From: Gammaproteobacteria bacterium
Lineage (GTDB): Bacteria > Pseudomonadota > Gammaproteobacteria > GCA-001735895
Length of the DNA: 32,922 nt
Direction of reading: 5' to 3'
Assembly: GCA_024638385.1 (NCBI GenBank)
Contig: JAHEKJ010000032.1
Span: 1 to 32,922, forward strand
Part shown: piece after piece, positions 1 through 32,922 of the stretch
How positions within the stretch are numbered: the stretch's first letter is position 1
Layout of the letters: every line of letters starts with the position of its first letter
The notes under the pieces: generated by a model
The model's database searches: none
Told to the model about the DNA's origin: nothing
What the model saw: the letters and a program-made list of their open reading frames with translations, nothing else
Program-made: the position numbers and the translations under genes

Positions 1-751
1 CTTCGGTCGCGACCAGCGTCATCGTCGACGCGATCGCGATCGACGCGATCATCGAGTTGCAGTAGGACTCGAAGATGTCGGAGCCCATGCCGGCGACGTC
101 GCCGACGTTGTCGCCGACGTTGTCGGCGATGACGCCCGGATTGCGCGGGTCGTCTTCCGGGATCCCGGCCTCGATCTTGCCGACCAGGTCGGCGCCGACG
201 TCGGCGCTCTTGGTGAAGATGCCGCCGCCGACGCGCGAGAACAGCGCGACCACCGATGCGCCCATCGCGAAGCCGTGGATCGCGTGCAGCGATTCGACGT
301 TGCCGGAGAAAATGAAGAACACGATTCCGAGGCCGAGCAGGCCGAGCGACGCCACCGCCAGCCCCATGATCGAGCCGCCGAAGAAAGCCACGGTCAACGC
401 CGCCGCCGCGCCTTCCTTGTGCGCCGCGGTCGTGGTCCGCACATTGGCGCGGGTGGCGGTATTCATGCCGATGTAACCGGCGGTACCGGAAGCGAGCGCG
501 CCGAGCAGGAAGCAAAAGGCGGTGGCACCGTCGAGAAAAATGAATAGCAGAATCAGCAAGATAGTGGCGAAAATCGCCAGCATCTTGTATTCGCGCTTCA
601 TGAAAACCATCGCGCCGAGATGGATCTGGTCGCCGATCGCGACGACCTTGCCTTCGCCGCTGGGATAAGCCTTGACCGCCGCGTACACCTTGTAGGCCGC
701 GAACAGCCCGAAGGCACCGATAATGGGCGGCAACAGGTTGATTATTTCCAT
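1..751 (-). CDS. hppA: Membrane-bound proton/sodium-translocating pyrophosphatase, N-terminal part (runs off the window edge)
   Basis: Integral inner-membrane pump that hydrolyses pyrophosphate and moves H+ or Na+ across the membrane. Only about 250 of the usual 650-700 residues are present, because the gene continues beyond base 1. Reading from the ATG at 751, several hydrophobic helices are followed by the family's substrate loop, DVGADLVGK at residues 184-192, then an E-DDPRNP stretch and a DNVGDNVGD motif, which bind Mg-PPi. A GGGGAA ribosome-binding sequence lies 7 bases before the ATG. The residues that decide K+ dependence and Na+ versus H+ specificity lie in the missing C-terminal half, so the subtype cannot be told. 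It is transcribed away from mrdA. Family identity is certain; ion specificity is unknown. Confidence 0.96.
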   Translation of the reverse strand, partial: MEIINLLPPIIGAFGLFAAYKVYAAVKAYPSGEGKVVAIGDQIHLGAMVFMKREYKMLAIFATILLILLFIFLDGATAFCFLLGALASGTAGYIGMNTATRANVRTTTAAHKEGAAAALTVAFFGGSIMGLAVASLGLLGLGIVFFIFSGNVESLHAIHGFAMGASVVALFSRVGGGIFTKSADVGADLVGKIEAGIPEDDPRNPGVIADNVGDNVGDVAGMGSDIFESYCNSMIASIAIASTMTLVATE

Positions 752-956
752 ATTTATTCCCCAAAAATAAAGCCGGAGGCGGTTGGATATTTGCCCCGCT
801 GAAGCGCGGGGTTCGAAAAACCGCGCGAATAATAACGGTTTTCGTATCCGGAATGAAACTTCTTTGCATTATTTCGAACCTTTTTGAACTATTTTTCTGG
901 TATTGTCGCCAGATACGCGGGCGTGCCGGGAGACCCCAGGGTTACAATCCGTTTCC
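752..956. other. Divergent intergenic region between hppA and mrdA, with a small inverted repeat
   Basis: This 205-base gap must hold promoters in both directions. It is more AT-rich than the genes, especially at 860-905. An inverted repeat, CCCCGC (794-799) and GCGGGG (806-811) with a 6-base loop, would sit in the hppA mRNA leader. It has no T-run, so I do not call it a terminator. On the mrdA side a TACAAT (943-948) resembles a -10 box, but no matching -35 box is visible. No convincing promoter could be fixed for either gene. Confidence 0.4.
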
Positions 957-2804
957 ATGTCGAAGCGCGAGCAGTTAAAAGACGATTATCTGGAAAATAG
1001 GCTGATTCGACGCCGTCTTGTCCTGTCCGCGATATTTATCGTATTGCTGCTCGGCACCGTGCTCGGGCGGCTCTACCAGCTGCAGGTCGTCGAGCACGAG
1101 TATTTCCAGACCCTGTCCGACAGCAACCGCGTGCGGATCAAGGCGCTGCCGCCGACCCGCGGGCTGATATTCGACCGCAACGGCGTCGTCATGGCGAACA
1201 ACCTGCCGGCCTATCGCCTCGAGCTGGTTCTCGAGCAGGTCGACGACCTCGACGCGACGCTGGTGCGGCTGAAGGACTTCGTCGACTACAGTGACCTGGA
1301 TCTGAATCGTTTCGAGCAGGCGGCGCGGCGCCGGCGGCCGTTCGAGAGCGTGCCGCTGCGGCTCAATCTCGATGACGAGGAAGTCGCGCGACTGGCCGTC
1401 AACCTGCACCAGTTCGAGGGGGTCGAAATCAATGCCCGCCTGACCCGCCACTATCCGCAGGGCGCGCACGCAGTGCACGCGCTCGGTTACGTCGGCCGGA
1501 TCGACGAGCGGGATCTCAACGAGGTCGACGAGGTCGACTACGCCGGCAGCACGCACATCGGCAAGCTCGGGCTGGAGAAATTCTACGAGGACGAGCTGCA
1601 CGGAACGGTCGGCGTGCAGCAGGTCGAGGTCAACGCCCGCGGCCGGACCCTGCGGGTGCTGACCGAGACCCCGCCGATCCAGGGCAATAATCTTCATTTG
1701 ACGATCGACAGCCGACTGCAGCGGGTCGCCGAGGAAGCCTTCGTCGGCCAGAACGGCGCCGCGGTCGCGATCGATCCGAACAGCGGCGAGATCCTGGCGC
1801 TGGTATCGATGCCGGTTTTCGATCCCAACGAGTTCGTCAACGGCATCAGCGTCGAAGATTACAGCCAGCTGCGCGATTCGCCGGACCGCCCGCTGTTCAA
1901 TCGCGCGTTGTCGGGTCAGTACCCGCCGGGTTCGACGACCAAGCCGTTTTTTGGCCTCGGCGGCCTCGAGGGAGCGGTCGCGCAGAAGGACCGGCACACC
2001 TGGTGCGGCGGTTATTACCAGTTGCCGAACGAAGAGCGCAGGTACCGCGACTGGAAGAAGGAGGGCCACGGCCTGATGAATCTGAACGACGCGATCGTGC
2101 AGTCCTGCGACGTTTACTTTTACGATCTCGCCTACCGCATGGGCATCGACCGCATGTCGGCGTTTCTCGCGCACTTCGGTTTCGGCGTCAAGACCGGCAT
2201 CGACAGCACCGGCGAGCGCGACGGCCTGTTGCCGTCACGCGAATGGAAACGGCGCACCGAGAACATGCCGTGGTTTCCGGGCGAGACGCTGATCACCGGC
2301 ATCGGCCAGGGCGCGCTGCTGACGACGCCGCTGCAGCTCGCCAACTCGACCGCGGCATTGGCGAAGCGCGGCAAGCGCTTCCGGCCGCATCTCGTGCGCT
2401 CGGTCCAGCAAATCACCGACCAGAGCCACGTCGAGTACGAGATCGCCGAGGCCGGACATTACCGGATCCAGCGCGAAGCCAACTGGAACCACGTGCACCG
2501 GGCCATGGTCGACGTCGTCCATAACATTCGCGGCACCGCCCACCGCATCAGCCAGGGCATCCAGTACCAGGTTGCCGGCAAGACCGGCACCGCGCAGGTC
2601 TTCGAGGTCGCCCAGGACGAGGAGTACGACGAGGAGGAGGTTGCCGAGAAACTGCGCGATCACGCGTTGTTCATCAGTTACGCGCCGGCCGACGCGCCCC
2701 GCATCGCGGTCGCGGTCATCGTCGAGAACGGCGGCCACGGCAGTTCCGTGGCGGCGCCGATCGCGCGCCGAATCATGGACGCTTACCTGCTGGACGAGAC
2801 ATGA
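957..2804 (+). CDS. mrdA: Penicillin-binding protein 2, elongasome transpeptidase
   Basis: Class B PBP that cross-links peptidoglycan during rod elongation, working with the glycosyltransferase RodA encoded next. With the ATG at 957 it is 615 residues: short cytoplasmic tail, one membrane helix (about 20-42), a pedestal/dimerisation domain, then the transpeptidase domain. The three penicillin-binding motifs are all visible: S326-T-T-K329 (nucleophile Ser326), S383-C-D and K542-T-G. An in-frame TTG at 903 would add 18 residues; I prefer the ATG because the extension is not hydrophobic or PBP2-like. No strong ribosome-binding site is seen. The stop overlaps the rodA start (ATGA), so the two are probably translationally coupled. 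Unlike in E. coli, rsfS-rlmH do not precede it; hppA diverges instead. Confidence 0.96.
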   Translation: MSKREQLKDDYLENRLIRRRLVLSAIFIVLLLGTVLGRLYQLQVVEHEYFQTLSDSNRVRIKALPPTRGLIFDRNGVVMANNLPAYRLELVLEQVDDLDATLVRLKDFVDYSDLDLNRFEQAARRRRPFESVPLRLNLDDEEVARLAVNLHQFEGVEINARLTRHYPQGAHAVHALGYVGRIDERDLNEVDEVDYAGSTHIGKLGLEKFYEDELHGTVGVQQVEVNARGRTLRVLTETPPIQGNNLHLTIDSRLQRVAEEAFVGQNGAAVAIDPNSGEILALVSMPVFDPNEFVNGISVEDYSQLRDSPDRPLFNRALSGQYPPGSTTKPFFGLGGLEGAVAQKDRHTWCGGYYQLPNEERRYRDWKKEGHGLMNLNDAIVQSCDVYFYDLAYRMGIDRMSAFLAHFGFGVKTGIDSTGERDGLLPSREWKRRTENMPWFPGETLITGIGQGALLTTPLQLANSTAALAKRGKRFRPHLVRSVQQITDQSHVEYEIAEAGHYRIQREANWNHVHRAMVDVVHNIRGTAHRISQGIQYQVAGKTGTAQVFEVAQDEEYDEEEVAEKLRDHALFISYAPADAPRIAVAVIVENGGHGSSVAAPIARRIMDAYLLDET

Positions 2805-3922
2805 GCCACGGGATCGACGTCGAATCGGCCTCGCTGACGCGGCGCGTGCTCGACGCGCTCAGGCTCGACCCGGTGCTGTTATTCCTCGTAGTCGTGCTGG
2901 CGCTGTTCGGTTGCATGGTGCTCTACAGCGCGAGCGGCTCGAGCGACGCGCTGGTGGTGCGCCAGGCAACGCGCCTGGTGGTCGCGCTGTTGCTGCTGGT
3001 CGCGGCCGCCAACCTGCCGCTGCGCGTGTTGCGCAAGATGTCCTGGTGGCTCTACCTCGGCGGCCTGCTGCTACTGCTCGCGGTGATGTATTTCGGCGAG
3101 ATCGGCAAGGGCGCGCAGCGCTGGCTCGATCTCGGCATTGTCCGCTTCCAGCCGTCCGAGATTCTCAAGCTCGCGGTGCCGATGATCGTCGCCGCCTATC
3201 TCGCCGACCGGGTTTTGCCGGTCGGCTGGAAAGAATTGCTGGTGTCGCTCGTGCTGGTCATGATCCCGGTTTTGATGATTGCCCGCCAACCCGATCTCGG
3301 CACCGCGATCCTGGTCGGCAGCGCTGGCTTCTTCGTGCTGTTTCTCGCCGGCGTCCGTTGGCGCGTCATGATCAGCTTCGGCGTGTTCCTGTCACTGATG
3401 GCGCCGCTGCTGTGGAAGTTCGCGCTGCACGATTACCAGCGCAATCGTATCCTGACGCTGCTCAACCCCGAGAGCGATCCGCTCGGTTCGGGTTATCACA
3501 TCATCCAGTCGAAGATCGCGATCGGTTCGGGCGGCGTCTACGGCAAGGGTTGGCTCAACGGCACCCAGTCGCAACTCGACTTCATTCCGGAGCGCTCGAC
3601 CGATTTCATCTTCTCGGTTTTCGGCGAGGAATTCGGGTTTTTCGGCAGCGTGGTCTTGATCTTGATCTATCTCACGATTATTTTCCGCGGCCTGTACATC
3701 GCGGCGCACGCCAACGACAATTTCGGCCGGCTGCTGGCCGGTGCGTTGAGCCTGACGTTCTTTGTCTACCTCTTCGTCAATACCGGCATGGTCGCCGGTA
3801 TTCTGCCGGTGGTCGGCGTGCCCCTGCCGTTGATCAGCTACGGCGGCACGTCGATGGTCACGTTGATGGTGGGATTCGGATTAATCATGGCGATTCGCTC
3901 GTCGAGGCGATTTCTGATTTGA
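2801..3922 (+). CDS. rodA: RodA, SEDS-family peptidoglycan glycosyltransferase
   Basis: Polytopic inner-membrane enzyme that polymerises lipid II into glycan strands during side-wall growth, in a complex with PBP2. It has 373 residues with about ten hydrophobic segments. Family landmarks are RFQPSE near residue 114, RQPDLG near 166, the large extracellular loop with the STDFIF motif carrying the presumed catalytic Asp268, and the C-terminal PLPLISYGG signature. The ATG lies in the last codon/stop of mrdA (ATGA) and its own stop overlaps the mltB start (TGATG). Length and order match the usual mrdA-mrdB pair. FtsW is the alternative SEDS member, but pairing with PBP2 points to RodA. Confidence 0.96.
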   Translation: MSHGIDVESASLTRRVLDALRLDPVLLFLVVVLALFGCMVLYSASGSSDALVVRQATRLVVALLLLVAAANLPLRVLRKMSWWLYLGGLLLLLAVMYFGEIGKGAQRWLDLGIVRFQPSEILKLAVPMIVAAYLADRVLPVGWKELLVSLVLVMIPVLMIARQPDLGTAILVGSAGFFVLFLAGVRWRVMISFGVFLSLMAPLLWKFALHDYQRNRILTLLNPESDPLGSGYHIIQSKIAIGSGGVYGKGWLNGTQSQLDFIPERSTDFIFSVFGEEFGFFGSVVLILIYLTIIFRGLYIAAHANDNFGRLLAGALSLTFFVYLFVNTGMVAGILPVVGVPLPLISYGGTSMVTLMVGFGLIMAIRSSRRFLI

Positions 3923-4917
3923 TGAAAAAAATTGTTTTGGGATTGAGCCTGCTGCTGCCGCTGAAGGCGCAGGCGCTGGAACTCGTTGCCGGCGCCTACC
4001 AGGGTCGCGCCGACGTGGCCGCCTTCATCACGCGGATGGCGGGCGAGACGGGTTACACCGAAACGGAACTCGTCGACCTTTTCGCGCGGGTCGAGAAACA
4101 GGAACACCTGTTCGCGCAGCTCGATCGGCCGGCCGAAAAGGAACTCGACTGGTATCAGTATCGCGCAATCTTCGTCAAGGACAAGCGTATTGCGCGCGGC
4201 GTCGAATTCTGGCGGCGACACCGCGAGTTGCTTATGGAAGTCAGCGAAAAGACCGGCGTGCCGGCCGAGATCATCGTCGCGATCATCGGCGTCGAAACCT
4301 TCTACGGCATCTACAAGGGCAAGGAGCCGGTGTTCGACAGCCTCGTCACGCTCGCCTTCGACTATCCTCGCCGGGCAAAATTTTTCATGCGCGAGCTGGA
4401 GCAGTTCCTGTTGCTCGCCAGGGAGCAGGGATTCGATCCGCGCGCGCTGCGCGGCTCCTATGCCGGCGCGATGGGCGTGCCGCAATTCATTTCGTCGAGC
4501 TACCGCAACTACGCGGTCGATTTCGACCAGGACGGCCAGGTCAACTTGTTCGACAGCATTCCGGATATCGCCGCGAGCGTCGCCAATTACTTCGTCAAGC
4601 ACGGCTGGCGGCGCGACGGCCGCGTCGCGCGACCCTTGTCGCTGGCCGAGGATCATGCGCTCGAAGGGCTCGAACCCGGGGTCAGGCCGGCGTATCGCTG
4701 GGCCGACCTGAAGCAACGCGGGCTGCGGTCGCAGTTCCAGATCGAGGACGACGCGTCGGTGTCGCTGATCCGCCTGCAACAGCGCGAGCGAGCCGAGTAC
4801 TGGGTCGGGTTCCAGAATTTTTACGTCATCACGCGTTACAATCACAGCGAGCTCTACGCGATGGCGGTTTATCAGCTGGCCAAATTGATCAGCCACCAGT
4901 ACAAGAAATCGATATGA
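3922..4917 (+). CDS. mltB: Lytic murein transglycosylase B
   Basis: Periplasmic enzyme of glycoside hydrolase family 103 that cleaves glycan strands with formation of 1,6-anhydro-MurNAc. It has 331 residues from the ATG at 3922, which overlaps the rodA stop. The N-terminus is a signal peptide ending AQA-LE, typical of signal peptidase I. No lipobox cysteine is present, so unlike E. coli MltB this copy should be soluble in the periplasm. The catalytic acid is Glu125 in the GVETFYG motif, and the SYAGAMGVPQF segment near residue 188 is diagnostic. A much longer reading frame is open upstream in the same phase, but it is out of frame with rodA and mrdA and is not protein-like. The stop overlaps the rlpA start (ATGA). 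Confidence 0.95.
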   Translation: MKKIVLGLSLLLPLKAQALELVAGAYQGRADVAAFITRMAGETGYTETELVDLFARVEKQEHLFAQLDRPAEKELDWYQYRAIFVKDKRIARGVEFWRRHRELLMEVSEKTGVPAEIIVAIIGVETFYGIYKGKEPVFDSLVTLAFDYPRRAKFFMRELEQFLLLAREQGFDPRALRGSYAGAMGVPQFISSSYRNYAVDFDQDGQVNLFDSIPDIAASVANYFVKHGWRRDGRVARPLSLAEDHALEGLEPGVRPAYRWADLKQRGLRSQFQIEDDASVSLIRLQQRERAEYWVGFQNFYVITRYNHSELYAMAVYQLAKLISHQYKKSI

Positions 4918-5711
4918 TCGCGCGCGGCGGAATCGTCCTGTTCGCGGCGAGCACGCTCGCTGCCTGCACCTTCGGCGTGCCGATCGGCGAGCGTGGCGCG
5001 GTCCCGCGCGTGGGAGTCCCGTCGGTCAACCGTTCCGAGCAGGGCAATCCTTCCTCGTACGTCGTCTACGGTCGGCGCTACTTCGTGCTCGACGATGCGG
5101 ACGGCTTTCGCCAGCGCGGGCTGGCCTCGTGGTACGGCACCAAGTTTCACGGCCGGCGCACGTCGAGCGGCGAGGTCTACGACATGTACGCGATGACCGC
5201 CGCGCACAAGACGCTGCCGATTCCGATCTACGTGCACGTGCACAATCTCGACAACGGCCGCTCGACGGTCGTCAAGGTCAACGACCGCGGCCCGTTCATC
5301 GAAGGTCGCATCATCGATTTGTCGTGGGCCGCCGCGCGCAAGCTCGGCATCGACGGCCCCGGCACCGCCAACGTCGAAATCAGCGTACTCGAAGCCGGCC
5401 AGGTCGAGCCCGATGACGAGGTGCGCACGATTGCGCTGGCCGACGCGGCGGCGCAGGACGTGCCGCTATTCGTGCAGACCGGTTCCTTTTCGAACTACGT
5501 CAATGCCACCAACATGGTCCGCTCGCTGCTCGCGCTCGACGAGTCGGCGGTCAAGATCTCGCGCCTCGAGACCGATGCGGGCGCACTCTACCGGGTTCGC
5601 GTCGGGCCGCTCTACGACATGGACGAAGCCAATGCGATCCTGCAGCGACTCAGGGACAAGGGATTTCAGACCGCGCGCATCGTCGTCGCCGAGGAACGCG
5701 CCAGACCTTGA
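4914..5711 (+). CDS. rlpA: RlpA septal-ring lytic transglycosylase lipoprotein with SPOR domain
   Basis: Outer-membrane-anchored lipoprotein; RlpA of Pseudomonas is a lytic transglycosylase acting on stem-peptide-free glycan at the division site. It has 265 residues. The lipobox LAAC puts the lipidated cysteine at residue 18. A double-psi beta-barrel domain follows (about 68-165), starting with GLASWYG and containing the two residues expected for catalysis: Glu87 in SSGEVYD and Asp124 in VNDRGPF. The last about 80 residues (PLFVQTGSF onward) form a SPOR domain that binds denuded peptidoglycan. The ATG is nested in the mltB stop (ATGA). E. coli RlpA is reported to have lost activity; the conserved acids here suggest an active enzyme. 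Confidence 0.94.
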   Translation: MIARGGIVLFAASTLAACTFGVPIGERGAVPRVGVPSVNRSEQGNPSSYVVYGRRYFVLDDADGFRQRGLASWYGTKFHGRRTSSGEVYDMYAMTAAHKTLPIPIYVHVHNLDNGRSTVVKVNDRGPFIEGRIIDLSWAAARKLGIDGPGTANVEISVLEAGQVEPDDEVRTIALADAAAQDVPLFVQTGSFSNYVNATNMVRSLLALDESAVKISRLETDAGALYRVRVGPLYDMDEANAILQRLRDKGFQTARIVVAEERARP

Positions 5712-5736
5712 GAGCGAATGAGCTGACCGCTACAAT
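5708..5736 (+). promoter_or_regulatory. Sigma-70-type promoter upstream of dacC
   Basis: TTGAGA (5708-5713) and TACAAT (5731-5736) are separated by exactly 17 bases and match the consensus at 10 of 12 positions. The -35 box overlaps the rlpA stop codon. Transcription would start near 5743, about 18 bases before the dacC ATG. This would give dacC and the genes after it expression independent of mrdA. Consensus match only, no experimental support. Confidence 0.6.
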
Positions 5737-5760
5737 CGCGACCTTTCGATAGCCGCTGCC

Positions 5761-6909
5761 ATGATCCCGATGAAACCGTTCTTGCCGATTCTCGGCCTCT
5801 TGATGACGCTGGCCGCCGGCGCCGGGCAGGCCGCGGCCAAACCGATCCCGGATCCGCCGGCGATCGACGCCAGCAGTTACTTCCTGATCGATTTCGATTC
5901 CGGCCGCGTGCTCGCGGAAAAGGATCCGGACAAGTCGATCGAGCCGGCGAGCATCACCAAGCTGATGACCGCTTACCTCGTCGACAAGGCGATCGCCGAC
6001 GGCGACATCGCGCTCGACGAGCGGGTCACGATCAGCGAGAAAGCCTGGCGCATGCAGGGCTCGAAGATGTTCGTCGAGGTCGGCAAGCAGGTATCGGTCG
6101 AGGACCTGATCAAGGGCCTGGTCATCCAGTCGGGCAACGACGCCAGCGTCGCACTGGCCGAGCACGTCGCCGGCTCCGAGGATGCCTTCGTCGGCTACAT
6201 GAACCACCAGGCGAACCTGCTGGGCATGCGCAACACGAATTTCACCAACGCCACCGGCTGGCCGGACGAAAATCATTACAGCAGCGCGCGCGACATCGCG
6301 TTGCTGACGCGCGCGGTGATTCGCGATTTCCCGGAAACCTATCGCCTGTATCGCGAGAAGGAGTACACCTTTAACGATATCCGCCAGTTCAACCGCAATC
6401 GGTTGCTGTGGCGCGACCCGACCGTCGACGGGGTCAAGACCGGGCATACCGAATCGGCCGGCTGGTGTCTGGTCGCGTCGGCGCAACGCGGCGACATGCG
6501 CCTGATATCGGTCGTCATCGGCACCGACTCGGACAAGGCGCGCACCCAGGCCAGCCAGGCCTTGCTGAACTACGGTTACCGATTTTTCGAGACGCACCGG
6601 CTCTACCGCGCCGAGGACATACTCAAGACCGCGCGCATCTGGTACGGCGACCAGGAGCAGGTGTCGATGGGCGTCGGCAAGGATATCTATATCACGATTC
6701 CGCGCGGTCGCTACCGCGATCTCGATGCGTCGATGGAGATCGACACCGAAATCGCGGCGCCGGTCGAGCGCGGCCAGCAGCTGGGGCAGGTCAATATCCG
6801 CCTGGACGACGAGCTGATCGTCAGCGAACAAATCGTCGCGATGCAGACGGTCGCCGAAGGCAGCCTGTTCACGCGCGCGCTGGACAGTATCAAGCTGATG
6901 TTTCGCTGA
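5761..6909 (+). CDS. dacC: D-alanyl-D-alanine carboxypeptidase (PBP5/6 family)
   Basis: Low-molecular-weight PBP that removes the terminal D-Ala from pentapeptides in the periplasm and so limits cross-linking. It has 382 residues. A signal peptide (about 1-26, ending AAA) precedes the peptidase S11 domain with S64-I-T-K67, S124-G-N126 and K226-T-G. A beta-rich PBP5 C-terminal domain follows. The final residues (FTRALDSIKLMFR) form the amphipathic membrane anchor typical of PBP5/6. A second ATG at 5770 is an equally possible start. The stop overlaps the next ATG (TGATG). The paralogue name (dacA or dacC) cannot be decided from sequence; position corresponds to E. coli dacA. Confidence 0.95.
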   Translation: MIPMKPFLPILGLLMTLAAGAGQAAAKPIPDPPAIDASSYFLIDFDSGRVLAEKDPDKSIEPASITKLMTAYLVDKAIADGDIALDERVTISEKAWRMQGSKMFVEVGKQVSVEDLIKGLVIQSGNDASVALAEHVAGSEDAFVGYMNHQANLLGMRNTNFTNATGWPDENHYSSARDIALLTRAVIRDFPETYRLYREKEYTFNDIRQFNRNRLLWRDPTVDGVKTGHTESAGWCLVASAQRGDMRLISVVIGTDSDKARTQASQALLNYGYRFFETHRLYRAEDILKTARIWYGDQEQVSMGVGKDIYITIPRGRYRDLDASMEIDTEIAAPVERGQQLGQVNIRLDDELIVSEQIVAMQTVAEGSLFTRALDSIKLMFR

Positions 6910-7196
6910 TGGTCGCCGAGCTGGAACCCGGTCAGTCGGCGCTCGCGCTGCTCGATTACCCGAGCCGTTACGCGCTCAAGGTGTTCGGCGTTCCGGGCGC
7001 CGAGTTCGAACGCGCGGTGCTCGAGCTGGTGCGCGCGCGTTGTCCCCAGGCCGAGCACATCGAAATCGGCCGGCGCCTGAGCAGCGGCGGCAAGTACCTC
7101 GCGCTGACGCTGACCTTCACGGTCTACAGCCAGCGCCAACTCGAAGAAATCTACCACGACCTGTACGCCTGCGAGCAGGTCGTCATGTCGCTGTAA
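6909..7196 (+). CDS. ybeD: YbeD, DUF493 family small regulatory-type protein
   Basis: A 95-residue protein starting at the ATG that overlaps the dacC stop. The DUF493 pattern is visible: YPSRYALKVFGVPG near the N-terminus, a conserved SSGGKYLALTLTF strand and a Y-DL-ACEQVVMSL end. The fold of the E. coli protein is ferredoxin-like and resembles the regulatory domain of phosphoglycerate dehydrogenase, but no function is firmly established. Its place between dacC and lipB is the same as in E. coli. I see no ligand-binding motif that would indicate a role. Confidence 0.9.
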   Translation: MVAELEPGQSALALLDYPSRYALKVFGVPGAEFERAVLELVRARCPQAEHIEIGRRLSSGGKYLALTLTFTVYSQRQLEEIYHDLYACEQVVMSL

Positions 7197-7238
7197 GCGC
7201 AACAGGCAACTTCGCCGGACTGGTGTAAACTCCGGGTC

Positions 7239-7916
7239 ATGAGCGCCCCGAACCTCGCCGACCTTGCCCCGCCCGCCGCTCTGGCGCCGCTGCGCGTGCG
7301 CCGAGTCGGGGCAACCGACTATGTCGAAACCTGGGACGCGATGAAGGCTTTCACCGCAAACCGTGATGCCGCGACCGCCGACGAGCTGTGGATCACCGAG
7401 CATCCGCCGGTTTTCACCCAGGGCCTGAACGGTCGTGCGGAACACCTGCTGGCGCCGGGCGATATTCCCGTCGTGCAGATCGATCGCGGCGGCCAGGTCA
7501 CCTACCACGGCCCGGGCCAGCTCGTGCTCTATTGCCTGCTCGACCTGCCGCGGCTCGGCCTCGGCGTCAAGGGCCTGGTCGCGCTGATCGAGCGTTCGAT
7601 CGTCGAATGGCTCGCCGGTTATGGCATCGACGCGCAAACGCGCAGCGGCGCGCCGGGGGTCTACGTCGGCGCGGCCAAGATCGCGGCGCTCGGATTGCGC
7701 ATTCGAAAAGGATGTTGCTATCATGGCCTGAGCCTGAACGTCGACATGGATCTCGAACCGTTCAGCCGGATCAATCCGTGCGGCTACGCGGGGCTCGCGG
7801 TAACCCAGCTGCGGGATCTCGGCGTCAGCCTCGCGGTCGAACAGGCGGGCGCCGGGCTCGCGGCGCAACTGACAGGAAATCTCGTTGAAAAAGCATCAGG
7901 TCGAACAGGGCGTTAA
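7239..7916 (+). CDS. lipB: Octanoyl-[acyl-carrier-protein]:protein N-octanoyltransferase
   Basis: Transfers octanoyl groups from octanoyl-ACP to the lipoyl domains of 2-oxoacid dehydrogenases and GcvH in the cytoplasm, the first step of lipoate synthesis. It has 225 residues with the family signature [14 protein letters not shown] near residue 87. The catalytic Lys147 (AAKIAALG) and Cys181 (NPCGYAG) form the acyl-transfer dyad. The substrate then passes to LipA, encoded immediately downstream with a 32-base overlap. The last about 15 residues, which overlap lipA, are not conserved-looking. The ATG at 7239 is the first plausible start after ybeD; a strong ribosome-binding site is not obvious. 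Confidence 0.96.
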
Positions 7917-8832
7917 ACTCAAGGGCGCCGACAAGGTCGCGCGCATCCCGATCAAGGTCGTGCCGTCGACGCAGGTCAAGCGCAAGCCGTCGTGGATTCG
8001 CGCCAAGGCGCCGACGGGTAAGCGAGTACAGGAGCTGAAGGCGCGATTGCGGGAAAATCATCTGCACACGGTCTGCGAGGAAGCCTCGTGCCCGAATCTT
8101 GGCGAATGCTTTTCCAAGGGCACCGCGACCTTCATGATCATGGGCGATATCTGCACGCGGCGCTGCCCGTTTTGCGATGTCGGCCACGGCCGCCCGAACC
8201 CGCTCGATGCCGACGAGCCGCGCCATCTCGCCGAAACCATTCGCGACATGGGCCTGCGCTACGTCGTCATCACGTCGGTCGACCGCGACGATCTGCGCGA
8301 CGGCGGCGCGCGGCATTTCGTCGACTGCATCCTCGAGACGCGTCGACTCAATCCCGAGATCAAGATCGAAATCCTGACCCCGGATTTTCGCGGGCGCATG
8401 GACGTCGCGCTCGAGATCATGACCGCCGCGCCGCCCGATGTCTTCAACCACAACCTTGAGTCGGTGCCGTCGCTGTACAGGAAGATTCGCCCCGGATCGG
8501 ACTACCAGTGGTCGCTCGACCTGTTGCGCCGCTTCAAGGCGATGCATCCCGGCGTGCCGACCAAGTCCGGGCTGATGCTCGGTCTCGGCGAGGATCTCGA
8601 CGAGGTCCGGCAGGTGCTGCGCGACATGCGCGCGCATGACATCAACATGCTGACGCTGGGGCAGTACCTGCAGCCGAGCCTCGACCACCTCGCGGTCGAG
8701 CGCTTCGTGACGCCGGAAGAATTCGACGAACTCGGCGCCTACGCCGAATCGCTCGGCTTCGACCAGGTTGCGAGCGGGCCGATGGTGCGCTCGTCCTATC
8801 ACGCCGACCTGCAGGCCGAAGCCGTCCTCTGA
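7885..8832 (+). CDS. lipA: Lipoyl synthase (radical SAM), TTG start
   Basis: Inserts two sulfur atoms into protein-bound octanoyl chains using two [4Fe-4S] clusters. It has 315 residues. The auxiliary cluster cysteines are C64-x4-C69-x5-C75 and the radical-SAM motif is C90-x3-C94-x2-C97. The C-terminal RSSYHAD contains the conserved serine that ligates the auxiliary cluster. I start it at the TTG at 7885 because AGGA (7874-7877) lies 7 bases upstream and the basic N-terminal extension is usual in this family. The first 32 bases lie inside the end of lipB, which suggests coupled translation. The nearest following gene is convergent nadE. Confidence 0.96.
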
Positions 8833-9145
8833 TCCTGGCTTGTCTCGCGAGGGGTCGCGGCCAATCGCATCAACCCGAGCCATCCGAGGTTCTTTCCCGG
8901 GACCGGGCGGTTGGCCTTCGGCTACCCTCGCGGCCCACGAAATTCGTGGCCCGCTCGGCAACCGCCCTAACGACCCGGGAAAGAACCTCGGATGGCTCTC
9001 CGACGCGAGGCGCCTACGTGGTTTGATCTTCGCTTACTTTCAAGGCCGGTCTTGCCTTCGTCTCCACAGCGGGCGGGGCCAGTCGCCGGAGTTTGTTCCG
9101 GATGGCTCGATTATCGCAACGAGTACCCGAGCCGCATACTGGCGA
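8833..9145. other. Convergent intergenic region between lipA and nadE
   Basis: 313 bases without a supportable gene. It contains the large nested palindrome at 8877-8998 (separate entry) and a weaker inverted repeat, CGCGA (8846-8850) with TCGCG (8855-8859). A 10-base piece of the palindrome arm, CGGATGGCTC (8989-8998), recurs at 9099-9108. No tRNA, promoter or small ORF could be supported. It must contain the transcription ends of both flanking genes, but no classic stem with a T-run was seen. Confidence 0.6.
8877..8998. repeat. 122-bp nested palindromic element
   Basis: Outer arms of 25 bases match perfectly as inverted repeats (8877-8901 with 8974-8998). Inside them, GGGCGGTTG (8905-8913) pairs with CAACCGCCC (8959-8967). 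The core pairs 8930-8941 with 8943-8954 at 11 of 12 positions around a single central base. Transcribed from either strand, the element would fold into one long interrupted hairpin. It carries no coding sequence. It could be a bidirectional terminator for lipA and nadE, a small non-autonomous palindromic repeat, or both; only one full copy is in this window. Confidence 0.85.
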
Positions 9146-9976
9146 TCACTGGTCGTAGACGGTGGCGATGGGTTCGCGCTTGTGCGCGGTCGCGAGGTAG
9201 ATTTCGACGATGCGCTTTTCGACCGCGGCGTCGACCTTGCGGCCCTCGAGGAAATCGTCGATCTGCTCGTAGGTCAGACCGAGCGCCTCCTCGTCGGGTT
9301 TGCCCGGCGTGAGAGTCTCGAGGTCGGCCGTCGGCGCCTTCGATATGATCTTCTTCGGCGCGCCCAGGTGCGCCGCGACCTGCCGGATCTGGCGCTTGTT
9401 CAGGCCGAACAGCGGAATGATGTCGACCGCGCCGTCGCCGTACTTGGTGTAGAAGCCGGTGACGTTTTCCGCGGAATGGTCGGTGCCGAGCACGAGCCCG
9501 CCGAGCAGGCCGGCGATCTCGTATTGCGCGATCATGCGCATGCGCGCCTTGACGTTGCCGCGGGCGAAGTCGAGGGCGGCATCGTCGTGCTCGTCGAGGC
9601 TCGCTTCGGCGAGTCCGGCGAGGGTCGATTCGTGAATTGCGTCGCTGCCGGGCCGCACGTCGACCGCGACGCGATGCGTCGGCTGGATGAAGTCGAGCGC
9701 GGCTTGCGCATCGTCCTCGTCGGCCTGGGTGCCGTAGGGCAGGCGCACCGCGACGAAGCGATAGTCGCCGTCCTCCTGGTTGAGCTCCTCGACCGCGAGC
9801 TGCGCGAGGCGCCCGCAGGTGCACGAGTCGACGCCGCCGCTGATGCCGAGCACCAGGGTCCGCATGCCGCTCAACTCGAGCTGATACTTGATGAAGTCGA
9901 CCCGGCGGCGAATCTCGAAGCCGACCTTGATTTCGGGCTGCACTTTCATTGCAGCGACGATTTCGGACTGTTTCAT
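9146..9976 (-). CDS. nadE: NH3-dependent NAD+ synthetase
   Basis: Amidates nicotinic acid adenine dinucleotide with ammonia and ATP, the last step of NAD synthesis, in the cytoplasm. From the ATG at 9976 it is 276 residues, the size of E. coli NadE (275) and much shorter than the glutamine-dependent type, which carries an N-terminal nitrilase domain. The PP-loop SGGVDS is at 46-51, followed by the LGTDHSAEN and TKYGDG-D motifs of the family. The stop of the upstream aldo-keto reductase lies only 8 bases before the start, so the two are probably co-transcribed. In-frame sequence upstream of 9976 belongs to that neighbour in another phase. Confidence 0.95.
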
Positions 9977-9984
9977 GGTAGCGC

Positions 9985-11028
9985 TCAGTAGGCAATCGGA
10001 TGGCGGCGATAGACGGCGTTGATGTCGTCGAGCACCTCGCCCGTCAGCTCGATCCGGGCCGCCCCGAGGTCGTTTTCGAGCTGTTCGATGCTGGTCGCGC
10101 CGATGATGCTCGAGGTCACGAACGGGCGCTGGTTGCAAAACGCGATGGCCATCTGCGCCGGGTCGAGGCCATGCTTGCGCGCAACCTCGAGATAGGCGTC
10201 GATCACCGGCCAGACCAGCTCATTGGCGCGACCGAACAGGTCGGGGGTGATGGTCTTGCGCGAGCCGGCCGGGAGCTTGCCATCCTGGTACTTGCCGGTC
10301 AACAGGCCCGCGCCGAGCGGCGAATAGGGCAACAGGCCGACCCGCTCGTGGTGCGACAGCTCGGCGAAATCGAGATCGTGCGTGCGGTAGAGCAGGTTGT
10401 ACTCGTTTTGCACCGAGACCACGCGCGGCAAGCCGTTGGCGTCGGCAATGCGCAGGAATTGCATCGTGCCCCAGCAGGTTTCGTTCGACAGGCCGATCGT
10501 GCGGATCTTGCCCTCGGTGACGAGTTCGGCGAGGCAGGACAGGGTCTCGCCGACGTGCTCGAGCGTCGCCGCCGTATCCTGCGAACTCGGGTCGTACTTC
10601 CAGTTTTGGCGAAAATGGTAAGAGCCGCGGTTCGGCCAGTGCAGCTGGTAAAGGTCGATCGTGTCGGTTTGCAGGCGGCGCAGGCTGCCCTCGAGGGCGA
10701 GGCGGATTTTCTTCGGGCCGATTTCCATGCCGTCGTGCAGGTACTCCTGGCCCTTGCCGGCGACCTTGCTCGCGAGGATTACGTCGCCGCGGCGACCCGA
10801 CTTGCCGATCCAGGTGCCGATGATTTCTTCGGTACGACCGAGAGTTTCGGCGGACATCGGGTTCGACGGGTAGAGTTCGGCGGTGTCGATGAAGTTGACG
10901 CCGTGATCGAGCGCGCAATCGATTTGCGCGTGACCCTCGGCCTCGCTGTTCTGGGTGCCCCAGTTCATCGAACCGAGGCAGATTTCGCTGACCCTGATTT
11001 CGCTCGTGCCGAGCGTATTGAATTTCAT
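9985..11028 (-). CDS. Aldo-keto reductase, Tas-like
   Basis: NADP(H)-dependent oxidoreductase of the aldo-keto reductase superfamily, expected to reduce carbonyl compounds in the cytoplasm; the natural substrate is unknown. It has 347 residues from the ATG at 11028, close to E. coli Tas (346). The catalytic tetrad is visible: Asp48 and Tyr53 (DTAELYP), Lys88 (ASKVAG) and His130 (YQLHWP). The QNSEAE-HAQ-D segment near residue 26 and the SNET motif are Tas-like. A 26-residue upstream extension is open, but its sequence is not conserved-looking. It is followed after 8 bases by nadE. Why it is linked to NAD synthesis is not clear. Confidence 0.9.
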
Positions 11029-11060
11029 CGTCCGCTCGCGGGCTCGGAAAAACAGGGCGA

Positions 11061-11089
11061 ATACTACCAGTCGGCGCGATCCCGGCCAA
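11061..11089 (-). promoter_or_regulatory. Candidate sigma-70 promoter for the aldo-keto reductase-nadE unit
   Basis: On the minus strand TTGGCC (11089-11084) and TAGTAT (11066-11061) are separated by 17 bases. A TG one base before the -10 box gives an extended -10. The match is 8 of 12 plus the TG. It lies in the 100-base gap between cysH and the reductase gene, about 33 bases before the start codon. Confidence 0.4.
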
Positions 11090-11128
11090 CCGGCCGAGCG
11101 CCCCAATGCGGTGCGCTTCAGCGACCGC

Positions 11129-11851
11129 TCAGTTGTGCAACCCGCACTCGCGCGTCAGGCCGAGAAAACGCGTCTGTTCTTCGCTCATGCCGGGTTCGAG
11201 CGGCCGGCTCAGGTGGCGGTCGCCGACCGACTGGTAACCCTGTTCCCACAGCGGGTGAACGGGCAGCTTGTGGCGCGTCAGGTAGCGGTGCACATCGCGC
11301 CGCCGCCAGTCGATGATCGGATGGATCTTGTAACGGCCCTGCTGCACGCGCAGGACCGGCAGGTCGCGGCGGCTGCCGGCCTGCTCGCGCCGCAGACCCG
11401 AGTACCAGCTGCCGACCCCGAGTTCGCCGAGCGCGCGTCGCATCGGTTCGACCTTTTGCAGCGCGTTATAGCGGTCGATGCCGCGCTTGCCATCGGTCCA
11501 CAAGCGGCCGTGGCGCGCTTCGAGCCAGGCCGGCGACAGCGTTGGACGGTAAACCTCGAGGTTGAGCCGGAGGCGTTCGCTGAGCGCGTCGACGTAGTGA
11601 TAGGTTTCGGCGAACAGATAGCCGGTATCGATCAGGATGACCGGGATGTCGGGCCGATAGCGGGTAACGAGATGCAGCATGACCGCGCTCTGGATGCCGA
11701 AACTCGACGCCAGCGCATGCTCGCCCGGCAGGTAGTCGAGCGTCCAGCAGACGCGCGCCTCGGCCGGCATTTTCTCGAGCGTGGGGTTGGCGCGCAGCAG
11801 CGCGAACTCGTCGTCGCCGGACGGGGGCGGTGTGCTTGGTTTTGAATTCAC
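11129..11851 (-). CDS. cysH: Phosphoadenylyl-sulfate (PAPS) reductase
   Basis: Reduces PAPS to sulfite with thioredoxin or glutaredoxin in assimilatory sulfate reduction. It has 240 residues. The [10 protein letters not shown] motif and the C-terminal ECGLH with catalytic Cys236 are those of the E. coli type. The cysteine pairs that bind a [4Fe-4S] cluster in APS reductases are absent ([11 protein letters not shown] in their place), so the substrate should be PAPS rather than APS. The start is a GTG at 11851 preceded by GAGGA 5 bases upstream. No other sulfur-assimilation gene is adjacent, so it stands alone here between bamD and the reductase. Confidence 0.95.
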
Positions 11852-11899
11852 GGCGATCCTCGCGGTCTGGCGAGCGGGTTGTTGCCCGCGACATGACCG

Positions 11900-11927
11900 G
11901 ATTGTGCCGCGATCAGGATATCAGGCA
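11900..11927 (-). promoter_or_regulatory. Candidate promoter for cysH
   Basis: On the minus strand TTGCCT (11927-11922) and CACAAT (11905-11900) are separated by 16 bases, an 8-of-12 match to the sigma-70 consensus. It sits in the AT-richer 131-base gap after bamD. I could not identify a CysB-type site. Confidence 0.3.
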
Positions 11928-11982
11928 AACTGATTAATCGTGATTTTGTATCGGTTTGTAAGATATCTGGCGGGATGCCGGA

Positions 11983-12717
11983 TCAGGACGGATTACCGTA
12001 ATTCAACTCGATGATACGTTCGGTGTCGCGCGCCAGCACGTCGAGCTCGAGCGCGCGGTAGGCGCGCAGCTGCAATTCGAGCGCACGCCGGATCGTCGGG
12101 GTGCCCTGAAAGTTTTGCAGGATGTAGTGGGTGCGGTTGACGACCGCGACCCAGGCTTCGCGCGAGGCGTAGTACTCGGCGGTGCTCAGATCCGCTCGCG
12201 CAAGCTGATTGCGCAGGTAAATCATGCGTTTGCGCGCATCGGTGACGTAGCGGCTCTCGGGATAGCGTTGCACGAGCAGGCGAAAATCGTTGTAGGCGGT
12301 CAGCAACAGATTCTTGTCGTAAGCCGAAAGGTCGCGTTCGCTGAAGACGTCCAGGATTGTGCCGCCACGCTCGAAGTTGACCAACCCCTTCAAATAGTAG
12401 GCGTAATCGACCGTCGGATGGCGCGGGTGCAGCTTGATGAACCGGTCGATCGCGCTGATCGCCGAGTCGGGCTCGTTGAACTTGAAATAGGCGTAGGCGA
12501 CGTCGATTTGCGCCTGGGTTGCATGTTTGCCGAACGGAAAGCGGGACTCGAGCGTCTCGTAGTACTCGATCGCGGTCAGATAATTGCCCTTGTCGAGCTC
12601 GTTGCGCGCGCGCTGGTAGAACTGTTCGGCGGTCCAGTCGGCGGTGACGTCGATTTCCTTGGCCGGGCCGCAGCCGACCGCGACGCAAGCGATGAGGGCG
12701 AAAAGCAGGTAACGCAT
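11983..12717 (-). CDS. bamD: Outer-membrane protein assembly lipoprotein BamD
   Basis: Essential lipoprotein of the BAM complex that, with BamA, inserts beta-barrel proteins into the outer membrane. It has 244 residues. The lipobox VAVGC places the lipidated cysteine at residue 16. Tetratricopeptide-type helical repeats follow (AEQFYQRARNEL, ATQAQIDVAYAYF, PTVDYAYYLKGL). The segment of about 85-140, with RFIKLHPRHPTVDYA and a YDKNLLLTAYNDF helix, is characteristic. It diverges from rluD with 60 bases between start codons, the same arrangement as yfiO/rluD in E. coli. Confidence 0.96.
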   Translation of the reverse strand: MRYLLFALIACVAVGCGPAKEIDVTADWTAEQFYQRARNELDKGNYLTAIEYYETLESRFPFGKHATQAQIDVAYAYFKFNEPDSAISAIDRFIKLHPRHPTVDYAYYLKGLVNFERGGTILDVFSERDLSAYDKNLLLTAYNDFRLLVQRYPESRYVTDARKRMIYLRNQLARADLSTAEYYASREAWVAVVNRTHYILQNFQGTPTIRRALELQLRAYRALELDVLARDTERIIELNYGNPS

Positions 12718-12763
12718 CGGACGAATGACCGGCGGCTCCCGGTTGCTGGTCTGAAGGGCATGC

Positions 12764-12792
12764 AGTATAACCAGCGCATGAAATTAATTCAG
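12764..12792 (-). promoter_or_regulatory. Weak candidate promoter for bamD
   Basis: Minus-strand TATACT (12769-12764) is a 5-of-6 match to a -10 box. A poor -35 box, CTGAAT, lies 17 bases upstream (12792-12787) inside the start of rluD. Overlap of the two divergent transcription units would follow if this is correct. Confidence 0.25.
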
Positions 12793-13722
12793 CAACGTTT
12801 CGAGATCGATCGCGAACATGCCGGCGACCGTCTCGACCAGGTGTTGCATCGGCTGTTGCCGGACTATTCGCGCAGCCGCATCCAGGGCTGGATCCGGCAG
12901 GGATTCGTTTACCTCAACCAGGCCGATTGCAAGCCCCGGCAAAAGGTCTTCGACGGCGACGTCGTCGATCTCGACGTGCCCGAACGGATCGAAACCGGCG
13001 ATCGGCCCGAGACGCTGGAGTTCGAGGTCCTGCACCGCGACGCGGCGCTTTTCGTTGTCAACAAACCCGCCGGACTGGTCGTTCATCCGGCGGCCGGACA
13101 TCGCGACGGCACGCTGGTCAACGGTCTGCTCGCGCTTGACCCGGGCCTCGCCCGGCTGCCGCGCGCCGGCATCGTCCATCGCCTCGACAAGGACACCACC
13201 GGGGTCATGGTCGTCGCGCGCACGCTCACCGCGCACGCGTGGCTGGTCGCTCGCTTGCAGGCACGCGAAGTCACGCGCGAATATCTCGCGATTTGCCGTG
13301 GCGTGGTCACCGCCGGGCGTCGAATCGAGACCGGCATCGCACGCCATCCGCGCGAGCGCAAGAAAATGTCGGTGCAGGCGCGCGGCAAGCCGGCGATCAC
13401 GCAACTCGAAGTCCTGAGCCGGTTCCGCCATCACAGCCTGTTGCGACTCAGGCTCGAAACCGGTCGCACTCACCAGATCCGGGTGCATCTCGCGCACATA
13501 CGCTATCCGCTGATCGGCGACCCGGTCTATGGCGGCCGCGGCCGCGTCGCCGCCGGCGTGGTGCCGGAACTGGCGTCGCGAATCGAAGGTTTCGGTCGCC
13601 AGGCGTTGCACGCCGAGCGCCTGAGCTTCGTCCACCCGGCCAGCCGCGAAGCGGTCGAGTTCACGGCGCCGCCGCCGGCCGATTTCGCGGCCCTGCTCGA
13701 GGCCCTCGAAACCCATGATTGA
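12778..13722 (+). CDS. rluD: Ribosomal large-subunit pseudouridine synthase D
   Basis: Converts uridines of helix 69 of 23S rRNA (E. coli positions 1911, 1915 and 1917) to pseudouridine. It has 314 residues: an S4 RNA-binding domain (about 14-75) followed by the RluA-type catalytic domain with HRLDKDTTG, in which Asp137 is the catalytic residue. The ETGRTHQIRVHL motif near residue 224 supports the family. An upstream in-frame ATG at 12760 would add six residues; 12778 gives the usual N-terminus. The stop lies 8 bases inside pgeF. RluC is the alternative, but the bamD/pgeF/clpB context identifies RluD. Confidence 0.95.
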   Translation: MKLIQQRFEIDREHAGDRLDQVLHRLLPDYSRSRIQGWIRQGFVYLNQADCKPRQKVFDGDVVDLDVPERIETGDRPETLEFEVLHRDAALFVVNKPAGLVVHPAAGHRDGTLVNGLLALDPGLARLPRAGIVHRLDKDTTGVMVVARTLTAHAWLVARLQAREVTREYLAICRGVVTAGRRIETGIARHPRERKKMSVQARGKPAITQLEVLSRFRHHSLLRLRLETGRTHQIRVHLAHIRYPLIGDPVYGGRGRVAAGVVPELASRIEGFGRQALHAERLSFVHPASREAVEFTAPPPADFAALLEALETHD

Positions 13723-14464
13723 GACCGTCGCGCCGCGCTGGAATGCGCCGCCGCAGGTGCGCGCGCTCTGCACCACCCGTCGCGGCGGCGTCAGCCGGCC
13801 GCCTTTCGACGATTTCAATCTCGGCCTGCACGTCGGCGACGATGACGCCGACGTGCGCCGCAATCGCGATCGCCTGGTCGCGGATCTCGGCTTGCCCGGC
13901 GAGCCCGACTGGATCCGGCAAACGCACGGCACGCGGGTCGTCCGGCTGGAGCGCGACCGCGATCGCGACGCCGACGCCGCGGTCACGCGCGAACCGGGCA
14001 GGGTCGCGGTCGTCATGATCGCCGATTGCCTGCCGATTCTCGTCGCCAGCCGTGACGGCCGCGAAATCGCCGCGATCCACGCCGGCTGGCGTGGTCTCGC
14101 CGCGGGCGTCGTCGAGGCAGCGCTCGAACGCATCGAATCGCCGCGCGGCGAATTGCTGGCGTGGATCGGCCCCGGCATCACGCGCGCGCATTTCGAGGTC
14201 GGCGACGACGTGCGCGACGCCTTCGCCAGGCGTCTCGATGAGACGCCCGGATATTTCGAGGCGCACGGGCCGGGACGCTGGCTCTGCGATCTGCCCGGTC
14301 TCGCCGCGCACGTGCTCGCGCGCGCCGGCGTCGGCGAGGTCGCGCGCGATTCGCATTGCACCTACCGCGACCGCGAGCATTTTTTTTCCTACCGGCGGGA
14401 GCGCGCGACCGGGCGCATGGCGGCGCTGATCTGGATCGAACCGGCGGCCGCGGCGCGGGCTTGA
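13715..14464 (+). CDS. pgeF: Peptidoglycan editing factor PgeF (DUF152, laccase-like)
   Basis: Cytoplasmic zinc enzyme of the YfiH family; E. coli PgeF is reported to hydrolyse UDP-MurNAc carrying L-Ser so that the wrong amino acid is not built into peptidoglycan. Older annotations call it polyphenol oxidase. It has 249 residues, with the metal-site residues His71 (QTHG), Cys105 (ADCLP) and His122 (HAGWRG) and the C-terminal DSHCTYRD-EHFFSYRR signature. The ATG at 13715 overlaps rluD by 8 bases. Its stop codon falls inside the -35 box of the clpB heat-shock promoter. Confidence 0.94.
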   Translation: MIETVAPRWNAPPQVRALCTTRRGGVSRPPFDDFNLGLHVGDDDADVRRNRDRLVADLGLPGEPDWIRQTHGTRVVRLERDRDRDADAAVTREPGRVAVVMIADCLPILVASRDGREIAAIHAGWRGLAAGVVEAALERIESPRGELLAWIGPGITRAHFEVGDDVRDAFARRLDETPGYFEAHGPGRWLCDLPGLAAHVLARAGVGEVARDSHCTYRDREHFFSYRRERATGRMAALIWIEPAAAARA

Positions 14465-14489
14465 AAACGCCCCGGCTACACCCACATAA
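14460..14489 (+). promoter_or_regulatory. Sigma-32 heat-shock promoter for clpB
   Basis: CTTGAA (14460-14465) is a perfect sigma-32 -35 core. After 15 bases comes CCCACATAA (14481-14489), close to the CCCCATTTA -10 consensus. The -35 overlaps the pgeF stop codon. Transcription would start around 14497, about 27 bases before the clpB ATG. RpoH control of clpB is well established in E. coli, which supports this reading. Confidence 0.7.
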
Positions 14490-14523
14490 CCCTGTAATTT
14501 TTAATGTTTAGAGGATGGCATCC

Positions 14524-17109
14524 ATGCGAATGGATCGATTGACCAGCAAATTTCAGGAGGCCCTTGCCGACGCGCAATCGCTCGCGGTCGGGCGCGATCA
14601 CCAGTTCATCGAGCCGGTGCATCTGATGATCGCCTTGCTCGACCAGCAGGGCGGTTCGGTGCGCCCGCTGTTGTCGCGCGCCGGGGTCAATTTCAATCGG
14701 CTGCGCTCGCAGCTCGGCGAACTGCTCGACAAGTTGCCGCAGGTCGAAGGCGCCGGCGGCGAGCTGCACATCTCGAATTCGCTCGGCAAGTTGCTCAACG
14801 TGACCGACAAGCTCGCACAGGAGCGCAAGGACCAGTTCATCTCGAGCGAGCTGTTCGTGCTCGCCGCGCTCGACGACAAGGGCCCTCTGAAGGACGCCCT
14901 GACCGCGGCCGGCGCCGACAAGCAGGCGATCGCCGAGGCCGTGGATGCGATTCGCGGCGGCCAGTCGGTCGACAGCGCCGGCGCCGAGGACCAGCGTATG
15001 GCGCTGGAGAAATACACGATTGACCTGACCGAGCGCGCCGAGCAGGGCAAGCTCGACCCGGTCATCGGCCGCGACGAGGAAATCCGCCGCGCGATTCAGG
15101 TTCTGCAGCGGCGCACCAAGAACAACCCGGTGCTGATCGGCGAACCCGGTGTCGGCAAGACCGCAATCGTCGAGGGCCTCGCCCAGCGCATCATCAACGG
15201 CGAGGTCCCCGAAGGTCTCAAGAACAAGCGCGTGCTCGCGCTCGACATGGGCGCGCTGATCGCCGGCGCCAAGTTTCGCGGCGAATTCGAGGAACGCCTG
15301 AAGGCCGTGCTGCACGATCTGGCCAAGCAGGAAGGGCAGATCGTCCTGTTCATCGACGAGATGCACACGATGGTCGGCGCCGGCAAGGCCGAGGGCTCTA
15401 TGGATGCGGGTAACATGCTCAAGCCCGCGCTTGCGCGCGGCGAACTGCACTGTATCGGCGCGACCACGCTCGACGAGTACCGCAAATACGTCGAAAAGGA
15501 CGCCGCGCTCGAGCGCCGCTTCCAGAAGGTGCTGGTGGAGGAGCCGAGCGTCGAGGACACGATCGCGATCCTGCGCGGCCTGAAGGAGCGTTACGAGGTG
15601 CATCACGGCGTCGACATCACCGACCCGGCGATCGTCGCCGCGGCGACGCTGTCCTACCGCTACATCACCGACCGCCAGCTGCCTGACAAGGCGATCGACC
15701 TGATCGACGAGGCCGGCAGCCGGATTCGCATGGAAATCGATTCCAAGCCCGAGGAAATGGACCGGCTCGAGCGCCGCCTGATCCAGCTCAAGATCGAGCA
15801 GGAAGCGCTGAAGAAGGAAAGCGACGCGGCGAGCAAGAAGCGCAAGCAATCGCTCGAAGAAGAAATCGACAAGCTCGAGCGCGAGTATTCCGATCTCGAG
15901 GAGATCTGGAAGTCGGAAAAAGCCTCGCTGCAGGGAACGACGCACATCAAGGAAGCCCTCGAACGCGCGCGCCTCGATCTCGAGACGGCGCAGCGCGCGG
16001 GCGACCTCGCGCGCATGTCCGAGCTGCAGTACGGCCGCATTCCCGAGCTCGAGAAGCAGCTCGAGCAGGCGGCCGATGTCGAGCAGGACATGCGCCTGCT
16101 GATCAACAAGGTCGGCGAGGAAGAGGTCGCCGCGGTGGTCTCGCGCTGGACCGGGATCCCGGTGTCGAAGATGCTCGAGTCGGAAAAGGAAAAACTGCTG
16201 CAAATGGAAGATCGCCTTGCCGAGCGCGTGGTCGGCCAGCAAGAGGCGGTCAGGGCCGTGTCCGACGCGATCCGGCGCTCGCGCGCCGGCCTCGCCGACC
16301 CGGCGCGGCCCAACGGCTCGTTCCTGTTCCTCGGCCCCACCGGGGTCGGCAAGACCGAGTTGACCAAGGCGCTGGCGCAGTTCCTGTTCGATACCGAGGA
16401 CGCGATGGTGCGTATCGACATGTCCGAGTTCATGGAGAAACACAGCGTCGCGCGCCTGGTCGGCGCGCCGCCGGGATACGTCGGTTACGAGGAAGGCGGC
16501 TACCTGACCGAGGCCGTGCGCCGGCGGCCGTACTCGGTGATCCTGCTCGACGAAATCGAGAAGGCGCATCCGGAAGTTTTCAACATCCTGCTGCAGGTGC
16601 TCGACGACGGTCGCCTGACCGACGGCCAGGGCCGCACGGTCGATTTTCGCAACTGCGTGATCGTGATGACATCGAACCTCGGCTCGAGCGAGATCCAGGC
16701 GCTGGCCGGCGAGCACAATTACGACCAGATCAAGCAGGCGGCGATGGCGCAGGTGGGGCAGCATTTCCGCCCCGAGTTCGTCAACCGGATCGACGAAATC
16801 GTCGTCTTCCACCCGCTGACGCAAGAGCAGATCCGCGCGATCGCGCAAATCCAGCTGCGCGGCCTGATGTCGCGCCTCAAGGACAAGGACATCGGCATCT
16901 CGATCAGCGAAGCCGCGCTGGACACGCTCGGCGAACTCGGTTTCGACCCGGTTTACGGCGCGCGGCCGCTCAAGCGCGAAATCCAGCATGCGATCGAAAA
17001 CCCGCTGGCGCGCTCGATCCTGTCGGGCGAATTCGAGCCGGGCGACCTGATCGCGGTCGACATCGACGACGGGCACCACTTCAGTTTCGCCAAGCAAAGC
17101 GTACACTGA
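14524..17109 (+). CDS. clpB: ClpB, ATP-dependent disaggregase
   Basis: Hexameric AAA+ chaperone that, with DnaK, extracts polypeptides from aggregates. It has 861 residues: N-terminal Clp-N domain, first AAA+ module (Walker A GEPGVGKT with Lys212), long coiled-coil middle domain (about 405-525, rich in E/K/L) that marks ClpB, and second AAA+ module (GPTGVGKT with Lys610, then the YGARPLKR sensor-2 motif). I chose the ATG at 14524 because GAGGA (14511-14515) lies 8 bases upstream and [10 protein letters not shown] matches the normal ClpB N-terminus; an ATG at 14515 overlaps that ribosome-binding site. A sigma-32 promoter precedes it and a GC-rich hairpin follows. Confidence 0.98.
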
Positions 17110-17134
17110 GTCGAGAAAAACCGGATAAACCCGT

Positions 17135-17161
17135 GCCCGGCCTCACAAATTGAGGCCGGGC
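17135..17161 (+). terminator. Hairpin terminator after clpB
   Basis: GCCCGGCCTCA (17135-17145) and TGAGGCCGGGC (17151-17161) form a perfect 11-bp stem with a 5-base loop, 25 bases after the clpB stop. The following sequence is only moderately T-rich, so it is an imperfect intrinsic terminator. Confidence 0.7.
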
Positions 17162-17186
17162 TGGCACTATTTCGCGGTTTTACGAC

Positions 17187-17192
17187 TATAAT
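17187..17192 (+). promoter_or_regulatory. Possible -10 box for the HEAT-kinase/bolA unit
   Basis: A perfect TATAAT lies 51 bases before the kinase start and just after the clpB terminator. No good -35 hexamer is found 16-18 bases upstream (GCACTA at 17 bases), so activator dependence or a weak promoter is possible. Confidence 0.4.
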
Positions 17193-17242
17193 TCAAGGCT
17201 AGCCGCGGAAGCCTCGCGGGAATCTGGCAATTCGACAAAAAT

Positions 17243-19660
17243 ATGGCGGTTCTAGGCTCGATCCTGTTCAAGCGAACGCTGAAGAAATTTCTCGCCTGCG
17301 ACGACCTCGAAGGCGAGAAGGGCATCGCGCTGATCGAAAAGTTGCGCGAGTCGTCTAAGGATTCGCTGTCGGACCTGATCGAGGTCATTCCCGACACCGA
17401 CGGCATGCACCGCGCGGTGCTCAACGAGATCTGCCTCGAGAACGTCGGCATCGGTACCGAGGAGCTGTTCCTCGACAGCCTCGACAATACCGCGACGACG
17501 ATACGCGCGACCGCGGCGGATATCCTGGGCAAGTCGGCGCAGATCAACCCGAGCAAGCTGTTCAAGAAACTGCACGAATCCGAGGCTTCGCGCACCGAGA
17601 TCATCGATATCCTCGCGTTTCAGCGCGAGAACCTGAATCCCGAGCAGATCATCACCAACGCGGTCAAGCTCGACAAGGCCCATGCCGAGAAGCTGCTGAA
17701 ACTGGCGCAGGAATCGAAAAAGCCGCTCAACCTCGACATGCTCCGCCTCGAGCCCGACTCGATAGAAAGCCCGACGCTCAAGATCATACTGCTGCGATAC
17801 CTCGCCACCGTCGAGCAGCCCGAGGTTGCGCAGTTGATAGCCCGCTTCCTCACCGACACCAACCGCACCGTCGTCATCGAGGCGCTCAAATCGCTGAAAA
17901 ACCTGCCGGTCGGATTCGATGCGTCGGTGCTGCTGCCGCACGTCGAGACCCTGTCCGAGGTCGAGCGCGAAATCGCGCTCGAGATCATCAAAGCGCGGGC
18001 CGACGGCGAGCTGGTGGCGAAGCTCGCGCCCTGGACCTGTGGCAAGGACGACCAGGTGCGGGAAATCTTCATCAAGCTGCTGATTCGCTACGCTACCCCC
18101 GAAGCGCTGGAAAAATTCCTCCAGCGGCTCGAGCAGCAGGAATGGTACGGCAAGGAGCAGGCGATGAAGACCCTGCAGCGCTTTGCCACCGACAAGGTTT
18201 TCGCCGCGGCCGGCAGCCTGACCGACCACGACAACGAGTTCATCCGCGACCAGGCCCAGCAGCTGGCCGCGCGCAGCAGCGATCCGGCCGACCTGCAGGC
18301 GCTGTGGGACAACGCCATGCACGAAAACTGGCAGGTGCGCGAAACCGCAATCGAGGCGCTCGGTCGCTCCGCCAACCGCGAGTCGGTGAAGGTCTTGCGC
18401 AAGACCGTCAAGCAGTACCCCGAATCCGCGGTCGCGGTGCTGAAAGCGCTCGCCGAACTCGGCTTCGGCAAGGGTCTCGAGATCGCCTTCGGCGTGCTGC
18501 GCATGCCCGAGGCGCTGGTGCAGCGCGAGGCGCTCGAAACCATCGGCAAGCTGGTGACGCCGCAATACGCGCGCGCGGTGCGCGACAAGCTGATCGAAAA
18601 GGTGCCGAAGCTGCAGGCCACCGTGCGCGACACCGCCGGTGAAGTCGTCAACCGCCTGACCGAGGAGTACGATCTGCCCGCCCTCCATGTCGACCAGGAA
18701 ACCTTCTTCGAGACGCGCCTGACCAAGATTGCCGAGGCAACGCAACTGATCGACTCGGAGACCGGCCAGCCGGCAGCGCCGGCAGCGCCGGCCGACGCCA
18801 CCCAGCTCTACCAGCGAATCGAGGAATTCAAGGATGGCGACGTCTGGATGGAGCGCTACCTGATCGGCCGCGAAATCGGCCGCGGCGCAATGGGCCGGGT
18901 CATGCTGGCCGAGGACAAGATGGTCGGCGAACCGCTGATTCTCAAGTTCATGCATCCCGAACTGACCGCGGAACCGGGGTCCCATGAACGTTTTCTGCGC
19001 GAGGTGAAGTACTCGCGGCGGGTCAGCCACCCGAACGTCATCCGGATCCACGATTTGCTCAGCCAGAATTTGCTGAGTGCGATCTCGATGGAATATTTCG
19101 AAAGCCGCGGCATCGACGAGATTCTGCGCGAACGAAAATCCTTCGTACCGGTCGAAGGTCTCGAAATCCTGCTGCAGGTCGCCGGCGGCATGGCCGCGGC
19201 GCACGCGCAGGACGTCATCCACCGCGACCTGAAACCGAGCAATATCCTGATGAACGACAAGGGGCTGGTCAAGATCGTCGATTTCGGCATCGCCTCGGCG
19301 ACGTCCCAGTCCGATGCGACGCTGACCAAGACCGGCTCGATCATCGGCACCCCGGCGTACCTGTCGCCGGAGCGCGCCAAGGGCCAGGAAGCCGATCATC
19401 GCAGCGATATCTACGCGCTCGGTATCATCGCCTACGGCATGTTAGCCGGCAAACTGCCTTATTCGGGCGAACCGATGTCGCTGCTGTTCCAGCATCTCGA
19501 GGGCAAGGCGGTCCCGGTGCACGAGGTCAACGCCGATATTCCGCCGCGGATCAGCGAGCTGGTGCATAAAATGATGGCGGTCGAACTCGAAGACCGATTT
19601 CAGACGATGGACGAGGTGGCCTCGGCAATCGGCGAGATTCTCGCCGCGGAGAAATCGTGA
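17243..19660 (+). CDS. HEAT-repeat protein fused to a Hanks-type serine/threonine kinase
   Basis: An 805-residue cytoplasmic protein with no membrane helix. Residues 1 to about 500 are alpha-helical, with HEAT-like repeats (for example NWQVRETAIEALGRSAN and ALVQREALETIGKLV) that usually form a protein-binding solenoid. A short Ala/Pro linker (about 512-520) leads to a complete kinase domain (about 535-800): glycine loop G546-R-G-A-M-G551, ATP lysine Lys568, HRDLKPSN with catalytic Asp662, DFG with Asp680, a Ser/Thr-rich activation segment, then GTPAYLSPE. All residues needed for activity are present. The substrate is unknown. Its stop overlaps the bolA start (GTGA), so the two are translationally coupled. 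Most bacterial Hanks kinases carry the kinase first and a membrane helix; this order and the soluble solenoid are unusual. Confidence 0.92.
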   Translation: MAVLGSILFKRTLKKFLACDDLEGEKGIALIEKLRESSKDSLSDLIEVIPDTDGMHRAVLNEICLENVGIGTEELFLDSLDNTATTIRATAADILGKSAQINPSKLFKKLHESEASRTEIIDILAFQRENLNPEQIITNAVKLDKAHAEKLLKLAQESKKPLNLDMLRLEPDSIESPTLKIILLRYLATVEQPEVAQLIARFLTDTNRTVVIEALKSLKNLPVGFDASVLLPHVETLSEVEREIALEIIKARADGELVAKLAPWTCGKDDQVREIFIKLLIRYATPEALEKFLQRLEQQEWYGKEQAMKTLQRFATDKVFAAAGSLTDHDNEFIRDQAQQLAARSSDPADLQALWDNAMHENWQVRETAIEALGRSANRESVKVLRKTVKQYPESAVAVLKALAELGFGKGLEIAFGVLRMPEALVQREALETIGKLVTPQYARAVRDKLIEKVPKLQATVRDTAGEVVNRLTEEYDLPALHVDQETFFETRLTKIAEATQLIDSETGQPAAPAAPADATQLYQRIEEFKDGDVWMERYLIGREIGRGAMGRVMLAEDKMVGEPLILKFMHPELTAEPGSHERFLREVKYSRRVSHPNVIRIHDLLSQNLLSAISMEYFESRGIDEILRERKSFVPVEGLEILLQVAGGMAAAHAQDVIHRDLKPSNILMNDKGLVKIVDFGIASATSQSDATLTKTGSIIGTPAYLSPERAKGQEADHRSDIYALGIIAYGMLAGKLPYSGEPMSLLFQHLEGKAVPVHEVNADIPPRISELVHKMMAVELEDRFQTMDEVASAIGEILAAEKS

Positions 19661-19983
19661 GCGCAAACCATTCGATGCAGGCGGCGATCGAGCGCAAGCT
19701 CGCGAGCCGCTTCGATGCCGAGTATCTCGCGGTCGAAAACGAGAGCCACCGGCACAATGTCGCGCCCGGCGCCGAGTCGCATTTCAAGGTCACGATCGTC
19801 AGCGTCGATTTCGACGACCAGATGCTGATTCAGCGCCATCGGCTGGTCAACGCGGCGCTGGCGGAAGAACTCGGGCAAATCCACGCGCTCGCGCTGCATA
19901 CGCTGACGCCGGCCGAATGGCAAGCGCGCGGCGGCGCCGTCGCCGACTCGCCGAAATGTCGCGGTGGCGGCAAGAATCAGTAG
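19657..19983 (+). CDS. bolA: BolA family protein
   Basis: Small KH-like protein; BolA proteins partner monothiol glutaredoxins in [2Fe-2S] handling, and E. coli BolA also acts as a stress and morphology regulator. It has 108 residues from a GTG at 19657 with GGAGA 5 bases upstream; an ATG at 19675 would give 102 residues and also fits. Family hallmarks are ES-HRHNV, GAESHFKV-IVS, QRHRLV-AALAEEL and HALALHTLTPAEW. The C-terminal SPKCRGGG is like the E. coli BolA tail rather than IbaG. It overlaps the kinase stop by four bases and converges on the SpeE-like gene. Confidence 0.92.
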   Translation: MSANHSMQAAIERKLASRFDAEYLAVENESHRHNVAPGAESHFKVTIVSVDFDDQMLIQRHRLVNAALAEELGQIHALALHTLTPAEWQARGGAVADSPKCRGGGKNQ

Positions 19984-20011
19984 CCGCCAGCCCGCCGAGA
20001 AACACTGAACC

Positions 20012-20788
20012 TCAGAGCACGCCGCCGCCGACCGGGTTGGTATTGTAGATCGCGCCGAGAACCGCCGTCATGTCGATACCGAGCGACGCGCCCAGCGCCC
20101 GGGCGTGCTCGCGCTGCGATTCCAGGTTGCGGGATTCCGGCGTCGTCGCGAACGCCAGCGCGATAGTATTGTCGAAACCGGCCACCGGCAGGCACAGCGT
20201 GCGGCGCTCGAAGACCAGCCGCAGGTCGCGATAAAAACGCCTGAAATCGGATTCGCTCGCGATCAGCAGATTGAACGCCAGCGCGCCGCGCGCGTCGAGC
20301 AATCCGCCCAGCCGGGCCAGCATCGGTTTGTCGAGCAGCCAGCGCGGCGAATGCGCGCCGCTGAAGAGGTCGACCAGCACCAGGTCGTATCGCGCGTCGC
20401 ATTGCGCGACGAAATGCGCGGCGTCGGCATAGACGTAGCTCAGGCCCGGCTCCGCCGCCGGCAGCACGCCGTGATCGATCAGGCGCTCGATCAGTTCGGC
20501 GTCGACATCGACCGCGGTGAGCTCGATGTCGAGGTGGTGGCGCAGGTGGTGGAGCAGCGATCCGGCGCCGGTGCCGAGCATCAGCACGCGCCGCGGCGGC
20601 GGGATGAACAGCAACGCGCCGAGCATGTATTCGAGGTTTTTCAACGCCAGCCGATGGGGCGCGTCGACGTCGATGCGGCTTTGCAGCGCGCCGTCGCGGC
20701 TGCGCAGTTCGAGCCAGCGGCCCGAGCGGTGCAGCGTCATCGAGTTGCGGGCCGTCCGGATCTTGCAATTTTGCCAATCTGGTTCCAT
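20012..20788 (-). CDS. Spermidine synthase-like (SAM-binding Rossmann fold) protein
   Basis: 258 residues from the ATG at 20788. A short beta-rich N-terminal part leads into a class I SAM-methyltransferase fold: GTGAG at 72-76, an acidic VDVD at the end of the second strand, a DAAHF segment, then LVLVDLFSG. The last motif replaces the acidic polyamine-binding residues of true spermidine synthases, so aminopropyl transfer is doubtful; many such proteins are annotated only as SpeE-like or as methyltransferases. The start is uncertain: an in-frame codon at 20872 would overlap the divergent gene, and an ATG at 20740 would be shorter. It faces the pilin-accessory gene with 40 bases between. Confidence 0.8.
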   Translation of the reverse strand: MEPDWQNCKIRTARNSMTLHRSGRWLELRSRDGALQSRIDVDAPHRLALKNLEYMLGALLFIPPPRRVLMLGTGAGSLLHHLRHHLDIELTAVDVDAELIERLIDHGVLPAAEPGLSYVYADAAHFVAQCDARYDLVLVDLFSGAHSPRWLLDKPMLARLGGLLDARGALAFNLLIASESDFRRFYRDLRLVFERRTLCLPVAGFDNTIALAFATTPESRNLESQREHARALGASLGIDMTAVLGAIYNTNPVGGGVL

Positions 20789-20828
20789 ATATAGGTGTCG
20801 AAAAACAATAGACGGGCTAGTCGTCACG

Positions 20829-21575
20829 ATGATATTCGACCGCGGCGTATTACGCACCAAACTGAAGGCCACGGGAATACACCTCGGCCTGAGTTCCGTT
20901 GTTTTTGCCTTGCTGGCCTACTTGATCGTTTTCGAATGGTATCCCGGACCTTATTTCGGCGTCGACGGCGGCTGGCAGGGCATCCGCCTGGTGGCGGCCG
21001 TCGATCTGGTGCTGGGGCCGTTGATCACGTTCCTGATTTTCGATCTCAGGAAGCGTCGGCGCGAGATCGTGTTCGACCTGATCACGATTGCGACGATCCA
21101 GGTCGGCGCGCTGATCTACGGTATCTATACGACCTACAACCAGCGGCCGCTGGCAATCGTGCTGCTGGACGATTTCGCGATGTCGACGACGATGGATCTA
21201 TATGCCGGCAGGCTCGAGTCGCCGCGCGTGCTGCGGCAGTATAGCGACGCACAGCCGCCGATCATCTACGCCGAGATTCCGCGAGACCGGGAAAAGCTCG
21301 ACGAGGTCCTGCGGATCAAGTTCGAGGACAAGATCCTCGAGCATGCTCAGATGTGGCTGTACCGTCCGCCCGACGCACTGGCGTCGGCGTTACGGCAGCG
21401 GCAGATACTCTACTCGCAGATGCTCGACAAGTTTGGCGAGCGCGACGCTTACCAGGCCTGGTTGCGGGAACACGGCAAGCGCGAGGACGAGGTGCTGATC
21501 GCGCCTTTTAACGGCCGTTACGGTCGGGCCTGGCTGGTGTTCGATCTCGACGGCGGCTACCGGTCGCATTTCTAG
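20829..21575 (+). CDS. TfpX/TfpZ family type IV pilin accessory protein
   Basis: A 248-residue inner-membrane protein with three predicted helices (about 14-40, 52-75 and 80-103) and a soluble C-terminal half. The pattern LKA-GIHL near the start, FEWYPGPYF, then AVDLVLGPLITFLIFD and a third helix ending YGIYTTYNQRP are typical of TfpX/TfpZ proteins. In Pseudomonas aeruginosa these accompany some pilA alleles and influence pilin assembly. No pilin or pilus gene lies in this window, so this is an isolated copy whose partner is unknown. No clear ribosome-binding site precedes the ATG. Confidence 0.82.
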   Translation: MIFDRGVLRTKLKATGIHLGLSSVVFALLAYLIVFEWYPGPYFGVDGGWQGIRLVAAVDLVLGPLITFLIFDLRKRRREIVFDLITIATIQVGALIYGIYTTYNQRPLAIVLLDDFAMSTTMDLYAGRLESPRVLRQYSDAQPPIIYAEIPRDREKLDEVLRIKFEDKILEHAQMWLYRPPDALASALRQRQILYSQMLDKFGERDAYQAWLREHGKREDEVLIAPFNGRYGRAWLVFDLDGGYRSHF

Positions 21576-21584
21576 CGGACCCGG

Positions 21585-21612
21585 TTGGAAATATGCCTGA
21601 GACTGTTATAAA
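21585..21612 (+). promoter_or_regulatory. Sigma-70 promoter for fmdB-aspS
   Basis: TTGGAA (21585-21590) and TATAAA (21607-21612) are separated by 16 bases, in the 106-base gap before the zinc-ribbon gene. Transcription would start near 21619, about 63 bases before the fmdB ATG. Confidence 0.5.
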
Positions 21613-21681
21613 ATCCCGGGCCTTTTGGGAAGGCGCCTGCGCCTGCCACGAGCGCCCGGATCGCGTTACGGAGACTTGAAA

Positions 21682-21978
21682 ATGCCTATATACGAATACG
21701 CCTGTAACGAGTGTGGGCACGAACTCGAGGCTTTGCAAAAGATGAGTGACGCCCCGCTGACCGATTGCCCGGCCTGCGCGCGCCCGACCCTCAAAAAGAA
21801 GATTTCGGCCGCGGGTTTCCGCCTCACCGGCTCCGGCTGGTACGAGACTGACTTCAAGCGCAAACCGCAGGCCGGGACCGAAACCGGCGCCGCCGGGGAC
21901 AAGAAGCCCGACGGCGACAAGCCGGCGGAGGGCAAGCCGTCCGCCGGTGCGAGCAACGGCAAGGACGCCGCGGCCTAG
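21682..21978 (+). CDS. FmdB family zinc-ribbon protein
   Basis: A 98-residue protein. The N-terminal [12 protein letters not shown] begins a putative zinc ribbon with cysteines at 8, 11, 29 and 32. After about residue 55 the sequence is low-complexity (Gly, Ala, Lys, Asp, Pro) and probably disordered. The family was first seen near formamidase/amidase regulators, but its general function is unknown; a regulatory role is only a guess. Placement directly before aspS is common in gammaproteobacteria. ACGGAGA lies about 7 bases before the ATG. Confidence 0.9.
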
Positions 21979-22037
21979 GCGTCCGGCGCCCGGGTTCACC
22001 GCAAGTCATCGATCCCAAACAAACCGGAAACTTCGAT

Positions 22038-23822
22038 ATGCGTACGCATTACTGTGGTGAACTCGACCGGCCGCAGGTCGGCGAGACGATCGGCGTATGC
22101 GGCTGGATCAATCGGCGGCGCGACCACGGCGGCGTCATTTTCGTCGACTTGCGCGATCATCGGGGCATTCTGCAGGTTGTTTTCGACCCCGACGACGCGG
22201 AGATGTTCGCTCGCGCCGAAACCCTGCGCAACGAATTCGTGCTGCGCGTCGAGGGCAAGCTGCGGGTCCGCCCGGAAGGCACCTTCAACCCGGAGATGGC
22301 GACCGGCGAGGTCGAACTCCTCGCCCACGAGCTCGAAATACTGAACCCGTCGGAAACGCCACCGTTCCAGCTCGACGATGAAGACGTGCACGAGGACAAT
22401 CGCCTGCGCTACCGTTACATCGATCTGCGCCGACCCGAGATGCAGCGGCGCCTGCGACTGCGCGCGCGAGTCTCGCAATACTTGCGCGGCTGGCTCGAAG
22501 CCCACGATTTTCTCGACATCGAGACGCCGATGCTGACCAGGGCGACGCCGGAAGGCGCGCGCGATTACCTGGTGCCGAGCCGCACCCATCCGGGCGAATT
22601 TTTCGCGCTGCCGCAGTCGCCGCAGCTGTTCAAGCAATTGTTGATGATGTCGGGGATGGATCGTTACTACCAGATCGTGCGCTGTTTTCGCGACGAGGAC
22701 TTGCGCGCCGACCGCCAGCCCGAGTTCACCCAGCTCGACATCGAGACTTCGTTTCTCGACGAGGACGGCATCACCGGCCTGATGGAAGACATGATGCGCG
22801 GCCTGTTTGCCGAGGTGCTCGGCGCCGATGTCGACGACCCGTTCCCGCGCATGCGCTACGCCGAGGCGATGGAGCGCTACGGCTCGGATAAACCAGACCT
22901 GCGCATCCCGCTCGAACTGGTGTCGGTTTCCGACCTGCTCGCCGATGTCGAGTTCAAGGTTTTCGCGGGCCCGGCGCAGGACCCCGCCGGCCGCGTCGCC
23001 GCGCTGCGCGTGCCGGGCGGCAACGCGCTGACGCGCAAGGAAATCGACGACTACACCGATTTCGTCGGCCGCTACGGCGCGCGGGGGCTGGCCTACGTCA
23101 AGTGCAACGACGTCGCCGCCGGGCGCGACGGCCTGCAGTCGCCGATCCTGAAATTTCTGCCCGACGCCGCGATCGCCGGCATCGTCGAACGGACCGGCGC
23201 CGAATCCGGCGACCTGATTTTCTTCGGCGCCGACAAGGCGCGAATCGTCAACGAATCGCTGGGCGCGCTGCGCGTGCGCCTCGGCGAGGATCGCGGCCTG
23301 CTCGAGCCCGGCTGGCGTTTTCTGTGGGTCGTCGATTTCCCGATGTTCGAGTTCGACGAGCGCGAAAACCGCTGGACCGCGCTGCATCATCCGTTCACCG
23401 CGCCGGCCACCGACGACCCGCAAGCGCTCGCGGCGGACCCGGGCGGGATGCTGTCGCGCGCCTACGACATGGTTTTGAACGGCACCGAGCTCGGCGGCGG
23501 TTCGGTGCGTATCCACAGCATGGAGATGCAGCAGCGTGCGTTCGAGATCCTCGGCATCGGCGCCGAGGAGGCGGAAGAAAAATTCGGTTTTCTGCTCAAC
23601 GCGCTGCGCTACGGCTGCCCGCCGCACGGCGGCATCGCCTTCGGCCTCGACCGGCTCGTCATGCTGATGGCCGACGCCCGTTCGATCCGCGACGTCATGG
23701 CTTTCCCGAAGACGCAGACCGCGTCCTGCCTGCTGACCCAGGCGCCGGCGCCGGTCAACGAGCGCCAGCTGCGCGAGCTGTCGATCCGGCTGCGCAAGGC
23801 GCAGGGCGACGCCCCGGCCTGA
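22038..23822 (+). CDS. aspS: Aspartyl-tRNA synthetase
   Basis: Charges tRNA-Asp with aspartate in the cytoplasm. It has 594 residues, the bacterial type: N-terminal OB-fold anticodon-binding domain (1 to about 105), class II catalytic core with QSPQLFKQ and motif 2 [18 protein letters not shown], an inserted GAD domain (about 290-420), then motif 3 [11 protein letters not shown] near the C-terminus. In the anticodon-binding domain residue 30 is His (RRRDHGG), where E. coli has Leu. The same His marks the non-discriminating enzyme of Pseudomonas aeruginosa, so this enzyme may also charge tRNA-Asn. It ends 37 bases before metX. Confidence 0.97.
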
Positions 23823-23835
23823 TTGACTTTAGGCC

Positions 23836-23857
23836 TGGCAAACGTCAAAGTTTGCCA
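23836..23857 (+). promoter_or_regulatory. Hairpin adjoining the metX start codon
   Basis: TGGCAAAC (23836-23843) and GTTTGCCA (23850-23857) form a perfect 8-bp stem with the loop GTCAAA, ending two bases before the metX ATG. No Shine-Dalgarno sequence is visible outside it. The upstream TTGAC (23823-23827) could pair with GTCAA in the loop, giving an alternative structure. It may control translation of metX or merely separate it from aspS. Confidence 0.5.
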
Positions 23858-23859
23858 CC

Positions 23860-25008
23860 ATGGCCGACGAGGAAAATGCCTACAGTTTCACGACCGAGGC
23901 GACCCGGCACATCGAGCTGACCGGTCTCGGTGGCGAGGGGCTGAACCTGTGGCGTGGTGGCTGCCTGCCCGAGGTCACGCTGGCCTACGAGTGCTGGGGT
24001 GAACTGTCGGCCGGCGCGGATAACGCGATCCTGATCTTCACCGGCCTGTCGCCGAGCGCGCACGCGGCGTCGTCGCCTGCGGATCCGTCACCGGGCTGGT
24101 GGGAATACATGATCGGCCCCGGCAAGGCGATCGATACCGAGCGCTTCTTCGTGGTCTGCGCAAACTCGCTCGGCGGCTGTTACGGCAGTACCGGTCCGGG
24201 CTCGATCGATCCCCGCACCGGGCGCAAGTACGGCGCCGGATTTCCCGACCTGACGGTCGAGGATATCGCCAGTTCCGGTTACTACCTGATGCGCGAACTG
24301 GGCGTCGAGAAACTTTACGCCGCGGTCGGTTCGTCGATGGGCGGCATGTCGTCGATCGCCTACGGCATGATGTATCCGGGCGAGTTGTCATACCTGATTT
24401 CGATCTCGGCCGCGACGCGGGCATTGCCGCTGACCATCGCGCTGCGCTCGCTGCAGCGCGAAATCATCCGCAGCGACCCGGACTGGAACGATGGCCAGTA
24501 CAGCGACGAACGCAAGCCGTTGTCCGGCATGTCGCTCGCGCGCAAGCTCGGGCTCGTTTCTTACCGCGCGGCCGACGAGTGGAATTCCAAGTTCGACCGC
24601 AGCCGCCTGCCGCCGGAAAAACGCAGCGACAAGCCATTCGCGCACGAATTCGAGATCGAAAATTATCTCGAGTACAACGCGCAGAAATTCATCCACTCTT
24701 TCGACCCGAACAGCTACCTCTACCTGTCGCGCGCGATGGACTGGTTCGACATCGCCGAGCATGGCGACTCGGTTGCCGACGGCCTCGCCCGGCTCGATGT
24801 CGAACGCGCGCTGGTCATCGGCGTGACGACCGATATTCTCTTTCCGCTACGCCAGCAGCGGGAAATTGCAAGCCTGATGCGCGACACCGGCACCGACGTC
24901 GAATTCGTCGAGATCGATTCGGTCAACGGGCATGATGCCTTCCTGATCGACGACGCGCAGTTCTCGCCGGTGGTCGGCAAGTTTCTCGCCGACTCGCTGC
25001 CTGCCTAG
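23860..25008 (+). CDS. MetX-family homoserine/serine O-acyltransferase (serine O-succinyltransferase-like)
   Basis: Alpha/beta-hydrolase acyltransferase of 382 residues that activates the hydroxyl of homoserine (methionine route) or serine (cysteine route) with an acyl-CoA. The nucleophile elbow is G157-S-S159-M-G-G, and the other triad residues are Asp325 (VTTDILFP) and His358 (GHDAFL). Wording such as ILIFTGLSPSAHAA, SLQREIIRSDP-WN, SGMSLARKLGL-SYR and SYLYLSRAMDWFD is closer, from memory, to the Xanthomonas serine O-succinyltransferase group than to classical homoserine acetyltransferases. Substrate and acyl donor therefore remain open. It lies 37 bases after aspS behind a small hairpin. 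Confidence 0.88.
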   Translation: MADEENAYSFTTEATRHIELTGLGGEGLNLWRGGCLPEVTLAYECWGELSAGADNAILIFTGLSPSAHAASSPADPSPGWWEYMIGPGKAIDTERFFVVCANSLGGCYGSTGPGSIDPRTGRKYGAGFPDLTVEDIASSGYYLMRELGVEKLYAAVGSSMGGMSSIAYGMMYPGELSYLISISAATRALPLTIALRSLQREIIRSDPDWNDGQYSDERKPLSGMSLARKLGLVSYRAADEWNSKFDRSRLPPEKRSDKPFAHEFEIENYLEYNAQKFIHSFDPNSYLYLSRAMDWFDIAEHGDSVADGLARLDVERALVIGVTTDILFPLRQQREIASLMRDTGTDVEFVEIDSVNGHDAFLIDDAQFSPVVGKFLADSLPA

Positions 25009-25015
25009 CTTCGAT

Positions 25016-25122
25016 GGGGTCAGTGTCGTTTGATCCCGTAGCCGGCTCCGCGAGTTCCGAATACTCGAAATCAGACTGTGCGTGCGAATCGAAGGGCTGG
25101 TGGATCAAACGACACTGACCCC
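25016..25122. repeat. 107-bp palindromic element with perfect 21-bp inverted ends
   Basis: The arm starting GGGGTCAGTGTCG (25016-25036) is repeated perfectly in inverse at 25102-25122. Between the arms, CGAGT and ACTCG form a small internal hairpin. The element fills the 137-base convergent gap between metX and the diguanylate cyclase gene and has no coding capacity. The ends resemble the long palindromes that, in my recollection, are scattered in gammaproteobacteria carrying REP-associated tyrosine transposases; no such transposase is in the window. It may also act as a two-way terminator. Confidence 0.85.
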
Positions 25123-25145
25123 GTCCGTTGCACGAGCGGGGGGGT

Positions 25146-26111
25146 TCAGGAAGTTTCGACGCGGGGTGAACGTGCGAGCGGGATCAGGCCTTGCTCGACG
25201 AGGTCCGGGTAGCCGTAAACGGCGTTGCGCCCTGTCGACTTGGCGTAGTAGAGCGCGCTGTCGGCCTGACCGATCAGCGCGTCGAGCGTCAGGTTGCGGT
25301 CGAAATGCGTGTAACCGATGCTGGCGGTGACCCGCTCGATGGTCGGAAAATCGTGGCTCGCGATCTTTTCGCGGAAGCGATCGAGCGTCTGCTGGGCCTG
25401 TTCCGGCGTGATGTCCATCAGCACCAGCGCGAACTCCTCGCCGCCGTAACGGAACAGCAGGTCGTTTTCGCGAAACGAGTCGGTCATCAGCTCCGCCAGC
25501 AGCAGCAATACCTCGTCGCCGAACAAATGGCCCAGGCGATCGTTGATCGCCTTGAAGTGATCGATGTCGAGCATGACGAAGACGGTCGGCGAAAAATTGA
25601 TCGCGCGGCGCTGTTGATCCGGGTTGCGCTCGAGCAGTTGCGCGAGCTTTTCGTTGAACGCGCGCCGGTTGTAAAGCCCGGTCAGCGCGTCGCGGTAAGT
25701 GCCTTGCAGCATTTGCAGCTGGTGGCAATAGAAATGGAACAGGAACTGCAGGTAGTCTTCCTCGAGCAGCTTGTCCGGATCCTTGCAGCGGACCAGCAGC
25801 ACGAAGTGCTTGCTGGTCCGCGGTTTGTATTGACAGAACCAGGCATCGTTCGCGGCATCGTAATACCAGCCGGGTGCGTCGTTGCCGGCGAAGCGCTGCG
25901 CGAGCGTTTGCGCGATCGCCGGGTCGAGTTTCGGTTCGAGACCGCCGCTCGGCGTCAGTCGCTGCCAGCGGCCGTCGCCGTGTTCGAATACCTCGATTTC
26001 GATCTCGTCGGCGTGTCCCGGCGCGATTTGCTGCTGCAGGGCCTCGTAGAGCAGCTCCGGGTCATTGATCCTGGCGAGCGCGTAGAAGGAGTAATATTTG
26101 CATTCGACCAT
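25146..26111 (-). CDS. Diguanylate cyclase (GGDEF domain) with an unassigned N-terminal sensor region
   Basis: Makes the second messenger c-di-GMP from two GTP. It has 321 residues. The active-site motif GGEEF is at 223-227 and the product-inhibition I-site R214-E-N-D217 stands five residues before it, so feedback control is expected. The domain begins at the usual DALTGLYNRRAF (about 140). Residues 1-130 are soluble, with no membrane helix and no domain I recognise; they end in a helix (LQFLFHFYCHQLQMLQ) typical of the linker before GGDEF. It lies 123 bases after fdxA but has its own good promoter. Confidence 0.93.
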   Translation of the reverse strand: MVECKYYSFYALARINDPELLYEALQQQIAPGHADEIEIEVFEHGDGRWQRLTPSGGLEPKLDPAIAQTLAQRFAGNDAPGWYYDAANDAWFCQYKPRTSKHFVLLVRCKDPDKLLEEDYLQFLFHFYCHQLQMLQGTYRDALTGLYNRRAFNEKLAQLLERNPDQQRRAINFSPTVFVMLDIDHFKAINDRLGHLFGDEVLLLLAELMTDSFRENDLLFRYGGEEFALVLMDITPEQAQQTLDRFREKIASHDFPTIERVTASIGYTHFDRNLTLDALIGQADSALYYAKSTGRNAVYGYPDLVEQGLIPLARSPRVETS

Positions 26112-26178
26112 GATGTTCTTTTACCCGAATCGAGAGATGCGGGCGCCCTCGTTATTATCCTGGTGCGATGGTGGATCG

Positions 26179-26207
26179 ATTCTAGGGGTCGCCAATTTCA
26201 AAGTCAA
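26179..26207 (-). promoter_or_regulatory. Sigma-70 promoter for the diguanylate cyclase gene
   Basis: On the minus strand TTGACT (26207-26202) and TAGAAT (26184-26179) are separated by exactly 17 bases, a 10-of-12 match. Transcription would start near 26172 and leave a leader of about 60 bases. Confidence 0.6.
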
Positions 26208-26234
26208 AGCGGCGACCGTGGCGACCGCGGAGGT

Positions 26235-26558
26235 CTAACGCTCGAGGTATTTCAGCTTGTCGGGCACGCCGTCCCATTCGTCGGCATCGTCGGGCGGCGG
26301 CTTGCTCGCCGTGATCACCGGCCAGACCTGCGACAGCTCCTCGTTGAGTTCGAGGAAATGTTCCTGCCCATCGGGGATGTCGTCCTCGGACACGATCGCC
26401 TCGATCGGACATTCGGGCTCGCACAGCGTGCAGTCGATGCACTCCTCGGGGTCGATGACGAGGAAATTGGGGCCCTCGTGAAAACAGTCCACCGGGCACA
26501 CGTCGACGCAGTCCATGTACTTGCAGCGAATGCAGTTTTCCAGAACGACGAATGTCAT
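26235..26558 (-). CDS. fdxA: Seven-iron ferredoxin FdxA
   Basis: Small electron carrier of 107 residues with one [3Fe-4S] and one [4Fe-4S] cluster, like Azotobacter ferredoxin I. Cysteines lie at 9, 12, 17, 21 and 25 and at 40, 43, 46 and 50; the spacing C9-x7-C17 and the C40-x2-C43-x2-C46-x3-C50 run match this family. The [18 protein letters not shown] core is nearly invariant. The acidic C-terminal tail is normal. GGAGG lies about 6 bases before the ATG. It follows mutS, as in pseudomonads. The electron donor and acceptor cannot be told. Confidence 0.95.
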
Positions 26559-26594
26559 CGAGGCCCTCCGGGCGTCACGAGTCCGAGTGACCGC

Positions 26595-26622
26595 AGTCTA
26601 AATAGCGGTAACCAAAAATCAA
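26595..26622 (-). promoter_or_regulatory. Candidate promoter for fdxA
   Basis: On the minus strand TTGATT (26622-26617) and TAGACT (26600-26595) are separated by 16 bases, an 8-of-12 match in the AT-richer 85-base gap after mutS. Confidence 0.35.
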
Positions 26623-26643
26623 GCGGATTATCGTAATACAGTT

Positions 26644-29226
26644 TCACTCGCGGACGAGCTGCTTCAGGCGGTAGAGAATTTCCAGCGCCTCGCGCGGACT
26701 CAGCGCGTCGGGGTTGATCGCGTCGAGCTCGTCGAGGAGTGCGCTCGCCGCGGGAGATTCGCCGGTCTCGACCGGCGCGGCGAACAGGTCACCCTGCCCG
26801 TGGTTAGACTGTTGCTCGAGCTGCTGCAATTTCTCGCGCGCGAGGCGGATGGCCGATGCCGGGACGCCCGCGAGGCGCGCGACCTGGAGGCCGTAACTCT
26901 GGTTCGCGGGGCCGGGCTTGACCGCGTGCAGGAAGATGATGTCGTCGCCGTGCTCGACCGCGTCGAGATGCACGTTGGCGATCGAATCGTATTGCTCCGG
27001 CAACAGCGTCAACTCGAAGTAGTGGGTCGCGAACAGCGTGAACGCGCGGTTGCGACGCGCGAGGTGATCGGCGCAGGCCCAGGCCAGCGCGAGCCCGTCG
27101 AAGGTGCTCGTGCCGCGACCGATTTCATCCATCAGCACCAGACTCGAGGCGCCGGCGTTGTTCAGTATGTTGGCGGCTTCGGTCATTTCGACCATGAAGG
27201 TCGAGCGTCCGCTGGCGAGATCGTCGCTCGCGCCGATGCGGGTGAAGATCTGGTCGACCGGGCCGAGCCGGGCGCGGCGCGCGGGCACGTAGCTGCCCAT
27301 GTAGGCGAGGATGACGATCAGCGCGGCCTGGCGCATGTAGGTCGACTTGCCGCCCATGTTCGGCCCGGTGATCAACAGCATGCGCCGCGCATCGTCGAGG
27401 CGCAGATCGTTGGCGACGAAGGTTTCGTCGAGCGCCGCCTCGACCACCGGGTGGCGGCCGGCCTCGATGTCGAGCAGCGGTTCCGGCACAAGCTCCGGCG
27501 CCTGCCAGTCGTGCAGGTCGGCGCAGCGGGCGAATGTGACGAGCACGTCGAGCTGCGCCAGCGCTCGCGCCGTTCGCTGCAGCGGCGCGAGGTCCTCGCC
27601 GAGCTGGCCGAGCAGCGCGTCGTAGAGATATTTTTCGCGCGCGAGTGCCCGCTCGCGGGCGCTGAGCACCTTGTCTTCGAACGCCTTGAGCTCGGGAGTG
27701 ATGTAGCGCTCGACCGCCTTCAGCGTTTGCCGGCGGACATACTCGTCGGGCACCGCGCCGCTCTGCGCCTTGCTGACCTCGATATAGAAACCGTGGACTC
27801 GGTTGTAGGCAACCTTGAGCGACTGGATGCCGGTCTTGCGCTGCTCCTGCGCCTCGAGATCGAGCAGGAACTGGTCGGCATTGGCCGAGAGTTCGCGCAG
27901 TTCGTCGAGGTCCGGGTCGAAGCCGGCCCGCATGACGCCGCCGTCGCGAATCAGCATCGGCGGATCGTCGACGATGGCCGCGTCGAGCAGCGCGACGATT
28001 TCGGGATGATCGCCGATCTGCGCGGCCAGTTCGTCGAGCAGCGGGCTGTCGCGCCGCGCAAGCAGGGCCTGTAGCTGCGGCAGCAGTTGCAGCGTCGCCG
28101 ACAGCGTCGACAGGTCGCGCGGGCGCGCCGAGCGCAGGCCGATGCGCGCAAGAATTCGCTCGATGTCGCCGATCGCGGCGAGACTGTCGGCAAAGGCCTC
28201 GAACTCGCGGTTGTCGAGCAGGCTCGTAACCGCGTGATGGCGCCGGCGGACGCGCGCCTGGTCGCGCAACGGCCGCTGGATCCAGCGCGCGAGTTCCCGG
28301 TGTCCCATCGCCGTCCGGCAATGATCGACGATGCCGAGCAGGCTGTGGTCCGGCGACTGCTCGCCGATCGGGCGTACGAGCTCGAGATTGCGCCGGCTGT
28401 TGGCGTCGATGACGAGCGAATCGTCGGCGCGCTCGAGCCGCGGCGGCTGCAGGTGAACGAGTTCGGTCCTGAGCGTCGACTCGAGATAGGTCAGCAGGCA
28501 GCCGGCGGCGCCGAGCGCGACTTTCGCCGCGGCGATGCCGAACCCGTCGAGGTCGCGCGTGCCGAACTGCGCGCACAGCAAGCGCGTCGCGCTGTCGAGA
28601 TCGAAGTGCCATGGCGGGCGCGGGTGGGCGCGCGCGCGTAAATCCGCCGGCAGTGGCGGATCCTCATCCTCGCTGAACAGGATCTCGGCCGGCGCGAGCC
28701 GCGCGATTTCGTTGTCGAGCTCGACCTCGCCGGCGAGTTCGGTCAGGCTGAAGCGGCCGGAACTGGCCTCGAGCGCCGCCAGGCCCCAGCGTTCGCGGTG
28801 TCGCAGGATCGCGCACAACAGGTTTTCGCTGCGGTCCTGCAGCAAGGCCTCGTCGGTCAGCGTACCGGGCGTGACGACGCGCACGACCCGGCGCTCGACC
28901 GGGCCCTTGCTCGCCGCCGGGTCGCCGATCTGCTCGCAGATCGCGACCGCCTCGCCAGCGCGTACGAGCTTGCCGAGATAATTGTCGACCGCGTGATAGG
29001 GAACCCCGCACATCGGGATTGGTTCGCCCGAGGACTGGCCGCGTTTGGTCAGCGTAATGTCGAGCAGCCGCGCGGCCTTGCGCGCATCGTCGTAGAACAG
29101 CTCGTAAAAATCACCCATGCGGTAGAACAGTAGCGTGTCGGGATGATCAGCCTTCAGCCGCAAATATTGCTGCATCATCGGCGTGTGCTTGCCGAGATCC
29201 GCAAGCGCGTGGTCGGCCGTGGTCAC
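26644..29226 (-). CDS. mutS: DNA mismatch repair protein MutS
   Basis: Recognises mismatches and small loops and starts repair with MutL. It has 860 residues (E. coli 853). The mismatch-reading wedge is F40-Y-E42 in GDFYELF. The ATPase has Walker [10 protein letters not shown] with Lys627 and Walker B LMDE with Asp700-Glu701, followed by GRGTSTFDG and the signature HYFEL. The C-terminal segment after about 800 is the variable linker plus tetramer region ([24 protein letters not shown]). The start is a GTG at 29226 with GGAGG 7 bases upstream. Its neighbour fdxA is a common partner; gor lies 198 bases upstream. Confidence 0.97.
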
Positions 29227-29320
29227 GTCCTGCCTCCACGCCGGTCGGTCTGGTGTCGTATCAGCGCCATATCGAATCAGGGCCGCGCGGGCCCCGGAGT
29301 TGCATCGACAGGCTGCGCGA

Positions 29321-29339
29321 CGCGCCCTGATCGGGCGCG
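29321..29339. terminator. GC-rich hairpin between gor and mutS
   Basis: CGCGCCC (29321-29327) pairs with GGGCGCG (29333-29339) around a 5-base loop, about 85 bases after the gor stop. No T-run follows on the minus strand, so it could be a Rho-assisted end of gor or a leader structure of mutS. Confidence 0.35.
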
Positions 29340-29424
29340 CGCGGCCGCGTCGAAATACGGCGTATCCTAGTGCTTGCGCGCCGGTTTGAAAAGGGCAGTC
29401 GCGAGCCTCGCGGACCGGAACGGG

Positions 29425-30843
29425 CTAGCTGGCCTCGCGCCACGCGGCGGCGGCGTCGGATGCGCCGGCCTCGACGCGCACGGGGGTGGCGATCTTCATC
29501 GTGACGAGTTCCTCGGCGCTGGTCGGATGGATCGCGATCGTCGCATTGAGGTCGGCCTTGGTCGCGCCGAGCCTGAGCGCGACCGCGAAACCCTGCAGGA
29601 TTTCGTCTGCCTGGTCGCCGATCAGGTGGATGCCGACGACGGTTTCGTCGTCGCCGGCGCAGACCAGCTTCATCGCCGTGGTCGTGCCGTGCTCCGACAG
29701 CGCGTAGCGCATCGGCGTGAACTCGCTCGTGTAGACGCTGATCTGGTCATCCGGATAAGCGGCGCGGGCCTCGGCCTCGGTCAGGCCGACGCTGCCGACC
29801 GGCGGGTGGGCGAAAACGACGCTCGGTACATTGCCGTAATCGACCCGGCTGTCGGGTCGGTCGGCAAACAGGCGCGCGGCGAGCTTGCGACCGGCGGCGA
29901 TGGCGACCGGCGTCAACGCGGCTTTGCCGGTGACGTCGCCGATCGCGTAAATGCCCGGCACGTCGGTATTTTCATAGTCGTCGACCGGTATGATGCCGCC
30001 CGGCGACGCGTCGATGCCGGCGGCATCGAGATCCAGGCCGCCGACGTTACCGCGCCGACCGACCGCCCAGATCAACGTGTCGAAGCCGCCGATCGTTTCG
30101 CCGCCGGTGCCGCTGACGCGCAGCTCTTTGCCGTCCCGTTCGACCGTTTCGACGCGGAAATTCGTTCGCAGATCGATGTTCTGGAGCCGCATTTCACTAC
30201 CCAGCAGCTTGCCGATCATCGGATCGAAGTGCGCGAGAACATGCGACTCCATCGCCAGCAGGGTCACCCGCGAGCCGAGCGCGTTGAGCATCCCGGCCAG
30301 CTCGACGCCGATGTATCCGGCGCCGACGATGGCGACCCGTTGCGGCTGCTCGGCCAGGGCAAAAAAGCCGTCGGAGGTGATGCCGAGTTCGGCGCCGGGA
30401 ATGGCCGGTACGACTGGACGGCCGCCGGTGGCGATGACGATGTGATCGGCCCGGTAATGCCGACCGTCGACCGCCACGGTGCGCGCGTCGACGAAACGGG
30501 CATGGCCTTCGATGCGCTCGATGCCGCGCGCCGCGACGTGACCGTGCCAGTATTCGCGGATGCCGTCGATGTAGGCGTCGCGTCGAGACACGAGCTCGGC
30601 CCAGTCGGTCGCGCCGCGCTCGGCATCGATGCCCCAGGCGCGGGCATCGTCGACCGCGTGCGCGATCTGCGCCGCGTACCACATGATCTTCTTCGGCACG
30701 CAGCCGTTGTTGACGCAGGTGCCGCCGAGCTCGCGCGCTTCGATCAGCGCGACGCGCCGGCCGTGTTCGGCCGCGCGCTCGGCGAAGGCTAACCCGCCGC
30801 TGCCACCGCCGATAACGATGGCGTCGAAATGCCGTGATTGCAT
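29425..30843 (-). CDS. gor: Glutathione-disulfide reductase family enzyme, probably NADH-preferring
   Basis: FAD disulfide reductase of 472 residues. FAD-binding GGGSGG is at 12-17, the redox disulfide is C43-VNNG-C48, the pyridine nucleotide loop is GAGYIG at 174-179, and the active-site His-Glu pair is in HPTSAEE near the C-terminus. In NADPH-dependent E. coli Gor, Arg198 and Arg204 hold the 2'-phosphate; by-eye alignment gives Met198 and Ala204 here, plus Gly179 and Glu199. This is the direction of the engineered NADH switch and of natural glutathione amide reductase. A peroxiredoxin-glutaredoxin fusion lies 67 bases upstream on the same strand. GGAG lies about 8 bases before the ATG. A 20-residue Ala-rich C-terminal tail is unusual. 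Confidence 0.92.
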   Translation of the reverse strand: MQSRHFDAIVIGGGSGGLAFAERAAEHGRRVALIEARELGGTCVNNGCVPKKIMWYAAQIAHAVDDARAWGIDAERGATDWAELVSRRDAYIDGIREYWHGHVAARGIERIEGHARFVDARTVAVDGRHYRADHIVIATGGRPVVPAIPGAELGITSDGFFALAEQPQRVAIVGAGYIGVELAGMLNALGSRVTLLAMESHVLAHFDPMIGKLLGSEMRLQNIDLRTNFRVETVERDGKELRVSGTGGETIGGFDTLIWAVGRRGNVGGLDLDAAGIDASPGGIIPVDDYENTDVPGIYAIGDVTGKAALTPVAIAAGRKLAARLFADRPDSRVDYGNVPSVVFAHPPVGSVGLTEAEARAAYPDDQISVYTSEFTPMRYALSEHGTTTAMKLVCAGDDETVVGIHLIGDQADEILQGFAVALRLGATKADLNATIAIHPTSAEELVTMKIATPVRVEAGASDAAAAWREAS

Positions 30844-30866
30844 GTCGGTCTCCGGGTGCTTCAGTC

Positions 30867-30889
30867 GGGCGGCCGCGACGCGGCCGCCC
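30867..30889. terminator. Intercistronic hairpin between prx-grx and gor
   Basis: An 11-base arm (30867-30877) and its exact inverse (30879-30889) surround a single base, all G/C but that one. In RNA it would form a very stable stem-loop 21 bases after the prx-grx stop. Without a T-run it is more likely an attenuator or an mRNA-stabilising element than a full terminator. Confidence 0.55.
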
Positions 30890-30910
30890 TCGGGTAAGGT
30901 GGGTTGACGA

Positions 30911-31651
30911 TCAGGCCGCGAGATCGCCCGCGAGGTAGCCCTCGAGGTCCTCGGAGCCGCCGATCAGCGTGCCGTTGACGAAAACCTGCGGCACGGTCGA
31001 TTTGCCCGAGACCGCGCGCAGCGTGGCTTCGGTGTAGTCGCGGTTCAGCACCAGCTCTTCGAAGTCGATGCCGGCAGCGCGCAGCATGCCCTTGGCGCGT
31101 ACGCAGAATTCGCAACCCTTGCGCGTGAAGATGCTGACGTCGCGCGGCTTTTCCGCGAGCGGCGCGACGTAGGCCAGCATCGTGTCGGCGTCGGAGACCT
31201 CGAACGGGTCGCCCGGCAGGTCCGGCTCGACGAACATCTTCTCGACGATGCCGTCCCTGACGAGCATCGAGTAGCGCCACGAGCGCTGGCCGAAACCGAG
31301 ATCCTGCTTGTCGACTAGCATGCCCATCCCGGCGGTGAATTCGCCGTTGCCGTCGGGCAGGAAGGTCAGGTTGTCGGCGTGCTGCTCGCGCTGCCACTCG
31401 TTCATGACGAAGCAGTCGTTGACCGAGATGCAGACGATATCGTCGATACCGTGGCGCTTGAACACCGGCGCGAGCTGGTTGTAGCGCGGCACGTGGGTCG
31501 ACGAGCAAGTGGGCGTGAAGGCGCCGGGCAGCGAGAAGACGACCACCGTCTTGCCTTTGAACAGGTCGTCGCTCGAGACGTCGACCCATTCGTGATCGCG
31601 ACGGGTATGAAACGTGACCTGGGGTACGGGCTGCCTTTCTTTGCTTTGCAT
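30911..31651 (-). CDS. Peroxiredoxin 5-glutaredoxin fusion peroxidase
   Basis: Hybrid peroxidase of 246 residues that reduces H2O2 and organic peroxides with glutathione-type thiols. Residues 1 to about 165 are a Prx5 domain with the peroxidatic Cys49 in PGAFTPTC; Cys74 and Cys80 follow. Residues about 172-246 are a glutaredoxin with C180-E-F-C183, STVPQVF and the GGSEDL end. The layout equals the Haemophilus Prx-Grx protein and the Chromatium glutathione amide peroxidase. The glutaredoxin half can recharge the peroxidatic cysteine, and the reductase encoded next would recycle the disulfide. GGAGA lies 7 bases before the ATG, and an AT-rich control region lies upstream. Confidence 0.95.
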
Positions 31652-31689
31652 GTTGGTTCTCCGGTATTTGACGAATTTGAATGGTGGGT

Positions 31690-31730
31690 AGAATACGTTC
31701 GATTTATTAATAGGTAAAATTTTATATTAC
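31690..31730 (-). promoter_or_regulatory. AT-rich control region of prx-grx with candidate promoter and operator
   Basis: On the minus strand TTTACC (31718-31713) and TATTCT (31695-31690) are separated by 17 bases, an 8-of-12 match. A near-palindrome (31714-31730; GTAA and TTAC ends, 6 of 7 arm positions paired) overlaps the -35 box. The stretch 31700-31757 is strikingly AT-rich against its GC-rich surroundings. An OxyR-type spacing of ATAG/CTAT blocks was looked for and not clearly found, so the regulator is unknown. Confidence 0.35.
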
Positions 31731-31822
31731 TAAGAATTCAATATAAAAAATAAATCAATGTTTCGTGCCGATGGAGTGACTGCCCTGGTCGACGGGTAAA
31801 TTAAGCCGGGCCTGCCGTGCGC

Positions 31823-32515
31823 CTAGGATTCGATGTCGATCAGAACTTCGTTGCGGCGCAGAAACGGCAGTGCCCACGGCGGGTCGTAGGCCGCGGCGCG
31901 CGGCGTCGACGCCGGCGCTAGCCCGCGCCCGCGCAGCCAGTCCTCGAGCGCCGCACGTTCGCGGCGATAGTGGTTCTCGCGCCAGCGGCCGCTGTAGCGC
32001 ACCGCGGCGACGGTTCGCCGGGGTTCGGCCTCGAGCCTGACCGCGTCGTCGGTCGGCCGGGGCGCGCTATCCGCGGTGAAAGTCGATGGCAGGACGAAGG
32101 CGAAACGCCAGCCCTGTTCGCCGGGCTCGCCGATGACCGGTGCCGTCATGGCGATTTCGGTGGAATCGTCGCCATTGCCCGGCTGCGCGATCACGGGTGA
32201 GGTCATCGCGATTTCGCCGCGCGTCGTGTTGGCGCCCGAAATGTAGGCGAACAGCCGCCTGAAAGCCGTGTTGCCGGCCTGGTCGAAGTCGGCGTCGACG
32301 GTAGTCATGGCCACGACCCGCGGCTCATATTCGCGCAGCTCGAAGCGCCCGTCGCGTTCGAGCAGGGTGTATTCCGCCTCTTCGGTGGTGCGGATGCCGA
32401 GCAGGCTGCAGCCGGATTGCAGTAGTAACAGAACCAGCAGCGGTGCGCGCGTGAGCAAACCGCGCTCACGCGTTCCCGGGGCCTGGCTGTCGCTGGTGAT
32501 TTTTGCTTGCGGCAT
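31823..32515 (-). CDS. SOUL/HBP family heme-binding lipoprotein
   Basis: 230 residues from the ATG at 32515 (a GTG at 32536 would add seven). A long hydrophilic N-terminus precedes a hydrophobic stretch ending in the lipobox LQSGC, with Cys36 as the likely lipidated residue, so the protein should be anchored in a membrane facing the periplasm. The SOUL domain shows YTLLERDGRFELREYEPR-VA, two copies of the IAMT-PVI motif and the C-terminal YDPPW-LPFLRRNEV. Relatives bind heme or tetrapyrroles, but the bacterial role is not established. It lies upstream of the prx-grx unit on the same strand. The start is uncertain because no strong ribosome-binding site is seen. Confidence 0.88.
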   Translation of the reverse strand: MPQAKITSDSQAPGTRERGLLTRAPLLVLLLLQSGCSLLGIRTTEEAEYTLLERDGRFELREYEPRVVAMTTVDADFDQAGNTAFRRLFAYISGANTTRGEIAMTSPVIAQPGNGDDSTEIAMTAPVIGEPGEQGWRFAFVLPSTFTADSAPRPTDDAVRLEAEPRRTVAAVRYSGRWRENHYRRERAALEDWLRGRGLAPASTPRAAAYDPPWALPFLRRNEVLIDIES

Positions 32516-32571
32516 GACCAGCTTACGCCCGGTCACGGCGATCGGATCAGAGGCGGCCGGGGGCCGGGAGA

Positions 32572-32922
32572 TCAGTCGCGCTTGCGCCGCTGCTCGGGGT
32601 GCAGGCTCTTGCCGAGGATGTGCTCGCTTTTGCCGATCGCGTGATCGCTCGACGTGACGATGAACGGGTCGGGTTCATCGATCGCGACTTTACCCTCGTA
32701 GTTGACCGACGACAGGAAATGTCGCATGCAGTTGAGGCGTGCACGCTTCTTGTCGTCGGACTTGATGATCGTCCAGGGCGCGTCGGCGGTATCGGTATAG
32801 AAGAACATCGCTTCCTTGGCCTCGGTGTAGTCGTCCCACTTGTCGATCGACGCCTGGTCGATCGGCGACAGCTTCCATTGTTTGAGCGGGTCGTTTTTGC
32901 GCGATTCGAAACGCCGGCGCTG
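32572..32922 (-). CDS. ppk2: Polyphosphate kinase 2, C-terminal end (runs off the window edge)
   Basis: The last 116 residues of a PPK2-family enzyme, which transfers phosphate between polyphosphate and nucleotides in the cytoplasm. The reading frame is open to base 32922, so the Walker motifs are outside. Visible hallmarks are RRFESRKNDPLKQWKLSP, a DKWDDYT-AKE-MF segment, APWTIIKSDDKKRARLNCM and the following helix. These agree with the single-domain class I form. The C-terminal tail after about 25 residues from the end is basic and variable. It ends 56 bases before the SOUL gene. Confidence 0.93.
   Translation of the reverse strand, partial: QRRRFESRKNDPLKQWKLSPIDQASIDKWDDYTEAKEAMFFYTDTADAPWTIIKSDDKKRARLNCMRHFLSSVNYEGKVAIDEPDPFIVTSSDHAIGKSEHILGKSLHPEQRRKRD

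Follow-up and report, generated by a model that had tools for sequence, protein, structure and literature searches.

The question raised by this locus is whether a glutathione reductase-like flavoprotein, encoded beside a peroxiredoxin-glutaredoxin (Prx-Grx) fusion, feeds peroxide removal from NADH in the manner of the GarA-GarB system of Chromatium gracile, and whether the thiol that links the two proteins would be glutathione amide or plain glutathione. The pair lies on the minus strand of the window, by which we mean the whole 32,922-nucleotide stretch of gammaproteobacterial DNA that was analysed. A garA-like Prx-Grx fusion of 246 aa (30911-31651) sits immediately upstream of a garB-like class I flavoprotein disulfide reductase of 472 aa (29425-30843) on the same strand, and the pairing that had been noticed from the letters alone is thus borne out by a full fusion open reading frame only 67 bp from the reductase. 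The two genes run head to tail with a ggag-type stretch ahead of both ATGs, that of the reductase (ggag) lying in the 67 bp intergenic gap (30844-30910, minus strand), and a gap of this size is consistent with one transcript for both. No terminator-like site was found within 29200-32000, and upstream of the fusion there is a weak match to a sigma-70-like promoter (31719-31747, minus strand, 9/12), one where 0.3 would be expected, which is no evidence of function. Directly upstream of the operon is a gene for a SOUL heme-binding protein (31823-32536, minus strand), and a fragment of a polyphosphate kinase 2 (PPK2) gene occupies the edge of the window (32572-32922). Farther away, on the plus strand, positions 2801-8832 hold cell envelope genes (FtsW/RodA, a DPBB lytic transglycosylase-type protein with a SPOR domain and a PBP5-type carboxypeptidase) together with lipoate genes (an LplA/LipB-type ligase and lipoyl synthase), and a ClpB-like gene (14515-17109) is directly followed by a gene for an 805-aa protein with HEAT repeats and a C-terminal protein kinase domain (17243-19660).

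Both proteins of the pair retain the residues needed to place them in their families. The fusion has an N-terminal Redoxin (Prx) and a C-terminal Glutaredoxin (Grx) domain with catalytic cysteines in each (Cys49 in the Prx part; C180-E-F-C183 in the Grx part), and it is a full-length homolog of the Haemophilus influenzae HI0572 hybrid (1nm3), with which residues 1-241 align at an E-value of 7.5e-109. The reductase has the redox pair Cys43/Cys48 in the motif CVNNGC and passes two glutathione-disulfide reductase models, with 577.4 bits against TIGR01421 (glutathione-disulfide reductase; cut-off 556.15). It is at the nicotinamide cofactor site that it departs from the canonical enzymes, in which Arg198 and basic residues at 199 and 204 bind the 2'-phosphate of NADPH. 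Aligned with E. coli Gor (1ger), the reductase shows A179G, R198M, K199E and R204A, exactly the four differences claimed by the sequence-only reading, and has an NADH-like loop, 197-AMESHVLA-204, accompanied by Gly179. The loop aligns without a gap to both C. gracile glutathione amide reductase (GAR) and E. coli Gor, and the alignment places no basic residues at the 2'-phosphate site: Arg198 is missing, 199 and 204 are not basic, and what is seen instead is the GAR pattern, in which the basic residues are lost and position 199 is acidic. A loop of this kind suggests that the enzyme would prefer NADH. The parallel that had been drawn with an engineered, NADH-using E. coli Gor also survives, as 1ges has G179 and M198 in the same alignment columns; the two differ in that 1ges carries E197, F199, D200 and P204 where the natural enzyme here has A197, E199, S200 and A204.

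Among solved structures, the best match by sequence is C. gracile GAR (2r9z, E 9.5e-179), with 1ges behind it (E 2.3e-145); identity to 2r9z/2rab is 58-59% (264 of 451 aligned positions). The predicted fold gives the same answer: when an AlphaFold model of the reductase (mean pLDDT 87.7, with residues 438-472 below 50) was searched with Foldseek, 2rab/2r9z entries filled the first four places at TMq 0.92-0.93, ahead of E. coli Gor. Gly179, Glu199, Trp99, Arg379 and Glu22 (E. coli position 21, and referred to as Glu21 below) are common to the reductase and 2r9z, the last three being absent from the sequence-only reading. The differences are that GAR has Leu198, Arg201 and Phe204 in place of Met198, His201 and Ala204, and Lys22 in place of an Arg22 that is kept here, as is Arg319. 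The gene order, fusion then reductase, is also what we take to be that of C. gracile. Sequence, fold, clade and gene order therefore all agree with the proposed likeness to the Chromatium NADH-dependent reductase and its Prx-Grx operon, although the genome here, unlike the C. gracile system, also encodes an NADPH-type Gor. In M. gracile, an NADH-using amide disulfide reductase is accompanied by a GASH-dependent peroxiredoxin (PMC6336425).

We read the locus, with a probability of roughly 0.8, as a GarA-GarB-type peroxidase operon that provides a dedicated NADH-fed peroxide branch parallel to NADPH-fed glutathione reduction. The operon belongs to a known kind of system, of which the present locus is a new member, and as far as its residues can tell the reductase carries the sequence features of GAR. 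In such a branch, the Prx-Grx fusion would reduce H2O2 or alkyl hydroperoxides at Cys49 of its Prx domain, the attached Grx domain would use a small thiol of the glutathione type to resolve the Prx, and NADH would supply, via FAD and Cys43/Cys48 of the reductase, the electrons that turn the thiol disulfide back into the thiol. This coupling of the two gene products, and the physiology that goes with it, is what we infer for the cell.

The residue states named above are not chance, as they separate a clade of homologs. Homologs were taken from named genome records (the best 80 of 530 candidate loci, biased to close relatives), from 41 genomes of the same order, and from the Prx-Grx-adjacent reductases in a 230-genome sample of the class; 131 rows were collapsed to 120 at 98% identity, with two reference rows excluded. 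Of these, 44 (the reductase here included) have Trp99 and 76 have Tyr or Phe at this position; 31 of the Trp99 rows and 71 of the others come from the named records and the order genomes, and the class sample contributes only reductases that lie beside a fusion. An NADH-like loop, defined as no Arg198 and Asp or Glu at 199, occurs in 34 of the 44 Trp99 rows and in none of the 76 others. The clade is distinguished from other reductases by Trp99 and Arg379 together with an aromatic residue at position 98, positions 98 and 99 presumably lining the glutathione site, by human GR numbering. In a tree of 69 rows from which the cofactor loop was excluded, a single change accounts for Trp99, the 24 non-Trp99 rows making up one side of a starred branch (100/99), and the reductase and five same-genus relatives form a starred 6-row set (99/94). 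One Trp99 row on a long branch (L186) has Asp379. The behaviour of Arg198 is different: its state needs eight changes over the 69-row tree and it is kept in 7 of the 44 Trp99 rows (L096, L175, L180, L189, L018, L024 and L197), most of them with an acidic 199, which makes the cofactor loop variable against a stable pocket marker. One of the seven (L096, with Arg198 next to an acidic 199) lies within the same-genus 6-row set. Counting against our reading of the locus, the seven rows show that the choice of cofactor shifts readily and might be mixed, and it is possible that the Arg198-keeping Trp99 reductases are dual-cofactor enzymes. A modest new point is the lability of this loop among Trp99 reductases, as judged from the aligned residues, together with the occurrence of the same gene arrangement around Arg198-type reductases. 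A class-wide identity threshold was rejected as a means of separating GAR from Gor, as Arg198 types reach about 57% identity.

How closely are the fusion and the Trp99 reductases tied to each other in other genomes? In a first set of loci, from which two duplicates and the present locus's own copies were excluded and in which some near-copies remained, a same-strand upstream fusion (called at E <= 1e-40) was found at 26 of the 30 Trp99 loci besides the present one versus 0 of 78 Tyr99 loci. The distance from fusion to reductase, measured between stop-to-stop ORFs, ranged from -256 to 895 bases, and the four Trp99 loci without a fusion upstream are L016, L020, L027 and L099, the last of these near a contig end. 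A GAR-type gene, with Trp99 in every case, is carried by 15 of the 41 order genomes, and an Arg198-type Gor by 23 (21 of the 23 checked by residue; those of G008 and G013 sorted by identity alone); these counts include five genomes with both (the present one, G003, G005, G029 and G030), and eight have neither. The fusion is present in all 15 GAR-type genomes, adjoining the reductase gene in 14 (that of G003 is cut by a contig end) and lying with it at contig ends in G036. A full-length fusion is also found in 12 of the 26 order genomes without a GAR-type gene, of which nine also gave a match to Gor, always on a different contig, and three gave no such match.

In the sample of the class, the fusion occurs in 51 of 230 genomes, and at 20 of the 49 fusion loci examined (all but the present locus and that of G031) there is a reductase beside it: 15 of these have Trp99 and five Tyr or Phe99, four of the five with Arg198. 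At one locus (L174), the fusion-adjacent Tyr99 reductase has a loop with neither Arg198 nor an acidic 199. On a quick tree of 88 fusions, the presence of a Trp99-reductase neighbour changes at least 18 times, which suggests frequent gain or loss of that neighbour. A LysR/OxyR-like regulator, whose OxyR identity was judged by eye, recurs near GAR loci, at nine of them in one clustering of flanking ORFs and at ten in another (L010, L012, L018, L023, L024, L028, L096, L098 and L102 among others); the present locus is in neither cluster. Operon layout was considered as proof of NADH use and rejected. Because Arg198-type reductases also adjoin fusions, and because the Bordetella prxgrx-gorB pair, likewise adjoining genes for peroxide removal and likened to the present one by gene layout alone, was assayed in vitro with NADPH and GSH, GorB itself with NADPH and GSSG (PMC7794356), the layout is not diagnostic, and the residues of the reductase are more informative. 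Neither NADH nor glutathione amide follows from the gene arrangement by itself.

The sequence-only reading went further in suggesting that the organism might have moved its thiol redox onto NADH, and here the rest of the genome (G000, a metagenome-assembled genome that is 91.14% complete with 5.41% contamination) tells against it. A search for a second, NADPH-type gor found one on contig C157; its product has Arg198-Lys199, is 51% identical to the operon reductase and falls in a starred tree group with same-genus Gors. The contig has tetranucleotide usage similar to that of the present stretch (r 0.971), and at this level of contamination a closely related strain is a conceivable source of the second Gor. 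With gshA on C7 and gshB on C118, the genome should make glutathione, and the dsr sulfur pathway is represented by dsrA on C109. Together, the NADPH-type Gor, gshA and gshB leave a move of thiol redox onto NADH unsupported, and the presence of that Gor in the same genome makes a dedicated NADH-fed branch beside general NADPH-fed reduction most likely. A shift onto NADH may be closer to true in the two sister genera of the family, as the search found the GAR-type gene alone in 9 of their 10 genomes and neither type in G034 (79% complete). A same-genus genome (G001) encodes a Gor that shows no difference, across the columns used for the tree, from the Gor of the Olavius algarvensis Gamma 3 symbiont (L107/L058).

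Which thiol the branch would use is a separate matter, and the two answers weighed here are options within the main reading, so that the weight given to each overlaps with its 0.8. The first is a plain glutathione system with a cofactor switch only, in which NADH-driven GSSG reduction serves the Prx-Grx peroxidase, and we give this a little short of an even chance. It accords with the presence of gshA and gshB, with the retention of Arg22 and Arg319, and with the full-length fusions in order genomes that have no GAR-type gene, but less easily with the Trp99/Arg379 pocket or with the close identity to GAR, which is reportedly poor with GSSG (Km 6.9 mM). The homologous H. influenzae fusion, PGdx, uses GSH, and was studied in an assay coupled to an NADPH glutathione reductase (PMC1361801).

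The second is a true glutathione amide system, in which the cell produces the amide, the operon reductase acts preferentially on its disulfide and GSSG is left to the NADPH-type Gor; we regard this as possible, at appreciably less than even odds. Membership of the GAR clade speaks for it, as do the Trp99, Arg379 and aromatic 98 that set the clade apart. The Grx domain was also used as a reporter of the thiol, at position 217, which is presumably near the glutathione glycine, by E. coli Grx3 contacts. In a small sample, a basic residue is rarer here in fusions beside GAR-type reductases (7 of 27, the present one included) than in fusions elsewhere (10 of 14, two of the 14, those of G005 and G036, coming from genomes that hold a GAR-type gene). 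However, among the 88 dereplicated fusions, in which Cys180, Cys183 and Pro221 are invariant and 177 is always Arg or Lys, a basic 217 is found in 9 of 40 beside Trp99 reductases, 3 of 5 beside Tyr/Phe99 reductases and 16 of 43 for which no reductase was found, or 9/40 versus 19/48 for all the rest (Fisher p 0.11, with only 3 usable pairs in a tree-aware test, too few to point either way), and the fusion here keeps Lys217; our odds are the same with or without this comparison. Glu21, at the glycyl-carboxylate site, is a GAR feature that the reductase possesses and that has been used as a proxy for glutathione amide (PMC8877833), but it lacks specificity: 55 of the 76 Tyr/Phe99 reductases have it too, 47 of them with Arg198 and Lys or Arg at 199, and it was rejected as proof of the amide. 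In addition, Arg22 is lost in 37 of the 44 members of the Trp99 clade but not here.

No candidate for an amidating enzyme was found in G000 in the two families searched. GSP_synth (PF03738), which we take to be the family that amidates the glycine of glutathione with spermidine, is absent from this genome and from 41/41 genomes of the order. Asn_synthase (PF00733, E <= 1e-20) is present in one copy in 33 of the 41, G000 among them, in two copies in three, and absent from five. The two-copy genomes, G038-G040, are 3 of the 15 with a GAR-type gene and 0 of the 26 others; the second, longer AsnB-like open frame is on G038:C204, G039:C9 and G040:C53, and G040:C53 also carries dsrA. No ligase or amidotransferase was recognised in the flanks of the GAR loci, whose ORF clusters, judged by eye, comprise besides the regulator smaller ones common to 3-5 loci, and no amidating enzyme is named in the titles or abstract openings searched in the glutathione amide literature. 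The dsrA gene of the genome fits with the amide having been reported from sulfur bacteria (PMC6336425), but its presence in A. vinosum is disputed, one metabolomic study having found none, against a 1996 report (PMC4213376).

That the reductase is instead an ordinary NADPH glutathione reductase beside a Prx-Grx fusion is improbable, for although the NADPH-assayed Bordetella pair (PMC7794356) and the five Tyr/Phe99 enzymes beside fusions in the class sample, four of them with Arg198, provide precedents, the reductase here lacks Arg198, Lys199 and Arg204 and lies in the Trp99 clade.

Returning to the GarA-GarB-type, NADH-fed branch that we favour, a broader picture can be imagined in which the cell runs two thiol-disulfide circuits, one fed by NADH for peroxide and perhaps based on glutathione amide, the other fed by NADPH for glutathione, and in which the Trp99 clade is a peroxidase-dedicated family whose choice of nicotinamide has been switched repeatedly in the loop, independently of the substrate pocket; taken as a whole, we consider this doubtful. 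What the locus does offer is a way to take the problem apart. Glu21 alone, which published work has taken as a sign of glutathione amide, fails to separate GAR-type from Arg198-type reductases, and Trp99, Arg379 and the loop at 197-204 make the questions of cofactor and of substrate separately testable. For the family, the finding means that a GAR-type, apparently NADH-fed operon extends to a lineage with dsrA, one of whose members is closely related to a worm symbiont.
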